Assembly (NCBI RefSeq): GCF_014191775.1
Contig: NZ_JACHXA010000002.1
Location: 248,001 to 312,000 of the forward strand
Direction: 5' to 3'
Source of the DNA: Limibacillus halophilus
GTDB taxonomy: Bacteria; Pseudomonadota; Alphaproteobacteria; Kiloniellales; CECT-8803
Length of the DNA: 64,000 bases
Shown here one piece after another: positions 1 through 64,000 of the stretch; positions within the stretch are counted from its first letter, which is position 1; every line of letters begins with the position of its first letter. The notes below the pieces were generated by a model. That model made no database searches, was not told the DNA's origin, and saw nothing but the letters and a program-made list of their open reading frames with translations. Position numbers and translations under genes: made by a program.

Positions 1-52
1 TTTTGGCTTTGGCCGGCGATTCGACAACAACGACGTGTTTAGAAGCAGTCAT
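1..52 (-). CDS. topA: DNA topoisomerase I, N-terminal fragment (runs off the window)
   Basis: Only the first 17 codons are inside the window. They read MTASKHVVVVESPAKAK from an ATG at 52-50. The VVVVESPAKAK stretch is the start of the Toprim domain of bacterial type IA topoisomerases, which relax negative supercoils. The gene follows dprA on the same strand after a 72-bp gap, and dprA-topA is a common proteobacterial order. The identification rests on this short but very characteristic N-terminus and on the neighbour. Nothing can be said about the rest of the protein. Confidence 0.9.
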   Translation of the reverse strand, partial: MTASKHVVVVESPAKAK

Positions 53-124
53 TAAATTTCTTACGTCCTGGGATCCCCGAATTTCGACAGCGACAAAATA
101 GCCGCCATTCGGTGTTATCCGGCG

Positions 125-1246
125 CTAGGCAATCAGGCTGATGCGATTGCCGGGATGTCGTTCCAGACGTCCCGCCAATTCCAGCTCCAGTAGCACCGTG
201 GCAACAACCGACGGAGAGAATTGGCATTCGCGGAGCAGTTCGTCAACCGCCACCGGAGTAGGTGAAAGCAGGAGAAGGAGCTCGGAGCGGGCATTTTTGA
301 GCAAAGGCTCGTCGGGTTCTGACGGTATACCCGGCTGGAAATCGCCGCCGGTCGGCTCGGCCAAGGGTACGTCGGAAATCTTCGAAAGCACCACCAGAAT
401 ATCCTCGGCGTTCTCGGTGACAACGGCTCCTTGCTTCAGTAGAGCGTTAGCCCCTCTGGCCCTCGGATCCAGCGGAGACCCTGGCACTGCGAAAACTTCG
501 CGCCCTTGCTCAAGAGCAAAACGGGCGGTAATCAGTGAACCCGAACGGGGCGCCGCCTCGACGATTATAACGCCAAGAGAAAGTCCGGAAACTATACGGT
601 TTCGACGCGGAAAGTGCCGCGCCTGAGGTTCGGTGCCTAAAGGCTGCTCGGCCAGGACAACGCCGCTCTGACAAATATTTTCATAAAGTGGTCTGTTCTC
701 TTCCGGGTAGACGATATCGACCCCGCCAGCAACGACGGCAGCGGTCCCAATGGGCAAAGCCGCTTCATGGGCCGCGGTATCTATTCCACGCGCCATTCCC
801 GAAACAACCAGGTAGCCGGCTTCCGCCAAGCCCGCGCTCACGTCGCGGGCAAGCCTGCGGCCATTGATGGAGGCGTTGCGGGCGCCGACGACAGCAACCG
901 CTGGACGGGCAAGCAAATGTTGATGCCCAAGAAGGGAAAGAACAGGCGGCGCATCATCTATGGCAACCAAGGGTGCCGGGTAGTCCGGCTCGCAACTACA
1001 CAGTAGGCACCCTCCGAGTTTATCCAGCCTGTCGGCCTCTTTCGCGATCTCACCGCCGGTCGGAACTCGAATCGGCTTGCGACGACCGCCCCTGCGCGCC
1101 AGTTCAGGCAAGCGCTCCAACGCACGGTTTGCACTGCCGAATTTCTGCAAGAGTTGCTTAAAGGTGACCGGTCCGACATTCTCGCTGCGAATCAAACGCA
1201 ACCATTCGAGGCGTTCTTGCTGGCTCAGGCTGCGGCGTCCTGTCAT
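125..1246 (-). CDS. dprA: DNA processing protein DprA (Smf)
   Basis: A 373-residue DprA/Smf protein, which binds incoming single-stranded DNA and loads RecA during natural transformation. An N-terminal helix-hairpin-helix-like segment is followed by the Rossmann-type core, with VVGARNASINGRRLA, VVSGMARGIDTAAH, FPRRNRI and a late GSLITA motif. A C-terminal winged-helix-like region ends the protein, as in the longer members of the family. I place the start at the ATG at 1246 (MTGRRSLS). The frame is open upstream to a TTG at 1282, but homologues begin near the ATG. It lies between plsY and topA on one strand. Presence of dprA alone does not prove competence. Confidence 0.93.
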   Translation of the reverse strand: MTGRRSLSQQERLEWLRLIRSENVGPVTFKQLLQKFGSANRALERLPELARRGGRRKPIRVPTGGEIAKEADRLDKLGGCLLCSCEPDYPAPLVAIDDAPPVLSLLGHQHLLARPAVAVVGARNASINGRRLARDVSAGLAEAGYLVVSGMARGIDTAAHEAALPIGTAAVVAGGVDIVYPEENRPLYENICQSGVVLAEQPLGTEPQARHFPRRNRIVSGLSLGVIIVEAAPRSGSLITARFALEQGREVFAVPGSPLDPRARGANALLKQGAVVTENAEDILVVLSKISDVPLAEPTGGDFQPGIPSEPDEPLLKNARSELLLLLSPTPVAVDELLRECQFSPSVVATVLLELELAGRLERHPGNRISLIA

Positions 1247-1308
1247 GACCAGAAGCTTTGCCCGGCAAGAAAATACAGTCAACCTTTAAGAGTATTGATA
1301 AGGCTTCT

Positions 1309-1926
1309 TTACTTCTTTGAGCCGATACGCGGCTCTTCACCACGCAACAGCCTTCGAATGTTCTCGTGATGACGCAAAAATGCGAGAACCGCCAGTGCGG
1401 CGGCAAACTCCATACGCTGCAAATCACCAGTTACAAACCACATCGCGATAGGGCTGGCTGCCATTCCAAGCAGTGCGGACAGCGAGGAAATCCGGAAAAG
1501 CGCTGCGGTGGCCAACCACACGGCTGCGAAAATCAGACCTACTGGCCAGGAAACGACAAACAGCGTTCCCAGGGTCGTGGCAACCCCTTTGCCCCCCTTG
1601 AACCGCAGCCAAACGGGAAAGTTGTGCCCCAGAACGGCAAAGAATCCGGCCACCAGCATTGTATCGGGACCCCAACCGGCGGCAATCAAAGCAGCCACAC
1701 CCCCCTTGCCGCCATCCAGCAGCAGCGTAAGAAAGGCTAAATCCTTTCGGCCCGTCCGCAAGACATTGGTAGCCCCGATGTTTCCTGAACCGATCTTACG
1801 CAGATCACCCGCCCCAAACAGCCTTGTAAGCAACACACCGAAGGGAATGGAACCCAGCAGATAACCGCCCAGGGCCGCGGAAAAGAGGTACGGCCAGGCG
1901 AACTCCCATGAAATTGGATCGGGCAT
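1309..1926 (-). CDS. plsY: Glycerol-3-phosphate acyltransferase PlsY
   Basis: A 205-residue integral membrane acyltransferase that moves an acyl group from acyl-phosphate to glycerol-3-phosphate, the first step of phospholipid synthesis. The three family motifs are visible: GSIPFG near residue 25, GSGNIGATNVLRTG near residues 47-60 and the glycine-rich FKGGKGVAT near residue 110. About five hydrophobic segments span the protein and the C-terminus is basic. It starts directly after the stop of the dihydroorotase-like gene, so the pyrB-pyrC'-plsY genes are probably one transcript. Confidence 0.95.
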   Translation of the reverse strand: MPDPISWEFAWPYLFSAALGGYLLGSIPFGVLLTRLFGAGDLRKIGSGNIGATNVLRTGRKDLAFLTLLLDGGKGGVAALIAAGWGPDTMLVAGFFAVLGHNFPVWLRFKGGKGVATTLGTLFVVSWPVGLIFAAVWLATAALFRISSLSALLGMAASPIAMWFVTGDLQRMEFAAALAVLAFLRHHENIRRLLRGEEPRIGSKK

Positions 1927-3234
1927 CTATTCGGCCTGAAAAATGACCCGGCCATCGACGATGGTGCGCAGCACGCGCCCCTGGACCGGGTGGTTGTCGA
2001 AGGGTGTGTTCTTTGACTTGCTGCGGAAGCGGCTCGAGTCGATCCGCCAGGACTCTTCCAGATCGAAGAGCAACAAATCAGCCGGCAACCCCGCTTTCAG
2101 ACGCCCCACCGGCAAACGCAGTATGTCGGCCGGACGATGAGTCAACTGCGCCAGGACACCCAACAGCGTGGCATCGCCGCGATGGACCGGTGCCAACGAC
2201 AAAGCCAACAAGGTCTCCAGCCCCACAATCCCCGCCTCCGCGGCGGCAAAGGGCAGCCGTTTGGAATCCTGATCCTGTGGACAATGGTCGCTGGCGATAG
2301 CGTCGATCGTGCCGTCGGCTACGGCCTCGGCGATGGCGGCCCGATCACTCTCGGCGCGCAAGGGTGGAGAGACCTTCGCAAAGGTTCTGTAGTCACCCAC
2401 CCCATGCTCGTTGAGTGTGAAGTAATGCGGGGCCGTATCACAGGTCACCGGCAGACCGCGCGCTTTGGCCCGACGGATAACCGCAACGGATTCCGCAGTC
2501 GAAACATGCGCCACGTGATAGCGGCTACCGGTCATCTCAACCAGACGCAGATCACGCTCGATCATCATGACTTCGGCCAGTGGATGCTGCCCGGAAAGGC
2601 CCAAACGCGTCGCCAGTTCTCCGCTGTTCATTTGACCGCTGGCTGACAGTGACGGCTCGGCCGGGTGCTGGATGATCAACTGATCAAACGCTTTCGCATA
2701 GGCCAAGGCGCGCCGCATCACCTGGGCATCGGCCACGGCCTTCGTGCCATCGGTAAAACCCCTGGCGCCATACTCGTCCAAAAGACCGATCTCGGTGATC
2801 TCTCGGCCCTCCAGGCGGCGCGTCAGCGCCGCATAAGTAAAGACCTTGACCAGCTTTTCCTCGCGGGCGCGCCGTGCAACGAACTCAATCCCCGATACAT
2901 CGTCCATTACTGGCTCGGTGTTCGGTAGCACGACCAACGACGTCACGCCACCCGCCGCCGCCGCCAAACCGGCCGTATGGATTGTTTCCTTGTGTTCCTC
3001 TCCCGGTTCGCCCAACTGCACACGCATGTCGACCAAACCCGGCGCCAAGCAATGTCCCTTGCAGTCGAAAACCTCAATTCCCTCGGGCAGCCCGTCATTG
3101 AACAACTGTGGTCCAAAATCCTGAATGACACCCTGATCAATCAAGATCGCACCCGTTTGATCAAGACCGCTGGCGGGGTCGAGCAAGCGCGCATTGATCA
3201 AGGCCTTGCGGCCATTATCCCGCGCGCCGGTCAT
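1927..3234 (-). CDS. Dihydroorotase-like protein, probably non-catalytic (PyrC' / PyrX type)
   Basis: A 435-residue amidohydrolase-fold protein of the class I dihydroorotase family. The pyrB stop and this start share ATGA. The key metal motif DxHxH is changed: the sequence reads D69-M-R71-V-Q73, so both ligand histidines are gone. The usual TDDG is TDGT, so one acidic residue is lost there too. Later histidines in QHPAE, AHVST and SDHCP remain. In Pseudomonas, an inactive dihydroorotase homologue next to pyrB is a structural partner of aspartate transcarbamoylase. The same role is inferred here, with an active PyrC expected elsewhere in the genome. Automatic annotation would call this pyrC. 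Confidence 0.85.
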
Positions 3235-4220
3235 GTTCCAACCCCCGCTTCCGTCTCCGCATCGCGGCGCAGCACGCGGGTCAAAACATCCAGACAGGCC
3301 ATGCGAACGGCGACACCCATCTCAACCTGATCCCGGATCAATGAGCGGTCGAGATCGTCGGCCAGTTCGCTATCGATCTCCACACCGCGGTTCATGGGTC
3401 CCGGGTGCATCACCAGAGCGTCGGGTTTAGCGAGGCTTAGTTTCTCCTGGTCCAGTCCGTAGAAGCGAAAATACTCACGGATCGACGGGACATAGTTGCC
3501 CTGCATGCGTTCTGTCTGCAGCCGCAGCATCATGACGATATCCACACCTTGCAGGCCCGCCCGCATGTCCGTGAATGCCTCGACCCCCAGACGTTCAACC
3601 GAGGACGGCATCAGTGTCGGCGGCGCGATAAGGCGCACGTGGGCTCCCATCACGGTCAGGAGATGTATGTTCGAGCGCGCCACCCTGCTGTGCAGAATGT
3701 CGCCGCAAATCGCGACTGTGAGACCTTCCAAGCGCCCTACCCGGCGACGGATCGTCAGAGCGTCAAGCAAGGCCTGGGTTGGATGCTCATGGGAGCCATC
3801 ACCGCCGTTGATGACCGCGCAGTTCACTTTCTCCGAGAGCAGTTGAACCGCCCCCGAATCGGGATGGCGCACCACCAGCACATCAGGGCGCATGGCATTG
3901 AGCGTCATGGCCGTGTCGATCAGCGTTTCCCCCTTCTTGATCGAAGAGGTTGAGACCGACATGTTGATGACATCCGCGCCCAAGCGTTTTGCCGCCAGTT
4001 CGAAGGACGTTCGGGTTCTGGTGGAAGATTCAAAAAAAAGATTGATTACGGTACGGCCGGATAGCAAGTCGAGCTTCTTGCCCGGCAGGCGATTCTGCAC
4101 GACGTAACGGTCCGCCAGATCCAAAAGAAACGAGATTTCATCCGAGGTCCGCTCGGCAATACCGAGGAGGTGACGCTGCGGATAGCGCGAGAAATCGAGA
4201 GAGTTGGCTTCTTCGCTCAT
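3231..4220 (-). CDS. pyrB: Aspartate carbamoyltransferase catalytic subunit
   Basis: A 329-residue enzyme condensing carbamoyl phosphate and aspartate in pyrimidine synthesis. The carbamoyl-phosphate loop [13 protein letters not shown] is at about residues 62-74, HPTQALLD is near residues 145-152 and [11 protein letters not shown] lies near residue 290, all as in the family. Length is normal. It is first of the genes pyrB-pyrC'-plsY-dprA-topA on the minus strand. About 165 bp separate it from the exported EF-hand gene upstream, which leaves room for a promoter. I see no PyrR-type attenuator there. Confidence 0.97.
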
Positions 4221-4386
4221 ACTGAGGGGTGGTTATCTCACCCCCGGGCGAGTCGTGCAAGCGACTCAAGCAACAATTTCGCCCGGTTCGTGTGTGCACC
4301 GCTTGCAATGGATTACACAGAGCCGCGTTAACGGCGGCGCGATTGGGTTCTCCAAAACACGCCGCCGCACAAAACCTTAACCTCGG

Positions 4387-5055
4387 CTACTCGGCGGGCA
4401 TTTCCATCCCTTCGCCCTTGTACATGAAGCCCATGTGCTGGCGCGCCTGCTGCAGACCACCCTCCTGCCAGCTGACTGACCCATCGCCGTTGGCATCCTT
4501 GCCGTCAACAGCTTGAACCAGAAGCGCCTGCACGGCCTCCGCTGCGGCCTTCGCATCCGCAGCGCTGCTAGCTGCAAGACCCTTCTCCACTTCAGCCTCG
4601 GCGGCCTTGGCTGCCGCAACGGCGTTATTCAGAGCCGTGGTTACATGTTCCGAATGGACCTTCACGTTATCGGAAGCATCTCCGCTTCCCCCGGCAAAGC
4701 CCGTATGTTTACTGGCGCCCTCAGCCGCATTGATGAGGCCATAGCCCAGTCCTGGACCGGACTTCTCCATCGCCGGATCCAAGGCATGGAGGACATGGCG
4801 CAGATGCACTTGCAATGACGCCAGATCGTCCGGTGTTTTCAATGCAAGGCCGACATGCTTTTGCGCCACGTCCGCCTCGCCAAAGGCAGTTGGCAATAGT
4901 CCTTTACCCTCAGGTGTATCCTTCCAGGCTTCCATAACATGGCCCATGTGCGCATGAGCGGCGCTTCCCGCAGCCGCCACCGGCTTTGCAACGCCAATGG
5001 TTAAACCCACGCCCAAGGCCGCCAGAACGGCCAGTAACGATCGCCTCCTGATCAT
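4387..5055 (-). CDS. Exported His-rich protein with one C-terminal EF-hand
   Basis: A 222-residue protein from the ATG at 5055, which lies 5 nt after a GGGAGG Shine-Dalgarno sequence. The frame is open further upstream. An N-terminal RRRSLLAVLAALG segment followed by a hydrophobic stretch and AAAG looks like a Sec or Tat signal peptide. The mature part is mostly helical and rich in histidine, with spaced pairs such as HMGH, HLRHVLH and HSEH. An Ala/Glu-rich helix follows. Near the end, DANGDGSVSWQE is a canonical 12-residue EF-hand loop with acidic or polar residues at positions 1, 3, 5, 7, 9 and 12. I recognise no named family. Calcium binding at the EF-hand and metal binding by the histidines are inferences. 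It sits 95 bp downstream of the CoA-transferase gene. Confidence 0.75.
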   Translation of the reverse strand: MIRRRSLLAVLAALGVGLTIGVAKPVAAAGSAAHAHMGHVMEAWKDTPEGKGLLPTAFGEADVAQKHVGLALKTPDDLASLQVHLRHVLHALDPAMEKSGPGLGYGLINAAEGASKHTGFAGGSGDASDNVKVHSEHVTTALNNAVAAAKAAEAEVEKGLAASSAADAKAAAEAVQALLVQAVDGKDANGDGSVSWQEGGLQQARQHMGFMYKGEGMEMPAE

Positions 5056-5150
5056 CATTACCTCCCAGTTGCAAAAGCTCCCACAGAATGACTTGGCGGT
5101 ATGGTGACCCGATTTCCAGCATAAGGCCAATCACACTCTGGATAGCGCCG

Positions 5151-6362
5151 TTAGATCGCACCCTTTTCCCGCAACGCAGCGATCGCCGTTTCGTCAAGGC
5201 CGAGGATATCGGTCAGGACTTTATCCGTATCCGCGCCCACGGACGGTGCGGCATTCCGGTAAGTAACTTCGGTTTCCGAGAACTTGATCGGGTTGCCGAT
5301 CATCTCAATGCTTCCCTTCGCGGCTGCTTCATAGGGCATCGAAAGGCGCATGCCGCGCTCCAGCACCTGAGGATCGGCGAACACACGGTCCAGTGTGTTG
5401 ACCGGACCGCAAGGCACGCCGAGTGCCGCCAGACCCTGGACCCAGTGATCCAGGGGCTTGGTGACGGTAATCTCGAAAAGGCGGTCGTAGAGGCTCCGGC
5501 GATTGAGCACACGATCGCTATTGGTGAGATAGCGAGGATCATCAGGCAGTTCAGGGCAGCCCGCGTACTCGCAGAATTTGCGGAACTGGCCGTCATTTCC
5601 GACCGCCAGGATAAAGTGCCCGTCACTGCTGGGCATAACCCGGTAGGGTACGATGTTGGGATGTTCGCTACCTTGCCGCACCGGCTCCCTGCCCGAGGTC
5701 AGATAGTTCAGACCTTCATAGGTCAGCCAGGCAACTTGCGTGTCCAGAAGCGCCAGATCGATGTATTGCCCCCGACCCGTGCGGGTACGGTGAAAGAGCG
5801 CCGCCAGAACCGCGCTGACAGCATACATGCCGCACATGATATCGGCGATGCCGATCCCAACCTTCATGGGATCGCCGTCGGGTTCGCCCGTCAGGCTCAT
5901 GATCCCGCCCATACCCTGCGCCAGATAATCATATCCCGCTCTGGGCGCATAGGGGCCGGTCTGCCCAAATCCCGTGATGGAGCAGTAGATCAATCCCTCG
6001 TTCAGCGCGCGCAGCGACGGATAATCGAGCCCGTACTTAGCCAGTCCTCCGACCTTGAAGTTCTCGACCAGAATATCGCAATGCGAAGCCAGGTCGCGGA
6101 GCAGCTGCTGCCCTTCGGCGGTGCTGATGTCGACCGTCACAGAGCGCTTGTTGCGATTGGCCGAATGAAAGTAAGCGGCAGTCTTCACACCGTCCTTGGT
6201 TTCCACGAAGGGCGGCCCCCACCGTCTTGTATCGTCGCCTTCACCCGGGCGTTCGATCTTGATTACCTCGCCGCCCAGATCGCCCAGCAGCTGGGTTGCC
6301 GTGGGCCCCGCAAGAATACGGGTCAAGTCGAGGATTTTTAGCCCGTCGAGGGGTGCCGTCAT
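5151..6362 (-). CDS. Class III CoA-transferase (CaiB/BaiF family)
   Basis: A 403-residue family III CoA-transferase, which moves CoA between carboxylic acids. The N-terminus LDGLKILDLTRILAGP, the early LGGEVIKIERPG segment and the GQYIDLALLDTQ region, which holds the probable catalytic aspartate, are all typical. GNDGQFRKFCEYAG in the middle is also a family hallmark. A GGAGAG ribosome binding site precedes the ATG by 7 nt. Substrates cannot be read from the sequence. Relatives include formyl-CoA, carnitine and dicarboxylate-CoA transferases. It probably shares a transcript with the EF-hand gene downstream. Confidence 0.9.
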   Translation of the reverse strand: MTAPLDGLKILDLTRILAGPTATQLLGDLGGEVIKIERPGEGDDTRRWGPPFVETKDGVKTAAYFHSANRNKRSVTVDISTAEGQQLLRDLASHCDILVENFKVGGLAKYGLDYPSLRALNEGLIYCSITGFGQTGPYAPRAGYDYLAQGMGGIMSLTGEPDGDPMKVGIGIADIMCGMYAVSAVLAALFHRTRTGRGQYIDLALLDTQVAWLTYEGLNYLTSGREPVRQGSEHPNIVPYRVMPSSDGHFILAVGNDGQFRKFCEYAGCPELPDDPRYLTNSDRVLNRRSLYDRLFEITVTKPLDHWVQGLAALGVPCGPVNTLDRVFADPQVLERGMRLSMPYEAAAKGSIEMIGNPIKFSETEVTYRNAAPSVGADTDKVLTDILGLDETAIAALREKGAI

Positions 6363-6440
6363 CGTTGTCTCTCCGTCGCTTTCCGATCTGCCTTCAAGAT
6401 ATCGCCCCTATGGAGGTCTACGGTCCGATTTTCTATTCCT

Positions 6441-7364
6441 TCACAGTAAAACCGCCAGGACCAGGGGTATGGTAGCTATCGAAAGGGCGGTCTGCGCCGT
6501 GATACTCGTCGCCATAAAGTTATGATCGCCGCCCAAATGCCGGGTCATGATATAGGAGGAGATCGCCGTCGGCTGTGCGTTGAATAGGACCGCCACCGCC
6601 AAGGCCGTCCCTTCGACGCCCAGAAACCAGCACCCTGCCGCCGTAAACCCCGGTAGCAGCAACAGCTTTAAACCGGACGTCAGCGCAATCTGCGGACCGC
6701 TCACCCTCAAGGTGGAGAAGTCCAGCGTCGCGCCGACCGAAAGCAAACCCAACGCCAAAGCTGCGCGGCCCAGAATGTCCAACATCGGACCAATCACCGG
6801 CGGCAACCCAATACCGCTGACATTGAGCAGAAGCCCAAGGACACAGGCAACGATCAGCGGATTACTGGCCAGCGTCTTGATAAAGGACGGCTCAATCCCT
6901 GTATCGCGCTCACCAAAGCGGACCAAGACGGCGACGGAGATGAGGTTTGCCAGCGGAACGATGGCGATCACACCCACGGCCGCCAGTTCCAGCCCCTCCT
7001 CACCATAAAGCCCGAAAGCCAGGGCCAACGCGAGATAGGTATTGTATCGCACCGCTGCCTGAACGAATGCCGCGAAACGAGGACCAGGCAAGGCTAACGC
7101 TGTCCGCAGACCAAAGCACAGCAGCACCATCGTTAGAATAGCGCCATCGATTGAGAGGATCAGCGGCAGCACCTTGCCAAGTTCCAGATCGGCCCTGGCC
7201 AGGGTTGCCACCAGTAAGCAAGGGAAGAAAACGTAGTAGATCAGCTTTTCCGCCGTTGCCCAAAAATCAGCGCTGAACAGCCCGCTCCGACGCAGGAACA
7301 GACCAAAAAAGATCAGCAGGAAAACTGGCAGGGCGGCAAGCATCACGGTCAGCATGGCCGTCAT
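6441..7364 (-). CDS. AEC-family (auxin efflux carrier-like) permease
   Basis: A 307-residue membrane protein with about ten hydrophobic segments in two halves, the layout of AEC family transporters. These carriers export or exchange small organic acids such as malate and malonate. Family features include an early FLLIFFGLFLRRSGL segment, the central NPLIVACVLGLLLN and a late FNAQPTAISSYIMTRHLGGD motif. It lies 78 bp upstream of the CoA-transferase gene on the same strand, so a shared role in organic acid metabolism is possible but unproven. It is divergent from the permease pair at 7518. Confidence 0.88.
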   Translation of the reverse strand: MTAMLTVMLAALPVFLLIFFGLFLRRSGLFSADFWATAEKLIYYVFFPCLLVATLARADLELGKVLPLILSIDGAILTMVLLCFGLRTALALPGPRFAAFVQAAVRYNTYLALALAFGLYGEEGLELAAVGVIAIVPLANLISVAVLVRFGERDTGIEPSFIKTLASNPLIVACVLGLLLNVSGIGLPPVIGPMLDILGRAALALGLLSVGATLDFSTLRVSGPQIALTSGLKLLLLPGFTAAGCWFLGVEGTALAVAVLFNAQPTAISSYIMTRHLGGDHNFMATSITAQTALSIATIPLVLAVLL

Positions 7365-7517
7365 GGTGCACCGGACCGGCAGGAGGTCAAGAGATCAAAA
7401 CCGCAACGACGCGCCCCAGGCTGGCAAGAGGTCGGGTTAATCCGTTAGGCTGATGGATATCGCCTACTGAATTCACAAGGCCCGAAGTTACGACAAACCG
7501 ACAGGAAACGCCTGGGT

Positions 7518-8468
7518 ATGACCACCTTTCTGATCAGACGTATGGGCGAGATCCTGGTCGTGCTGCTGATCATGTCCTTCGTCATCTACAGCCTGATCGG
7601 CCTGATGCCCGGCGACCCCATCGATCTGATGATCAGCGCCGATCCCAACCTGACCTCAGCGGACGCGGCCCGTCTGCGCAATCTCTATGGCCTCGATCAG
7701 CCCCTTGCCAGCCGCTATCTGGCTTGGCTGGGGAATGCGGTCCAGGGCGATTTTGGTTTCTCACGCCTCTTCGCAGCGCCGGCGCTTGAGGTCCTCCTGC
7801 CGCGTCTTGGCAACACGGTCCTGCTGATGGGGCTTTCCTTCGTTCTGACACTGGCCATCGCCATTCCCCTCGGCATGCTGGCGGCGGCGCGCCCGCACAG
7901 CCTTTTCGATCAGGGAGTCAACCTTTTGGCCTTTGCCGGCATTTCGGTACCACCCTTCTGGCTTGCCATCCTTCTGATGCTGCTCTTTGCGGTGACCCTG
8001 GACTGGTTGCCCGCCAGCGGCATGGGCGAGACCGGGGACCCCTGGTGGCAGCGCGCCCGCTATTTGATCCTTCCGACACTGGCACTCACCCTGGCCAGTG
8101 TCGGTACATTCCTGCGCTTCACGCGGGCAGCCATGATCGAGGCGCTGCGCCAGGACTATATCCGCACCGCCCGCGCCAAGGGACTATCCGAATGGCAACT
8201 GCTGGCGGGGCACGCGTTGCGCAATGCCATGATCCCTGTCGCCACGGTCGTGGCACTCTCCTTTGGCTCTCTCTTCTCAGGAGCGTTGATAACCGAGACT
8301 ATTTTCGGCTGGCTCGGCATGGGGAAAACGATCTTCGATTCCATCATGGGCAACGATTACAACCTGGCGCTGGTCGGCCTTCTTTTCGCGACCGCCGTGA
8401 CCTTGTTGGCGAACCTGCTGGCCGATCTCGCCTATGCCTGGCTCGACCCAAGGATCACCTACCGATGA
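7518..8468 (+). CDS. Dipeptide/oligopeptide-type ABC permease (DppB family)
   Basis: A 316-residue inner-membrane permease of the DppB/OppB type. It starts with MTTFLIRRMGEILVVLLIMSF and has the usual early LMPGDP segment and six transmembrane stretches. The ABC contact loop (EAA motif) is in LRQDYIRTARAKGLSEWQLLAGHALRN, quoted here in part and located near residues 205-230. It overlaps the next permease gene by ATGA at 8465-8468. No binding protein or ATPase gene is adjacent on this strand. The ATPases of the 11.6-17.4 kb importer or of another locus may serve this pair. Confidence 0.92.
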   Translation: MTTFLIRRMGEILVVLLIMSFVIYSLIGLMPGDPIDLMISADPNLTSADAARLRNLYGLDQPLASRYLAWLGNAVQGDFGFSRLFAAPALEVLLPRLGNTVLLMGLSFVLTLAIAIPLGMLAAARPHSLFDQGVNLLAFAGISVPPFWLAILLMLLFAVTLDWLPASGMGETGDPWWQRARYLILPTLALTLASVGTFLRFTRAAMIEALRQDYIRTARAKGLSEWQLLAGHALRNAMIPVATVVALSFGSLFSGALITETIFGWLGMGKTIFDSIMGNDYNLALVGLLFATAVTLLANLLADLAYAWLDPRITYR

Positions 8469-9406
8469 GCGCCCCGCTCCTTGCAGCAGAAGCACGCGGC
8501 GCAGCGCAAGGGCTGTCCCAAGGCAACCTCTTGTTGCGGCGCTTCCTGGCGCACCGAATGGCGGTGGTCAGCCTTTTCCTTTTGATCGGTCTGGCGTCGG
8601 CTGCCCTTGCCGCACCACTCGTGGAAACCTGGATGGGTATCACCGCGGAGGATGTCGACCTCTTCAACCGCAGCGCCGGGCCTTCCGCCGCCCATCCGCT
8701 GGGCACGGATGAACTGGGTCGCGACCTGCTGCTGCGCTTGCTCTATGGCGGCCGGGTATCGCTCGGCGTCGGCGTGGCCGCAGCCCTGGGTGCGATGATC
8801 CTGGGAAGCCTCATCGGCCTCCTGGCAGGCTTTTACGGCGGCTGGGTCGACGGCGTTCTGATGCGCTTCACCGACGGCGTGATTGCCTTGCCGATCCTGC
8901 CGCTACTGATCGTCCTGGCCGCTCTCGACCCCTCGAAACTAGGGCTGCCCGACGCCTGGTTGAACAGCGAGTCGGCCAGCTTCTACCGCATTGTAATCCT
9001 GATCGTGCTGGTAGGCTGGACCACGGTTGCGAGATTGGTGCGCGGCGCCACGCTGTCGCTGCGCACCCGCGAGTTCGTCCTGGCCGCCAGCGCCCTGGGA
9101 GCGAGCGGTCCGCGCATCATGCTGCGTCACATTCTGCCGAACAGTTTTTCGCCGATCCTGGTCGCCACCACCCTGTCGGTCGGAAATATCATTCTGCTCG
9201 AAAGCGTCCTCAGCTTCCTGGGGCTGGGCATCCAGCCGCCAACTCCCTCGTGGGGCAACATGCTGACCAATGCACAGGACCTGATCTACAGCGCGCCCTG
9301 GCTGGCGATCTGGCCCGGACTCCTGATCTTCGTCACCGTGATTGCCTTCAACTTCCTGGGCGACGGTCTCCAGGACGCCCTGGACCCGCGAGCGCTCAAG
9401 AAATAG
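8465..9406 (+). CDS. Dipeptide/oligopeptide-type ABC permease (DppC family)
   Basis: A 313-residue DppC/OppC-type permease, translationally coupled to the preceding permease. The start is the ATG at 8465; the longer open frame upstream is only overlap. A first transmembrane segment follows a short cytoplasmic tail. Then come HPLGTDELGRDLLLRLLYGGRVSL in the periplasmic loop region (about residues 79-102), SLIGLLAGFYGG, and an EAA-type loop around VLAASALGASGPRIMLRHILPN. The terminal LGDGLQDALDPR is typical. It ends only 7 bp from the convergent M20 hydrolase gene. Confidence 0.92.
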   Translation: MSAPLLAAEARGAAQGLSQGNLLLRRFLAHRMAVVSLFLLIGLASAALAAPLVETWMGITAEDVDLFNRSAGPSAAHPLGTDELGRDLLLRLLYGGRVSLGVGVAAALGAMILGSLIGLLAGFYGGWVDGVLMRFTDGVIALPILPLLIVLAALDPSKLGLPDAWLNSESASFYRIVILIVLVGWTTVARLVRGATLSLRTREFVLAASALGASGPRIMLRHILPNSFSPILVATTLSVGNIILLESVLSFLGLGIQPPTPSWGNMLTNAQDLIYSAPWLAIWPGLLIFVTVIAFNFLGDGLQDALDPRALKK

Positions 9407-9413
9407 TCGAGCC

Positions 9414-10595
9414 TCACCCCTTCATCGGTAGGGCGGTTTCGACCAGTTCGGCCCAATAGCTGGCGCCAAGGACGGCGATCTCGTCGTTGAAATCGTAATA
9501 GGGGTTGTGGATGGCACAGCCGCCAAGCTCGCCTTCCGAGCCGTTACCGAGCCAGATATAACAGCCCGGGCTTTCCTGAAGCATGTAGGCAAAATCCTCG
9601 GAGCCCATCTTGGGTGCAGCATTCGCATTGACGTTTTCCTTGCCCACCACCTTGGCGGCCACGGCTGCGGCCAGCAGGCTTTCCTGCTCGCTGTTGACGA
9701 GCGCCGGGTAACGGCGTTCATAGCGGAAATCCAGCGTCGCGCCGAATGCCGTGCAGATGCCGCGCCCGATGGTCTCGATCTCGCGTTCCAGCATGTCGTG
9801 GACCTCTGGCCTGAAGGAGCGCGCCGTGCCCCGGATGACCGCGTTCTCCGGCAGCACGTTCCAGGTATCGCCCGCATGGATTTGAGTCACGCTGACCACG
9901 GCGGAATCGAGCGGGTTGGTGCGGCGGCTGACGATGCTTTGCAAAGCCGTCACAATCTGACTGGCGATCACGATGGCGTCGTTGCCCGTGTGCGGCATGG
10001 CGCCGTGTGCGCCCTTGGCATTGATGGTGATCTCGAATACATCGAATGCGGCCATGGCCGGGCCGCTGCGCAATCCCACCTGCCCGACAGGAATGCCCGG
10101 CGTGTTGTGCAGCCCATAGACCCCCTCGACCGGGAATTTATGGAACAGTCCCTCCTCCACCATGACGCGACCGCCACCCTCGTTCTCTTCGGCTGGCTGG
10201 AAGATGAAATGAACGAGGCCATCGAATTCACGGGATTTCGATAGATAACTGGCAGCGCCCAGCAACATCGCCGTATGGCCGTCGTGACCGCAGCCGTGCA
10301 TCTTGCCGGGAATGGTGGAGCGATGATCGAAGTCGTTCTTCTCGGTCATGTCCAGCGCATCCATATCAGCGCGCAAGCCGATGGCCCGATTGCCGCCGCC
10401 CTTGCCCCTCAGGGTTCCGACAACGCCGGTCGTCGCCATACCCCGATCCACTTCAATGCCCCAGGATTCCAGCTTCTCCGCGACGATATCCGCAGTGCGG
10501 AATTCCTCGAACGCGGTCTCCGGGTGGCGGTGCAGGTCGCGCCGCCAAGTCCTCATATCGTCTTTCAGCGCGGCAATCTCTGGCTTGATGGGCAT
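9414..10595 (-). CDS. M20 family amidohydrolase (hippurate hydrolase / aminoacylase type)
   Basis: A 393-residue M20D metal-dependent hydrolase, the family of hippurate hydrolases and N-acyl amino acid amidohydrolases. Visible motifs are WRRDLHRHPE near the start, LRADMDALDM, GKMHGCGHDGHTAMLLGAA with the metal-ligand histidines, PAEENEGGGRVM with catalytic glutamates, GAHGAMPH, and GSEDFAYML near the end. I place the start at the ATG at 10595 (MPIKPEIAALK) after a purine-rich GAAAGAG. The frame is open to 10637. It lies between two peptide transport loci, so release of amino acids from acylated or peptidic substrates is a reasonable guess. Confidence 0.9.
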   Translation of the reverse strand: MPIKPEIAALKDDMRTWRRDLHRHPETAFEEFRTADIVAEKLESWGIEVDRGMATTGVVGTLRGKGGGNRAIGLRADMDALDMTEKNDFDHRSTIPGKMHGCGHDGHTAMLLGAASYLSKSREFDGLVHFIFQPAEENEGGGRVMVEEGLFHKFPVEGVYGLHNTPGIPVGQVGLRSGPAMAAFDVFEITINAKGAHGAMPHTGNDAIVIASQIVTALQSIVSRRTNPLDSAVVSVTQIHAGDTWNVLPENAVIRGTARSFRPEVHDMLEREIETIGRGICTAFGATLDFRYERRYPALVNSEQESLLAAAVAAKVVGKENVNANAAPKMGSEDFAYMLQESPGCYIWLGNGSEGELGGCAIHNPYYDFNDEIAVLGASYWAELVETALPMKG

Positions 10596-10693
10596 GGTGC
10601 TGTCTCTTTCCGGTTCGGCTGATAGGGAGTGGACCAAAGCCTAGCCCCACCGCAACCGGATCTGCAACCTGCGCGCAAGCCTTGATGCAACGC

Positions 10694-11530
10694 TCAGTGC
10701 GACATCAGCACCGGCACCGTCATGTGCTTAAGAACTTCGCGAGTGACGCCGCCCAGCACCAGTTCGCGCAACCGCGAATGGCCATAGCCGCCCATGACAA
10801 GCAGATCGCTGCCGCGATCGCTCAAGCGCGAGAGGATGGCGGAAGAAACCCCAAGCTCCGCGGCCTCCAAATGCTGGACCTCGACCTTCACGCCATGGCG
10901 AGCAAGGTGGAGCCCGATATCCGCGCCCGGTTCATCACCATGCACACCGCGGCCAGGGTTGACCGCCACAACGACGACCTGCTCGGCCATCTTCAGCATT
11001 GGCAGGGCGTCGTTGACGGCGCGAGTGGCCTCGCGCCCGCCGTTCCAGGCGATCATTACACGCTTCCCGAAACCCGCGGGCGCGCCAATGTAGGGAATCA
11101 TCAGCACGGGCCTTCCGCAGGTGACAAGCACCTCCTCTGCGACACTGTTGTCGAGCGACGCCGCGTCGTCATCGTCTTGCTGCCCCAGTATGACAAGATC
11201 ACTGTAGCGAGCGTGCAACGAAATTCCCGACGCCAACTCTGCTTCGGCCTTGCGCAGACGCCGAATTTCGTAGCTAACACCGCCCGCGTCGGCCGCAGCT
11301 TTAAACAGCTCGACCGCCCGTCCTTCGACCTCGGTTAGATAGGCGGCTTGCGCCTGCAGTGCGGATTTCGGTATTTGGCTGCGCAGATAGGTTGGCATAG
11401 CCGGCTCGCCCAGCGCGACCAGTCCCGTTAGGTGCGCGCCCGAGCTATTCGCCAGATCGACGGCCGCTTGCACGCGATTCTTGGCGGCCTTGCCGCCATC
11501 GACCTGTACCAAAAGATTTCTAAAGGCCAT
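10694..11530 (-). CDS. Tandem universal stress protein (UspA family)
   Basis: A 278-residue protein built from two Usp domains, about 1-140 and 150-278. The first begins MAFRNLLVQVDGGKAAKNRV. The second has RVMIAWNGGREATRAV and ends with the nucleotide-binding-like loop MGGYGHSRLRELVLGGVTREV, close to the G-x2-G-x9-G pattern of ATP-binding UspA proteins. An AAGGAGAG ribosome binding site lies 7 nt before the ATG. Such proteins respond to stress in the cytoplasm by poorly defined means. It stands alone between the M20 hydrolase and the peptide importer operon. Confidence 0.9.
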   Translation of the reverse strand: MAFRNLLVQVDGGKAAKNRVQAAVDLANSSGAHLTGLVALGEPAMPTYLRSQIPKSALQAQAAYLTEVEGRAVELFKAAADAGGVSYEIRRLRKAEAELASGISLHARYSDLVILGQQDDDDAASLDNSVAEEVLVTCGRPVLMIPYIGAPAGFGKRVMIAWNGGREATRAVNDALPMLKMAEQVVVVAVNPGRGVHGDEPGADIGLHLARHGVKVEVQHLEAAELGVSSAILSRLSDRGSDLLVMGGYGHSRLRELVLGGVTREVLKHMTVPVLMSH

Positions 11531-11634
11531 GACTCTCTCTCCTTATGAAGAGGTGAACCACCTCTTACAGATAAGCAGAGCAGTCTTTGAATAAAGCCTC
11601 ATTGACCTGAATCAATCGACGACGCCGATTGCTT

Positions 11635-12699
11635 CTAGCGGCCGCCCTCGGGTCGCAGCGACGCGGGCAAACGTCCCTCCTCGACGCCGTGGCAACGCAC
11701 CTCCCCCGTACCGACACGCAAGGGTTTGGGGGCCTCACTGCGGCAGCGATCGTTGGCAAAGGGGCAACGGGGATGGAAATGGCAACCGCCCGGAGGTGTG
11801 ATCGGTGACGGCACTTCGCCTGCGATCGGGGTCCTGGCCCGCCCGGACATCTCCAGGTCCGGGATCGCATCGAGCAACATCCGCGTATAGGGATGGCGCG
11901 GCTGGGCAAAGACTTCGCGGGCGGGGCCCCATTCGACAAGGCGGCCGAGATACATCACCCCGATATCGTCGGAGATATGATAGACCACCGCCAGATCGTG
12001 GCTGATGAAGAGATACGTGAGATTGAACTCTCGCTGCAGTTTCTTCATCAGATTCAAAATCTGCGCCTGTACCGATACATCCAGGGCCGAGGTTGGCTCA
12101 TCGCAGATCAGGAACTCCGGTTCGCTGGCCAATGCGCGGGCGATCGAGATGCGTTGGCGCTGACCGCCCGAGAATTCATGCGGGAACTTGATGCTATCTT
12201 CCGGCGACAGGCCGACCAGCGTCAGAAGGTCGGCGACGCGCTCCAAGATAGCCTTTTCGCCGCTGACGAGCCTGTGGAAGCGAATAGGTTCGGCGATGAT
12301 GTTGCCGACCCGCCAACGTGGATTGAGGCTGGCGAAAGGGTCCTGGAAAATCATCTGCAGGCGGCGGCGTACCGGCGCCATTGCCTTGCGCGAATTGAGG
12401 GTTGCCAGATCCAGGCCTTCGATCTCCACCGAACCCGCCGAGGGTCGATACAATCCAACCACCAAACGCGCTACGGTCGACTTACCGCAACCCGACTCGC
12501 CAACCAATGAGAACGTCTTTCCCTTGGGAATTTCCAGCGATAGGTCGTCGACCGCAGTCAGGTGAACTTTCGGCTGGCCCTGCAGGACCCGGTTAAGGAA
12601 CGGCGGCGAGACATCGAAGGTCTTGCGCAACCCCTTGATCCGCAAGGTCGGGCCGGCGGTGGCACTCGTATCCGGTTTCGGCGCCAAGGTATCGCTCAT
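11635..12699 (-). CDS. Peptide ABC importer ATP-binding protein (DppF/OppF type)
   Basis: A 354-residue ATPase subunit of a peptide-type ABC importer, last gene of its operon. It carries Walker A GESGCGKST, signature FSGGQRQRISIARAL and Walker B LICDEPTSALD. The C-terminal oligopeptide region has HPYTRMLLDAIPD and CHFHPRCPFANDRC. The start is the ATG at 12699, which overlaps the stop of the upstream ATPase gene by ATGA. The final residues are RPEGGR. It pairs with the product of the next gene upstream as a heterodimer. Confidence 0.94.
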   Translation of the reverse strand: MSDTLAPKPDTSATAGPTLRIKGLRKTFDVSPPFLNRVLQGQPKVHLTAVDDLSLEIPKGKTFSLVGESGCGKSTVARLVVGLYRPSAGSVEIEGLDLATLNSRKAMAPVRRRLQMIFQDPFASLNPRWRVGNIIAEPIRFHRLVSGEKAILERVADLLTLVGLSPEDSIKFPHEFSGGQRQRISIARALASEPEFLICDEPTSALDVSVQAQILNLMKKLQREFNLTYLFISHDLAVVYHISDDIGVMYLGRLVEWGPAREVFAQPRHPYTRMLLDAIPDLEMSGRARTPIAGEVPSPITPPGGCHFHPRCPFANDRCRSEAPKPLRVGTGEVRCHGVEEGRLPASLRPEGGR

Positions 12700-13721
12700 G
12701 CGCCGCCCTCCTCTTCGATCAACCAGCAAGACGCCAGTGTCTTACCTGCGGGCATCAGACTGGGACGGTCCTGCCGGCAGCGGTCAAAAGCCTGTGGGCA
12801 ACGCGGGTTAAATGCGCAGCCGCGAGGAATTTTGTTCAGGCGCGGCATGGAACCTTCGATCTGCATCAACTCTTCACGGTCTTGGCCGACGAGGGGAATA
12901 GACCCCATCAAACCGACCGTATAGGGATGGCTGGGGCGCTTGATGACTTCCTGCACAGGGCCGATCTCCGCAATTCTTCCGGCATACATCACGGCCACCC
13001 GGTCAGCGGTTTCGGCGATAACTCCCATGTCGTGTGTCACCAGCATCACGGCGGCCCCATGGTCGCGGCAGAGACGCTTGAGAAGTGAGATGATCTGCGC
13101 CTGAATTGACACGTCCAACGCTGTCGTCGGCTCGTCGGCAATAACCAGCTTGGGATTGACGCAAAGCGCCAACGCTATCACCACCCGTTGGCGCATGCCG
13201 CCGGAAAACTGATGAGGATATTGATCGACGCGCCGCTCCGGCGACGGGATGCCGACCTCAGCCAAAAGTTCAATGGCACGCTTGCGGGCCGCCCGCTCGC
13301 TCATGTCCGTATGGGTGCGGATTGTCTCAATCAACTGCTCTCCGACTCTGTAGAGCGGATTGAGGCTGGTGAGCGGATCCTGAAAAACCATCCCGATTTC
13401 CGCGCCGCGCAGGCGGCGCAACTTCTCGTAGGGCAGGTTATCGATGCGCTTGCCCTGGAACAGTACCTGTCCGTCGGCAATACGCCCGGGCGGCTCCAAC
13501 AAACCGATGATTGCAGAGCCGGTAAGCGACTTACCGGCTCCAGACTCGCCGACGACGCCCAGAACCTCTCCCGGCTTGATGTCGAAAGAGACATCGTCAA
13601 CGGCGACAAGCGTGCCGTTGCGGGTCGGAAATTCGATCCGTAGATTGCGCACCTCCAATAAGGCGTCGCTTCCAACGCGGTCTTCGCGGGCGGCTTCCAT
13701 CACTGCTGACGTATCGCTCAT
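12696..13721 (-). CDS. Peptide ABC importer ATP-binding protein (DppD/OppD type)
   Basis: A 341-residue ATPase with Walker A GESGAGKSLT, Q-loop FQDPLTSLNP, signature FSGGMRQRVVIALAL, Walker B VIADEPTTALD and H-loop MLVTHDMGV. The C-terminal CAFNPRCPQAFDRC cluster is the cysteine-bearing motif common in this subfamily. The start is the ATG at 13721, 4 nt after the stop of the upstream permease gene. A GTG lies directly before it. It is coupled by overlap to the DppF-type gene downstream. Confidence 0.94.
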   Translation of the reverse strand: MSDTSAVMEAAREDRVGSDALLEVRNLRIEFPTRNGTLVAVDDVSFDIKPGEVLGVVGESGAGKSLTGSAIIGLLEPPGRIADGQVLFQGKRIDNLPYEKLRRLRGAEIGMVFQDPLTSLNPLYRVGEQLIETIRTHTDMSERAARKRAIELLAEVGIPSPERRVDQYPHQFSGGMRQRVVIALALCVNPKLVIADEPTTALDVSIQAQIISLLKRLCRDHGAAVMLVTHDMGVIAETADRVAVMYAGRIAEIGPVQEVIKRPSHPYTVGLMGSIPLVGQDREELMQIEGSMPRLNKIPRGCAFNPRCPQAFDRCRQDRPSLMPAGKTLASCWLIEEEGGA

Positions 13722-13725
13722 CACG

Positions 13726-14697
13726 TCACCTCAGCTTGGGATTGAGCGCATCGCGCAGCCAATCCCCGAGTAAGTTCACCGCAAGCACGAGAATCGCGAG
13801 CATCGCGCCCGGGAAGATGGTGATCCACCAGAGCCCGGAGAAAAGGAAATCGTTACCGATCCGGATCAGGGTACCCAACGACGGCTGGGTTGTCGGCACG
13901 CCTACACCCAGGAACGATAGGGTCGCCTCCAAGATCACCGCCAGCGCGAGATTGATCGTCGCGATCACAAGAACCGGCCCCATCACATTCGGCAGGACAT
14001 GGCGGATCATGATCAAAAGCGGTGGAATGCCGATGACGCGGGCCGCCTGAACATACTCCTTGTTCTTCTCCACCAGGGTCGATCCGCGCACCGTACGGGC
14101 GTACTGAACCCAAAACGAAAGCCCGATGGACAGCACAAGGACGTAAAACGCCAACTCGTCGTGCTTGGCGCCGCCCAGAAGGCCGCGAAACACACCATCG
14201 ATCAACAGGGCAATCAGGATCGCAGGGAAGGTCAATTGCACTTCCGCAATGCGCATGATGACCGCATCAACCGTGCCGCCCAGGTATCCGCTCAATAGCC
14301 CCAGGGAAATTCCCAGGACCGCCGCGAAGATCACGCTGGCAAAACCGACGCTCAGCGATATGCGTGACCCATAAAGGATCGTCGAGAGAACATCGCGGCC
14401 CTGGTCATCGGTGCCGAGCAGGAACTGCGGATCTCCCTCGGTCGACCAGAAACCGGGAAGCTCCGAGTTCAAAAGATCAAGGGTGGCTGGGTCGAAGGGA
14501 TTATGCGGCGCGATCCAAGGCGCAAACAACGCGGAAAGCATTATGACTGCGGTGACCAGCGCCGCCAGGACCGTTACCTTGGAACGAAAGAATGAGTGCG
14601 CGATATCGCTTTTGGCGGCCCGCCTGGCGCTATCGGCGAAACGGGCCATCAACCCACGCCTGACAAGTGCGTAGTCTGTGGTGCGATCAGCCGTCAT
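13726..14697 (-). CDS. Peptide ABC importer permease (DppC type)
   Basis: A 323-residue permease with an N-terminal cytoplasmic tail, a first transmembrane segment at about residues 44-66 (VLAALVTAVIMLSALFAPWI), and the periplasmic FLLGTDDQGRDVLSTILYGSRISL region. Five more membrane segments follow. The EAA-type loop is around YVQAARVIGIPPLLIMIRHVLPN. The GDWLRDALNPKLR ending is typical. It partners the DppB-type permease, whose stop is 3 bp upstream of this start. Confidence 0.93.
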   Translation of the reverse strand: MTADRTTDYALVRRGLMARFADSARRAAKSDIAHSFFRSKVTVLAALVTAVIMLSALFAPWIAPHNPFDPATLDLLNSELPGFWSTEGDPQFLLGTDDQGRDVLSTILYGSRISLSVGFASVIFAAVLGISLGLLSGYLGGTVDAVIMRIAEVQLTFPAILIALLIDGVFRGLLGGAKHDELAFYVLVLSIGLSFWVQYARTVRGSTLVEKNKEYVQAARVIGIPPLLIMIRHVLPNVMGPVLVIATINLALAVILEATLSFLGVGVPTTQPSLGTLIRIGNDFLFSGLWWITIFPGAMLAILVLAVNLLGDWLRDALNPKLR

Positions 14698-14700
14698 GAC

Positions 14701-15687
14701 CTAGTGCCCCCCCGTCGTCGCACGATCAACCCGCAACCGCGGATCGACCACGTAGTAGAGCATGTCAACAATCAGGTTGATCGTGACGAAAAGGAACGCG
14801 ATCAGCATCAGGTAGGCCGCCATGATGGGAATATCGACGTTCTGCACCGCCTGCAGGAACATCAGTCCCATGCCGGGCCACTGGAAAACCGTTTCCGTGA
14901 TGATGGCAAAAGCAATGATGGAGCCCACCTGCAGTCCTGTAATGGTGATGACCGGCACCAACGTGTTTTTCAAGGCATGACCGTAGTTGATCGCCCGGTC
15001 CGTAAGACCTCTGGCGCGTGCGAACTTGATGTAGTCGGTGCGCATCACCTCCAGCATCTCCGCGCGAACGAGGCGCATGATCAGGGTCATCTGGAAAAGA
15101 CCCAGGGTGATTCCCGGCATGATGATGGCCGCCAGTCCGCTGGGGGTCAAAAGTCCGGTCGTCCAGAAGCCCAGTCGGATCACCTCCCCCCGCCCGAAGG
15201 ACGGCAACAGATGAAGGTTAACCGAGAAGATGAAGATCAGCAGGATGCCTATCAGGAAGGTTGGCAAGGAAATGCCAATCAACGAGATCGTCAGCAGGAA
15301 TTTCGAGATCGGCGATTCCCGGTGCAAGCCGGTGTAGACCCCCATCGGAATCCCGACCAGCAGCGCAAAAAGCGCGGAAATGAAGGACAACTCCAGCGTG
15401 GCCGGCGCGCGTTCGAGGATCAGCTTGGAAACATCCTTTTTATGCTGATAGCTGATACCGAACTCGAACTGCGCGGCATTGAAGAGGAAGCGGCCAAACT
15501 GAAGATAGGCAGGGTCATCGAGCCCTAGGCGCTCGCGCAAGGCGGCGCGTTCGGCCAATGTCGTTTCGATGCCGACCATCTGGTTCACCGGATCGCCGAC
15601 ATAGCGGAACATTGTGAAGGACAGCAGGGCTACCGCCATCATGACGATGAGGGACTGAAGCAACCTTCGGACGATAAAAGCGAACAT
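14701..15687 (-). CDS. Peptide ABC importer permease (DppB type)
   Basis: A 328-residue permease starting MFAFIVRRLLQSLIVMMAVALLSFTMFRYVGDP, shown in part, with the first transmembrane segment at its N-terminus. A large periplasmic loop precedes five more segments. The cytoplasmic EAA-type loop is near MLEVMRTDYIKFARARGL. Compared with the DppB-like gene at 7518 the sequence is clearly different, so the two loci are not recent duplicates. It follows the binding-protein gene after a 124-bp gap that holds a strong hairpin at 15738-15783. Confidence 0.93.
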   Translation of the reverse strand: MFAFIVRRLLQSLIVMMAVALLSFTMFRYVGDPVNQMVGIETTLAERAALRERLGLDDPAYLQFGRFLFNAAQFEFGISYQHKKDVSKLILERAPATLELSFISALFALLVGIPMGVYTGLHRESPISKFLLTISLIGISLPTFLIGILLIFIFSVNLHLLPSFGRGEVIRLGFWTTGLLTPSGLAAIIMPGITLGLFQMTLIMRLVRAEMLEVMRTDYIKFARARGLTDRAINYGHALKNTLVPVITITGLQVGSIIAFAIITETVFQWPGMGLMFLQAVQNVDIPIMAAYLMLIAFLFVTINLIVDMLYYVVDPRLRVDRATTGGH

Positions 15688-15737
15688 CTAGCTCACATGG
15701 CCTGGATAGTGGGAACGGACGAAACGCTGGAGAGGGA

Positions 15738-15783
15738 GAGTACCGGACTACGCGCAGCTTTCTGCTGCGCGCAGCCCGTACTC
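15738..15783 (-). promoter_or_regulatory. Intercistronic hairpin between binding-protein and permease genes
   Basis: The core is a perfect 8-bp inverted repeat CGCGCAGC / GCTGCGCG (15751-15758 and 15764-15771) with a 5-nt loop. Outer arms GAGTAC / GTACTC (15738-15743 and 15778-15783) extend it. No T-run follows on the transcribed strand, so it is unlikely to be a full terminator. Such hairpins often protect the upstream mRNA end or cause partial termination, giving more binding protein than permease. That role is inferred. Confidence 0.6.
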
Positions 15784-15811
15784 TTGCAGATACGGCCTTT
15801 CCAAGCCGCGA

Positions 15812-17410
15812 TCAGTTCTTCGTCACGTAATAGAGCATGAACTGATTGTCCGCACGCTGGGCAAGATCGATGTTGTCCGCCTTACCCCAAGCCAGACCCT
15901 GCTGATGCAGCGGGATCATGCCCCACTCGTCCTGCACGATCTTGTAGGCCTCATGGATCATGGCATCGCGTTTGGTCGGATCGGTCTCGCTCAGGATCAT
16001 GTCCGTTAGCTCATCGACCCGCGCGTTGCAGTAACCGCCGTTGTTGAACTTACCCCGACCGTCACTGCCGGTCTCGTCGCGGCAGATGATCAGGTTGTAG
16101 AGCACGTTCCAGCTGTCGAAGCTGCCCGGCGTCCATCCCAAGAGATAGAACGAGGTATCGTACTTCGGACCCAGCGTCTTGGCGAAATACTGCGCCTTCG
16201 GTTGCGCCAGCAAATCCACCTTCACACCGACCTTGGCGAGCATCGAAACGACCGCCTGACAGATACGCTCGTCGTTGACGTAGCGGTTGTTCGGGCAGTC
16301 CATCGTGACCTCGAAGCCATCCGGATATCCTGCCTCTGCCAGCAGTGCCTTGGCGCGTGCCGGATCATGGGCCGGGCGCTCGAATTCATCCGACCGTGAG
16401 AAAAGGAACGGCGAGACCATGATCGCGGACGGTGTGGCAAGGTTGCGCATCACCTTCTGCTTGATGGCCTCAATATCGATGGCGCGGAAGAACGCCTCAC
16501 GCACACGCACATCCTTAAAGGGGTTTTTGCCCTTCACGTTCGAGTAGAGCAGTTCGTCGCGAAACTGGTCCATACCCAGGAAGATTGTGCGCAGCTCGGG
16601 GCCTGCCAGCACCGAAGTTCCGGCATTGCTGTTGATACGGTCCATATCCTGAACCGGAACCGGATACATCATGTCGACTTCGCCCGACAAAAGCGCCGCA
16701 ACGCGTGTCGCATCGGAGGAGATCGGCGTGAAGATAACCTCAGTCAGATTATGCCGACGCTCGTCCCACCAATCCTCGTTCGGCACGAAAATGGTCTTCA
16801 CATCGGTTTCGCGGCTCGTGATTTTGAACGCACCGGTGCCGTTCGTGTTGAAGGCGGCATAATTTTCCTTGCCTTCGGTCACCGAGGTGGGCTCCGTCGC
16901 GTTGTTCGCCTCGGACCACTCCTTGTCCATGATGTACCAGGTCGACCATTCGTAATAGATGATGGGGTTCGGCTGCTCCGTCACGAAATCAACCGTGTAG
17001 TCATCCACTTTGACGACTTTGGTGTCCGGCGTCAGGCGGGTCTTCATGTCAGACCCATCCTTGCGAACACGTTCGGCGCTGAAGACCACGTCATCCGCGT
17101 TGAAGTCGTTGCCGTTGTGGAACTTTACACCCTTGCGCAAGTGAAACCGCCAGTGCGTCGGTGAAAGCAATTCCCAGCTTTCAGCCAAGCCCGGTGAAAT
17201 TTCGAGATTCGGGCCACGTTGAATCAATCCCTCGTACACATTACCAAGGAAGCCCAAGGTGAAGGTCTCATTCAAAGAATAGGGATCGAGCGATTGCGCG
17301 TCCCCCTGGAACGCCCATTTGAGCGTTTCCGCCTTGGTCGGCGTACCGGCGCCAGCCACCCCTATCGTTAAGGCTATCGCAGCGGCCATTGCTACTTGTT
17401 TGATTCGCAT
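15812..17410 (-). CDS. Peptide ABC importer substrate-binding protein (SBP family 5)
   Basis: A 532-residue periplasmic binding protein, first gene of the operon. A classic signal peptide (MRIKQVAMAAAIALTIGVAGA, quoted in part, cleaved probably after TKA) precedes ETLKWAFQGDAQSLDPYS. Family 5 hallmarks include GNVYEGLIQRGPNLEISPGLAESW (about residues 56-79), RFHLRKGVKFHNGNDFNADDVVFS, DVRVREAFFRAID and the ending region IPLHQQGLAW. These proteins bind peptides, nickel, sugars or other solutes. The ATPase and permease types point to peptides or peptide-like solutes. The gene is divergent from the aminotransferase gene at 17729. Confidence 0.94.
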   Translation of the reverse strand: MRIKQVAMAAAIALTIGVAGAGTPTKAETLKWAFQGDAQSLDPYSLNETFTLGFLGNVYEGLIQRGPNLEISPGLAESWELLSPTHWRFHLRKGVKFHNGNDFNADDVVFSAERVRKDGSDMKTRLTPDTKVVKVDDYTVDFVTEQPNPIIYYEWSTWYIMDKEWSEANNATEPTSVTEGKENYAAFNTNGTGAFKITSRETDVKTIFVPNEDWWDERRHNLTEVIFTPISSDATRVAALLSGEVDMMYPVPVQDMDRINSNAGTSVLAGPELRTIFLGMDQFRDELLYSNVKGKNPFKDVRVREAFFRAIDIEAIKQKVMRNLATPSAIMVSPFLFSRSDEFERPAHDPARAKALLAEAGYPDGFEVTMDCPNNRYVNDERICQAVVSMLAKVGVKVDLLAQPKAQYFAKTLGPKYDTSFYLLGWTPGSFDSWNVLYNLIICRDETGSDGRGKFNNGGYCNARVDELTDMILSETDPTKRDAMIHEAYKIVQDEWGMIPLHQQGLAWGKADNIDLAQRADNQFMLYYVTKN

Positions 17411-17728
17411 TGTCGAGGCTCCCTGTTCATTACAAAGCCATTTCTATTTATTCCAACGGCTGGATCAACAATGCTCAACAGATCCAACCGAGTTGCCGAG
17501 CCTAAGCTCGATAATGCTGCTGTCAACGCTTTCATTGTCGTTAGAAGCCCCTTGCGCAGTTGCTTCCCCGTCGGGGGTCGGCAACTGGCGCCACGCGCTC
17601 AAGAGGGCTTTCCCCAATCTGGCAGCAAGAGTATAGAGACGATAGCCCAGATGTGGGCGACGGATTTGCAGCAATGCGCCAGTTTTCTGTGCGCTTTCAA
17701 ACCTCAGGCGGTGCGGAGGAATCACCCC
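17411..17728. other. Divergent intergenic region
   Basis: These 318 bp separate the starts of the minus-strand peptide importer operon and the plus-strand aminotransferase gene. The frame of the aminotransferase happens to stay open across it, but its conceptual product (about 111 residues before MNVRP) resembles nothing known, and a good ribosome binding site lies only before 17729. It should contain the promoters for both units. I see no clear sigma-70 pair or riboswitch. Confidence 0.5.
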
Positions 17729-19114
17729 ATGAACGTCAGGCCTAACTCTCCAGCGGCGCGCGATATCGCCCATCATCTTCACCCCTACACCAATTGGCGC
17801 AGGCACGAAGCCGATGGTCCGCTGATCATAAACAGCGGTAAGGGTATTTATGTTCAGGACGATCAGGGCAAGGAGTACATCGAAGGCATGGCCGGCCTCT
17901 GGTGTACCTCGCTCGGGTTTGGCGAAGAGCGACTGGTTCAGGCCGCCGCCGAGCAGATGCGCAAGCTGCCCTACTATCATGCGTTCGCGCATAAGAGCCA
18001 CAATCCCGGCATTGATCTTGCCGAGCGCCTAGCGGATATGACGCCCGGAGACCTGAATCATGTGTTTTTCGCAAACTCGGGCTCCGAGGCAAACGACACG
18101 GTGGTGAAGTTCGTCTGGTATTTCAATAACGCCCTCGGTCGCCCGGAAAAGAAGAAGATCATCAGCCGGATCAAGGGCTATCACGGGGTTACGGTCGCTT
18201 CGGCCAGCATGACCGGATTGCCGAACAATCACCGCGACTTCGACCTGCCAATTGCCAACATCCTGCACACCGAATGCCCGCACTACTATCGATTCGGCCA
18301 GGAAGGCGAGACCGAGGACGCTTTCGCGACGCGCATGGCCGACGCGTTGGAAGCCAAGATCCTTGAAGAGGGTCCGGAAACGGTCGCGGCCTTCATTGGC
18401 GAGCCAGTCATGGGCGCTGGCGGCGTCATCGTGCCACCTAGAACCTACTGGAAAAAAATACAGGCGGTTTGCCGCAAGTACGACATTCTCGTCATTGCCG
18501 ACGAAGTCATTTGCGGCTTTGGCCGAACCGGCGAGATGTTCGGCAGCCAAACTTTCGAAATCCAACCCGATATCATGGTTGTGGCCAAGCAACTCTCGTC
18601 TGCCTACCTGCCTATTTCCGCCGTGATCATCAGCGACAAGGTCTATGATGCGTTGGCGGACAACAGCGCGAAGATCGGCACATTCGGACATGGATACACC
18701 TATAGCGGTCATCCGGTGGCTGCCGCGGTCGCTGTCGAAACGCTGAAGATATACGAAGAGCGGGACATTCTTTCCCATGTGAAGGCCGTTGCACCGCTGT
18801 TCCAGGAAGGGCTTCGAAAGTTTGCGGATCACCCCCACGTCGGTGAAGTGCGCGGCGTCGGCTTGGTCGGCGCAGTCGAACTGGTGGCCGACAAAACCAC
18901 GAAGGCTAGCTTCGATCCGGCCGGACCGGTCGGTGTCCAATTGGATAAGCGCGCGATAGCCAACGGCGTTATCCTGCGTAATATCGTCGACTCCCTTGCC
19001 TTTTGCCCACCGCTCATCATCACGGATAAGCAGATCAAGGAACTCTTTGATCGCTTTGGCAAAGCGCTTGACGAAACGGAAGCATGGATCAAGGCAGAAG
19101 GCCTCGCTGTTTGA
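17729..19114 (+). CDS. Class III pyridoxal-phosphate aminotransferase (omega-aminotransferase type)
   Basis: A 461-residue fold-type I aminotransferase. The start is the ATG at 17729 with GGAGGA 8 nt upstream. Motifs include NSGSEANDT at about residues 117-125, the cofactor aspartate in IADEVICGFGRTG (D258) and the Schiff-base lysine in VVAKQLSSAYLP (K287). The late THG-like region is FGHGYTYSGHP. WCTSLGFG and PYYHAFAHKSHNP in the N-terminal part resemble pyruvate-dependent omega-aminotransferases acting on putrescine, beta-alanine, taurine or GABA. The exact substrate is open. The polyamine-type importer 1.7 kb downstream makes a diamine a fair candidate. Confidence 0.92.
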   Translation: MNVRPNSPAARDIAHHLHPYTNWRRHEADGPLIINSGKGIYVQDDQGKEYIEGMAGLWCTSLGFGEERLVQAAAEQMRKLPYYHAFAHKSHNPGIDLAERLADMTPGDLNHVFFANSGSEANDTVVKFVWYFNNALGRPEKKKIISRIKGYHGVTVASASMTGLPNNHRDFDLPIANILHTECPHYYRFGQEGETEDAFATRMADALEAKILEEGPETVAAFIGEPVMGAGGVIVPPRTYWKKIQAVCRKYDILVIADEVICGFGRTGEMFGSQTFEIQPDIMVVAKQLSSAYLPISAVIISDKVYDALADNSAKIGTFGHGYTYSGHPVAAAVAVETLKIYEERDILSHVKAVAPLFQEGLRKFADHPHVGEVRGVGLVGAVELVADKTTKASFDPAGPVGVQLDKRAIANGVILRNIVDSLAFCPPLIITDKQIKELFDRFGKALDETEAWIKAEGLAV

Positions 19115-19144
19115 GGTCGTGACGCCGGATTCCTGAATTTATGA

Positions 19145-19193
19145 TGATCGACCTGCGCCCACGGCACGTGACGTCGCCGGCGCAGGTCGATCA
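19145..19193 (+). terminator. Strong hairpin after the aminotransferase gene
   Basis: A perfect 15-bp stem, TGATCGACCTGCGCC (19145-19159) with its complement at 19179-19193, closes a 19-nt loop. It begins 30 bp after the stop codon. Downstream bases are CTTCTATG rather than a T-run, so intrinsic termination would be weak. It may instead act as an mRNA 3'-end stabiliser. It separates the aminotransferase from hemA. A -10-like TAGAAT follows at 19245-19250, which could belong to a separate hemA promoter. Confidence 0.55.
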
Positions 19194-19328
19194 CTTCTAT
19201 GCGAGACAGTCCGCCGCACTTGACGAGACTTAGCCGCTTTCCCCTAGAATGCCACTGTCGTTGCTCGTCATAATTAGTTCACCCGATGGTGTCCTAGTTG
19301 TGATTTCTGTGTTTGAAGAAGAAAATCA

Positions 19329-20540
19329 ATGGATTATAACGGTTTTTTCAGACAACATATTAATTCTTTGAAGACTGAAGGGCGATATCGAACCTTCGCC
19401 GATCTGGAGCGGCGTGCAGGTCAATTCCCGACAGCGGTTCAACACGATGCGTCTGGAGAACGTGACGTAGTCGTTTGGTGTTCGAATGACTATCTCGGCA
19501 TGGGTCAGCACCCAGAGGTACTTGCTGCCATGCATCAAGCGCTAGAACGTTGCGGCGCGGGGGCCGGTGGGACCCGTAACATCTCCGGCACCAATCACTA
19601 TCACGTGGTTCTGGAGCAAGAGCTTTCATCCTGGCATGAGAAAGAAGCGGCTCTACTCTTTACTTCGGGATACGTCGCCAATTGGACCGCCCTGTCCACA
19701 CTTGCCGCGCGCCTACCCAATTGTATTGTCTTTTCCGATTCGCTCAATCATGCCTCGATGATCGAAGGCATTCGTCATTCGCGGGCGGAGAAGCGTATTT
19801 TCAAGCACAACGATCCGGAAGATCTGAAACGCACGCTAGCAGCGGCCCCTGCCGATTCAGCTAAGATCGTCGCCTTCGAGTCCGTTTATTCGATGGATGG
19901 CGATAAAGCCCCTATCGGACCGCTGTGCGATATCGCACACGCCTATGGTGCCTTGACCTATCTCGACGAGGTGCACGCCGTCGGACTCTACGGAATTGCC
20001 GGGAGCGGTGTCGCGGAAGAGCAAGGCGTGATTTCAAAGGTGGATTTGATCCAGGGCACGCTGGGCAAAGCTGTTGGATGCATTGGCGGGTACATCGCCG
20101 GCTCGTCGGCACTTGTTGATTTTGTGCGCTCCTACGGTTCCGGCTTTATTTTCACCACGGCCCTGCCGCCGGCGATAGCAGCGGGTGCGACGGCCAGTGT
20201 GCGATTTCTCAGGACACACCCCGAGATCCGTGCCCGTCATCAAGAGCGTGCGGCGACCTTGAAGACACTGTTAAACGACGCAGGTTTGCCTGTGCTGCCT
20301 TCGGAAAGCCACATCGTTCCGGTGCTGGTCGGAGAAGCCAAGCTTTGCAAGGCGTTGTCGGACATTCTGCTTCAGGACTACAGGCTTTATGTGCAGCCCA
20401 TCAACTACCCGACTGTTCCTCGCGGAACCGAGCGTTTGAGGCTCACGCCTTCACCGCTTCATGATGACGCCGCCATGGCCGCTCTGGTGGAAGCATTGCA
20501 GGAATCATGGCACCGCGTTGGCTTAGAGTTGGTTGCTTAA
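19329..20540 (+). CDS. hemA: 5-aminolevulinate synthase
   Basis: A 403-residue enzyme condensing glycine and succinyl-CoA to 5-aminolevulinate, the first step of haem synthesis by the C4 route used in Alphaproteobacteria. Landmarks are MDYNGFFRQHINSLKTEGRY at the start, WCSNDYLGMGQHP, GAGAGGTRNISGTNHYH, FESVYSMDGD, the cofactor aspartate in YLDEVHAVGLYG and the PLP lysine K247 in QGTLGKAVG. Length is normal for the bacterial enzyme. The ribosome binding site (GAAGAAG) is modest. It stands alone between the aminotransferase and the polyamine-type importer. Confidence 0.97.
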   Translation: MDYNGFFRQHINSLKTEGRYRTFADLERRAGQFPTAVQHDASGERDVVVWCSNDYLGMGQHPEVLAAMHQALERCGAGAGGTRNISGTNHYHVVLEQELSSWHEKEAALLFTSGYVANWTALSTLAARLPNCIVFSDSLNHASMIEGIRHSRAEKRIFKHNDPEDLKRTLAAAPADSAKIVAFESVYSMDGDKAPIGPLCDIAHAYGALTYLDEVHAVGLYGIAGSGVAEEQGVISKVDLIQGTLGKAVGCIGGYIAGSSALVDFVRSYGSGFIFTTALPPAIAAGATASVRFLRTHPEIRARHQERAATLKTLLNDAGLPVLPSESHIVPVLVGEAKLCKALSDILLQDYRLYVQPINYPTVPRGTERLRLTPSPLHDDAAMAALVEALQESWHRVGLELVA

Positions 20541-20605
20541 GCCAAAGATTCTCGCTTAATTATTTATATATTTCAGACGGTTAACATAACTTTTCTTTGC
20601 TTTCC

Positions 20606-20635
20606 TTGACCCGCCGGTCAATGAACCTCTATGCT
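20606..20635 (+). promoter_or_regulatory. Candidate promoter with inverted repeat over the -35 box
   Basis: TTGACC at 20606-20611 and TATGCT at 20630-20635 are 18 bp apart, a plausible sigma-70 pair. The -35 is one arm of a perfect inverted repeat TTGACC-CGCC-GGTCAA (20606-20621), which suits an operator. Transcription from here would give a leader of roughly 170 nt before the importer ATPase gene at 20814. Neither the promoter nor a regulator has been shown. Confidence 0.4.
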
Positions 20636-20813
20636 TCCCTTGTTAAAAAGATAAAAAACGTTGAACAGGGATAGGGCGTAACAGGCACCTTGAGGCAGGG
20701 CAATTGAGTTTGCTTTGCCGAAGTGGGTGGGATTTTCCAAAAAACCCTGATCTCGGTCACGTGCGCATACCGCGCCCTGTGATTGGAGGTCTGTTGGATA
20801 CGGCAGGGGAGAC

Positions 20814-21932
20814 ATGGGGGAAAACAAAGACATCATCGTGAAATTCGACGGGGTTCAAAAGAGCTACGACGGAGAAATCCTCGTGGTGAAGGACCTCAAT
20901 CTTGACATCGAACGAGGTGAATTCCTCACAATGCTTGGGCCTTCCGGCTCGGGTAAGACCACCTGTCTTATGATGCTGGCCGGTTTCGAACCCGCCACGC
21001 ACGGCGAGATCTATCTGAACGAGCAGCCCATCAACAATGTACCGCCACACAAACGCGGTATCGGGATGGTTTTCCAGAATTATGCACTCTTTCCGCATAT
21101 GACAGTTGCGGAGAACCTCGCCTTCCCTCTCGAAGTTCGCAAGTTAGACAAGGCGACGATCGAGCAGAAGGTAACCCGTGCCTTGGAAATGGTCCGTCTG
21201 GACCAATTCGGCGGTCGGCGTCCGGCGCAGTTGTCCGGTGGCCAGCAACAACGTGTTGCTGTTGCCCGCGCGCTGGTTTTCGAGCCTGATCTGGTGTTGA
21301 TGGATGAACCGCTCGGCGCACTCGATAAGAATCTGCGTGAAGAAATGCAGTACGAGATCAAACACATCCACGACCAACTCGGCGTGAGTGTGGTCTATGT
21401 AACACACGACCAGTCCGAGGCCTTAACCATGTCAAATCGCGTTGCGGTGTTTGATGACGGTGTCATCCAGCAACTTGCGGCGCCCGATGTCCTCTACGAA
21501 GAGCCGGTCAATGCGTTCGTCGCCTACTTCATCGGCGAGAACAATCGACTCTACGGCACTGTGAAGGATGAAGACTCCAAGATGTGCCGTGTCGAACTGG
21601 ACAACGCGGGCGGCGATATCAAGGCCTTGGCGGTCAACATCGATGGAACCGGTAGCCGCACCACGCTTTCCTTGCGGCCTGAACGTGTGAAGATTCTTTC
21701 TGAAAGTGATTCAGCCGACAACGTGATGCAAGGCAAGGTCGAGGAGCTGATTTACCTCGGCGATCACGTCAGGACCCGCATGACGGTCGCGGGCAACGAC
21801 CAATTTATTGTCAAGATTCCGAACGCTCACGGTCATCCCATATTGCATGTCGGCGATACCGTGAAACTGGGCTGGGCGGCTGAAGACTGCCGCGCACTCG
21901 ACGCCCCCGCTGGAGGCGGTGATCCAGCGTGA
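20814..21932 (+). CDS. Polyamine-type ABC importer ATP-binding protein (PotA family)
   Basis: A 372-residue importer ATPase. It has Walker A GPSGSGKTT, Q-loop FQNYALFPHMTV, signature LSGGQQQRVAVARAL, Walker B LVLMDEPLGALD and a C-terminal TOBE-type domain from about residue 280. This is the PotA/PotG architecture for spermidine, putrescine and related solutes. It heads the order ATPase - binding protein - permease - permease. The annotated ATG is close behind GGGGAG. An alternative GTG begins VKFDGVQ. Confidence 0.93.
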   Translation: MGENKDIIVKFDGVQKSYDGEILVVKDLNLDIERGEFLTMLGPSGSGKTTCLMMLAGFEPATHGEIYLNEQPINNVPPHKRGIGMVFQNYALFPHMTVAENLAFPLEVRKLDKATIEQKVTRALEMVRLDQFGGRRPAQLSGGQQQRVAVARALVFEPDLVLMDEPLGALDKNLREEMQYEIKHIHDQLGVSVVYVTHDQSEALTMSNRVAVFDDGVIQQLAAPDVLYEEPVNAFVAYFIGENNRLYGTVKDEDSKMCRVELDNAGGDIKALAVNIDGTGSRTTLSLRPERVKILSESDSADNVMQGKVEELIYLGDHVRTRMTVAGNDQFIVKIPNAHGHPILHVGDTVKLGWAAEDCRALDAPAGGGDPA

Positions 21933-22002
21933 GAATGAAACCGCTGCCCGTGCGAGGCAGGGTTTCTGCGCAACTAACAAATGAGAACTAGGAGATTCAA
22001 GT

Positions 22003-23109
22003 ATGAGAAGACTTTTTCATAGTGTGTCATTAGCGGCTGGTGCAGCCCTTCTGACCACCGGCGCGGCTAACGCCGTCGACCTGACCATCGTTTCATGGGG
22101 CGGTGCTTACACCGCCAGCCAACAGAAGGCCTATCACGAGCCCTATATGGCAGCAAACCCGGGCGTTACCATCATCAATGATGATTCCGCCGCCGAAGGC
22201 CTTGCCAAGCTTCGTGCTCAGGTTGAAGCGGGCAATGTTACCTGGGATCTGGTGGACATGGTTGCCTCCGACGCCATCACAGCGTGCGACGAAGGCCTGG
22301 CCATGGAGATTGATGCCGATAAGGTTCTGGCTCCGGCTCCGGATGGTACGCCGGCATCCCAGGACTTCTTTGACGGCACCTTGACGGTCGGCGGCACCAA
22401 CTGCTTCATTCCGCAGATCGTCTACTCCACTACCTTCGGTTATCGTACCGACAAGGTGGGCAGCAACGCCCCGACGACGATCGCCGATGTGTTCGACCTG
22501 GAGAAGTTCCCGGGCAAGCGCGCCCTGGAAAAGAAGCCCATCAATAATCTCGAATGGGCTCTGATCGCCGACGGCGTTCCAGGCGACAAGGTCTATGAAG
22601 TGCTCGACACGCCCGAGGGTGTGGAACGCGCCTTCGCCAAGCTCGACACCATCAAGGACCAGGTCATCTGGTGGAGCAAAGGCGCCGTACCGCCGCAGCT
22701 TTTGGCCGACGGTGAGGTCGTGATCGCTTCAGCTTACAACGGCCGTCTCTTCAATGCGATTGCGGTTGAGAGTCAGCCCATCGCCATGATGTGGGATTGG
22801 CAGGCGTTCGACCTCGACGGCTGGGTTATTCCGGCTGGTGCCAAGAACCTCAACGCGGTGACGGATTACCTGTACTACGCCACTGACACGCAGCGTCTGG
22901 CTGACCAGGCCAAGTTCATCTCCTATGGACCGGCCCGCAAATCTTCGGCGCCGTTGGTGGGCAAACATGCTGATCTCGGCATCGACATGAAGCCGCACAT
23001 GCCGACCGACCCGGCAAACGCCAAGAACGTGTTGCAGTTCGACTATGTCTGGTGGGCGGATAACCGCGCCGACATGGACGAGCGCTTCAACGCTTGGCTC
23101 GCCCAGTAA
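22003..23109 (+). CDS. Polyamine-type ABC importer substrate-binding protein (PotD/PotF-like)
   Basis: A 368-residue periplasmic binding protein with a clear signal peptide (MRRLFHSVSLAAGAALLTTG, cleaved near ANA). The mature protein opens VDLTIVSWGGAYTASQQKAY, as in PotD/PotF and related opine or mannopine binding proteins. Later VDMVASDAITACDEG and DYVWWADNRADMDERFNAWL are consistent. AGGAG lies 9 nt before the ATG. The ligand is not certain, since this branch also binds other small cationic or opine-like solutes. A strong hairpin follows the gene. Confidence 0.9.
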   Translation: MRRLFHSVSLAAGAALLTTGAANAVDLTIVSWGGAYTASQQKAYHEPYMAANPGVTIINDDSAAEGLAKLRAQVEAGNVTWDLVDMVASDAITACDEGLAMEIDADKVLAPAPDGTPASQDFFDGTLTVGGTNCFIPQIVYSTTFGYRTDKVGSNAPTTIADVFDLEKFPGKRALEKKPINNLEWALIADGVPGDKVYEVLDTPEGVERAFAKLDTIKDQVIWWSKGAVPPQLLADGEVVIASAYNGRLFNAIAVESQPIAMMWDWQAFDLDGWVIPAGAKNLNAVTDYLYYATDTQRLADQAKFISYGPARKSSAPLVGKHADLGIDMKPHMPTDPANAKNVLQFDYVWWADNRADMDERFNAWLAQ

Positions 23110-23123
23110 GGGCATAGGGATAT

Positions 23124-23153
23124 GCGGTGCGGTCATTTTCTTGGCCGCACCGC
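23124..23153 (+). promoter_or_regulatory. Intercistronic hairpin after the binding-protein gene
   Basis: A perfect 9-bp stem GCGGTGCGG / CCGCACCGC (23124-23132 and 23145-23153) with a 12-nt loop starts 14 bp after the binding-protein stop and 92 bp before the first permease start. No T-run follows. It probably tunes expression of binding protein relative to permeases by mRNA stabilisation or partial termination. The position matches hairpins in the other two ABC operons of this window. Confidence 0.6.
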
Positions 23154-23215
23154 GCCTCCCGCATATTCAGTTAGTCAATTTTCAAGCGCCTTGACCGAAG
23201 AACGGGGAACAAGCG

Positions 23216-24484
23216 ATGGCTGATACAGGAAGCTCAGCGGCTGTAATGACCACATCCGATGGCATACCGCTCAAGGTAAGCCTTCAGCGGGCCCTGCGTC
23301 GCAGCCGACGTCGCGCCTTCTTTTTGGTTCTTCCATTGCTGGCGTTCCTGACAATCAGCTTCGTCTTACCCATTTTCGACATGCTGTTCCGTTCGGTCGA
23401 CAATACCATTGTCCCGCAGAATCTTCCGAGTGTCGTGAAAGCGATTGAAGACTGGGATCCCAAAGCCTCGGAACTGCCGAGCGAAGCCGTCTACGAGGCC
23501 ATGGTCAAGGACATTCAGATCGGCTTCGAGGAAAAAACCCTGGGTTCGCTTGCCCGCCGCCTAAACTATGACTTGACCGGCTCGGCAAGCCTGTTCCGCA
23601 AATCAGGGCGACGCGCGTCGAAAATCGAAGGGGCACCCTACAAAGAACAGCTGATCGAAGTCGACGAGGATTGGGGCGATCCCGCGATTTGGAACCTTAT
23701 TAAGCGCGAAAGCGATTCCTTGACGGCCTCCTATTTTCTGTCCGCCGTTGACATGCGGTACGATGAGCAGGGCGACATCGCCATGCAGCCCGACTATCAA
23801 CAGATTTACCTGAAGCTGTTCTGGCGCACGCTGGTTATGAGCGCCATCATCACTGGGCTATGTATCCTGCTTGGCTATCCGGTCGCCTATCTGATGGCCA
23901 CCCTGCCCTTACGTACCAGCAACCTCTTGATGATCTTGGTCTTATTGCCGTTCTGGACCTCATTGCTGGTCCGCACGACCGCTTGGATCGCGCTGCTGCA
24001 AACCCAGGGCGTGCTCAACGACCTTTTGGTCGCGGTTGGCGTGCTCAGCGACGATGGCCGCATCCGCATGATCTACAACCAGACAGGCACGATCGTGGCA
24101 ATGACTCATATTCTTTTGCCCTTCATGATCCTGCCGCTTTATTCGGTGATGAAGACCATACCGCCGTCCTACATGCGTGCTGCCCGCTCCATGGGCGCTA
24201 ATCCCTTTACGGCCTTTGTGCGGGTCTACATGCCCAACACCGTGGCCGGCGTCGGCGCGGGAAGCATCCTCTGCTTCATTCTGGCTATTGGTTATTACAT
24301 CACCCCTGCCCTGGTTGGCGGCCAATCTGGAACCCTGATTTCCAATTTCATCGCCGACCACATCAGCGTGACGCTGAATTGGGGCCTTGCGGCCGCCTTG
24401 GGGGTCATCCTGTTAGGGTTGGTGATGCTGCTGTACGTGATTTACGACCGGATCGTCGGCATCGACAACATGAAGCTCGGTTAA
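23216..24484 (+). CDS. Polyamine-type ABC importer permease (PotB family)
   Basis: A 422-residue permease, longer than classic PotB (about 280). After the first transmembrane segment (about residues 36-56, AFFLVLPLLAFLTISFVLPI) there is an insertion of some 130 mostly hydrophilic residues to about residue 195, predicted periplasmic. Five further membrane segments follow. The EAA-type loop is around YMRAARSMGANPFTAFVRVYMPN. Such long-loop PotB relatives occur in alphaproteobacterial opine or polyamine importers. It pairs with the PotC-type permease 13 bp downstream. Confidence 0.9.
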   Translation: MADTGSSAAVMTTSDGIPLKVSLQRALRRSRRRAFFLVLPLLAFLTISFVLPIFDMLFRSVDNTIVPQNLPSVVKAIEDWDPKASELPSEAVYEAMVKDIQIGFEEKTLGSLARRLNYDLTGSASLFRKSGRRASKIEGAPYKEQLIEVDEDWGDPAIWNLIKRESDSLTASYFLSAVDMRYDEQGDIAMQPDYQQIYLKLFWRTLVMSAIITGLCILLGYPVAYLMATLPLRTSNLLMILVLLPFWTSLLVRTTAWIALLQTQGVLNDLLVAVGVLSDDGRIRMIYNQTGTIVAMTHILLPFMILPLYSVMKTIPPSYMRAARSMGANPFTAFVRVYMPNTVAGVGAGSILCFILAIGYYITPALVGGQSGTLISNFIADHISVTLNWGLAAALGVILLGLVMLLYVIYDRIVGIDNMKLG

Positions 24485-24497
24485 GGAGAAGCGACAC

Positions 24498-25349
24498 ATG
24501 GCACTTCCAGCCCACGCCGGCACCGGAGAGCGCATCTGGTACTACACCTATCGCACCATTTGCGCGGCAATCTTCGTGTTCTTGATCGGCCCGATCTTCA
24601 TCATCGTGCCGCTAAGCTTCAATGCGGCGCCTTACTTTACCTTCACGCCGGAGATGCTGTCCTTCGATCCGGCGGGGTACAGTCTGCGCTGGTACGAGGA
24701 TTTCTGGACCGACATCAACTGGCAGCTTGCAATTAGAAACAGCGTCATAATTGGTATTTTCGCGACGCTAATTTCAACGTCCCTGGGAACGCTGGCAGCG
24801 TTGGGACTCAGCCAGTCGACGATGCCCTACAAGTCGGCCTTCATGGCGCTGCTGATATCGCCAATGATCGTGCCGCTGATCATCTCCGCTGCGGGCATGT
24901 ACTTCTTCTATTCACGCATCGGCCTAGCCTCCACTCATATTGGCGTCATCCTCGCCCACGCAGCATTGGGAACGCCTTTTGTGGTAATCACCGTTACCGC
25001 CACGCTTGTCGGCTTTGACCGATCGCTGATACGCGCCGCGAACAATCTCGGCGCGACCCCGGCCAGGACCTTTTTCAAGGTGATCGTTCCGCTGATTCTG
25101 CCTGGCGTCATTTCTGGTGGGCTCTTCGCATTCATCACGTCATTCGACGAGGTCGTGGTGGTCCTGTTCGTCGGTTCGGTCGAACAGCGTACGATCCCCT
25201 GGGCGATGTTCTCCGGAATTCGCGAACAGATCAGCCCGACGATCCTTGCCGTCGCCACGTTACTGGTTCTCTTGTCGATCATGCTTTTGACGACGCTGGA
25301 ACTCCTACGTCGACGGTCGGAGCGCCTGCGGGGCATGTCACCCGGCTGA
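24498..25349 (+). CDS. Polyamine-type ABC importer permease (PotC family)
   Basis: A 283-residue permease with six predicted membrane segments. The first, at about residues 19-43, is followed by FTPEMLSFDPAGYSLRWYEDF in the periplasmic loop. The EAA-type loop is near LIRAANNLGATPARTFFKVIVPL. AAGGAG precedes the ATG by about 9 nt. It ends the importer operon and is followed by a terminator-like hairpin. Confidence 0.93.
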   Translation: MALPAHAGTGERIWYYTYRTICAAIFVFLIGPIFIIVPLSFNAAPYFTFTPEMLSFDPAGYSLRWYEDFWTDINWQLAIRNSVIIGIFATLISTSLGTLAALGLSQSTMPYKSAFMALLISPMIVPLIISAAGMYFFYSRIGLASTHIGVILAHAALGTPFVVITVTATLVGFDRSLIRAANNLGATPARTFFKVIVPLILPGVISGGLFAFITSFDEVVVVLFVGSVEQRTIPWAMFSGIREQISPTILAVATLLVLLSIMLLTTLELLRRRSERLRGMSPG

Positions 25350-25381
25350 CCATTCAAGCAGACAAATCGTCTCTGCGTTGC

Positions 25382-25411
25382 AACGCGCCTCCTTTTCCTG
25401 GGAGGCGCGTT
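25382..25411 (+). terminator. Rho-independent-like terminator of the polyamine-type importer operon
   Basis: Perfect 11-bp stem AACGCGCCTCC / GGAGGCGCGTT (25382-25392 and 25401-25411) with an 8-nt loop, 32 bp after the last permease stop. Downstream TTCTTCGT is only moderately T-rich. Position and strength of the stem make a terminator the simplest reading. Confidence 0.7.
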
Positions 25412-25463
25412 CTTCGTATCTGGGAGAAAGAAGTTCCATCCTGACGAACATGGCTGGCGGGGG

Positions 25464-25523
25464 TTGACCAGGGGGGGTTGACCAGGAGGGGTTGACCAGG
25501 AGGGGTTGACCAGGAGGGGTTGA
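25464..25523 (+). repeat. 14-bp tandem repeat (TTGACCAGGAGGGG), four full copies plus a partial
   Basis: TTGACC recurs at 25464, 25478, 25492 and 25506, exactly 14 bp apart. A fifth, diverged unit (TTGAATC) starts at 25520. The first unit carries G where later ones have A, and the last three are identical. It lies between the importer terminator and the cyclopropane synthase gene, about 100-160 bp before that start. Each copy contains a consensus-like -35 hexamer. It could be a slippage-prone repeat, a set of protein sites, or both. Confidence 0.9.
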
Positions 25524-25626
25524 ATCGTCAAATCCGGAGAGGCACAATCCAAAAGCTTTGGATATCAGTGGGTCACCTGCTTACCACATGCAACTCAGGA
25601 CAACTGGGGGCAAGGGAGAGCGAGCC

Positions 25627-26877
25627 ATGCTGTTTAAAAAACTGCTCCACTATACTATCCGCGAAGGAGCTCTTCGCCTCATAGACCACAACGGACAGGT
25701 CGAGGTAATCGGCGACGGCACTCCACCTTGTTGCACGCTTAGACTCGTTCGGCCGCAGCGCATGGCAAGACTGCTTAAGAGCCCGGTCCTTGGGATCACC
25801 GAAGGTTACATGGACGGCGACTGGATGATTGAGGATGGCGATGTGCGCACCTTTCTCGATCTAGCGGCGCGGAACTATCACTATTTGGAGACCCATCCCC
25901 TAACCAAACTGGCCGACGCGCTGCTTCGCAGAGGTCGCCGTTTGAAGCAGTTCAATCCCAAGACTAGAGCGCGCAAGAACGTGGCCCACCATTACGATCT
26001 TTCAAGCGAGCTCTATGACCTGTTCCTTGACAGTGACCGCCAGTATTCCTGCGCTTACTTCTTGGACCCGCGCGATGACATCGAAACCGCGCAGACGCAG
26101 AAAAAACGGCACATAGCCGCAAAGCTTCTGCTCGACAGGCCGGGGCTGAAGATCATGGATATCGGCTCGGGCTGGGGCGGGCTTGGGATCAGCCTGGCAA
26201 AGGCAGCCGACTGTACGGTCAAGGGCGTCACGCTATCGATTGAGCAACACAAGCTCTCCAACGAGAGAATCCGAAGAGAAGGCCTTGAATCGAAGATCCG
26301 TTTCGATCTCCAGGACTATCGCGAGGAACAAGACCGATATGACCGTATTGTGTCGGTAGGCATGTTCGAGCACGTCGGCAAGGCCAATTATCGTGAATTT
26401 TTCCGCAAGACCCATGACCTGCTGGCGGATGATGGCGTGTTTCTGCTGCATACCATCGGGCGTCTAAACGAGCCCGGCCCCATCAACCCCTTTATCCGTA
26501 AGTACATCTTTCCAGGCGCCGACGTCCCGACACTATCGGAATTGACGCCGATCATCGAAGAGTCAGGACTTTTGATAACCGATATCGAGGTTCTTCGCCT
26601 GCATTATGCCGAAACGCTCAAGCTCTGGTTCGAGGCCTTCCAGGCTAACCGCGAGAAGATCAAAGCGCTTTATGACGAGCGCTTCTGCCGCATGTGGGAA
26701 ATGTACCTCGTCGGCTGTGAAATGGGCTTTAGACATCAGCACCTGGTGGTTTACCAAATACAACTCGCCAAACAGATCGACACCGTCCCCCTCACCCGCG
26801 ATTACATGTTTGAGTGGGAACGTGCCGCCGACGGCGAGCACAAATCTCAAAGCAAAGACCAAGCCGCAGCGGAGTAG
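25627..26877 (+). CDS. cfa: Cyclopropane-fatty-acyl-phospholipid synthase
   Basis: A 416-residue SAM-dependent enzyme that adds a methylene bridge to unsaturated acyl chains of membrane lipids. The start is the ATG at 25627 (MLFKKLLHYTIREG) with AGGGAGAG upstream. Key parts are HHYDLSSELYDLFLD, YSCAYF, the SAM motif IMDIGSGWGGLGI, GVTLS, SVGMFEHVGKANY and FIRKYIFPGADVPTLSE. Length is a little over the usual 380-400. It is monocistronic, downstream of the 14-bp repeat array. Confidence 0.95.
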   Translation: MLFKKLLHYTIREGALRLIDHNGQVEVIGDGTPPCCTLRLVRPQRMARLLKSPVLGITEGYMDGDWMIEDGDVRTFLDLAARNYHYLETHPLTKLADALLRRGRRLKQFNPKTRARKNVAHHYDLSSELYDLFLDSDRQYSCAYFLDPRDDIETAQTQKKRHIAAKLLLDRPGLKIMDIGSGWGGLGISLAKAADCTVKGVTLSIEQHKLSNERIRREGLESKIRFDLQDYREEQDRYDRIVSVGMFEHVGKANYREFFRKTHDLLADDGVFLLHTIGRLNEPGPINPFIRKYIFPGADVPTLSELTPIIEESGLLITDIEVLRLHYAETLKLWFEAFQANREKIKALYDERFCRMWEMYLVGCEMGFRHQHLVVYQIQLAKQIDTVPLTRDYMFEWERAADGEHKSQSKDQAAAE

Positions 26878-27030
26878 GTTTCCACCCTCCGACGAGTCTG
26901 AATTCAAAAATAACCACGACTCGAGTCGACATGACATTCTTATAGATGAATGTGGGTGCTGGGAAAGTTATCCCCGGTATTACCGCTTTAAATCCTATGT
27001 GAGAACTTCTGGCGCCGTTAGGGTCCAAGA

Positions 27031-28551
27031 ATGGAATCAGGTAGCGCCATCATCCGTCCCCTACATGACCAGGATTCGCAAGTAACTCGCGAGATCCCGG
27101 TCAACTTCGAGGCCGAGCAAGCCTTGCTGGGGGCTTTGCTGTCCAACAATGACGTCATGGAACGAATATCCGACTATCTGGCGCCCGAGCATTTCGCGGA
27201 CCCAGGACACAATCGTATATTCGCGGCCTGCAAGCGGTTGATCGAACGCGGCCAACTGGCAACGCCGGTCACCCTGAAGAATTACTTCGAGCAGGCCGAA
27301 GAACTGAGCGAGGTCGGCGGCGCGCAGTATCTGGCCAAACTCGCGGGCTCGGTGGTTTCGATCATTAACGCATCGGACTATGCGCAAACGATTTATGATC
27401 TGCATTTGCGGCGCCAGCTCATTGGGTTGGGTGAGGATGTCGTCAACGAAGCCTTCAACTATGATCTGGAGATGCCGGCCGTCACCCAGATTGAACTGGC
27501 AGAGGAAAAACTCTACCGGCTCGCCGAGGAAGGCCAGAGCGAAGCCGATCTCAGGCATTTTTCCAAGGCCGTGGAAGAAGCCGTCATCCAAGCAGAGCTT
27601 GCATTTAAAAGAGACGGTCAGCTTGCCGGCGTGGCGACAGGCCTGCGCGACCTCGATCAACTCTTGGGCGGCCTGCACAGTTCGGACTTGCTGATCCTGG
27701 CCGGACGGCCCGCGATGGGCAAGACGGCGTTGGCCACCAATATCGCCTTCAACGCGGCGAAACGCCTGAAGTACGAGACCGATTCCCAAGGAAACAAAAA
27801 GGTCATCGACGGGGCTGTCGTCGGTTTCTTCTCTTTAGAGATGTCGGCGGAGCAGTTAGCCACCCGCATCATGGCCGAGCAGAGCGATATCTCCTCTGAA
27901 AAGATTCGCCGCGGCGACCTTTCCGAACAGGACTTCAACAAGCTGGTGAAGGTGCAGGCTGACCTTGAGCGCCTACCGGTTTACATCGATGACACACCCG
28001 CTATTTCAGTCAGTCAACTGCGCACACGTGCCCGACGCCTCAAGCGGCGCAACGATCTCGGCCTGATTGTCGTTGACTACCTGCAACTGATGCGCCCCAC
28101 GCAAGGTGCGCGCAGCGAGAACCGGGTTCAGGAAATCTCGGATATTTCGCGTGGCCTGAAAGCCATCGCCAAGGAACTCAATGTCCCGGTCCTGGCTTTA
28201 TCCCAGCTTTCGCGCGCCGTCGAACAGCGCGAGGACAAGCGCCCGCAGCTATCCGATCTGCGTGAGTCCGGCTCCATCGAGCAGGATGCGGACGTGGTCA
28301 TGTTCGTCTTCCGCGAGCAGTACTATCTCGAGAAAGCAGAGCCCGTGCGCAAGGCTGACGAGGCGGAGGACCGCTTCAACGAACGGCACGACCTCTGGAA
28401 GGAGCGCTGCGAAAAAGCATACGGCCTGGCCGAGGTGATCATAGGTAAGCAACGCCACGGTCCAACCGGCAAGGTCACGCTTCATTTCGAGGGCTCGGCA
28501 ACGCGCTTCTCCGACTATACAGCCGATGATCATTTGCCGGAGCGTTACTGA
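27031..28551 (+). CDS. dnaB: Replicative DNA helicase DnaB
   Basis: A 506-residue hexameric helicase of the replication fork. The N-terminal domain starts at NFEAEQALLGALLSNND. The RecA-like C-terminal domain has the Walker A loop AGRPAMGKTALATN near residue 228, Walker B LIVVDYLQLM, LSQLSRAVEQREDKRP and the final DLRESGSIEQDADVVMF. AGGG lies about 8 nt before the ATG. It begins a same-strand block with alr, mlaE, mlaF, radA, cvpA and purF, as in many Rhodospirillales. Confidence 0.97.
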   Translation: MESGSAIIRPLHDQDSQVTREIPVNFEAEQALLGALLSNNDVMERISDYLAPEHFADPGHNRIFAACKRLIERGQLATPVTLKNYFEQAEELSEVGGAQYLAKLAGSVVSIINASDYAQTIYDLHLRRQLIGLGEDVVNEAFNYDLEMPAVTQIELAEEKLYRLAEEGQSEADLRHFSKAVEEAVIQAELAFKRDGQLAGVATGLRDLDQLLGGLHSSDLLILAGRPAMGKTALATNIAFNAAKRLKYETDSQGNKKVIDGAVVGFFSLEMSAEQLATRIMAEQSDISSEKIRRGDLSEQDFNKLVKVQADLERLPVYIDDTPAISVSQLRTRARRLKRRNDLGLIVVDYLQLMRPTQGARSENRVQEISDISRGLKAIAKELNVPVLALSQLSRAVEQREDKRPQLSDLRESGSIEQDADVVMFVFREQYYLEKAEPVRKADEAEDRFNERHDLWKERCEKAYGLAEVIIGKQRHGPTGKVTLHFEGSATRFSDYTADDHLPERY

Positions 28552-28554
28552 GCT

Positions 28555-29697
28555 ATGGCCGACCACGTGCCGGGTTCCAAGGTGGACGTCTCTTCCATTG
28601 CCTGCGGGCGTCTGACGATCAATCTTTCGGCGCTGGCGGAAAACTACCGGCTTCTAGCCGCCAAGGTTGCGCCCGCGGCCTGTGCGGCGGTTGTGAAGGC
28701 CGATGCCTATGGCTTGGGAATCGAGAAAGTGGTTCCGGTTCTAGTTCAAGCCGGTGCACGCCTGTTCTTCGCCGCACTTCCCGAAGAAGGGCGAAAAGTT
28801 CGCCGCCTTCTCGATGCCATGGGTGCGAGCGCCGATGTCTATGTTCTTGCCGGCCTGGTACCCGGCACAGCGGCGCTCTATTTGGATGAGGGTGTCATTC
28901 CCGTCCTGAACGATCTCGCTCAGGTGGAAAACTGGGCCAGACTCTCGACGGAGCGAAACGGGACGCCCCTGCCCTGTGCACTGCATATCGACAGCGGCAT
29001 GAACCGGTTGGGACTCGATTCGGAGGAGCTTGAGCGTCTGCTGTCACAGCCGCAGTTGCTCGCGGCCTTGGATCTTCGGGTGATCATGAGCCACCTTTGT
29101 AGCGCCGATGAGCCCGACAACTCACTGAATGACGAGCAACACACACTGTTCTCCAGGGCGCTTTCCCGCCTGCCTAAATCAGCGGCGAGTTTGGCCAATT
29201 CGTCCGGCATTTTTCTGGGCCAACGCTTTCATTTCGACCTGGCGCGCCCGGGGATCGCACTTTATGGCTGCAACCCAACGCCCGGCAAACCCAACCCAAT
29301 GCATCAAGTGGTTACGCTTGAAGGAAAAATCCTTCAGGTTCGCGGAATTGACGCTCCTCAGAGCGTTGGCTATGGTGCGACCTACCGAGTTACGGGTCCG
29401 GGGCGCATCGCCACGGTAGGAGTGGGCTATGCGGACGGATATCTTCGTAGCCTTTCCAATAAGGGCAGAGCATTCGCGCAAGGTGTCGCCTTGCCACTGG
29501 TAGGGCGGGTGTCAATGGATTTGACCACCTTTGACATCAGCGCGCTTGCAGAAGGCAGCCTCAAGCCCGGCGACTGGGTGGAACTAATTGGCGAGAACGT
29601 TACCCTCGATGAGGTTGGCCATACCGCCGGAACGATAGGATACGAGATACTGACGGACCTGGGTCGTCGCTATCACCGCGTCTACGAAGACGCCTGA
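28555..29697 (+). CDS. alr: Alanine racemase
   Basis: A 380-residue PLP enzyme that makes D-alanine for peptidoglycan. The PLP lysine is in VVKADAYGLG (about residues 46-55). GVGYADGYLR carries the family's active-site region of the C-terminal barrel domain, followed by GRVSMDLTTFDI. The start is 3 bp after the dnaB stop, so translation is probably coupled. Whether it is the biosynthetic or a catabolic racemase cannot be told, but the dnaB-alr pairing is conserved. Confidence 0.95.
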   Translation: MADHVPGSKVDVSSIACGRLTINLSALAENYRLLAAKVAPAACAAVVKADAYGLGIEKVVPVLVQAGARLFFAALPEEGRKVRRLLDAMGASADVYVLAGLVPGTAALYLDEGVIPVLNDLAQVENWARLSTERNGTPLPCALHIDSGMNRLGLDSEELERLLSQPQLLAALDLRVIMSHLCSADEPDNSLNDEQHTLFSRALSRLPKSAASLANSSGIFLGQRFHFDLARPGIALYGCNPTPGKPNPMHQVVTLEGKILQVRGIDAPQSVGYGATYRVTGPGRIATVGVGYADGYLRSLSNKGRAFAQGVALPLVGRVSMDLTTFDISALAEGSLKPGDWVELIGENVTLDEVGHTAGTIGYEILTDLGRRYHRVYEDA

Positions 29698-29723
29698 ATT
29701 TTTAGGGGATAAGAGCCGCCCAC

Positions 29724-30497
29724 ATGCCGATTTTGCAGCCTATCGGTCAGCTAGTCCTCCGCCTCCTGGAAAAGATCGGACGGCTCGTGCTCTTTGCAGG
29801 CCTGGCAGTGTCTCATTGCCTGCGCCCGCCGTTTTATCCGCGCCTCATTCTGCGCCAGATGCTCGATATCGGATTCTACTCGCTGCCGGTCGTAGGTTTG
29901 ACCGCGATTTTCACGGGCATGGTGCTCGCTTTGCAAAGCTACACCGGCTTTGCGCGATTTTCCGCCGAGAGCGCCATTCCCAACGTCGTGGTCGTTTCTA
30001 TTACGCGCGAATTGGGGCCGGTTCTGGCGGGCCTGATGGTCGCGGGCCGTGTCGGCGCAGCGCTTGCAGCGGAAATCGGCACGATGCGCGTGACAGAGCA
30101 AATCGATGCGTTGACGACGCTCGCCACCAATCCCTTCAAGTATCTGATTGCGCCACGCATCATAGCCGGGATCGCGATGTTGCCCTTGCTGGTCTTGGTG
30201 GCGGACATCATCGGCGTGTTCGGCGGCTATTTGGTTTCGGTTTACAAACTCGGCTTCAATCCGAGCAACTACCTGAAGAACACCGTGGATTTCCTTCAGC
30301 CAACCGATGTGATTTCCGGTCTGGTGAAGGCTGCGGTCTTCGGGTTCCTGGTCAGTTTGATGGGCTGCTATCACGGCTACCATTCGCGCGGCGGTGCGCA
30401 GGGTGTAGGGACCGCAACGACCAATGCCGTGGTCTCCGCTTCGATCCTGATCCTGTCCTTCAACTACGTCATAACGGAGCTCTTTTTCTCACGATGA
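29724..30497 (+). CDS. mlaE: MlaE-family lipid ABC transporter permease
   Basis: A 257-residue inner-membrane permease of the MlaE/DUF140 family, which moves phospholipids between inner and outer membranes to keep outer-membrane asymmetry. Family segments include FYSLPVVGLTAIFTGMVLALQ, ITRELGPVLAGLMVAGRVGAA, EIGTMRVTEQIDAL and FLVSLMGCYHGYHSRGGAQGVG. It overlaps the ATPase gene by ATGA at 30494-30497. No mlaD, mlaC or mlaB gene follows, so the periplasmic partners must be encoded elsewhere. Confidence 0.93.
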   Translation: MPILQPIGQLVLRLLEKIGRLVLFAGLAVSHCLRPPFYPRLILRQMLDIGFYSLPVVGLTAIFTGMVLALQSYTGFARFSAESAIPNVVVVSITRELGPVLAGLMVAGRVGAALAAEIGTMRVTEQIDALTTLATNPFKYLIAPRIIAGIAMLPLLVLVADIIGVFGGYLVSVYKLGFNPSNYLKNTVDFLQPTDVISGLVKAAVFGFLVSLMGCYHGYHSRGGAQGVGTATTNAVVSASILILSFNYVITELFFSR

Positions 30498-31279
30498 CGG
30501 ATACCAGCACTGTTCCCATGATCCGCATGCAAGGGGTTGCTAAATCCTTCGGCCCCAAGAAGGTTCTGCGTGGTGTGGACCTGGACCTTGCCCGCGGCGA
30601 GTCGCTGGTCATCATTGGCGGGTCGGGCAGCGGCAAATCCGTTATGTTGAAGTGCATCCTAGGCCTTGTGGAACCCGATGCGGGAGTGATCGAGGTTGAA
30701 GGAACGGAAGTGACCGGGCTCAGTGGCCAGGCGCGTGACACGGTCAATCGCAAGATTGGCATGCTGTTCCAGAACGCAGCGCTCTTTGATTCCCTCAACG
30801 TTTGGCAGAACGTCGCCTTTGGCCTCATCCAGGGCGAAGGTATGGGCAGCAAGCAAGCCAAAGATATCGCCTACGACAAGCTCGCGGCGGTCGGCCTCAG
30901 TGCCGAGGTTGGTGAGCTATCGCCGGCGGAGCTGTCCGGCGGCATGAAAAAACGCGTCGGCCTGGCGCGCGCGATCGCCACGGAACCGGCGATCATCTTT
31001 TTTGATGAGCCGACAACCGGCCTGGACCCGATCATGGCAGACGTCATCAACGAGCTGATCGTCGAAACGGTCACCAAGCTGGGCGCAACGGCGCTCTCGA
31101 TCACCCACGACATGGCCAGTGCCCGGAAAATCGGCCACCGTGTCGCCATGCTCTTTGAAGGCCGCATTATCTGGACCGGCCCGGTAGAAGAAATAGATCA
31201 CTCCGGAAACGATCACGTGGATCAGTTCATCAACGGCCGTGCCGAAGGACCGATCCGCATGCAGGTGCGTGCCCCTTAG
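30494..31279 (+). CDS. mlaF: MlaF-family lipid ABC transporter ATP-binding protein
   Basis: A 261-residue ATPase partner of the MlaE-type permease. The true start is the ATG at 30494 (MTDTSTVPMIRMQG). It has Walker A GGSGSGKSVM, signature LSGGMKKRVGLARAI, Walker B IIFFDEPTTGLDP and the late THDMASARKIGHRVAML typical of MlaF. The stop is 25 bp before the radA start. Confidence 0.93.
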   Translation: MTDTSTVPMIRMQGVAKSFGPKKVLRGVDLDLARGESLVIIGGSGSGKSVMLKCILGLVEPDAGVIEVEGTEVTGLSGQARDTVNRKIGMLFQNAALFDSLNVWQNVAFGLIQGEGMGSKQAKDIAYDKLAAVGLSAEVGELSPAELSGGMKKRVGLARAIATEPAIIFFDEPTTGLDPIMADVINELIVETVTKLGATALSITHDMASARKIGHRVAMLFEGRIIWTGPVEEIDHSGNDHVDQFINGRAEGPIRMQVRAP

Positions 31280-31304
31280 CGGAAGACAGGAGGAGAGCGC
31301 CAGA

Positions 31305-32720
31305 ATGGCTAAGCTCCAGACCCGCTACGTCTGTCAGTCCTGTGGCGCCAGCTACTCAAAGTGGACCGGACGCTGTGATGCCTGCGAGGAGTGGAACAGC
31401 GTTGTGGAGGAAGCGCCGCGCGATTCCGTCCCCGGTGGTCTGAAACGTAGCAGCGGCAACCGCGCCCGCCGCGTCCAGTTTCAACCGTTGCAAGGCAGCA
31501 GCGAGCCCCTTCCCCGTCGCACTAGCGGCATCGCCGAGTTCGACCGTGTCTGTGGCGGCGGTCTCGTCCCTGGCTCGGCAGTGTTGATCGGCGGCGACCC
31601 CGGCATCGGAAAATCGACGCTGTTATTGCAGGTGGTGGCGGCCCTGGCGCGCTCGGGAACGTCGGCGGCCTACGTATCCGGCGAAGAAGCCATTGATCAG
31701 ATACGCCTGCGGGCGAGCCGCCTTGGCCTGGCTGACAGCCCTGTTGATCTTGCCTCGGCGACGTCCGTCGGCGATATCGCCGACAGCCTCGACAGCGCCG
31801 ATGCACCGGTCATCGTCGTGATCGATTCCATCCAGACGATGTTCGTCGAGAACCTGGACTCCGCCCCGGGCACGGTCTCCCAGGTCAGGGCGAGCGCCCA
31901 GGCTTTGATCCGCTTGGCCAAAGAACGCGGGTTCACCCTGTTGCTGGTTGGCCACGTCACCAAGGAAGGCGTGATCGCGGGACCCAAGGTACTGGAGCAC
32001 ATGGTCGATGCGGTTTTGACATTCGAAGGCGAGCGCGGGCATCAGTTCCGAATCCTGCGCGCCACCAAGAACCGCTTTGGCGCCACCGACGAGATCGGCG
32101 TCTTCGAGATGACGGATAGGGGCCTCGAAGAGGTCGCCAACCCCAGCGCCCTGTTCCTCGCGGATAGACAGCACGCGGTTTCCGGTGCCGCGGTTTTTGC
32201 CGGCATGGAGGGAACGCGGCCGCTCCTGGTTGAACTTCAGGCATTGGTTTCTAACTCACCGCTGGGAACGCCTCGGCGTGCCGTGGTGGGGTGGGACGGA
32301 AACCGCCTCTCCATGGTCCTGGCGGTGCTGGAGACGCGTTGTGGGCTTTCCTTCGCGGGCAAGGATGTTTATCTGAACGTCGCGGGTGGTTTAAAGGTTA
32401 ATGAACCGGCCGCGGATCTGGCCGTTGCAGCGGCTTTGGTTTCAGCTCTAAGCGACAGACCCGTGCCGATGGATTGCGTTGTTTTCGGCGAGATTGGGCT
32501 TTCCGGCGAGATTCGCGTGGTGGGGCAGAGCGAGGCCCGCCTCAAGGAAGCCGAGAAACTTGGTTTCGCATCGGCCATTTTACCGGACCAGCGACAGCGG
32601 CGCGGCGGCCGGAACGTCGCGCCCGGACTGCAAAGAAAGCCTTGCGAGCACCTGCGCGACCTGGTGGCGATCGTTGCGGGTGGGCCTAGAAATTTGGCTG
32701 ATAGTGACAGCGAATTGTAA
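31305..32720 (+). CDS. radA: DNA repair protein RadA
   Basis: A 471-residue branch-migration ATPase acting in recombinational repair. The N-terminal zinc finger is CQSCGASYSKWTGRCDACEEW (two CxxC pairs). Walker A is GGDPGIGKSTLLLQ, Walker B is VIVVIDSIQT, and the RadA signature appears as KNRFGATDEIGVFEM. A Lon-protease-like C-terminal domain holds NVAGGLKVNEPAADLA. The start at 31305 has a strong AGGAGGAG upstream; the longer frame before it overlaps mlaF. Length is normal. Confidence 0.96.
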   Translation: MAKLQTRYVCQSCGASYSKWTGRCDACEEWNSVVEEAPRDSVPGGLKRSSGNRARRVQFQPLQGSSEPLPRRTSGIAEFDRVCGGGLVPGSAVLIGGDPGIGKSTLLLQVVAALARSGTSAAYVSGEEAIDQIRLRASRLGLADSPVDLASATSVGDIADSLDSADAPVIVVIDSIQTMFVENLDSAPGTVSQVRASAQALIRLAKERGFTLLLVGHVTKEGVIAGPKVLEHMVDAVLTFEGERGHQFRILRATKNRFGATDEIGVFEMTDRGLEEVANPSALFLADRQHAVSGAAVFAGMEGTRPLLVELQALVSNSPLGTPRRAVVGWDGNRLSMVLAVLETRCGLSFAGKDVYLNVAGGLKVNEPAADLAVAAALVSALSDRPVPMDCVVFGEIGLSGEIRVVGQSEARLKEAEKLGFASAILPDQRQRRGGRNVAPGLQRKPCEHLRDLVAIVAGGPRNLADSDSEL

Positions 32721-32817
32721 CATGAGTGAAACCGGGGCGTGACAAAGCGGGTCATAAACGCCTAAAAGACCCACGCAGACTGCCTGACCCCACGATGAGG
32801 GTGCGAAAAGAGTCAAG

Positions 32818-33516
32818 ATGGACTCACTGCCGATCAACACTGTCGACCTAGCCGTTGCAGGCGTCCTGATAATCTCGGGCCTGATCGCTTTCATGCGCGG
32901 TCTGGTGCACGAGGTTCTTTCCGTTTCTGCCTGGATCGGCGCAGGGTTTGCCACACTTTACGGCTACCCCTACCTGACACCCTATGTGATGGAGTTCATA
33001 GCGAGCGAGCTGATCGCGCAGGTCATTGCAGGCGTGGGAGTCTTCATAGCCGTCTTGATTGTGATATCCTTGATATCCCACGGCCTGTCGCGCCGGGTGA
33101 GGGAATCCGCGTTAGGCGCCCTCGACCGCTCGCTCGGGTTCATTTTCGGATTGCTGCGTGGCGCTTTCCTCGTTTGCCTTACATGGTTGGTCTTTGCCTG
33201 GATGGTGCAACCAGATGAAAGGCCTGAATGGATTACCCAGGCCAAGGTCGTCCCCGTTGTTAAGCTTGGCGCCGAGCTTTTGGTCGACCTTGTTCCGGAA
33301 AGCGCCAAAGAGGACGGCGCAGATGCAATAACCAGCGCTCAGGATAAGGCGCAAGAAACGCTTCGCGACCAGGTGCGCAAGGAAGTCGACCGGCAGATGG
33401 ACGAGGTCATGGCACCGCGGAGCGAACCTCAGGGGGAGCAACCCTCGAGTGGCGATCAGGGCTATTCACAAGACCAACGCGACTCGTTGAATGGTTTGAT
33501 AGAGAACCAACAATAG
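32818..33516 (+). CDS. cvpA: CvpA family membrane protein
   Basis: A 232-residue protein with four predicted transmembrane segments within the first 130 residues, starting with LPINTVDLAVAGVLIISGLI and including RGLVHEVLSVSAWIGAGFA. The C-terminal 100 residues are hydrophilic and rich in Gln, Glu and Asp. CvpA was named for colicin V production. Its role in envelope homeostasis is not well defined. Its place just before purF is conserved in Proteobacteria. Confidence 0.9.
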   Translation: MDSLPINTVDLAVAGVLIISGLIAFMRGLVHEVLSVSAWIGAGFATLYGYPYLTPYVMEFIASELIAQVIAGVGVFIAVLIVISLISHGLSRRVRESALGALDRSLGFIFGLLRGAFLVCLTWLVFAWMVQPDERPEWITQAKVVPVVKLGAELLVDLVPESAKEDGADAITSAQDKAQETLRDQVRKEVDRQMDEVMAPRSEPQGEQPSSGDQGYSQDQRDSLNGLIENQQ

Positions 33517-33540
33517 AGCTTTCCCAATGGAGCGAAATTT

Positions 33541-35004
33541 ATGCTGACGACCAACCCCTTCGATAGAACCGATGACGACAAACTGCACGAGGAGTGTGGC
33601 GTTTTCGGAGTCTTCGGGCACAAGGATGCGGCAAGCCTGACCGCGCTGGGGCTGCACGCCTTGCAGCACAGGGGCCAGGAAGCTGCGGGTATCGTCAGCT
33701 ACGACGGCAAGCAGTTCCACAGCCATAAGGATATGGGACACGTCGGCGACATCTTCGGCAAGCCGACGATCATGGAAAAGATCGCCGGCCAAGCCGCTAT
33801 CGGTCACACCCGCTACGCAACGACCGGCGATACGATTCTGCGCAATGTCCAGCCGTTGTTTGCCGATTTCGCCTCAGGCGGATTCGCCTTGGCGCACAAT
33901 GGCAACCTGACAAACGCCATCAATCTACGGCGCGCCCTGGTGCAACGCGGCTCGCTTTTCCAATCGACATCGGATACCGAGACCATCATCCATCTGATGG
34001 CGACCACAACCGGAGATTCGGTGATCGAGCGGCTGATAGCCGCCCTCCATCAAGTCGAAGGCGCTTATTCCCTGGTCGCAGTCTTCAAGGATGCCGTGAT
34101 TGGCGTCCGCGATCCATTGGGTGTGCGTCCGTTGGTGCTCGGCAAGTTGGGCGACGCCCACATCCTGGCGTCGGAAACCTGTGCTCTGGATATCATCGGC
34201 GCCGATCTGGTACGCGAGTTGGACGCTGGCGAGATGGTCGTGCTGTCGAGCGAAGGGGTAAAAACCCTGAAGCCCTTCGCGGTCAAGGAGCGCCGCTTCT
34301 GTATCTTCGAATACATCTATTTTGCTCGCCCCGATTCCATCATGGAAAACCGCTCGGTTTACGATGCGCGTAAACGTATCGGCGCAGAGTTGGCGCGAGA
34401 GAGCCACGTCCCCGCCGACGTCGTGGTACCGGTGCCGGACTCCGGTGTTCCCGCAGCGCTTGGTTACGCCGAGCATTCCGAAATTCCTTTCCAGTTCGGT
34501 ATCATTCGCAATCACTACGTGGGCCGGACCTTCATTGAGCCGACCGACCAGATTCGACATCTGGGTGTGAAGCTGAAGCACAACGCCAACCGCGCCCATC
34601 TGGAAGGCCGCCGGGTGATCTTGGTGGACGATTCCATCGTTCGCGGCACAACCTCAACCAAGATCGTCGAGATGGTCCGTTCAGCCGGCGCCACGGAAGT
34701 GCATATGCGCGTCGCCGCTCCTCCAACCCGTCATTCATGCTTCTACGGAGTTGACACGCCCGAGCGCGATGAACTGCTCGCCGGACGCTTCGATGAAAAA
34801 GGCATGGCTGATTTTATCGGCGTGGATAGCCTTGCCTTCATTTCCATAGACGGCCTTTATCGTGCCATGGGTTATGATGCGCGCGACATGAAGAAGCCGC
34901 AGTTCTGCGATGCCTGTTTCACCGGCGATTATCCAACGCGTCTGACCGATCAGGACAGTTCTGATCGTACATCTCAACTCTCACTGCTCGACGACGGCAG
35001 ATAG
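33541..35004 (+). CDS. purF: Amidophosphoribosyltransferase
   Basis: A 487-residue enzyme for the first committed step of purine synthesis. A short propeptide precedes the N-terminal nucleophile cysteine in HEECGVFGVFG (about residue 19). GHTRYATTG and the PRPP loop VILVDDSIVRGTTS are present. Cysteines in RRFCIFEYIYF, HSCFYGVD and FCDACFTGD match the [4Fe-4S] ligands of the Bacillus-type enzyme, so an Fe-S form is likely. A GGAG site precedes the ATG by 8 nt. Confidence 0.97.
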   Translation: MLTTNPFDRTDDDKLHEECGVFGVFGHKDAASLTALGLHALQHRGQEAAGIVSYDGKQFHSHKDMGHVGDIFGKPTIMEKIAGQAAIGHTRYATTGDTILRNVQPLFADFASGGFALAHNGNLTNAINLRRALVQRGSLFQSTSDTETIIHLMATTTGDSVIERLIAALHQVEGAYSLVAVFKDAVIGVRDPLGVRPLVLGKLGDAHILASETCALDIIGADLVRELDAGEMVVLSSEGVKTLKPFAVKERRFCIFEYIYFARPDSIMENRSVYDARKRIGAELARESHVPADVVVPVPDSGVPAALGYAEHSEIPFQFGIIRNHYVGRTFIEPTDQIRHLGVKLKHNANRAHLEGRRVILVDDSIVRGTTSTKIVEMVRSAGATEVHMRVAAPPTRHSCFYGVDTPERDELLAGRFDEKGMADFIGVDSLAFISIDGLYRAMGYDARDMKKPQFCDACFTGDYPTRLTDQDSSDRTSQLSLLDDGR

Positions 35005-35017
35005 GGATAAGCGTGAT

Positions 35018-35533
35018 ATGCAGCGTCTCGGGACCCGGTTGGCAGATTTTCTAACCGGTGCCGCGGGGGCCTTGCTAACGTCTCAGTTTCCGGCATTCTA
35101 CGGACAGTACCTACAAAGCCTCGGCGGGCGTCTCGATCAGGCACGCTTACAGGCGGAAAGACTACGAGATGTGGCAGATTCCCTTGATCTGCCACTGGAG
35201 CTCTACCTCCAGCGCCTACTGACAAACAGTGACGCGGCCATCCAATTTTCCGGTCGGCTCCACACTGAGATCCTGAAAGATGAAGCGCGTCTGACCCAAG
35301 CTTTCCGCCAGCTTTCCGAAGCGGCGTTTTGGGAGCGCCCTTTGGTTTTTGCCCGCAACTTCGAGCTCGCCATCGGCCAGGGCACCGCCGAACGGTTTCA
35401 ACCGGCTTTTCCGATCACACTGGAAGGCTTTGCCTATACAGGGCTTGGACTGCTATTAGGGCTCGGAGTTTTGTATGGCTCGAAGAAGGCCGTAGCCCAA
35501 TTGAGATCGACGAAAGTAAGGAACCCTGCATGA
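35018..35533 (+). CDS. DUF2937-like protein of unknown function
   Basis: A 171-residue protein beginning MQRLGTRLADFLTGAAGALL. It contains the FPAFYGQYLQSLGGRLDQAR stretch I associate with DUF2937. A long amphipathic helical middle is followed by one transmembrane helix near residues 136-156 (GFAYTGLGLLLGLGVLYG), so it is probably anchored in the inner membrane. The function is unknown. It lies 13 bp after purF, and its stop overlaps the SDR start by ATGA, so it is translated with that gene. Confidence 0.75.
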   Translation: MQRLGTRLADFLTGAAGALLTSQFPAFYGQYLQSLGGRLDQARLQAERLRDVADSLDLPLELYLQRLLTNSDAAIQFSGRLHTEILKDEARLTQAFRQLSEAAFWERPLVFARNFELAIGQGTAERFQPAFPITLEGFAYTGLGLLLGLGVLYGSKKAVAQLRSTKVRNPA

Positions 35534-36270
35534 CCGAAGCCGAAACCAGCAACGGTAGCTGCAACGGCCGTCTCCGCGGCCGTATTGCCCTGATCACGGG
35601 GGCCTCGCGTGGCATCGGCGCAGCCGTTGCCAAGGCCTTCGCCCGAGAGGGCGCGCAACTGGTCCTCGTCTCCCGCACCGTGGGCGGTCTGGAGGAAATC
35701 GACGATGAAGTACAGGCACTCGGCGCGCCGCCGGCGACACTTGTTCCCCTTGATCTGCAGAGCTTCGAAGCAATCGATCAACTTGGCGCCTCCCTGTTCG
35801 AGCGCTTTGGCAAACTGGACGTGCTGATCGCCAACGCCGGGATTTTGGGCGCCCTTTCACCGACGGGTCATATCGACCCGAAGGTCTGGCAGCGCGTAAT
35901 AGATATCAATCTGACTGCCAACTATCGGCTGATACGCAGTTTGGAGCCCTTGTTGCGGCAATCAGAGGCCGGACGGGCGGTTTTCGTGACATCTGGCGCC
36001 GCGCAGGGCGTCCGGCCCTATTGGGGCCCCTATGCGGTCAGCAAGGCGGGTCTGGAGGCCCTGGTCCGTAACTGGGCCGGTGAGGTCACTAAAACGAACC
36101 TCAAGATCAATATGGTCGATCCTGGTGGCACGAGAACGGCTATGCGGGCCCTGGCCTACCCGACAGAAGACCCGGCACTCCTGAAGACTCCTGAGGACAT
36201 TGCCGAGCATTTCGTGCCGTTGGCCATGGCGGATTGCTCGCGGCATGGCGAAATAATATCGCTGAAGTAA
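35530..36270 (+). CDS. Short-chain dehydrogenase/reductase
   Basis: A 246-residue NAD(P)-dependent oxidoreductase of the classical SDR family. The cofactor loop is TGASRGIG near residue 24, followed by NAG in IANAGILG, the active serine in VFVTSGAA and YAVSKAG with the catalytic Tyr and Lys. The start is the ATG at 35530 inside ATGA with the DUF2937 gene. The substrate is unknown. The E. coli relative YciK has the same general layout, but I would not name it from sequence alone. Confidence 0.9.
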   Translation: MTEAETSNGSCNGRLRGRIALITGASRGIGAAVAKAFAREGAQLVLVSRTVGGLEEIDDEVQALGAPPATLVPLDLQSFEAIDQLGASLFERFGKLDVLIANAGILGALSPTGHIDPKVWQRVIDINLTANYRLIRSLEPLLRQSEAGRAVFVTSGAAQGVRPYWGPYAVSKAGLEALVRNWAGEVTKTNLKINMVDPGGTRTAMRALAYPTEDPALLKTPEDIAEHFVPLAMADCSRHGEIISLK

Positions 36271-36277
36271 CCTGGGA

Positions 36278-37696
36278 TCAGGCGTAGGGGTTGTCGCCCT
36301 TGCGAAGAAGAAAGCGTATAGGCACGGCTGGCATGTCGAAATCCTCGCGCATGCCATTTTCCAGATAGCGAACATAGCTGTCCGGCAACTCCTTGGGCCG
36401 TGATACCCAGAGCGCAAACGTGGGCGGGCGTGATTTAACCTGCGTCACATAGCGAATCTTGAGGCGACGGCCTGACACCATTGGCGGCGGATGAGCCTCC
36501 AGCATCGCGCTCAGCCAGCGGTTCAAGCGCGCTGTGGAGATGCGGCTCTGCCAGGTTTCGTAAACCTCCAGCACTGCATCCATCAGACGATCAAGACCTC
36601 GCCCGGTCAGGCCGGAAATCGGCACCAAGGGGATACCCTTGACCTGGGGCAGCGAGCGGATCATGCGGTCCTGCACCTCGCTGATGGCAGCCTTGGAGTC
36701 CTTGAGGGCGTCCCACTTATTGAGGCCAATGACCAGCGCTCGGCCTTCCTCGATAACCGTGCGTGCGATCCAAAGGTCCTGCTTGTGGAGTCCCTCCTGA
36801 CCGTCCAACAACAAGACAACGACCTGGGCATAGTCGATGGCGCGCTTGGTATCATAGGCAGACAACCGCTCGACCCGATCCGTCACCTTGGCGCGACGGC
36901 GCAATCCTGCGGTATCCACAAGCCGGAAGTGCACGCCGCGAAACTCCCAATCGAGGGAAATGGCGTCACGCGTTATGCCCGCTTCCGGCCCTGTCAATAA
37001 CCGGTCTTCACCAATCATGCGATTGACGAGAGTCGATTTACCGACGTTGGGCCGTCCTACGATCGCAAGCTGTAGTGGCCCGCTGGGCGGCTCCTCGCCT
37101 TCCGTGCCGTCCTCGGCGTGCTCGGGCGTCGACGGCTCCTTCTTAGCCTTCTTCCCCTTGCTGACTCGTGGCGCTTGCGAAACCGCCTGGTCTTCTCGCA
37201 AAACGGTCAATCGCTCCAGAATGGCGTCGTGCAGGTCGGAAATTCCAAGGCCGTGCTCGGCAGAAAACGGTACCGGTTCGCCCATTCCCAACCGCCAAGC
37301 TTCGGCCAAGCCGGCTTCAGCCGCCCGTCCTTCGCACTTGTTCGCAATCAGGATTACAGGCGTCGGACTGCGCCGCAGCACCTCTGCGAAATGCGCATCC
37401 AGGGGTGTCACCCCCGCTCTTGCATCGACAATAAAAACAGCCAGGTCCGCCTCGGCGAGCGCCCGTTCGGTTTGCTGCCGCATTCGGCCCTCTAGGGTTC
37501 CGCCGTCGGCCTCTTCAAGACCGGCGGTATCAATCACCTTGAAGGTTAGATCGTAAAGACGCCCCTCCCCTTCACGGCGATCACGCGTCACGCCCGGTTG
37601 ATCGTCAACCAACGCCAAGCGCTTGCCGACCAGACGGTTGAACAGCGTCGACTTGCCGACGTTCGGCCTTCCGATGATGGCGAGGGTAAAACTCAT
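36278..37696 (-). CDS. der: Ribosome assembly GTPase Der (EngA)
   Basis: A 472-residue protein with two tandem GTPase domains and a KH-like C-terminal domain, needed for 50S subunit maturation. The first domain starts AIIGRPNVGKSTLFN, with VDDQPGVTRDR and DTAGLEEAD. The second starts AIVGRPNVGKSTLVN, with GITRDA and DTAGLRRRAK. Between them is a charged linker of about 40 residues rich in Lys and Glu. GGAG lies about 10 nt before the ATG. The order yfgM-like, bamB, der is conserved from E. coli. Confidence 0.97.
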   Translation of the reverse strand: MSFTLAIIGRPNVGKSTLFNRLVGKRLALVDDQPGVTRDRREGEGRLYDLTFKVIDTAGLEEADGGTLEGRMRQQTERALAEADLAVFIVDARAGVTPLDAHFAEVLRRSPTPVILIANKCEGRAAEAGLAEAWRLGMGEPVPFSAEHGLGISDLHDAILERLTVLREDQAVSQAPRVSKGKKAKKEPSTPEHAEDGTEGEEPPSGPLQLAIVGRPNVGKSTLVNRMIGEDRLLTGPEAGITRDAISLDWEFRGVHFRLVDTAGLRRRAKVTDRVERLSAYDTKRAIDYAQVVVLLLDGQEGLHKQDLWIARTVIEEGRALVIGLNKWDALKDSKAAISEVQDRMIRSLPQVKGIPLVPISGLTGRGLDRLMDAVLEVYETWQSRISTARLNRWLSAMLEAHPPPMVSGRRLKIRYVTQVKSRPPTFALWVSRPKELPDSYVRYLENGMREDFDMPAVPIRFLLRKGDNPYA

Positions 37697-37717
37697 CTGG
37701 GGTTCCGCTCCTACCGC

Positions 37718-39070
37718 CTAGCGGTAGGCGAGCAAGTCGCCGTCCTCGGTCAATAGATACAGCGTCCGGTTCGCCACCAAAGGCGCGATCGTCACCTTGC
37801 CGCGAAGCTTTATTACGCCGTTTTCCGCACCGTCGGAGGGGGCCAAAATTCGGACCTCTCCATTGGAACCCGCAACGATCACCTGGTTGCCCGCGACAAT
37901 CGGTCCGTACCAAGCAATAGGGCCATCACGGTCTTCCGGATCCTCGAACCTCGGCAACTGCGTGACCCAGCGAACGCGACCGCTGCTGCGCACAACCGCC
38001 ATTACCGTCTGCTCGTTGGTCACAAGAAAGACGAAATCGCCCGCTGTCCAGGGCGTGCTGATGCCACCAGCCTCGATATCCCAGGCGCGTTGCCCCTGAA
38101 GGGCTGCAATAGCCACGGAGCGATTGCTGTTGCCCATCACCAGCACAAAGTCTCGATCGATAACGGGATGCCCTCTGATATCGGCGAGATCGAGGATGGG
38201 GTCGCTACGCTTGAAGCCGGAAAGGGAATCGCTCCAAAGGACATGGCCGTTGTCGGGCCGCAGTGCATAGAGCTCACCCGAGGAGTAAGGCGTTACGACC
38301 AAATCATTCGTCACGGCCGGGCTTGCTGCGCCCAAAAGACCGGCGGCCTCCTGGATGCCGCGGTGAACCCAAACCTGCGACCCATCACCAGCGGAAAGAG
38401 CGTAGGTCTGGTTATCGATGGTCACGACATAAACTTGATTACCTACAACGGTCGGCGCTGCGCGCAAAGGCGTCGCAAATTGTTGACGCCAGATAACCTC
38501 GCCGCTGGAGCTGTCGAGCGCCAGAACCTGGGCGAAACCCGTCGTGACGTAAAGCCGGCCCGACTGATAGGCGAGACCGCCGCCAAAGAAGCCGTCATCC
38601 TCGTCTTCGGGCGCAATATCGCGCTGCCAGAAACGGCGGCCGCTATTCGCATCAAACGCGGAAACCTTGGAGGTGGCGTCCAGTGTAAAAATCCGCCCCT
38701 CCGCTACGACAGGCTGCGCCAGAATACGCACGTTCGAGCCGGAACCCTCGCCGACGTCGGCGGTCCAAGCCAAGCGCAATCCCGTACCCAGATCCAGATG
38801 GTACATGGCATGATCGGGCCTACCGCCCGCCTGCGCCCACTCCGCGTTGGCCTGTGGAGCAGGCAATGTCACGGGCAGGTCAGCGACACTGGGGTCGGCG
38901 CGTAGGGCCTGATCAAGGTTGTAGACCGGTTCGCGGGTGCCGGGCAGCGGCGGGTCGGACTCCGCATCACCGATATAGTCGTCATAAAGACTACAGCCAC
39001 CAAGGAAGAGCAACCCCACAAGCACCAAGCAAGATAGCTTCAGGGAATGAACGGCCGATCGAAACTTCAT
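37718..39070 (-). CDS. bamB: Outer membrane protein assembly factor BamB
   Basis: A 450-residue lipoprotein with a PQQ-type beta-propeller, part of the BAM complex that inserts outer-membrane proteins. The N-terminal signal ends in a lipobox LFLGGC, giving a lipidated cysteine at about residue 26. Repeated blade motifs such as GRRFWQRDI, GEVIWRQQF and GSQVWVHRG follow. It is somewhat longer than E. coli BamB (392). It lies between the yfgM-like gene and der on one strand. Confidence 0.93.
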   Translation of the reverse strand: MKFRSAVHSLKLSCLVLVGLLFLGGCSLYDDYIGDAESDPPLPGTREPVYNLDQALRADPSVADLPVTLPAPQANAEWAQAGGRPDHAMYHLDLGTGLRLAWTADVGEGSGSNVRILAQPVVAEGRIFTLDATSKVSAFDANSGRRFWQRDIAPEDEDDGFFGGGLAYQSGRLYVTTGFAQVLALDSSSGEVIWRQQFATPLRAAPTVVGNQVYVVTIDNQTYALSAGDGSQVWVHRGIQEAAGLLGAASPAVTNDLVVTPYSSGELYALRPDNGHVLWSDSLSGFKRSDPILDLADIRGHPVIDRDFVLVMGNSNRSVAIAALQGQRAWDIEAGGISTPWTAGDFVFLVTNEQTVMAVVRSSGRVRWVTQLPRFEDPEDRDGPIAWYGPIVAGNQVIVAGSNGEVRILAPSDGAENGVIKLRGKVTIAPLVANRTLYLLTEDGDLLAYR

Positions 39071-39098
39071 CAGATTTTTTCCCCTAAGAAACCCAGCA

Positions 39099-39746
39099 TT
39101 ACTCGGCCCCCAGGACTGTCAGCATACGCTGCGCGCGGCTACGAACGCCGCCAGGCGCCTCGGTGCCATCGACCAAAGTCTGAAACAGCGTACGCGCTTT
39201 TTCGTCATCGCCCTTTTTCATGGCGATATACCCCATCAATTCCGTCGCGCTGGCATAGAAGGGGTTGGCTTCATTCAACAAGGGCGCGAGGCGGCCTTCC
39301 AAGGCATCCGGAGCCGCATCATCCAAATCCAGCATCACCGACTGCAAGCGCGCAAGATCGCGCAGAGCCTTCGGCACCGCAGTGTCGTTCGAAAGCGCAT
39401 CCAGTGCACCGACCGCCGCAGCCTTGTCGCCGGCCTTCTGATGCTCTCCGGCAATCCTGAAGCGCGCAAGGACCCCATAGCCCGAGGGGTTCTCCTTGGC
39501 CACCTCCTCTAGAGCCGTGACAGCTTCCGCCGTCCCCTGCTCATCGACGATGGCAAGCGCCGCCGCGAAGCGTTCGGAATTCTTGATGCTCTGTTGCTGC
39601 TTCCAATAGGTCCAGCCCTGGTATCCAGCCACCCCCAGCACCAGCGCAACCGCCGCGCCGATGACGACAAAGCGGTAGCGCTTCCAGAGCTTCATGTACT
39701 GTTCGTGCCTTACGGCTTCTTCGACTTCTTCAAAAATATCGCTCAA
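39099..39746 (-). CDS. YfgM-like tetratricopeptide membrane protein
   Basis: A 215-residue protein with a short cytoplasmic N-terminus (SDIFEEVEEAVRHEQYMKLW), one transmembrane helix at about residues 26-46 and a periplasmic helical repeat domain. This is the layout of YfgM, a SecYEG-associated protein in E. coli that assists periplasmic folding. Its position before bamB and der supports the assignment. Individual TPR motifs are weak, as usual in this group. Confidence 0.85.
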   Translation of the reverse strand: MSDIFEEVEEAVRHEQYMKLWKRYRFVVIGAAVALVLGVAGYQGWTYWKQQQSIKNSERFAAALAIVDEQGTAEAVTALEEVAKENPSGYGVLARFRIAGEHQKAGDKAAAVGALDALSNDTAVPKALRDLARLQSVMLDLDDAAPDALEGRLAPLLNEANPFYASATELMGYIAMKKGDDEKARTLFQTLVDGTEAPGGVRSRAQRMLTVLGAE

Positions 39747-39939
39747 GCTGCTTCTCCCGTGGCTGAGCGTCAGTCACATTGCGCCGCGACTATAGCCATT
39801 ATGACATGCCGGGCAAAGAGGCGCATTGCGCGTCGTGGTCGGCTTCGTGCCGATTCTTGATTCCTTCCTAGACGTCACGGTGATTTTGAGGAACACTATT
39901 ATTGCAATTTTGGGAAATGAGGGAGATTCAAGGGCAACG

Positions 39940-40290
39940 ATGGCAATCGTGGTGACCTTCGATCCGAGCCCCTCGGCCGGGAGGCCGAAATCCCAACGTG
40001 CGACCTTCTTCAACCGTCATGAACTAAGTCAGTTGCTTTCGCTCTACTCCACGCGGGTGGCGCGCGGAGAATGGCGCGATTACGCCCTGGACCACCAGCA
40101 AGGCCAAGCCATTTTCTCGGTTTTCCGCCACACGATGGAGTCGCCGCGCTTTTCCATCGTCAAAGCAGTAAGCCAAGGCGGTAAGAAGCAGGAGTACGCA
40201 GTCTTCGCGGGGAAACGTCGGTTGAGCCGCTCAAGCAACCTGTCGGACGCACTGCGTATCTTCGATAAAGAGCTGGTCGTCATAGGCTGA
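39940..40290 (+). CDS. DUF2794-like protein
   Basis: A 116-residue cytoplasmic protein of unknown function. The start is the ATG at 39940 (MAIVVTFDPS) with AAGGG 5 nt upstream; the open frame before it is not supported. The segment FFNRHELSQLLSLYSTRVARG and the WRDYALD and FSVFRHT motifs match what I know of DUF2794, a family mostly in Alphaproteobacteria. It is divergent from the yfgM-like gene. Confidence 0.8.
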   Translation: MAIVVTFDPSPSAGRPKSQRATFFNRHELSQLLSLYSTRVARGEWRDYALDHQQGQAIFSVFRHTMESPRFSIVKAVSQGGKKQEYAVFAGKRRLSRSSNLSDALRIFDKELVVIG

Positions 40291-40458
40291 GACTCCTTCG
40301 CCTGCCTGCCAGGCAACGGGTTCCGGTCCCACCTCTTTCGCATGCCGATCCTCCGGTTCTCCCAGGCCTTTACCGTTCCGTCATTCACCTGTGTTCCTTA
40401 TTTGTTCTTTTATGTATTAGACTGCAATCCAGTCTCATTGCGTGAAAGGAACTTGGGC

Positions 40459-40719
40459 ATGCCGGAAGATGCGTCGCCGACGCCGACATCACTTGGCGAC
40501 CTGCGTGCGATGGACTTGGACGTCTTTTGCTGGTGCAACCGCTGCTTCCACAACGCGATCCTGGAGACAGCGGGGCTAATTCCCCGCTTCGGACCTCACT
40601 ATCCGGTCCCTCACCTTTCTAGCAAACTGCGCTGTGAGGCCTGCGGCAGCCAAGACATCGAGGCACGCCCTGCCTGGCGAGGCCTCGGTCAGGTCACCCG
40701 GCATGGCAAGCTGACATAG
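40459..40719 (+). CDS. Small zinc-ribbon protein
   Basis: An 86-residue protein starting at the ATG at 40459, with GAAAGGA 8 nt upstream. Two CxxC pairs, CNRC near residue 27 and CEAC near residue 63, are about 35 residues apart and form a likely zinc ribbon. Between them is HNAILETAGLIPRFGPHYP. No family name can be given with confidence. Such small ribbons often bind nucleic acid or protein partners. Confidence 0.65.
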   Translation: MPEDASPTPTSLGDLRAMDLDVFCWCNRCFHNAILETAGLIPRFGPHYPVPHLSSKLRCEACGSQDIEARPAWRGLGQVTRHGKLT

Positions 40720-40840
40720 CAGTCCAAGAGGAATCCCCAAGGGCAGGCAAGCAGTCTTGCGTCACCAATGCCCCGCTATATCATCATCGTCTGTGACGAT
40801 CGAGAACGGCCAAGCAATTGGCTAGGCAGGCGAGGTTGAA

Positions 40841-41392
40841 TTGGCAGCAGCGGATTATCGAATCAACGTCCTAGAGGCCACCGAAATTGCATCGTACCTG
40901 AAACCGTTAGCCGAAATCTTAAAGGCCTGTGTCCATGATGGCGCCAATGTCAGTTTTGTCTTGCCGTTCGGCGATTTCGAAGCTCAGGCTTTCTGGCGCG
41001 AGAAGGTCGCCCCGTCGGTGGCCGATGGCAAACGCCGCTTGCTGGTCGCGGAAGTCGATGGTGTGATGGCCGGGACAGTGCAACTGAACCTGGAGATGAC
41101 GCCAAACCAGGCGCATCGCGGTGAGGTCTCGAAGTTGTTGGTTCATCCAAACTTCCGCCGCCGGGGCATCGGACAGGCCCTGATGCGCGAAGTGGAGCGC
41201 CAGGCAATCGGGGCTGAACGCTGGTTGTTGACCTTGGATACCGCCGATGCGACGGCCGAGCGTATATACCGCGCTTTGGGATTCACGGTCGCTGGCAGTA
41301 TCCCCGCCTTTGCCCGCCACCCGATGGAGGACCGCTGGGAAGCGACGACCTATATGTACAAGATTCTGGAGGATATTCGGCCCAGCAATTGA
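40841..41392 (+). CDS. GNAT family N-acetyltransferase
   Basis: A 183-residue acetyltransferase. A TTG start at 40841 is supported by GAGG about 5 nt upstream; no ATG near the N-terminus fits better. The acetyl-CoA binding segment is VSKLLVHPNFRRRGIGQALM at about residues 97-116, with the R/QxxGxG/A motif as RRRGIG. The C-terminal ALGFTVAGSIPAFARHP is typical of small-molecule acetyltransferases. The substrate is unknown. Confidence 0.88.
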   Translation: MAAADYRINVLEATEIASYLKPLAEILKACVHDGANVSFVLPFGDFEAQAFWREKVAPSVADGKRRLLVAEVDGVMAGTVQLNLEMTPNQAHRGEVSKLLVHPNFRRRGIGQALMREVERQAIGAERWLLTLDTADATAERIYRALGFTVAGSIPAFARHPMEDRWEATTYMYKILEDIRPSN

Positions 41393-41428
41393 AAGGGCTT
41401 TATTCGTGCTGGAATAGCACCCGCCCCC

Positions 41429-41800
41429 TTAGATGTCGCTTGGGTGCGCGTTCCTGCCATCTGAACATTCGACATCCAAGTAGTCTTCGATCAACACGCC
41501 ATCTATACAGGCGATATTCACCCCATACTCCGAGGGATCGGAACGGCGTCTATGATGGGTATAGATTCCGCAGACCTTGCAGAAGTAGTGCTTGGCCGTG
41601 TGTGTGTTGAAGCTGTACTCGGTCAAGAACTCGCGGCCTTTCACGACCTCCAGATTCTCAAGCTTGACCGAAGCGACTACCGCGCCTTTTCTGCTGCAAA
41701 TCGAGCAATTGCAACGCCGTGGATTCTTGAGCCCGTCCGGCACCGTTAAAGCTAGTTCCACGGCGCCGCAATGACACGTCGATTTTAGTATTTCGACCAT
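41429..41800 (-). CDS. GFA / CENP-V domain protein
   Basis: A 123-residue protein of the glutathione-dependent formaldehyde-activating fold. Zinc-ligand motifs are CHCGAVEL near residue 9, CNCSICSRKG near residue 31 and FCKVCGIYTHH near residue 69. The family includes Gfa and many uncharacterised proteins, so formaldehyde chemistry should not be assumed. It lies 15 bp after guaA on the same strand. Confidence 0.88.
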   Translation of the reverse strand: MVEILKSTCHCGAVELALTVPDGLKNPRRCNCSICSRKGAVVASVKLENLEVVKGREFLTEYSFNTHTAKHYFCKVCGIYTHHRRRSDPSEYGVNIACIDGVLIEDYLDVECSDGRNAHPSDI

Positions 41801-41815
41801 TGCTCGACCGCGATC

Positions 41816-43366
41816 CTATTCCCACTCAATGGTTCCGGGAGGCTTGGAGGTCACATCATAAACGACGCGATTGATGCCGCGCACCTCGTTAATGATGCGG
41901 GTCGCCACGCGGCTCAGAAAAGCATGCTCGAAGGGATAGGAGTCCGCGGTCATGCCGTCGGTCGAGGTGACCGCGCGCAGGCCGCAGACCCGGTCATAGG
42001 AACGGGCATCGCCCATAACACCAACGGTACGCACCGGCAGCAATACGGCAAAGGCCTGCCAGATTTCGTCGTAGAGACCGGCTTTTCGAATCTCGTCGAG
42101 ATAAACCGCATCGGCTTTGCGCAGGATATCGCAGGATTCGCGGGTCACTTCGCCAGGAATACGAATGGCAAGACCTGGCCCCGGGAAGGGGTGACGGCCC
42201 ACCATGCTGGCGGGCAGCCCCAACTCACGGCCCAGCACCCGAACCTCGTCCTTGAAAAGTTCGCGCAAGGGCTCGACCAATTTCATCTTCATGCGTTCGG
42301 GCAAGCCGCCGACGTTGTGGTGGCTCTTGATGGTGACGCTCGGTCCCCCGGTAAACGAGACCGACTCGATTACGTCCGGATAAAGCGTGCCTTGCGCCAG
42401 GAAGTCTGCGCCACCGACCTTCTCGGCCTCCTCCTCGAAGACGTCGATGAAGGTCGCGCCGATGATCTTGCGCTTCTGCTCCGGGTCGCTGACTCCTGCC
42501 AGCTTGCCCAGGAACAGATCGCTGGCGTCACGTGCCACCAGTGGAATGTTGTAGTGATTGCGGAAGATTTCCTCGACTTGATCCGCCTCGCCCTGCCGTA
42601 ACAAACCATGGTCAACAAAGATGCAGGTCAAGCGCTCGCCGATCGCCTCATGGATCAATACGGCCGCCACACTTGAATCGACGCCGCCGGACAGACCGCA
42701 GATAACCCGGCCATTTTCGCCGACCTGGGCACGTATCTGAGCGATTGCCTGGTCGCGAAACGCGGCCATCGTCCAATCGCCCATGAGACCCGCCACCCGA
42801 TGCACGAAATTGGCCAGTAGCTTGGCCCCGTCCGGGGTATGGACCACCTCAGGGTGGAACTGGACGGCGTAAATCTTGCGCGTGTCATCGGCGATGGCAG
42901 CAAAAGGAGCGCCATCGGAGGTACCCACCACGCGAAAGCCGTCGGGCAGATCGACCACACGGTCGCCGTGGCTCATCCAGACCTGGTGCTGCTCGCCTTT
43001 ACGCCAAACGCCATCGAAGAGCGCACAGTCGTCCTCTATCGACAGGAGCGCGCGGCCGAACTCCTGATGGTCCGAGCCCTCGACCTTACCGCCTAGCTGC
43101 GCGCAAATCGTCTGCTCACCGTAACAGATGCCCAGAACCGGCACACCAAGATCGAACACGATCTGCGGTGCACGCGGACCGTCGTCTACCGTGACCGAGT
43201 GGGGACTGCCAGACAGAATGATCGCATTGGGTTCGAAAGCCCCTACCCGTTCGGGACCACAATTGTACGGCAATATTTCACAGTAGACTCCAGCTTCGCG
43301 GACACGACGGGCTATAAGCTGTGTTACCTGGGAGCCGAAATCCAAGATCAGCACGCGGTCGGTCAT
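41816..43366 (-). CDS. guaA: GMP synthase (glutamine-hydrolysing)
   Basis: A 516-residue enzyme converting XMP to GMP. The N-terminal amidotransferase has the nucleophile C81 in VLGICYGEQ and FHPEVVH with the His and Glu of the triad. The ATP pyrophosphatase loop [12 protein letters not shown] is near residue 225, and the family ending PPGTIEWE is intact. The start overlaps the stop of the RsmB-like gene by ATGA. Confidence 0.98.
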
Positions 43367-44739
43367 ACCTCTTTTCCCCTCCTGTCCTGCTTATCGGAAT
43401 CCTTGGCGTCGTCGTGGGCGTCGCTTTCGCCAGCGCGTTCGAGAACAGCCATGAAGAAACCATCCGTCCCATGGCGCGCCGGGGTCAGCGTCAACGCCGC
43501 CTCCGCCGGATCGCCCGGATAAGGCGCACTTGAGATATCGCTCCAGAGGTTCACGGCCGGCAGTGGGGCAAACTCCGGATGACTTGCCAGAAAGGCTTCG
43601 ACCTGACGACCATTCTCTTCGGCCAACAGCGAACAAGTCGCATAGATAAGCCTTCCGCCGGGCTTCACGAGCCGTTGGGCGCTTTCAAGAATTTCGGCCT
43701 GCAGTCCAACCAGCCGACGAAGTTCCTCTTCTCCCAAACGCCAGCGCGCATCGGGGTTGCGCCGCCACGCACCACTGCCGCTGCAAGGCGCGTCGACTAG
43801 CACACGATCGAACTTGGCTTTCCGGCGCTTGAGCCAGGGATCCCGGTGGTCGCGGAGCAGATGACGCTCGATGTTGTGGAGGTCGGCACGGCGAATGCGC
43901 ACTTGCGCCCGGTCCAAACGGCCCTTCATAACATCCAGGGCCAGCAACTGGCCCTTGTTCTGCATAACTGCTCCCAACGCCAAAGTCTTGCCGCCCGCTC
44001 CGGCGCAAAAGTCACAGACCCGCAAGCCAGGTTTGGCATCGACCAGCAAAGCGATGAGCTGCGATCCCTCGTCCTGAACCTCGACCAAGCCGTTTCGAAA
44101 AGCCTTGGTCGCCGCTATCGGTGCTCTACCGTCGCGAATCTTGAGCGCCAGGGGCGACAGGCTACCTTCGTCGCAGAGAATTTCCTCCTTGGCCAAAGCC
44201 GCCAAGGCCGCCGCCCTATCACCCTTCATCAAATTGACACGGAGGTCCGTCGGAGCCTCGGCCAGCAGCGCGGAAAGCTCGGTTTCGGCGCTGTCCCCAT
44301 AGAGTGCCGCAAAGTGTGTCCACAGCCAGTCAGGCACTTCCAGCCGCACGGCGTCGGACTGCGCAGGATCGATCAGGCTCTTACCTGAAAGCGCCTGCAA
44401 CATTTGCCTCTCCCCTGCCTCGAGCCGGGTCGGATTGAATCCCTGGCCGTCAAAGCTCCCGGCCACCTGGTCCGCCGACCAACCCTCGGCTAGTACCAGA
44501 TAAGCCGTCACCATGGCCCGTGCAGATGCTTCATCCCCTACAGAATTTAGCCACCAAGTGAGTTTGGCGCGGGCGCGGAGAACGCCGTAGGACAACTCCA
44601 GTATGCGCCGGCGGTCACCACCGCCGATGTACCGACGCTGACGCAGGAACGCCGCCACGATCTGGTCCGCTGGACGTTCCAACGGCAAAAGCGCCTCCGT
44701 CAGGTCGACGGCGGCCTGGATGCGTGCGGCTGGGGTCAT
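43363..44739 (-). CDS. RsmB-like RNA (cytosine-5) methyltransferase
   Basis: A 458-residue NOL1/NOP2/Sun family methyltransferase. It has an N-terminal NusB-like helical domain and a SAM domain with [30 protein letters not shown] and [18 protein letters not shown], giving the two active-site cysteines in PCS and TCS. The start is the ATG at 44739 ([11 protein letters not shown]); the longer frame upstream overlaps guaB. 16S rRNA m5C967 methylation (RsmB) is the likely role, by similarity. Confidence 0.9.
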
Positions 44740-44764
44740 AAAGTTGCTACCACCTGTGGCTTGA

Positions 44765-46423
<1,659 letters not shown>

Positions 46424-47152
46424 CTAACCTTCCGACCCAGATGTCGTCGGCTTTCCGCGAAACCCCGTCGCCAGGACGTAAAGCTCCGCCGAATCCGATC
46501 GGCTTGCCGGCGGCTTCACGTGCCGCACCTTGGCAAAAGACTTGCGAAGACGGTCCAGCAACTCTTTCTCGCTTCCTCCCTGCAATACCTTGCAAAGGAA
46601 AAAGCCGTCGGGTGCCAGCACATCCTCCGCAAAATCCAAAGCCACTTCGGCTAAGGTCATGATGCGGAGGTGATCCGTATTGGCATGGCCAGTCGAGGAC
46701 GCCGCCATATCCGAAAGTACCGCGTTGGCTGGGCCGCCTAGGAGATCGACCAAACGTTGCGGAGCATCGGCGTCCAGGAAATCACCGACGATGATCTGTG
46801 AACCCGGCACCGGGTCGACAGGCAGAAGGTCGATCCCAACAACCCGCCCCTCCTTGCCGATTCGCTCCAACGCCACTTGGATCCACCCGCCGGGTGCCGC
46901 GCCAAGATCTACGACGCGCATGCCTTTCTTGAAGAAATGAAACTTCTCATCCAACTGCAAAAGCTTGAACGCCGCGCGCGAGCGATAACCACGCTTTTGC
47001 GCCTCGGCCACATAGGGATCGTTCAACTGACGCTGCAGCCAGCGGGCCGAAGAATTGGATCGACTTTTTGCCGTGCGCACGCGCACCGTCGTCTGGCGGC
47101 CCGTCGTGCGGCCACTGGATTTTCCGCCACCTGAACGTCCCCGACTGCTCAT
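46424..47152 (-). CDS. rlmE: 23S rRNA (uridine-2'-O)-methyltransferase RlmE
   Basis: A 242-residue FtsJ/RrmJ-type methyltransferase that modifies U2552 in the ribosomal A site. The K-D-K-E catalytic set is visible as AAFKLLQLDEKF, DMAASSTGHANTDH, FLCKVLQGG and SAELYVLATGF. The SAM loop is VDLGAAPGGW. The basic, Gly/Ser-rich first 40 residues are longer than in E. coli, as in other Alphaproteobacteria. Its start overlaps the ppx/gppA stop by ATGA. Confidence 0.96.
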   Translation of the reverse strand: MSSRGRSGGGKSSGRTTGRQTTVRVRTAKSRSNSSARWLQRQLNDPYVAEAQKRGYRSRAAFKLLQLDEKFHFFKKGMRVVDLGAAPGGWIQVALERIGKEGRVVGIDLLPVDPVPGSQIIVGDFLDADAPQRLVDLLGGPANAVLSDMAASSTGHANTDHLRIMTLAEVALDFAEDVLAPDGFFLCKVLQGGSEKELLDRLRKSFAKVRHVKPPASRSDSAELYVLATGFRGKPTTSGSEG

Positions 47153-48264
47153 GACGGCACCTTGCTTTGAGCGGAAGCCCGCTCACCATCGCCGGACCGG
47201 CGGCGGGGTTTTCTGGATCCCCTTCGCGTCCGCGCCTCATCCATCAAGCCGAGAAGAATTCCTTCGCGCAGACCACGATCGGCCACCCGCAGCCGGCCAA
47301 CCGGCCAGGTACGACAGATACCTTGCAGGATTGCGCAACCGGCCAGCATGAGGTCCGCACGTTCCGGTCCGATGCACGGATGGGCGGCCCGTTCACTGAC
47401 GTTCATCTCCGCTATTCGATCAATCGCACTTTCCAGGCAATTGAAATCCATGTACGCGCCGTCAATCAGCGCCCGCTGATATCGCGGCAGTTCTTTATGA
47501 ACCCCGGCCAGCGTCGTTACGGTTCCCGAAGTGCCGACCATTTGAACTTCGCCCTCGCGGACACGGTGCGCAATCTCATCTCGCGCCTCAAATGCAACCA
47601 ATGCCTCCGCGACCTCTGCGGCCATTGCGTTGTGGTCGCTGCGGTTTACCGCACCATCACAATAACGCTCGGCAAGATTGACCACACCGAATGGGAGTGA
47701 ATGCCAGGTTAGGATCTTCGGGGCATGTCGGCCCGCGCCGTCACCGCCACCCGTTACATCGACCCAGCTGATTTCAGTGCTCCCGCCGCCGATATCGAAC
47801 AGCAGGGCATAGCGACGGTTGCGATCAAAAAGCGGCTTGCAGCCTTGTACCGCCAAGCGCGCTTCCTCATCACAGGAAATAATCTCCAGGCGGATGCCTG
47901 TTTCCACCCTCACCTTGTCTATGAAAGCTTCGTGGTTACCAGCCCTGCGGCACGCCTCCGTCGCCACGCAGCGGCTGAAAGATACGTCGCGGCGGGCGAT
48001 CTTCTCAGCACAGATTTTAAGCGCATCAAGCGTGCGGTCCATCGCGGCTTCCGATAGCGTTCCGCTCCGCGAAAGCCCCTCCCCCAATCGCACGATCCGC
48101 GAAAAGGCATCGACCACGCGAAAACCATCACGAGTCGGGCGTGCGACCAGCAATCTACAGTTGTTTGTGCCGAGGTCGATGGCGGCAAAAGTATCCGCCA
48201 AGGCACCCGGCGCCCGCTGACGACACGGCTTGCCGCGGTCGTCCCAGGCATTCTGGCCTTTCAC
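47149..48264 (-). CDS. Ppx/GppA family exopolyphosphatase or guanosine pentaphosphatase
   Basis: A 371-residue protein of the actin-like phosphatase fold. I choose the GTG at 48264 (VKGQNAWDD) because AGGAGG lies exactly 5 nt upstream at 48270-48275. The frame is open to 48312 but without such a site. Motifs are AAIDLGTNNCRLLV, ATEACRRAGN, the glycine loop LLFDIGGGSTEISWV and a late GTSGTVTTLAGVH. It degrades polyphosphate and/or pppGpp; the family does not separate the two by sequence. Coupled to rlmE. Confidence 0.9.
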   Translation of the reverse strand: MKGQNAWDDRGKPCRQRAPGALADTFAAIDLGTNNCRLLVARPTRDGFRVVDAFSRIVRLGEGLSRSGTLSEAAMDRTLDALKICAEKIARRDVSFSRCVATEACRRAGNHEAFIDKVRVETGIRLEIISCDEEARLAVQGCKPLFDRNRRYALLFDIGGGSTEISWVDVTGGGDGAGRHAPKILTWHSLPFGVVNLAERYCDGAVNRSDHNAMAAEVAEALVAFEARDEIAHRVREGEVQMVGTSGTVTTLAGVHKELPRYQRALIDGAYMDFNCLESAIDRIAEMNVSERAAHPCIGPERADLMLAGCAILQGICRTWPVGRLRVADRGLREGILLGLMDEARTRRGSRKPRRRSGDGERASAQSKVPS

Positions 48265-48565
48265 TCGTTCCTCCTGGCGCGCCCAGTGGGACCTTGATCG
48301 GAAGCGCCGCAAGGTAAGACCTTGCTCGCCGACTTCTCGATGATCCGAACCAGGGCGCTGTGTTCCTACATAATGCGCCTATCATAGACAAAGCAGCGCC
48401 CAGTCCAAGGGTCGACACGCGACTTACTTTCCCCCGGCGGCGTCCTTTTTGATTGCCGCCAGGCAACGAAGAGCACACGAAGGGGGTTGAAATGCTATCA
48501 TCTACCGGACTATATGATGCGCCCAACGCGGAATACCTGCGCGTTGACTAACCAGCAAACCCTGC
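48265..48565. other. Intergenic region upstream of ppx/gppA and tRNA-Gln
   Basis: About 300 bp between the divergent ppx/gppA and tRNA-Gln genes. A GGCGGC / GCCGCC hairpin (48436-48441 and 48455-48460) and a possible tRNA promoter are the only elements I see. No supported coding frame is present. Confidence 0.5.
48487..48516 (+). promoter_or_regulatory. Candidate promoter of tRNA-Gln
   Basis: TTGAAA at 48487-48492 and TATATG at 48511-48516 with an 18-bp spacer lie about 50 bp before the tRNA. Spacing and position suit a sigma-70 promoter; the match is moderate. Confidence 0.35.
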
Positions 48566-48639
48566 TGGGGGATAGTTTAGCGGTAGAACTTCCGGCTCTG
48601 ACCCGGACAGCCCTGGTTCGAATCCAGGTCCCCCAGCCA
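48566..48639 (+). tRNA. tRNA-Gln(CTG)
   Basis: A complete 74-nt cloverleaf. The acceptor stem TGGGGGA pairs with TCCCCCA, the discriminator is G, and CCA is encoded. The D stem is GTTT/GAAC with loop AGCGGTA. The anticodon stem TCCGG/CCGGA encloses CTCTGAC, so the anticodon is CTG, reading CAG (glutamine). The T arm is CCTGG-TTCGAAT-CCAGG. The UGGGG start and encoded CCA are typical of bacterial tRNA-Gln. Confidence 0.97.
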
Positions 48640-49036
48640 ATCTCTCCAGTAATTCCTTGTATTCTCAGCCAGTCCGTCCGGCCGTGATCCCGGTTTGTGG
48701 CCTTGAGTCCACAACAGCGGTCCACAGAGAAATTTTTGAACCTCTGCGGAGCGCCTCTTGGAGCCGGCCAGAGATTTGGTGGGAAACTAAGCAAAGACTT
48801 CCCGCTGCCGTTTCGCGACCTCGACCTCAACCTGGATTTTCATATGGGTTACGCCACACACGAACACGGCACTCAAGCGCAATCTTCGCGTCGGCACAAA
48901 CTTAACATTGGTATTCCTGCGGGAGTCTGAACAATCAGAATTTTCATCCCCCACGCAGAATCTTTCGGCTGAGCAATAGCTGAAAATCGCTGAACTTGGG
49001 CCCGGAGGATTGAATCATTTCACAGCGCACAACCCG
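48640..49036. other. Intergenic region after tRNA-Gln
   Basis: Nearly 400 bp between the tRNA and the convergent end of the M20 gene. Short open frames exist (for example 48697-48930) but none has a ribosome binding site or a recognisable product. I found no repeat of the tRNA 3' end and no integrase gene, so there is no sign of an integrated element. Confidence 0.5.
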
Positions 49037-50167
49037 TCAACGGCACCAAGAATCTATAATTTTTTCGTAGAGCATGACGGCTTCGGGAATCTTGTCGACA
49101 AAGCAGTATTCGTCCGTTTGATGCGCAAGCGCGGTCTCGCCCGGTCCCAAAATTACTGTAGGTGCGCATAGCGCAGCGGCTAGAATCGAAGCATCGGTGA
49201 AAAACGGTAAGGTCATGGGACGCGGAACAATCTGAATTTCCTGCGCGACGACTGCGTTTACACATTGAACGAAGGGGTGATTGAAATCCGTTTTGACAGG
49301 ATCAAGGTCCACCTCCGCGTTCAGCCCTACTCCTTCGTCATTGAGGTAAGATTTAAGCTGGCACAAAATCTTTTCGTGAGACTTACGCTCGATCGAGCGA
49401 ATGTCGATTGTGAACTCCGTATAATCTGGCACCGAATTGATATTGAGGCCGCCCCGAACCGTTCCAACATTAAGGCTTGGCGACCCCAAAAGCTCATCGC
49501 GCTTCTCGTTGAATCCGAATTGCTCGAGTTTTGCAATCGCGCGTGACGCCTTATAGACGGCGTTGACACCCTTTTCAGGCATGGACCCATGGGCAGTAAC
49601 GCCAGCAGTCTCACCACGCAACCATAGGGCCCCGCGGTGACCGATGGCAGGCAAATTCGAAGTGGGCTCTGCAACCAGAAGCGCGCTTGCCTTGCCGAGA
49701 GCGCCCTCGATTTCGGCTACATACCGCGATCCATCGCACCCGGTTTCCTCGCCAGCAGTCAGAATCAGCATGAGACCACGGCGCAAACTCTCCGGTTGCT
49801 GGGCGGCTGCCACTGCGCTGGCAACAGCGACCGCAACGCCGCTTTTCATGTCACTGGCGCCCCGTCCATACAGCTTTCCGTCAGCAATCTCCCCGGCTAG
49901 CGGCGCCCTTGTCCAGGGCTGATGCCCAAAGGGCACGGTATCCAGATGCCCAGTCATCGCCAATGGCAACAGACTTTCATCACGGCCGGGCAGACATGAC
50001 ACCAGGGTCGTGCGGCCGTCCGCAAACTCGTAGTAGCTGTTCGCAAAACCCGCTTCTTCAAGCATTGCGCCAAGATGGTGGGCGCAGTCCCTCTCGAACC
50101 CCGGTGGATTGACAGTGTCAAAGCGAATTAGAGCCTGAGTCAGGCTGACGGCATCGGGTATGGTCAT
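49037..50167 (-). CDS. ArgE/DapE-like M20 deacylase in the amide-importer operon
   Basis: A 376-residue M20 metallopeptidase-family protein. The start is the ATG at 50167 (MTIPDAVSLTQAL) with GGGAGG upstream. Metal and catalytic motifs are MTGHLDTVPFG, GRGASDMKSGVAV and TAGEETGCDGS, and the dimerisation domain follows in the middle. The LIRFDTVNPPG start is common in acetylornithine deacetylase-like proteins. A formylpyrimidine deformylase (YlmB) also belongs here, so the acyl group and amine are not known. It is the last gene of the importer operon, 32 bp after the second ATPase gene. Confidence 0.87.
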   Translation of the reverse strand: MTIPDAVSLTQALIRFDTVNPPGFERDCAHHLGAMLEEAGFANSYYEFADGRTTLVSCLPGRDESLLPLAMTGHLDTVPFGHQPWTRAPLAGEIADGKLYGRGASDMKSGVAVAVASAVAAAQQPESLRRGLMLILTAGEETGCDGSRYVAEIEGALGKASALLVAEPTSNLPAIGHRGALWLRGETAGVTAHGSMPEKGVNAVYKASRAIAKLEQFGFNEKRDELLGSPSLNVGTVRGGLNINSVPDYTEFTIDIRSIERKSHEKILCQLKSYLNDEGVGLNAEVDLDPVKTDFNHPFVQCVNAVVAQEIQIVPRPMTLPFFTDASILAAALCAPTVILGPGETALAHQTDEYCFVDKIPEAVMLYEKIIDSWCR

Positions 50168-50199
50168 AGGCAGGTTCCTCCCTGATAGCCGACCCGGCA

Positions 50200-50904
50200 T
50201 CAGATTGCGAGATACTGCTGAACGACGTCGGATTGGGAGACCTCCTGAGTGGTTCCCTTCGCAACCAGAGCGCCTTTTTCGAGAATGATGCAGTGATCGG
50301 CCATGTTGAAGATCATCGGCACGTTCTGTTCAACAATGACGATGGTCATTCCTTCGTTCTTGTTAATTTCCTTCAGGGTCACGCCAATCTGGTGAACGAG
50401 TGTCGGCATGATGCCGTCCGAAGGCTCGTCCAGTAGCATCACCTTCGGGTCGGTCATGAGCCCGCGGCCGATGGCTAACATTTGCTGCTCGCCGCCGCTC
50501 ATGGTGCCGGCCTGCTGGGACATGCGTTCGCCAAGCCTGGGAAAATAGCTAAGGACTTCCTCACTACGATCACGTGGCCGCTTGCCGGCGGCGATCCGCC
50601 CCATCTCCAAATTCTCGCGTACCGTCAGTTGAGGGAAAATTCCTCGCCCCTGGACAACAGTTGTTATGCCACGGCGCGCGCGCTCGTAGGCTTGCAGCCC
50701 ACTGATGTCCTCTCCGTCGAGCCTGATCGCGCCACTGGTCGCTTTAATGAGGCCGGAGAGCGCCCGTATCAAAGTCGTCTTGCCCATGCCATTGCGGCCG
50801 AGCACACCAAGGACCTCGCCCTCCGCGATGGAAAAGGACACCCCCCGGAGCACTTTGATCGCGCCGTATCCAGAATCGAGCGCTTCAACTTCCAAAGACA
50901 TCAT
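50200..50904 (-). CDS. Urea/amide-type ABC importer ATP-binding protein (UrtE/LivF family)
   Basis: A 234-residue ATPase with Walker A GRNGMGKTTL, Q-loop VVQGRGIFPQLTV, signature MSGGEQQMLAIGRGL and Walker B VMLLDEPSDGIMPT. The DGIMP tail after Walker B resembles UrtE rather than LivF (typically EGLAP). The start ATG at 50904 overlaps the stop of the upstream ATPase gene; a second ATG follows directly. It pairs with the UrtD-like ATPase. Confidence 0.9.
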   Translation of the reverse strand: MMSLEVEALDSGYGAIKVLRGVSFSIAEGEVLGVLGRNGMGKTTLIRALSGLIKATSGAIRLDGEDISGLQAYERARRGITTVVQGRGIFPQLTVRENLEMGRIAAGKRPRDRSEEVLSYFPRLGERMSQQAGTMSGGEQQMLAIGRGLMTDPKVMLLDEPSDGIMPTLVHQIGVTLKEINKNEGMTIVIVEQNVPMIFNMADHCIILEKGALVAKGTTQEVSQSDVVQQYLAI

Positions 50905-51620
50905 CAAGCTCCCAAGTAGACTTCGCGCACCTGCGGATCGTTGGACAACTCCTCGAATGAACCTTCCTTGAGGACCTGCCCAAGATGCAGCACCGTGATC
51001 GGTGCCTGGAGGTCGCGAATAAAGTTGATGTCGTGCTCGATAATGACAATCGACAGATTACGGTCCCGCGCCAAGCTCTTGACCAAGTCCCCGGTGGCCG
51101 CAGTTTCCGCAGCCGTCATTCCAGCAGTTGGCTCATCCAAGAGCAGCAATTCCGCTTCGATGCCCAAAAGCATGCCGATCTCAAGCCACTGACGCTGGCC
51201 GTGAGAGAGAAACTGTACCGGAGTGTCCCGCTGTTCCCGCAACCGAACGATATCCAGGACCTCGAGCACGCGGTTTTCACGGCGCTCGCGCGGGGTTGAA
51301 GTTCCCAGCACAGCGAGTTCTATGTTTTCGTAAGCGGTAAGATTGTCGAAGACCGAAGGCGTTTGGAACTTGCGCGCTATGCCGACCCTGGCGCGCTTTC
51401 GCACCGGTAAGCCAGTGATGTCTTGTTCTTTGTAGTAGATTTTTCCAGAGGACGGAGCCAGATGCCCGGAGATCATGCTGATGAAGGTTGTTTTTCCTGC
51501 ACCATTCGGCCCAATGACACTACGGACCTGCCCAGCCTCCAACTGAAAATCAATATCCTTGTTGGCGATCAGGCCGCGAAAGTTCTTCGACAGTCCAGTG
51601 GTTCTCAAAAGTACTGCCAT
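50904..51620 (-). CDS. Urea/amide-type ABC importer ATP-binding protein (UrtD/LivG family)
   Basis: A 238-residue ATPase. Walker A is GPNGAGKTTF and the Q-loop RKFQTPSVFDNLTAYENIEL is close to UrtD. The signature is FLSHGQRQWLEIGML, with SHGQ in place of SGGQ as is usual for UrtD proteins. Walker B is LLLLDEPTAGM. The start ATG at 51620 is preceded by AAGGAGG about 10 nt upstream. Confidence 0.9.
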   Translation of the reverse strand: MAVLLRTTGLSKNFRGLIANKDIDFQLEAGQVRSVIGPNGAGKTTFISMISGHLAPSSGKIYYKEQDITGLPVRKRARVGIARKFQTPSVFDNLTAYENIELAVLGTSTPRERRENRVLEVLDIVRLREQRDTPVQFLSHGQRQWLEIGMLLGIEAELLLLDEPTAGMTAAETAATGDLVKSLARDRNLSIVIIEHDINFIRDLQAPITVLHLGQVLKEGSFEELSNDPQVREVYLGA

Positions 51621-51621
51621 G

Positions 51622-52638
51622 TTAGCCACGCCTCCTTTGCAGAAACTGAAAAAGCTGCACGACGGCACCGGAAAGTCCGGATTTGAAGAAGGCGATTACC
51701 AGGATGAAAATGATCCCCAACAAAAGCTGCCAGTACTCAGGCGTGATTGCGCTCAGATAGTTCGAGAGCGATGAAACCAGAATACCGCCAAGCAGAGCAC
51801 CAAGAAGCGATGCCCGCCCGCCGATGGCTACCCAGACAACAACCTCGGTCGAAAAGAGAACGCCCGCCAATGACGGCGAGACGAAGTTTGCCTGACTCGC
51901 ATAGAGGGCACCCGCAAAGCCGGCAAGGCCTCCGGACAAAGCGAAAACCAGTGTTTTGTATGCGGAAACATTAAAACCAAGGGCGATCACCCGGTCCTCG
52001 TTCTCGCGTATCCCTACCAGCACCTTGCCGACTTTCGAGAGGGTCAGCCAACGAAAGCCCAGATAGCAGAGAACGATCAGCGGTAGGACGAAATAGTAGA
52101 ACGCCACGTCTCCATAGAGCGATACCTCGCCAAGCGGTCCAAAGGTCAGCGACATCCGGTCGACAAAAAGTCCATTCCACCCACCGGTGATTTGCGACTG
52201 GCTGACAGCGATCTGCTCGGCGATGATTGAGAGCGCTAAAGTGATCAGTACGAAGTATGTCGCCCGCACCCCAGCGCTAAAGAGAAAGTAGCCGGCAATC
52301 GCTGCCAGGCCACCGCCAGCCAGAACGGCGACGATTATGCCTAGATAAGCCGCATTGACCGGCAATGCCTGCTGCATCATCAGGCCCATCGCATAGCCGC
52401 CAACAGCAAAGAACGCGGCTTGGCCAAAGCTGAGAATGCCGCCAAAACCCCAAAGCAGGCCGAGTGACATGGCCAGAAGGCCGAACAGCATGTACTGCGG
52501 CAGGATGTAGATCACATAGCCGGAGAAGACGGTTGGCAACAGCGCCAGAAGCGCAAAAACCACCATAGCGACGCCGGTCTCACCGCCCCAACGGCTTCGC
52601 CGGACTGACTTTTCTTGCTTGGAAAGAGTCTCGGACAT
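51622..52638 (-). CDS. Urea/amide-type ABC importer permease (UrtC/LivM family)
   Basis: A 338-residue branched-chain-type permease with about ten hydrophobic segments. Typical stretches are LGLLWGFGGILSFGQAAFFAVGGYAMG (about residues 60-86) and the EAA-like GIRENEDRVIALGFNVSAYKT. I take the ATG at 52638 (MSETLSKQEKS), 8 bp after the previous stop; a TTG lies 12 nt upstream. A hydrophilic, basic N-terminal tail of about 20 residues precedes the membrane part. Confidence 0.9.
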   Translation of the reverse strand: MSETLSKQEKSVRRSRWGGETGVAMVVFALLALLPTVFSGYVIYILPQYMLFGLLAMSLGLLWGFGGILSFGQAAFFAVGGYAMGLMMQQALPVNAAYLGIIVAVLAGGGLAAIAGYFLFSAGVRATYFVLITLALSIIAEQIAVSQSQITGGWNGLFVDRMSLTFGPLGEVSLYGDVAFYYFVLPLIVLCYLGFRWLTLSKVGKVLVGIRENEDRVIALGFNVSAYKTLVFALSGGLAGFAGALYASQANFVSPSLAGVLFSTEVVVWVAIGGRASLLGALLGGILVSSLSNYLSAITPEYWQLLLGIIFILVIAFFKSGLSGAVVQLFQFLQRRRG

Positions 52639-52646
52639 GGCTTGGA

Positions 52647-53501
52647 TCAACGTCCTTTGATCAGACCCTGCGGACGGAAGCGCAGGATCATGATGGCGAT
52701 AAAGAAGACGGCTGCCTGCGCCACCACCTGGTTGGTGAAGAGCGCAAAAAGGGTTTCAGAGCCGCCGATGAAGAAGCTACCCAGCAATGTGCCGCTTAGC
52801 AGTTGCCCGACGCCACCGACGATCACCACAAAGAATGAGCGAACCAGAAAGACATTCCCGATGTAGGGATCAATGCTTAGCATCGGCGCGATCAGCGCCC
52901 CGGCGAGACCGGCCATGAAGGCGCCGAAGCCGAAGACCAGTTTATAAGTAAGCGCGATGTTCAGGCCAAGCAGACTGGCGACTTCGCGATTCTGGATCAA
53001 CGCCCGGATCTTGATTCCGATCGACGTGCGGAAAAACACGAAAGCTGATGCACCGATCAGTAACAGGGTGAAGCCAGCAACGGCGCTGCGGTAGGCCGGT
53101 ATCTTCAAGCCAGCCAACTCGTAAGCACCGGGCAAAGGACTCTCGACATTCCTGAAGTCCGTACCAAAAACGATTTTGATGACCTCGGTGGCAATCAGGA
53201 AGAATGCCCAGGTAAGAAGTAAGGTTTCAAATGGCCGGTCGTAGAAAAATCGGATCACAAGGTGTTCGAAAAGGAGCCCTACGACACATACGCCGAGAGC
53301 AGAAAGCAAGACAGCTAATCCAAAGGGAATCCCGGCCGTGGTTGTCGCCCAGGCAAAATAGGCGCCCAGGGTCAACATCGCGCCGTGCCCCATATTGATA
53401 ACGCCAACCAACCCGTAAATAATTGCCAGTCCAAAGGCGGCCAGGGCCAAGACCAGTGTAATGAGAGTGGCGTCAACGGCGATGCTCAACGCCAAGTTCA
53501 T
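52647..53501 (-). CDS. Urea/amide-type ABC importer permease (UrtB/LivH family)
   Basis: A 284-residue LivH-type permease with eight or so membrane segments. ALAAFGLAIIYGLVGVINMGHGAMLTLGAY lies at about residues 19-48, and IGIKIRALIQNREVASLLGLN forms the cytoplasmic coupling loop near residues 165-185. The ending GLIKGR is short. Length matches LivH more than the long UrtB form with an extended N-terminal domain. It follows the binding-protein gene after a strong hairpin. Confidence 0.9.
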   Translation of the reverse strand: MNLALSIAVDATLITLVLALAAFGLAIIYGLVGVINMGHGAMLTLGAYFAWATTTAGIPFGLAVLLSALGVCVVGLLFEHLVIRFFYDRPFETLLLTWAFFLIATEVIKIVFGTDFRNVESPLPGAYELAGLKIPAYRSAVAGFTLLLIGASAFVFFRTSIGIKIRALIQNREVASLLGLNIALTYKLVFGFGAFMAGLAGALIAPMLSIDPYIGNVFLVRSFFVVIVGGVGQLLSGTLLGSFFIGGSETLFALFTNQVVAQAAVFFIAIMILRFRPQGLIKGR

Positions 53502-53546
53502 GCAATTTCTCCCTCCAATGAAACACCGACACCTGATTAGAAAGTA

Positions 53547-53591
53547 ACGGGTGCCCCCGTAGTCGGAGAAAACTCCGGCGGGGGCACCCGT
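53547..53591 (-). promoter_or_regulatory. Very strong intercistronic hairpin after the binding-protein gene
   Basis: A perfect 13-bp stem, ACGGGTGCCCCCG (53547-53559) with its complement at 53579-53591, encloses an inner CGGAG-AAAA-CTCCG hairpin. It lies 12 bp after the binding-protein stop and 45 bp before the first permease start. There is no T-run. It likely limits read-through into the permeases or protects the upstream message. Confidence 0.65.
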
Positions 53592-53603
53592 GCACGCTCC
53601 CGG

Positions 53604-54851
53604 CTAGAGCGGCAGGTCGCAGCGGGCATCCAAGGGTTCGACACCTTCAAACGACTGCACTTCGGTGAACATATCGTTCACATCGGTCCAGTTCGGTCGA
53701 ACCTGCATCAGGTAAGATGGCAACACAATTTGATTGTCGATTTCGCGCATACGTACCGGTCCCTGGGGCGCACCGTCAAACTCGATGCCCTTCAGGTTGG
53801 CGCGCAGTGATTCTGTGCTGACCTCGCCGGCCTTTTCAATGGCCCGTGCAGCCATATGGGCGGCATTGTACATGGAGACGCCGACGGTGTTCATCAGCGC
53901 GTTCTCGCCATACTTGGCTTTGAAACGCTTGAGAAAACCTGCATTGTTCGGGTGTTTGATCGACATGAAATAGTCGAAGCTCACATAATCGTTGGCGGAT
54001 ACCTCCGGCCCAAGACCGGAAGTAACGACTTCTTCGTCGTCCACTGTCCACAGAGCAAAATCTTCCTTCATTCCGGCTGCCGCAAATTGCTGACGGAAGT
54101 TGACGGTATCGCTGCCGGTCAGGCTGTGGAAGATGATGTCTGCGCCGGAACTGCGAATATCGCGAAGCACGGATTCATATTGCGGTGTGTTGAAGGGGAT
54201 ATAGACCTCGCCGACAACCTCACCGCCCAGATCTGCAAGCTTCTGCTTGGTTACCTGGTTGGTTACGCGCGGCCAGGCGTAATCCGAGCCAATCATGAAG
54301 AACTTTTTACCAAACTTGTTCATCATGTATTCCATGTGCGGCCAGACTTGCTGCGTTGGCTCCGGCCCGAACATGAAGATGTTGGGATTACACACACCGG
54401 GATAGTATTCCTTCTCCTGACCCTCGTAGAAGGTCGGGTAGAGCAGCACTTTGTCGGCGCCTTTAACGACCGGTCCCGCAGCATTTCGCTCGGCGCTGGA
54501 AAAGGTCCCCGCCAGGAAATCCACACGCTCCTGCCGAATCAGACGGTTTGCCTGCTCCACCACGATGCGCGGTTCAGTTTTCGAATCGCCGACAACCAGT
54601 TCCAGCGGCCGACCAAGAACGCCACCAGCAGCATTGATTTCTTCCGCTGCGAGTTCGAAACCCGCGATGTGCGCCTTTCCGTACACGGTCCATGCACCTG
54701 TGAGCGGCGAGATGATACCAACCTTGATCGCTTCGGCGGCACGGGCCGAACGGATAATGGCTGGTGCGGCGAACGCCGCAGCCGTTACGCCCAACGTCTG
54801 TAATGCACGTCGGCGTGAAACCGGCTTCTTGGTTAAAATCGTGTCTCTCAT
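53604..54851 (-). CDS. Urea/amide-type ABC importer substrate-binding protein
   Basis: A 415-residue periplasmic binding protein of the branched-chain/urea/amide class. The N-terminus has SRRRALQTLGVTAAAFAAPA, a twin-arginine-like signal, with cleavage likely near ARAAEA. The mature protein begins IKVGIISPLTGAWTVYGKAH. GTFSSAERNAAGPVVKG and IGSDYAWPRVTNQ resemble UrtA and short-chain amide binding proteins (FmdD, AmiC) more than Leu/Ile/Val binders. The ligand is unknown, but an amide is favoured by the neighbouring amidase gene 61 bp upstream. Confidence 0.88.
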   Translation of the reverse strand: MRDTILTKKPVSRRRALQTLGVTAAAFAAPAIIRSARAAEAIKVGIISPLTGAWTVYGKAHIAGFELAAEEINAAGGVLGRPLELVVGDSKTEPRIVVEQANRLIRQERVDFLAGTFSSAERNAAGPVVKGADKVLLYPTFYEGQEKEYYPGVCNPNIFMFGPEPTQQVWPHMEYMMNKFGKKFFMIGSDYAWPRVTNQVTKQKLADLGGEVVGEVYIPFNTPQYESVLRDIRSSGADIIFHSLTGSDTVNFRQQFAAAGMKEDFALWTVDDEEVVTSGLGPEVSANDYVSFDYFMSIKHPNNAGFLKRFKAKYGENALMNTVGVSMYNAAHMAARAIEKAGEVSTESLRANLKGIEFDGAPQGPVRMREIDNQIVLPSYLMQVRPNWTDVNDMFTEVQSFEGVEPLDARCDLPL

Positions 54852-54912
54852 GATTGACCTCTCCTATCCAATCTGGAATGGCTTCTGGTTGGGGTGAGCC
54901 CGTTTGTGGTTT

Positions 54913-55797
54913 CTAATACCAGCCAGGTTCGTGCGGGCTTCCGAGCATTTCCTCGTAGAGATCGGTACGCCGATCCCGGAGGGGCTGGTTGTATTCGTTC
55001 CAGTTACGTTTACGGCGCGCGTCGGCAAGGTTTGCCTCTGCATAGAGGATCTCCTCCTTGTCGGCACTCGCAGGTCCAGCGATCGGCCAGCCTGTATGAC
55101 TGGTGATCAAACTCTGCCCCTCGAAGGGTTGGCCACGCTCTGTGCCAATCCGATCAGCGGCAGCAATGAATACTGAATTGCAGTGAGAGGCGGCCATGAC
55201 CAGCGTATTGGCCATAGCGCGTTCGCCTTTGGCTTGCCCTGGGATGGGGACCCAGTTAGTAGGCACGCAGACAATATCCGCACCCTGCAGGGCGGCAAGG
55301 CGGAAGCTTTCGGGGAACCAGCTATCGTAGCAAATATTGCAGCCGATCCGACCGAGTGGCGTTCTGAAGACCGGGAAACCAAGATCACCCGGTTCGAAAA
55401 ACAGGTTCTCTTCGTTCCAGAGGTGCACCTTGCGGAAGGTGCCAACGTAACCCTCCGGGCCTATGACGACGGCGCTATTGTAAAGGCTGTCTCCTTCACG
55501 CTCGTTGATCCCTGCGACAATATGCAAACCGTGTTTGTTTGCGACTGCACACCAGGCGTCGCAGGTTTCGCCACCTGGCACTTCCTCTGAAAGCGCAAAG
55601 GCTTCATCGCGATCATTGAAGACGTATCCAGAGTTGCAGAGTTCGGGCAAAACCACGAGTTCTGCTCCATTCGCAGCAGCTTCCTCAATTAGTTCGACGC
55701 TGCGTCGGATATTCCTTTTCTTGTCGCCTACGATGGGTTCCATCTGGATGCACGCGATCTTCACAATGGCCTCGCGGCGACCCTTCTTGTCAGCCAT
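54913..55797 (-). CDS. Nitrilase-superfamily carbon-nitrogen hydrolase (amidase-type)
   Basis: A 294-residue cytoplasmic hydrolase, first gene of the importer operon. The Glu-Lys-Cys triad is E52 in VVLPELCNSGY, K123 in FRKVHLW and C156 in CNICYDSWFPE. GGAGG lies 10 nt before the ATG. No N- or C-terminal extra domain is present, which excludes NAD synthase or Nit-Fhit types. Family members hydrolyse aliphatic or carbamoyl amides; the cyanide-derived nitrilase branch looks less likely. Encoded together with an amide-type importer, it probably hydrolyses the imported compound. Confidence 0.88.
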   Translation of the reverse strand: MADKKGRREAIVKIACIQMEPIVGDKKRNIRRSVELIEEAAANGAELVVLPELCNSGYVFNDRDEAFALSEEVPGGETCDAWCAVANKHGLHIVAGINEREGDSLYNSAVVIGPEGYVGTFRKVHLWNEENLFFEPGDLGFPVFRTPLGRIGCNICYDSWFPESFRLAALQGADIVCVPTNWVPIPGQAKGERAMANTLVMAASHCNSVFIAAADRIGTERGQPFEGQSLITSHTGWPIAGPASADKEEILYAEANLADARRKRNWNEYNQPLRDRRTDLYEEMLGSPHEPGWY

Positions 55798-55862
55798 TCT
55801 TTGAATGCCTCCCTTACGTTAATGATCTTCGCTAGTCATGTTTCCATTGATTTTATCTATGG

Positions 55863-55875
55863 TCAAGTCACTTGA
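55863..55875. promoter_or_regulatory. Candidate operator in the amidase / regulator divergent region
   Basis: A perfect 13-bp palindrome TCAAG-TCA-CTTGA lies between the divergent starts at 55797 and 55992. ATTGATT (55846-55852) and AATCAAT (55881-55887) flank it. The region is clearly AT-rich compared with neighbours. It is a natural site for the HTH-cupin regulator to control both genes, but binding is inferred. Confidence 0.4.
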
Positions 55876-55991
55876 ATTTTAATCAATCATCTGGATCAAT
55901 AGATTTAGAGAGTGTGTGTGATTGCGCAAAGCTTTGGCTGAGTGTAAGGAACCGCCTCAGATATTTTTGAAGGTTGAAAACAGGATTACGG

Positions 55992-56567
55992 ATGCCTCAC
56001 GGCACAGAGTTCAAGAATCTAGGAACAAAACTCAGGCAAGCGCGTCGTACAAAGCGCCTCACTCTGAAGATAGTGGCCGAACGTGTAGGCTGCTCCGAAA
56101 GCATGCTGTCGAAGATCGAATGCGAAAAGACGGTGCCGTCTTTGCGGATGCTGCACCGGATAGTATCGGTGTTGGATACGAGCATCAGTGTCTTGTTTTC
56201 AGAAGAAAGCGGCGGCGACGCCCATATCTATCGCAGTGGCCAACGGCCTGTGGTGATCATCGACGATGAGAACGCCCAGAATTTAATTCGCCTGGAGCGA
56301 CTGGTTCCTCGGATTGACGACCAGATTATCGATGGCAATGTGCACATCATTGGCCCTGGTGCCTACAATGGTGGTGAGATCAATCATCTGGGCCAGGAAG
56401 TAGGCTTCGTGCTGGAAGGGACCTTTGAACTGCAAGTGGGCGCCGAAAAATACCTTCTTAATCAAGGTGATTCTTTCTTCTTCCGCTCTGACCTGCCGCA
56501 CAGCTATCGAAACCCTGGAAACGTCACGGCGAAAGTAATTTGGATCAATTCGCCACCGACCTTCTAA
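55992..56567 (+). CDS. HTH-cupin (XRE family) transcriptional regulator
   Basis: A 191-residue regulator starting at the ATG at 55992 (MPHGTEFKNLG), with AGGA upstream; a TTG lies 18 nt earlier. Residues about 10-65 form an XRE helix-turn-helix (LTLKIVAERVGCSESMLSKI with the recognition helix). Residues about 105-185 form a cupin with GPGAYNGGEINHLGQEVGFVL, GTFELQVG and FFFRSDLPHSYRNPG. Such proteins sense small ligands and usually repress catabolic genes such as puuR-like polyamine sets. Being divergent from the amidase-importer operon, it most likely controls that operon. Confidence 0.9.
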   Translation: MPHGTEFKNLGTKLRQARRTKRLTLKIVAERVGCSESMLSKIECEKTVPSLRMLHRIVSVLDTSISVLFSEESGGDAHIYRSGQRPVVIIDDENAQNLIRLERLVPRIDDQIIDGNVHIIGPGAYNGGEINHLGQEVGFVLEGTFELQVGAEKYLLNQGDSFFFRSDLPHSYRNPGNVTAKVIWINSPPTF

Positions 56568-56826
56568 TCCTCTACTCATTGGAAGTTTTTGGCGTGACAG
56601 TACAAAATGTGGACTCACGCAAAGCCGGGCAGCTAAGGGACAACCGTGGACGTGGTCAACAAACTGTTGGGCCCGATGATATCGGTGTTGCACCCTTGTT
56701 CGGCTTTGGCCATAGCTTGATCATCGACCGTGAAGCGAAATGCCGCCTCAAAGTGCAAAACCTGCCCTTCGCGTGGCCAAATTGCGATTTGCAGCAGTAC
56801 TAGTGGATTGATTCAAAGGAATAATA
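56568..56826. other. Unassigned interval after the regulator
   Basis: An open frame from a GTG at 56594 to 56803 would encode about 69 residues, but it lacks a clear ribosome binding site and I recognise nothing in it. Remnants of a degraded gene are possible. No tRNA, repeat or strong hairpin is visible. Confidence 0.4.
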
Positions 56827-57076
56827 TTGCCGGACGACCAAAAGAACAAAGGCGCCCCTGTGCCAAGCGACACCTACTACAGGCACGACAATGCTTTGTT
56901 TCGCAAGTGCATGGGAGATAGTGATTCGAGGGTGGCCGTCGATGATGTCCTGCAGGGCGATAGGTGGGTCCCCTATAACGGCGACTGCCTGGAGCCTGTA
57001 TTTTTTTGAATCGAAAGCCGCTGCCACGGTCGAAAAATGGATCGCGGGAACCAATCGAGATTCAGACCGGGACTGA
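56827..57076 (+). pseudogene. Small unknown gene, frame broken at a run of seven T
   Basis: A TTG start at 56827 has AAAGGA 6 nt upstream. The frame runs 60 codons to a TGA formed by the T7 run at 57001-57007. Removing one T restores a single frame of about 82 residues (ending AGTNRDSDRD) that continues smoothly through EPVFF-ESKAAATVEKW and stops at 57076, 11 bp before the convergent EAL gene. The product is hydrophilic and unrecognised. The break may be a sequencing error, a real pseudogene mutation or transcriptional slippage. Confidence 0.5.
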
Positions 57077-57087
57077 CAGTTCATTCA

Positions 57088-58779
57088 TCAGCTTGACTTG
57101 GTATCCAACCAGCTAAGCATATCCGCCTGGGGCATCGGTCGTGCAAACCAATAGCCCTGGAACATGTCGCAGTCGTTATCGCAAAGCCAATGCATGGTCG
57201 CTTCGTCCTCAACACCTTCAGCAACACTTGTAAGCCCAAACTCCTTTGCCATATCGATGGCATGGCGCACGATGCACTGATTCTGCGACGAGAGCACGAC
57301 GTCCTTGATAAAAGCCCGATCCAGCTTGATCGTGTCGGCTGGAATATCCCGCAAGTAAGCGAGCGACGAATAGCCTGTTCCGAAATCATCGATGGCTATC
57401 GTGATGCCCATTTCTCGAAGGGCTTCGAGCACGGGAACAGCGACCGCCCAATCGCGCACCAAAGCGGTTTCCGTTACCTCAAGCTCCAGCCGCCTGAGAA
57501 AGTTGGGATTGCTACGAAAGAGGCCGGATAGACGTTCTGGAAAGCGCTCGTCCGTCACGTCTTCCCCCGACAGGTTGACTGAAATTCTGCTGTCCGCCGG
57601 TTGATCTTCGATATTCAGACTACCGATGTAGGCAAATGCGCTTCTGAGCGCGTGAGTCGTAATGGCACCGCGCAGATGTGAGCGTTCGGCCAAGGGAATG
57701 AACTGGTCTGGGGGGATGAATCCCCGTTCCGGATGGTTCCAGCGGACCAGAAGTTCTGCGCCACAAAAGGAGAGATCCCGGCAGCGCGCCTTGGGCTGGG
57801 CGTAAAAGGCCAAGCCTTCATTCATCAAAGCCCGCCGGAGTTCGGCAAGCAGTTCGAGGTTCTCCTTCCGGAGGTCGTTCGTGCGCCTGTCGAAGGAGTG
57901 AACTTGAGCACTGGTCAGCGCGCCGTCGGCAATGGCCGCAGCGGCGGCGCGAAGCAGTTCCTCGGATTCACTCGCATCGTCGGGCGATATGGCAACGCCC
58001 GCTTCGAGCGATAGCACCAATGCGACACCAGTGGCGTCTTCACTATTCTCGAGAATCTCCAAAATCTGCGCCGTAATTTGCATAGCATCAGAACGGTCGC
58101 AATCCGGGAGGAATACATTGAGGCGATCACGGCCTGAGCGGCCCAAAACCGACGCCTCAGGGACCGCGCTGCTAAGCCGGGCCGAGGCACTTTGAATTGC
58201 CGCTTCATAGGCTTCCAGACCAAACGCCACGATCAGTTCGTCATAATTTTTAACCGCAAACTGGATCATCGCGTCGCGCTGGTTTTCAGGGCGATTTACA
58301 AAGCAATCCGATATGTTATGGAGGAATGCGGAGGTTCGGTAGAGTTTGGTTTCACTGTCATAGTTCAACGCCTCGACAATCTTTTCGTTGCGCGCGTTCA
58401 GGGCCCAACGAAAGCCCCCCACAAGAATGCCGAACCCGGTAAAGTAGACTCCCCGTAAGCTCCAATTGACGAATGACTGCTCTTGGCCAGTCGCAACATC
58501 TAATGGCATTAGGGGGCCCATCAAGGTTGCACCTGCAACGCCTGCAGCAACGCCGCCAGGAGGACCAAACACAAATGCGCTGATTATGATCGGCACATAG
58601 ACCAGATGGACATGCGGCAGAGCCGATCCGCCGGACAGGAAAACAACCCACCAACACAGGAGCAGAAGGCTTATAACTATAAGAATAAACAGCGCCCGTC
58701 TTGGCAGGCCACCCGACTGCAAATCAATCACAAACCCGCCCCCTCTCTGCCGTATAGGTTTGCCTAAAGGAAGAATCAT
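57088..58779 (-). CDS. Membrane-anchored EAL c-di-GMP phosphodiesterase with degenerate GGDEF domain
   Basis: A 563-residue protein. Three or four transmembrane segments fill about residues 27-122 and resemble DUF4118-type sensor membrane domains. A GGDEF-like domain (about 140-300) lacks the GGDEF signature; the matching spot reads GRSGRDRL. The EAL domain (about 310-560) keeps the probable metal and catalytic residues in CGAELLVRWNHP, VNLSGEDV, LELEVTETA, DDFGTGYSSLAYL, IKLDRAFI, AEGVEDEA and QGYWFARP. Phosphodiesterase activity is likely and cyclase activity unlikely. A GTG at 58731 with AGAGGGGG upstream is a better-supported start than the ATG at 58779. Confidence 0.88.
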   Translation of the reverse strand: MILPLGKPIRQRGGGFVIDLQSGGLPRRALFILIVISLLLLCWWVVFLSGGSALPHVHLVYVPIIISAFVFGPPGGVAAGVAGATLMGPLMPLDVATGQEQSFVNWSLRGVYFTGFGILVGGFRWALNARNEKIVEALNYDSETKLYRTSAFLHNISDCFVNRPENQRDAMIQFAVKNYDELIVAFGLEAYEAAIQSASARLSSAVPEASVLGRSGRDRLNVFLPDCDRSDAMQITAQILEILENSEDATGVALVLSLEAGVAISPDDASESEELLRAAAAAIADGALTSAQVHSFDRRTNDLRKENLELLAELRRALMNEGLAFYAQPKARCRDLSFCGAELLVRWNHPERGFIPPDQFIPLAERSHLRGAITTHALRSAFAYIGSLNIEDQPADSRISVNLSGEDVTDERFPERLSGLFRSNPNFLRRLELEVTETALVRDWAVAVPVLEALREMGITIAIDDFGTGYSSLAYLRDIPADTIKLDRAFIKDVVLSSQNQCIVRHAIDMAKEFGLTSVAEGVEDEATMHWLCDNDCDMFQGYWFARPMPQADMLSWLDTKSS

Positions 58780-58898
58780 ACCCGGTCACGGCAAAATCCA
58801 TAGAAAAAAACAATCTAAAATTGGAAATTACTGCAAACCGCTTACCATCGGTCGCCGCCAATCAGACAAAGCGGTTCAGGCACAAGACAGGAATCTTC

Positions 58899-59876
58899 TC
58901 AAAGACCTCGGTACGATTTGTACCAATCCACGAACCTGGGTATCCCTTCGGCGATCGTGGTTCGGGGTTGAAAGCCGTGGTCTCGCTGAATAGCGGTGAT
59001 GTCGGCACTGGTTTGCGGAACATCGCCCGGTTGCAGGGGCAAGAACTCCTTGCTTGCAGTCTGCCCCAAGGCGTCTTCCAGGACGGCAATCATATCCAGC
59101 AGGGACTCCGGATGGTTGTTGCCGATGTTGTAAAGGCGTTGCGGCGCAGCCTGCCCATCGTCGCGAGGCGGTGCATCGAGCGTCGCCAAGACGCCTTGGA
59201 CAATATCATCGATGAATGTGAAATCGCGCTTCATCCGGCCGTGGTTGAAGACCTTGATCGACCGCCCCGCCAAGATAGCCTCGGTGAACAACCACATGGC
59301 CATGTCCGGCCGTCCCCAAGGACCATAGACGGTAAAGAAGCGCAGACCGGTCAACGGCATGCGATAAAGATGAGCATAGCAATGGCTCATCAGTTCGTCG
59401 GCCTTCTTGGTCGCCGCATAAAGCGATACCGGCGCATCTACCCTGTCGGCTTCCGAGAAAGGCACCTTGGTGTTGCCGCCGTAAACCGAGCTGGACGATG
59501 CATAAACCATATGCTCGAACCCATCCATTCGCCGACAGAGCTCGAGCATGTTTAGGTGTCCGACGAGATTGGCCTGGACATAGGCATGCGGGTTCTCGAT
59601 CGAATGCCGAACACCGGCCTGTGCGGCCAGATGCACCACACGGCGCAAACGCTGTCCCGCCAGCGCCGCTTTCAAGGCTTCGGCATCGGCTATATCAACC
59701 TGATGAAAACCGAACCCAGGCATCGCCAGTAGCCTGGCGAGACGGTCCGCCTTCAGTTGCGGTGAATAGTAGGTGTTGAGATTGTCGATCCCCACCACGG
59801 ATTCCCCACGATCGAGCAACGCACGTGCCGTGTGATAACCGATGAACCCGGCGGCGCCGGTGACGAGGTAGGTCAT
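58899..59876 (-). CDS. NAD-dependent sugar epimerase, UDP-glucuronate 4-epimerase type
   Basis: A 325-residue extended SDR protein. The cofactor loop is TGAAGFIGYHTA, then IDNLNTYYSPQLKADRLARL, LAAQAGVRHSIENP, ASSSSVYGGNTKVPF and the catalytic YAATKKA. The YYSPQLK and GRPDMAMWLFTEAI segments match the UDP-glucuronate 4-epimerases of rhizobial type (LpsL) that supply UDP-galacturonate for surface polysaccharide. The start overlaps the galE stop by ATGA, so the two epimerases are made together. Confidence 0.88.
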   Translation of the reverse strand: MTYLVTGAAGFIGYHTARALLDRGESVVGIDNLNTYYSPQLKADRLARLLAMPGFGFHQVDIADAEALKAALAGQRLRRVVHLAAQAGVRHSIENPHAYVQANLVGHLNMLELCRRMDGFEHMVYASSSSVYGGNTKVPFSEADRVDAPVSLYAATKKADELMSHCYAHLYRMPLTGLRFFTVYGPWGRPDMAMWLFTEAILAGRSIKVFNHGRMKRDFTFIDDIVQGVLATLDAPPRDDGQAAPQRLYNIGNNHPESLLDMIAVLEDALGQTASKEFLPLQPGDVPQTSADITAIQRDHGFQPRTTIAEGIPRFVDWYKSYRGL

Positions 59877-60907
59877 GACGCCAACCCGTTTTGCTCACCG
59901 GGCATTGCCATGGGCCTGAAGAACCTCCGCTTATGCCAAGCCCAGGCATCTCCGATGATGGTATCCAAATCGGAACGTTCGGGCGTCCATCTCAAAAGGC
60001 TCTGCGCCAGCCTTGGATCCGCGACCAGGCGCGGCGGATCGCCTGCACGTCTCGGGAACGGCTCGGCTGATATCACTTTTCCCGTGACGGCGCGGCAACG
60101 GGCTATGACCTCGGCGACCGAGGCCCCGGACCCGGTTCCCAGATTGATCGCCGCCGATGCGCCGCCGCCCAAAAGGTGCTCCAGCGCTGCAACGTGCGCA
60201 GCAGCCAAATCGCATACGTGGATGTAATCCCGTATGGCGGTACCGTCTTCTGTCGGGTAGTCGTCACCATAAACCGAGATACGCTCGCGACGGCCGAGCG
60301 CGGCATCCAATACCAAAGGGATCAAGTGTGTTTCGGGCTGGTGAGCTTCACCGATCTCAACGTCGGGATCGGCACCGGCAGCGTTGAAGTAGCGCAAACG
60401 TACCGATCGCAAATCATGAGCTACGTCGTAAGCTTCCATGATTTTCTCTGCCGCCAACTTGCTGGCTCCATAGGGATTGACCGGCTCTTTTGGTTGCCGC
60501 TCGTCAATCAGGTCCACGTTGGGTTCACCATAAACTGCCGCAGTCGAGGAAAAGACCAAATGCCCGACACCCCCGCGCTGCATCGCTTCGAGCAGCCGCA
60601 GGGTACCGTTCAGATTGATATCCCAGCAAGCGCCCGGGTCTCGCACGGACTCCGATACAACGATCAATCCGGCAAAATGGAGAACCGCGATCGGTTGCGT
60701 CTGTTCAATCGCCGCCTGCAGACCTGCGCCGTCGCGCACATCCCCCTCTATCAAAGGGCCCCATTTCACAAACTCTCGATGGCCGCCGGACAAGTTGTCG
60801 TAAACAACGGGTTCAAACCCGGCTCGGGCAAGAGCCTTGCAGCAGTGGCTTCCAATGTAGCCTGCGCCGCCTGTCACCAGGACGGTTTTGTTCCTGTCGT
60901 CAATCAC
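59873..60907 (-). CDS. galE: UDP-glucose 4-epimerase
   Basis: A 344-residue epimerase interconverting UDP-glucose and UDP-galactose. It begins VLVTGGAGYIGSHCCKAL, with YDNLSGGHREFV, FAGLIVVSESVRDP, SSTAAVYGEP and the catalytic YGASKLA. RLRYFNAAGADPD and RDYIHVCDLAAAH are GalE hallmarks. A direct link to exopolysaccharide or lipopolysaccharide sugar supply is suggested by the coupled UDP-glucuronate-type epimerase. Confidence 0.95.
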   Translation of the reverse strand: MIDDRNKTVLVTGGAGYIGSHCCKALARAGFEPVVYDNLSGGHREFVKWGPLIEGDVRDGAGLQAAIEQTQPIAVLHFAGLIVVSESVRDPGACWDINLNGTLRLLEAMQRGGVGHLVFSSTAAVYGEPNVDLIDERQPKEPVNPYGASKLAAEKIMEAYDVAHDLRSVRLRYFNAAGADPDVEIGEAHQPETHLIPLVLDAALGRRERISVYGDDYPTEDGTAIRDYIHVCDLAAAHVAALEHLLGGGASAAINLGTGSGASVAEVIARCRAVTGKVISAEPFPRRAGDPPRLVADPRLAQSLLRWTPERSDLDTIIGDAWAWHKRRFFRPMAMPGEQNGLAS

Positions 60908-61037
60908 ACGGTTAACCTACCTGCTCGCGTTGGCCCAAAGAAGCCACGCGAGAATGGCCCGATTTGCCATGCTCCGTCCAGCCACGATGACAGAAAGATC
61001 CCCGCCGGCGGAATCGTTATGCCCAACCGGCCACCCT

Positions 61038-62795
61038 TCAGGTTTTGGCTGGGCGGCAATTCCCGCTTGCTTCCAGATCGCTCGCTTCTTCCGGCAGTTT
61101 CTGGCGCTTTTTAGCCGGTTTGTCGGATCCGCTGGCCGCATCACGTTTACGCAGACGACTCTGCGCAAGTTCTCCGCGGCTCTCCAATATCGGATAGGCA
61201 ACTGACGTCAGGTGGCCATTGATGCGCTTCAGATCACGAATTACGTCAAGATGAAGCGCCGAGGTTTCAATGGATTCCTGGCGCCCGGCGCTTACCCGTT
61301 CGAAGTGCAATTCGGCCAGTTTCTGCTCAAGCGCGCGAATGGTGACTTTCTGGTCGAGCAACTGACGCGCAAGCCCGGCGTCTTCGGAAACAAACACGTT
61401 CAGCGCCAAGCCAAGGTTATCCATGACGACGGCGTGGAGTTTCTCGATTTCCTTCAGCCCACTGGAGGAGAACAGCAGACGGTTCTTAATCTTCTTGGCG
61501 GCTAACTCCATCAAGTTCTTGTCGATGATATCGCCGATGTGCTCCAGATTGGTCGTGAAGGTTAGGATGGCCGTATGCCGCTGACTTTCCTCGCGATCCA
61601 TTTCCTCTCGGGACAGGCGTGTCAGATAGATCTTTATGGCCTCATAGAGCTTATCCACGTCGTCATCGCGTGTGGATATTTCACGAAGCAACTTCTGATC
61701 GTCCTTGCAGAAGACCTCCATCGACTGCCGCAACATCTGCTCCACCATGTCGCCGAGACGCAACGTTTCGCGCGCGGCACTGGCAAGAGCCACGGACGGC
61801 GTGTCGACGGCATCAGGGTCGAGATAACGCGGGCGGCTGTCGTCTTCCTCCTGCTCGACATCCGGCAACAGGCGTTCCAACAGCTTGGCCACAACGCCGG
61901 TTAGCGGCAGGAACACCAACGCGACAGCCAAGTTGAATCCGGTATGGGCATTGACGATAAGACGCGGCGAGTCCCCTTCTAGGCGCTCCAACAACGCAAG
62001 GCACTCCGGCAGGAAGCCCAGCAGCAACGCCGCACCTGCAAACCGCATCATCAAGTTGCCGACCGGAGGACGCCTGGCCAGCGCGCCAGACCCGGCGGTC
62101 ATAGCGACCGGAGCGATAGCGCCGCCAACATTGGCACCCAAGACCAGCGCCAGACCCAGCAGCGGTTCGATAATTCCCGCCGTCGCCAACGACATGAACA
62201 ACAGCACCATCGCCAGGCTGGAGTGCGCGAGCCAAGTCAATACCGCAGCTACCAGGAACGCGATCAAGGGCTCGTCGCCCAGGCGTTCCATGAGCAGCGG
62301 AAGAATCTCCGACCCTCGAAGCGCGGCCGACGATCCCACAATCAGCTTCAACGATAGAAGCATAAGTCCAAGCCCGACCCCGGCCCTCCCGAGCTGGCGA
62401 ATGAGCGCCCGCTCACTGCTGAGGAACGCCGTAACACCCGCCACGATCAACAACGGCGAAAGGCTCTTCAAATCGAACGAAAAAACCTGGGCGACAAGCG
62501 TCGAGCCAACATCGGCGCCTAGCATGATCGCCAAGGCGGCAGCCGTGGTCATCATGGCGCGGCTTGCGAAACCCGCGACGACCAATGCCGTTGCCGTTGA
62601 ACTCTGCAACAGCCCTGTAACCAAAATCCCGAAGAAGAAAGCGCGCAATCGGCTAGAAGTGCCAGCGGCAACCATGCGCCGCAACCATGCGCCGAACGCG
62701 CGCGTGATCCCGGTCCGCACCATGCGAACGCCCCACAGCAGGAGCGCCACGCCGCCGACAAGGTTGATGATCACTTCAGTGCCACTGAGGTCCAT
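61038..62795 (-). CDS. Na/Pi cotransporter family protein with PhoU-like C-terminus
   Basis: A 585-residue protein. The N-terminal half has two Na/Pi cotransporter repeats, each with the QSSTA-type motif: GLLQSSTATALVVAGFASRAM near residue 60 and WLAHSSLAMVLLFMSLA near residue 190. The C-terminal half (about 330-550) is a helical PhoU-like domain. Such NptA-like proteins move phosphate, and some act as exporters or sensors. A Pho-box-like repeat lies 124-141 bp upstream. Confidence 0.9.
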   Translation of the reverse strand: MDLSGTEVIINLVGGVALLLWGVRMVRTGITRAFGAWLRRMVAAGTSSRLRAFFFGILVTGLLQSSTATALVVAGFASRAMMTTAAALAIMLGADVGSTLVAQVFSFDLKSLSPLLIVAGVTAFLSSERALIRQLGRAGVGLGLMLLSLKLIVGSSAALRGSEILPLLMERLGDEPLIAFLVAAVLTWLAHSSLAMVLLFMSLATAGIIEPLLGLALVLGANVGGAIAPVAMTAGSGALARRPPVGNLMMRFAGAALLLGFLPECLALLERLEGDSPRLIVNAHTGFNLAVALVFLPLTGVVAKLLERLLPDVEQEEDDSRPRYLDPDAVDTPSVALASAARETLRLGDMVEQMLRQSMEVFCKDDQKLLREISTRDDDVDKLYEAIKIYLTRLSREEMDREESQRHTAILTFTTNLEHIGDIIDKNLMELAAKKIKNRLLFSSSGLKEIEKLHAVVMDNLGLALNVFVSEDAGLARQLLDQKVTIRALEQKLAELHFERVSAGRQESIETSALHLDVIRDLKRINGHLTSVAYPILESRGELAQSRLRKRDAASGSDKPAKKRQKLPEEASDLEASGNCRPAKT

Positions 62796-62918
62796 CGCGA
62801 CTTCCGATCGGACAAGGGTTAAAGAACCACCATGCCCGGACAGTTCCCAACCAGGAACCCGGGCACGATCCAGAAAAATCGAAGGGCAGCACGGAGAAAC
62901 TTACGAATCACCGCCGCG

Positions 62919-62936
62919 CCGTAATAAAACTGTAAC
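62919..62936 (+). promoter_or_regulatory. Pho-box-like direct repeat
   Basis: CCGTAAT-AAAA-CTGTAAC gives two 7-bp half sites 11 bp apart, matching the CTGTCAT-N4-CTGTCAT PhoB consensus at 5 of 7 positions each. It lies upstream of the Na/Pi cotransporter gene, but in the orientation opposite to that gene. PhoB control is plausible, not shown. Confidence 0.3.
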
Positions 62937-63126
62937 ATTCTCAGCCGCAAAACGAAATGGCAGTTCTTGCCGCCCCGCCGTTCCGATCCCCTTATTAGCG
63001 ACCGGGCCGGGATGATCATAGGCCATCCTTGAACAGGTCAATCACCGACGATCGCCTACGACTTTGTCGTGCCGCGAATGGTGAAAAATATACGAAATTG
63101 ATTCGAAGTCTCTCTTACAGCTTGAT

Positions 63127-63150
63127 CTATATCATTTCGATATATATCAA
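63127..63150. promoter_or_regulatory. AT-rich inverted repeats before the PadR gene, candidate operator
   Basis: Within this stretch, TATATC and GATATA form an inverted repeat around ATTTC, and GATATATATC is a perfect 10-bp palindrome overlapping the second arm. It lies about 40-65 bp before the PadR start, where a self-regulating PadR protein would be expected to bind. Exact bounds are approximate. Confidence 0.35.
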
Positions 63151-63190
63151 ATCGCCATATTATCGACAAAACAAGCGAGTTGTAAAAGCA

Positions 63191-63802
63191 ATGGACACCA
63201 AAGCCCTATGCTTGGCCGTGCTCAGTCGCGGCGAGGCCAGTGGATATGAAATCAAGAAGTCACTTGAGAGTATTCCCATCAGTGCCTTGCAAGAGGTTTC
63301 TTTCGGGTCGATCTATCCTGCGCTCAACAAGCTGACTGAAGAAGAATGCGTAGTCTGTCGCCAGGAGACCCAAACAAAGCGTCCGGACAAGAAAGTCTAC
63401 GCGTTGACGGACCTTGGAATGACCAGGTTGATAGAACGTCTGGAGCAGGAACCGGCGCCTGATCGGTTTCGCTCCGATTTCCTCTTCACCTTGAGCTTTG
63501 CGCACTTTCTGGAGCCCTCGCTGGTCCGACGGTTAATCGATGATCGCATCGCGTTTTACGAAACCAGGATCCAGGAAATGGAAGGGTGCGATCTGACAAG
63601 CGCCACACCAGGAGGGCGTTTCGTGCATGGTTTTGGGCATGCGGTTTATCAGGGCGCCTTGACTTATCTCAGGCAGCAACGCGCCGAACTCTTGGCGGCG
63701 CTAAGCGACCCTGCCCACAACAAAACTCAATCAATCAGACCTGCAAGCGGCATGAAACCGACTGCCAGTCCGTATAAAGAATCGGGACAATTAGGAAATT
63801 GA
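63191..63802 (+). CDS. PadR family transcriptional regulator
   Basis: A 203-residue regulator starting at the ATG at 63191 (MDTKALCLAVLSRG). The N-terminal winged helix has SGYEIKKSLE, the FGSIYPALNKL recognition region and KKVYALTDLGM, all typical of PadR. The C-terminal Vir-type helical dimerisation domain spans about residues 95-175. PadR proteins usually repress neighbouring efflux genes. The next gene starts 1 bp after its stop and encodes an efflux adaptor, so the pair fits that pattern. Confidence 0.92.
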   Translation: MDTKALCLAVLSRGEASGYEIKKSLESIPISALQEVSFGSIYPALNKLTEEECVVCRQETQTKRPDKKVYALTDLGMTRLIERLEQEPAPDRFRSDFLFTLSFAHFLEPSLVRRLIDDRIAFYETRIQEMEGCDLTSATPGGRFVHGFGHAVYQGALTYLRQQRAELLAALSDPAHNKTQSIRPASGMKPTASPYKESGQLGN

Positions 63803-63803
63803 G

Positions 63804-64000
63804 ATGAACCGATCGATAATCATTGCCTCTCTTATCGCCGTCGCCGCCGTTGCCTGGATCGCTTCAGGCAGCCTGGGCAACGGCTCCGGGCCGCAACCGC
63901 AAAAGGAACCGGCCAATCTCTCTGCGTTAAGCGAGCGCCAATCTGTGCGCGTCCGCCAGATCGTGGCCGAGGCACACGAGCGACAGCTTGTATTGCGCGG
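63804..64000 (+). CDS. RND efflux periplasmic adaptor, N-terminal part (runs off the window)
   Basis: The first 65 codons are present. An N-terminal hydrophobic anchor (MNRSIIIASLIAVAAVAWIA) is followed by a Gly/Pro-rich linker and SVRVRQIVAEAHERQLVLRG. That is the usual start of the membrane-proximal barrel in HlyD/AcrA-type adaptors of RND pumps. The inner-membrane pump gene is expected further downstream. Probably co-transcribed with the PadR gene. Confidence 0.8.
   Translation, partial: MNRSIIIASLIAVAAVAWIASGSLGNGSGPQPQKEPANLSALSERQSVRVRQIVAEAHERQLVLR

Follow-up and report, generated by a model that had tools for sequence, protein, structure and literature searches.

Organization of the locus

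The window, a 64,000-nucleotide stretch of the Limibacillus halophilus genome, contains eight open reading frames between positions 49037 and 56567 (Table 1). Each matched the place and strand given in the initial annotation, and Pfam and NCBIfam concurred on the family of all eight genes, so the gene inventory stands as described there. The minus-strand run encodes a nitrilase-superfamily hydrolase, a five-part Urt-like ABC importer and an M20 enzyme, and is faced by a divergent regulator.

Table 1 Features of the locus, with coordinates, strand and supporting profile matches.
Feature	Position	Strand	Details
M20 (ArgE/DapE-like) deacylase	49037..50200	-	likely start ATG 50167
UrtE-like ATPase	50200..50907	-	TIGR03410 254.1 bits, cut-off 285.8
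UrtD-like ATPase	50904..51620	-	TIGR03411 271 bits, cut-off 304.1
UrtC-like permease	51622..52650	-	TIGR03408 216.8 bits, cut-off 296.2
UrtB-like permease	52647..53501	-	TIGR03409 202.7 bits, cut-off 250.3
Hairpin, binding-protein/permease gap	53548..53590	-	perfect 12-bp arms
UrtA/AmiC-like solute-binding protein	53604..54851	-	Peripla_BP_6 4.3e-84; TIGR03407 259.6 bits, cut-off 492.75
Nitrilase-superfamily C-N hydrolase	54913..55797	-	CN_hydrolase PF00795 1.3e-53; E52-K123-C156
Predicted operator TCAAGTCACTTGA of the HTH-cupin regulator	55863..55875	.	conservation
HTH (XRE)-cupin regulator, divergent	55974..56567	+	HTH_31 4.5e-10; Cupin_2 4.9e-18

The genes from UrtB to M20 overlap or almost touch, and the first three genes of the run are spaced by gaps of 61 and 102 bases, a packing that makes transcription as a single mRNA likely. 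ATG 51620 is a more likely start for the UrtD-like ATPase than GTG 51668, and ATG 50167, which is preceded by the ribosome-site-like run GGGAGGAA, is more likely for the M20 enzyme than ATG 50200. The regulator reading frame opens with TTG and has an alternative ATG inside at 55992. The strong hairpin in the 102-nt gap (arms at 53579-53590 and 53548-53559; MFE of the gap -44.4 kcal/mol, z -2.43, with 6 of 200 shuffles equally good) is a possible mRNA processing or attenuation point. Rfam matched a tRNA alone in the window at gathering thresholds, and no known riboswitch is therefore present there. The same search gave no thiamine riboswitch, a candidate that would have suited a formylpyrimidine pathway.

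The importer and its neighbouring hydrolases

None of the five transporter parts reached the NCBIfam cut-off for UrtA, B, C, D or E. The available part of PMC10392092 lists eight conserved urea-site residues of UrtA (W120, S122, Y141, Q144, E146, Y190, N246 and S274) and reports that Q144, N246 and W120 matter for urea binding. When the binding protein was aligned with UrtA, W120, Q144 and N246 were found replaced by F117, F141 and T245, and S274 by T269, while S122, Y141, E146 and Y190 were retained. The absence of urease, recorded in the initial annotation for the window, holds for the complete 3.48-Mb genome as far as the urease alpha subunit is concerned: PF00449 gave no match (7 candidates scored). 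Sub-cut-off Urt scores, exchanged urea residues and the missing urease alpha together indicate that this is probably not a urea importer, which supports the amide-type transport proposed earlier. The nearest structures to a model of the binding protein were UrtA and AmiC with almost tied Z scores (45.6 to 44.5), so structure comparison cannot separate urea from amides. When 398 genomes of the phylum were searched with a binding-protein profile, the window genome alone matched at E 1e-120, and no relatives were found in plasmid records at E 1e-60.

The locus shares with UrtABCDE its five subunits, the order A-B-C-D-E and the binding-protein fold, and differs from it in the scores, residues and urease content given above. 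AmiC (1pea, 1qnl) resembles the binding protein in fold, in sequence (~30% identity) and in a YPT-YEG motif in the alignment; however, AmiC is a sensor for AmiR, whereas the window protein sits in an importer operon. No AmiR-like protein was detected among the nine window proteins scanned. AmiR/ANTAR genes are carried by two relatives, L020 and L027.

Urt-type importers adjoining amide hydrolases, the closest kind of system known, are described in the available parts of PMC3098086, PMC13209695 and PMC10781810, examples being Methylophilus fmdCABDEF, Bradyrhizobium blr0968-0973 and Pseudomonas veronii amiE-fmdAB-urtABCDE. All three, like the window, place a high-affinity ABC importer beside amide-hydrolysis genes, and the Bradyrhizobium and P. 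veronii importers are urea-transporter-like. The Urt-like importer of the window likewise adjoins C-N (amide-type) hydrolase genes. This kind of system has already been remarked on in print, as the available part of PMC3098086 indicates. The window differs from these systems in that its hydrolases are a nitrilase-superfamily branch and an M20 deacylase, in that a Pfam scan found no FmdA-family gene in the operon, and in that its regulator is of the HTH-cupin kind rather than FmdB or AmiC/AmiR. Clusters of an amide transporter with a nitrilase were not reported in the open-licence literature searched. The acesulfame amidase system was set aside as a comparison, its importer being of an unrelated type according to the available part of PMC10413263.

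The catalytic triad of the nitrilase-superfamily enzyme is intact, as had been annotated, and its three residues align with those of an archaeal nitrilase of known structure; the closest solved structure is Pyrococcus nitrilase 3ivz. Archaeal nitrilase is also the best NCBIfam name (240.4, cut-off 500), with the AguB (N-carbamoylputrescine amidase) equivalog at 172.6 against a cut-off of 410.25. The nitrilase gene lies directly upstream of the binding-protein gene in 10 of the 14 relative loci with room for it. In 61 genomes of the order, a five-part ABC importer adjoins all seven nitrilases found, and the importer differs in five of these loci (SBP 28-33% identical).

The M20 enzyme contains both Pfam domains (M20 8e-33, M20_dimer 1.3e-21), and its best NCBIfam names, DapE/ArgE, remain under cut-off (TIGR01910 213.1 vs 217.6). 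The motifs GHLDTV, GRGASDMKSG, AGEETG, VAEPTS and LAHQTDE are present and presumably have metal-site roles. A paralogue (71%) is encoded elsewhere in the genome. No M20 gene ends the operon in any of ten relative loci with enough DNA beyond UrtE; in six of them UrtE is followed on the same strand by a C-N hydrolase of another family. Replacements include M20C, amidase-signature, asparaginase and FmdA proteins, among them a formamidase directly after UrtE in L031 (596.7 vs 500) and an amidase in L015 and L032 (739 vs 545 for PRK07235), both above cut-off. An M20 of the window kind was found in one of 16 binding-protein relatives (L030), upstream rather than at the operon end. This exchange of the last gene argues against a fixed two-enzyme, seven-gene unit, and neither a conserved seven-gene order nor a fixed version of the two-step breakdown suggested in the initial annotation was upheld. 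Its proposal of amide-type transport, with an importer linked to C-N hydrolases, was supported; the upstream nitrilase and the hydrolases after UrtE both recur. That M20 enzymes belong to such importer systems receives some support from the ABC importer genes adjoining M20 in 8 of 10 loci examined (window included), from the predicted operator preceding M20 in L041, and from L091, where regulator, importer and M20 lie within a single run.

The regulator and its predicted operator

The regulator consists of an HTH and a cupin domain and is divergent from the operon, the arrangement of XRE-cupin local repressors. In Pseudomonas, XRE-cupin proteins are local repressors with palindromic sites, according to the available part of PMC7901475, and the window resembles them in the pairing of the two domains, the divergently oriented neighbour, the predicted palindromic site and predicted local action. 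It differs in that its operator is predicted from conservation alone, and in that further genomes place the same operator beside different importers and hydrolases. The best NCBIfam name is PuuR (81.8 bits, below the equivalog cut-off of 211). An XRE/cupin regulator together with an amidase was not reported in the open-licence literature searched.

The divergent promoter contains the 13-bp palindrome TCAAGTNACTTGA. Of six promoter regions with the regulator that were compared, five carry it; the 22 loci in which no regulator was detected have no exact copy. None of 179 permuted half-sites equalled the palindrome counts. In five genomes picked solely for the regulator (23 Mb), three of five exact copies lay in regulator regions (P ~9e-7), where they adjoin other importers and hydrolases. 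Two exact copies were found outside such clusters. Four regulators lack the exact palindrome nearby: those of G352 and G135, each with a one-mismatch copy lying 3' of the regulator gene, that of G072 (3 mismatches) and that of G184. L091, whose regulator is 42% identical, has no copy either, its best match around the regulator having 3 mismatches. A reversed control pattern occurred 3 times in 12 genomes, and with one mismatch allowed the palindrome was no commoner than the control in the window genome (3 vs 3). The palindrome often overlaps a -35 box; on the operon strand of the window, its end overlaps a -35-like TTGACC with a poor -10 partner, AAACAT.

The palindrome is probably the operator of the XRE-cupin regulator, judging from its distribution, and looks new as a site for this kind of regulator. 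The available part of PMC5971576 gives an identical palindrome as the site predicted for ChlR, an unrelated MerR-type regulator of Enterococcus faecalis; the letters by themselves thus do not identify the protein that binds them. The similarity was taken as chance. In a crude scan of six promoter regions for sigma-54 sites, the one match was weak and lay in L042, and the window operon had none upstream; nothing in the DNA thus ties the operon to nitrogen limitation.

A probable nitrogen-scavenging operon and alternative readings

The best explanation, held with moderate confidence, is a dedicated nitrogen-scavenging operon whose amide import and C-N hydrolysis are under a local repressor of the XRE-cupin type, with an operator that other nitrogen-scavenging gene sets reuse. 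The repressor would occupy the palindrome, which reaches into the -35 box of the promoter in front of the nitrilase gene, and would keep the operon blocked until the cupin domain bound the imported compound or a product of it. The binding protein would capture a small carboxamide-type compound, not urea, for entry through the UrtBCDE-like complex, and the nitrilase-superfamily enzyme, running in the hydrolytic direction, would cleave the amide C-N bond and free ammonia. The M20 enzyme may be an additional hydrolase peculiar to this lineage, taking an acyl or similar group off an amino nitrogen, either of the nitrilase product or of another compound brought in by the same importer. Counting against this explanation are the failure of the nitrilase to reach the AguB and archaeal nitrilase cut-offs, its absence from 4 of 14 relative loci with room, and the detection of the regulator in only 2 of the 14 (L018 and L019, the latter from Rhodovibrio sodomensis).

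It is rather unlikely, yet conceivable, that the nitrilase and M20 act in sequence on a single compound after its import, candidates being N-carbamoyl compounds and N-acylated amino-acid amides. Their genes share a tight run, and in L030, a Gammaproteobacterium, two nitrilases and an M20 (46%) accompany the same importer. Among 289 genomes, three besides that of the window have a close M20, and two of these also carry the regulator on the contig concerned (rough P 0.0015, with two overlapping genome samples treated as one). However, other hydrolase families occupy the operon end in relatives, M20 relatives also occur without a nitrilase and with Dpp-, NMT1- or sugar-type importers, and of four further genomes of the order with a close M20, only one (G015) carries the regulator in the stretch examined.

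Guanidino/ureido or polyamine breakdown, with a nitrilase like N-carbamoylputrescine amidase and a regulator like PuuR, is improbable. AguB is the second-best name of the one and PuuR the best of the other, both far under cut-off; an arginase-family gene in the L018 and L068 clusters exceeds the TIGR01230 agmatinase cut-off but not that of NF002564, L068 also has creatininase and DUF1989 genes, and M20C ureido-type hydrolases occur in L018, L053 and L071. No arginase-family gene was found among the scanned window proteins around the operon, however, and enzyme exchange appears too free for a single pathway. Nitrile uptake or detoxification by a real nitrilase is more doubtful still: the archaeal enzyme provides the best structure and name, and relatives contain the PRK07235 amidase, which we take to be of the type known from nitrile hydratase clusters, but the profile score is less than half its cut-off and the FmdA and amidase-signature genes present at loci lacking the nitrilase (L031, L026, L032) belong to amide-hydrolase families. 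A true urea importer supplying a urea-degrading enzyme other than urease is scarcely credible, since, although UrtA is nearest to the binding protein in fold and sequence, the scores, site residues and urease alpha search all point elsewhere and other C-N hydrolases are encoded instead.

Beyond the nitrogen-scavenging operon itself, we tentatively suggest, as a possibility, that an XRE-cupin lineage keeps the TCAAGTNACTTGA operator while importers (Urt-like, Liv-like, NMT1-type, SBP_bac_3-type) and C-N hydrolases (nitrilase, M20 and M20C, alongside amidase-signature, arginase-family and AtzD-type enzymes) are exchanged. Operator and regulator would then form a transferable control kit for nitrogen-scavenging gene sets, all of which would respond to a single class of signal, such as amides, ureides or a shared breakdown product.

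The analysis sets apart a group of urea-transporter-like importers that are very likely not urea carriers, and the palindrome provides a DNA handle for finding more nitrogen-scavenging gene sets and for screening inducers. If the shared operator is true, a single reporter strain could show the inducer class of several unrelated importers.

Operon content and the urea question

All eight genes reported in the initial annotation were recovered in place, each of its family names was matched by Pfam and NCBIfam, and the Glu-Lys-Cys triad of the nitrilase-superfamily enzyme is intact. Read along the minus strand, this enzyme is followed by the binding protein, two permeases, two ATPases and the M20 enzyme, with the HTH-cupin regulator divergent. 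Junctions are tight throughout from UrtB to M20, and a ribosome-site-like run lies ahead of the likely M20 start. A hairpin after the binding-protein gene may set unequal output of binding protein and permease. The tRNA-Gln gene beyond the operon 3' end, the GC content (0.551 versus 0.589 to the left) and the patchy distribution are hints of an acquired segment, around which no convincing flanking repeat was found. Elsewhere in the window, a Dpp/Opp-type importer was judged from ORF layout.

The operon is probably not a urea system. None of the five transporter parts reaches its own UrtA-E NCBIfam cut-off, and no urease alpha subunit was found in the window's genome. Urea binding by UrtA is lost or strongly reduced upon mutation of W120, S122, Q144, Y190 or N246 (PMC10392092). 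By alignment, the window binding protein retains S122 and Y190 and carries F117, F141 and T245 in place of W120, Q144 and N246, respectively. Across a 15-member family alignment F117 is invariant, position 141 is F or W, and T245 is conserved except in L031 (V), one of the related loci (L numbers; genomes carry G numbers). The predicted structure of the binding protein (mean pLDDT 85.5) is closest to UrtA and AmiC, which are nearly tied.

Urt-like amide importers adjoining amidases have been noted previously (PMC3098086), a Methylophilus short-chain-amide importer is described in a review (PMC10781810), and a Pseudomonas veronii strain that uses formamide and acetamide for growth carries urtABCDE next to amidase genes (PMC13209695). 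Compared with the Urt-like amide importers beside amidases, the window operon is a variant with a different hydrolase pair and a different regulator. We read its genes, their families, the residues and the co-occurrence directly from sequence; we infer the class of its substrate and the order of its reactions.

Coordinates of features in the window and in related loci
Feature	Locus	Position	Content
Hairpin	window	53548-53590	between binding-protein and first permease genes; perfect 12-bp inverted repeat, very stable
tRNA-Gln gene	window	48566-48639	~400 bases past operon 3' end
Dpp/Opp-type importer	window	11635-17410	with family-5 binding protein
AmiR/ANTAR gene	L020	6142-6861	upstream of importer
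AmiR/ANTAR gene	L027	8035-8769	upstream of importer
DUF1028 gene	L053	11929-12672	identified by Pfam
DUF1028 gene	L054	12561-13304	identified by similarity to L053
Second M20 gene cluster	L039	429-10855	sugar-type ABC importer
Regulator cluster	L071 (G333)	4643-12598	XRE-cupin, cyanuric acid amidohydrolase (over cut-off), amidase-signature, 8-oxoguanine-deaminase-like enzyme, M20C, NMT1-type importer
Regulator cluster	L068 (G401)	3680-10171	creatininase, arginase-family enzyme, family-3 importer, DUF1989, XRE-cupin

Relatives of the binding protein, nitrilase and M20 enzyme

Two scan peptides, which detect close relatives only, identified 16 binding-protein loci among 84,980 species genomes. 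L018 and L032 apparently duplicate genomes G033 and G218; L023 and L024, from one metagenome bin and 99% identical across 5 kb, are two importer copies. The bin is labelled Euryarchaeota, and a mixed bin is our guess. The binding protein is rare, being detected in 3 of 58 genomes at E 1e-60 (including the window genome and one with only 35% matches) and, at the stricter E 1e-90, in 2 of the 385 genomes sampled from the class, window genome counted.

A nitrilase gene lies immediately upstream of the binding protein in 10 of 14 loci, excluding L024 and L028, whose DNA starts less than 300 bases before it; the exceptions are L021, L026, L031 and L032. The next same-strand gene after UrtE was scored in ten loci, omitting four that end before a complete UrtE (L019, L022, L030, L033) and two that end soon after it (L023, L024). 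It encodes an amidase-signature enzyme in L026, L027 and L032, M20C in L018, asparaginase in L029 and FmdA in L031; L021 has a porin, L025 a DUF2391 gene, L028 an ORF without Pfam match and L020 a gene on the opposite strand. The seven-gene order was thus not found in these ten loci: the operon-end gene differs, and an M20 of the window's kind occurs among these relatives only in L030, upstream and adjoining two nitrilases. Because amidase-signature or FmdA genes are present in three of the four nitrilase-less loci (two of the three, L026 and L032, being close relatives), the data suggest that these enzymes and the nitrilase do the same job, amide hydrolysis. AmiR/ANTAR genes upstream of the importer in L020 and L027, neither with a detected HTH-cupin regulator, suggest antitermination control in those lineages.

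The nitrilase profile matches 7 of 61 genomes of the order, and a UrtA-like protein accompanies it in two (window and G033). The other five carry a different branched-chain-type importer (binding protein 28–33% identical) with amidase-signature genes, and M20C, DUF1028 and FmdA each in one or two loci. The HTH-cupin regulator (60–61% identical) is present in two of these five, L053 and L055, and was not detected in L051, L052 or L054. DUF1028 genes lie within importer-amidase-nitrilase runs in L053 and L054.

Among ten loci of close M20 relatives (window, L030, L039–L042 and L089–L092), ABC importer genes adjoin M20 in eight, being absent at L040 and L089. L091 resembles the window operon and encodes an HTH-cupin protein (42%, same strand), a Peripla_BP_6 binding protein, four more importer genes and M20, without nitrilase; the predicted operator described below is absent. 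The M20 enzyme is therefore part of import-linked scavenging, yet without a tie to the nitrilase. In the window, it would act on the same imported material. The window's own genome has another M20 gene (71%) in the L039 cluster, which also holds a GMC oxidoreductase and, judged by eye, a probable Rieske enzyme.

A palindrome beside the XRE-cupin regulator

Comparison of six promoter regions adjoining the regulator identified a palindrome, TCAAGTSACTTGA, common to the window, L019, L053 and L055; L018 has the same palindrome with a central T, and L042 (G072) only a three-mismatch version. Exact TCAAGTNACTTGA does not occur in 22 loci where no regulator was detected (348,707 bases, with some overlap). 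None of 179 half-site permutations reached the palindrome counts in the first or second locus set. In L041 (G224), an exact copy lies ahead of an M20 relative (50%); it was seen before the G224 regulator (53%), ~11 kb off on the same contig, was known. The window's genome contains one exact copy and, with one mismatch allowed, no excess over control.

In a separate test, a regulator search of 385 genomes of the class returned eight at E 1e-35, window included, five of which (G401, G352, G333, G135, G184) had no part in motif discovery. Together these five genomes span 23 Mb and contain 5 exact copies, of which 3 fall within regulator regions (one in G401, two in G333; P about 9e-7). G352 and G135 each carry a one-mismatch copy adjoining the 3' side of the regulator, and no copy was found near the G184 regulator (37%). 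Across 12 genomes, including those where the motif was first seen, 8 of 10 copies fall in such clusters, and a reversed control pattern occurs three times.

The G333 sites precede an NMT1-type importer gene and M20C; no site accompanies a second regulator copy (L072) in this genome. The G401 site comes after an arginase-family gene that scores above the TIGR01230 agmatinase cut-off and shares 59% identity with its L018 counterpart. It stands at the start of a family-3 binding-protein gene, just within the longest ORF of that gene, whose start is uncertain. This cluster is a possible guanidino-compound pathway.

Read towards the target, the predicted operator has TTGACA as its last bases at 5 of 11 sites (L018, L053, L055, L041 and, before M20C, L071) and TTGACC in the window; remaining sites carry other versions, and -10 partners of the 11 are mostly weak. 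XRE-cupin proteins of Pseudomonas are local repressors whose palindromic sites are thought to block the promoter (PMC7901475), a pattern that the window regulator and a palindrome overlapping -35-like bases fit. We infer that the regulator mediates repression and induction. The open-licence literature searched yielded no publication linking this operator to an XRE-cupin regulator; an earlier prediction assigned the same palindrome letters to an unrelated MerR-type regulator (PMC5971576). Since the predicted operator stands beside other importers and hydrolases in G333 and G401, regulator and operator may, as a tentative reading to which we give somewhat less than even weight, form a transferable control kit for nitrogen-scavenging gene sets.
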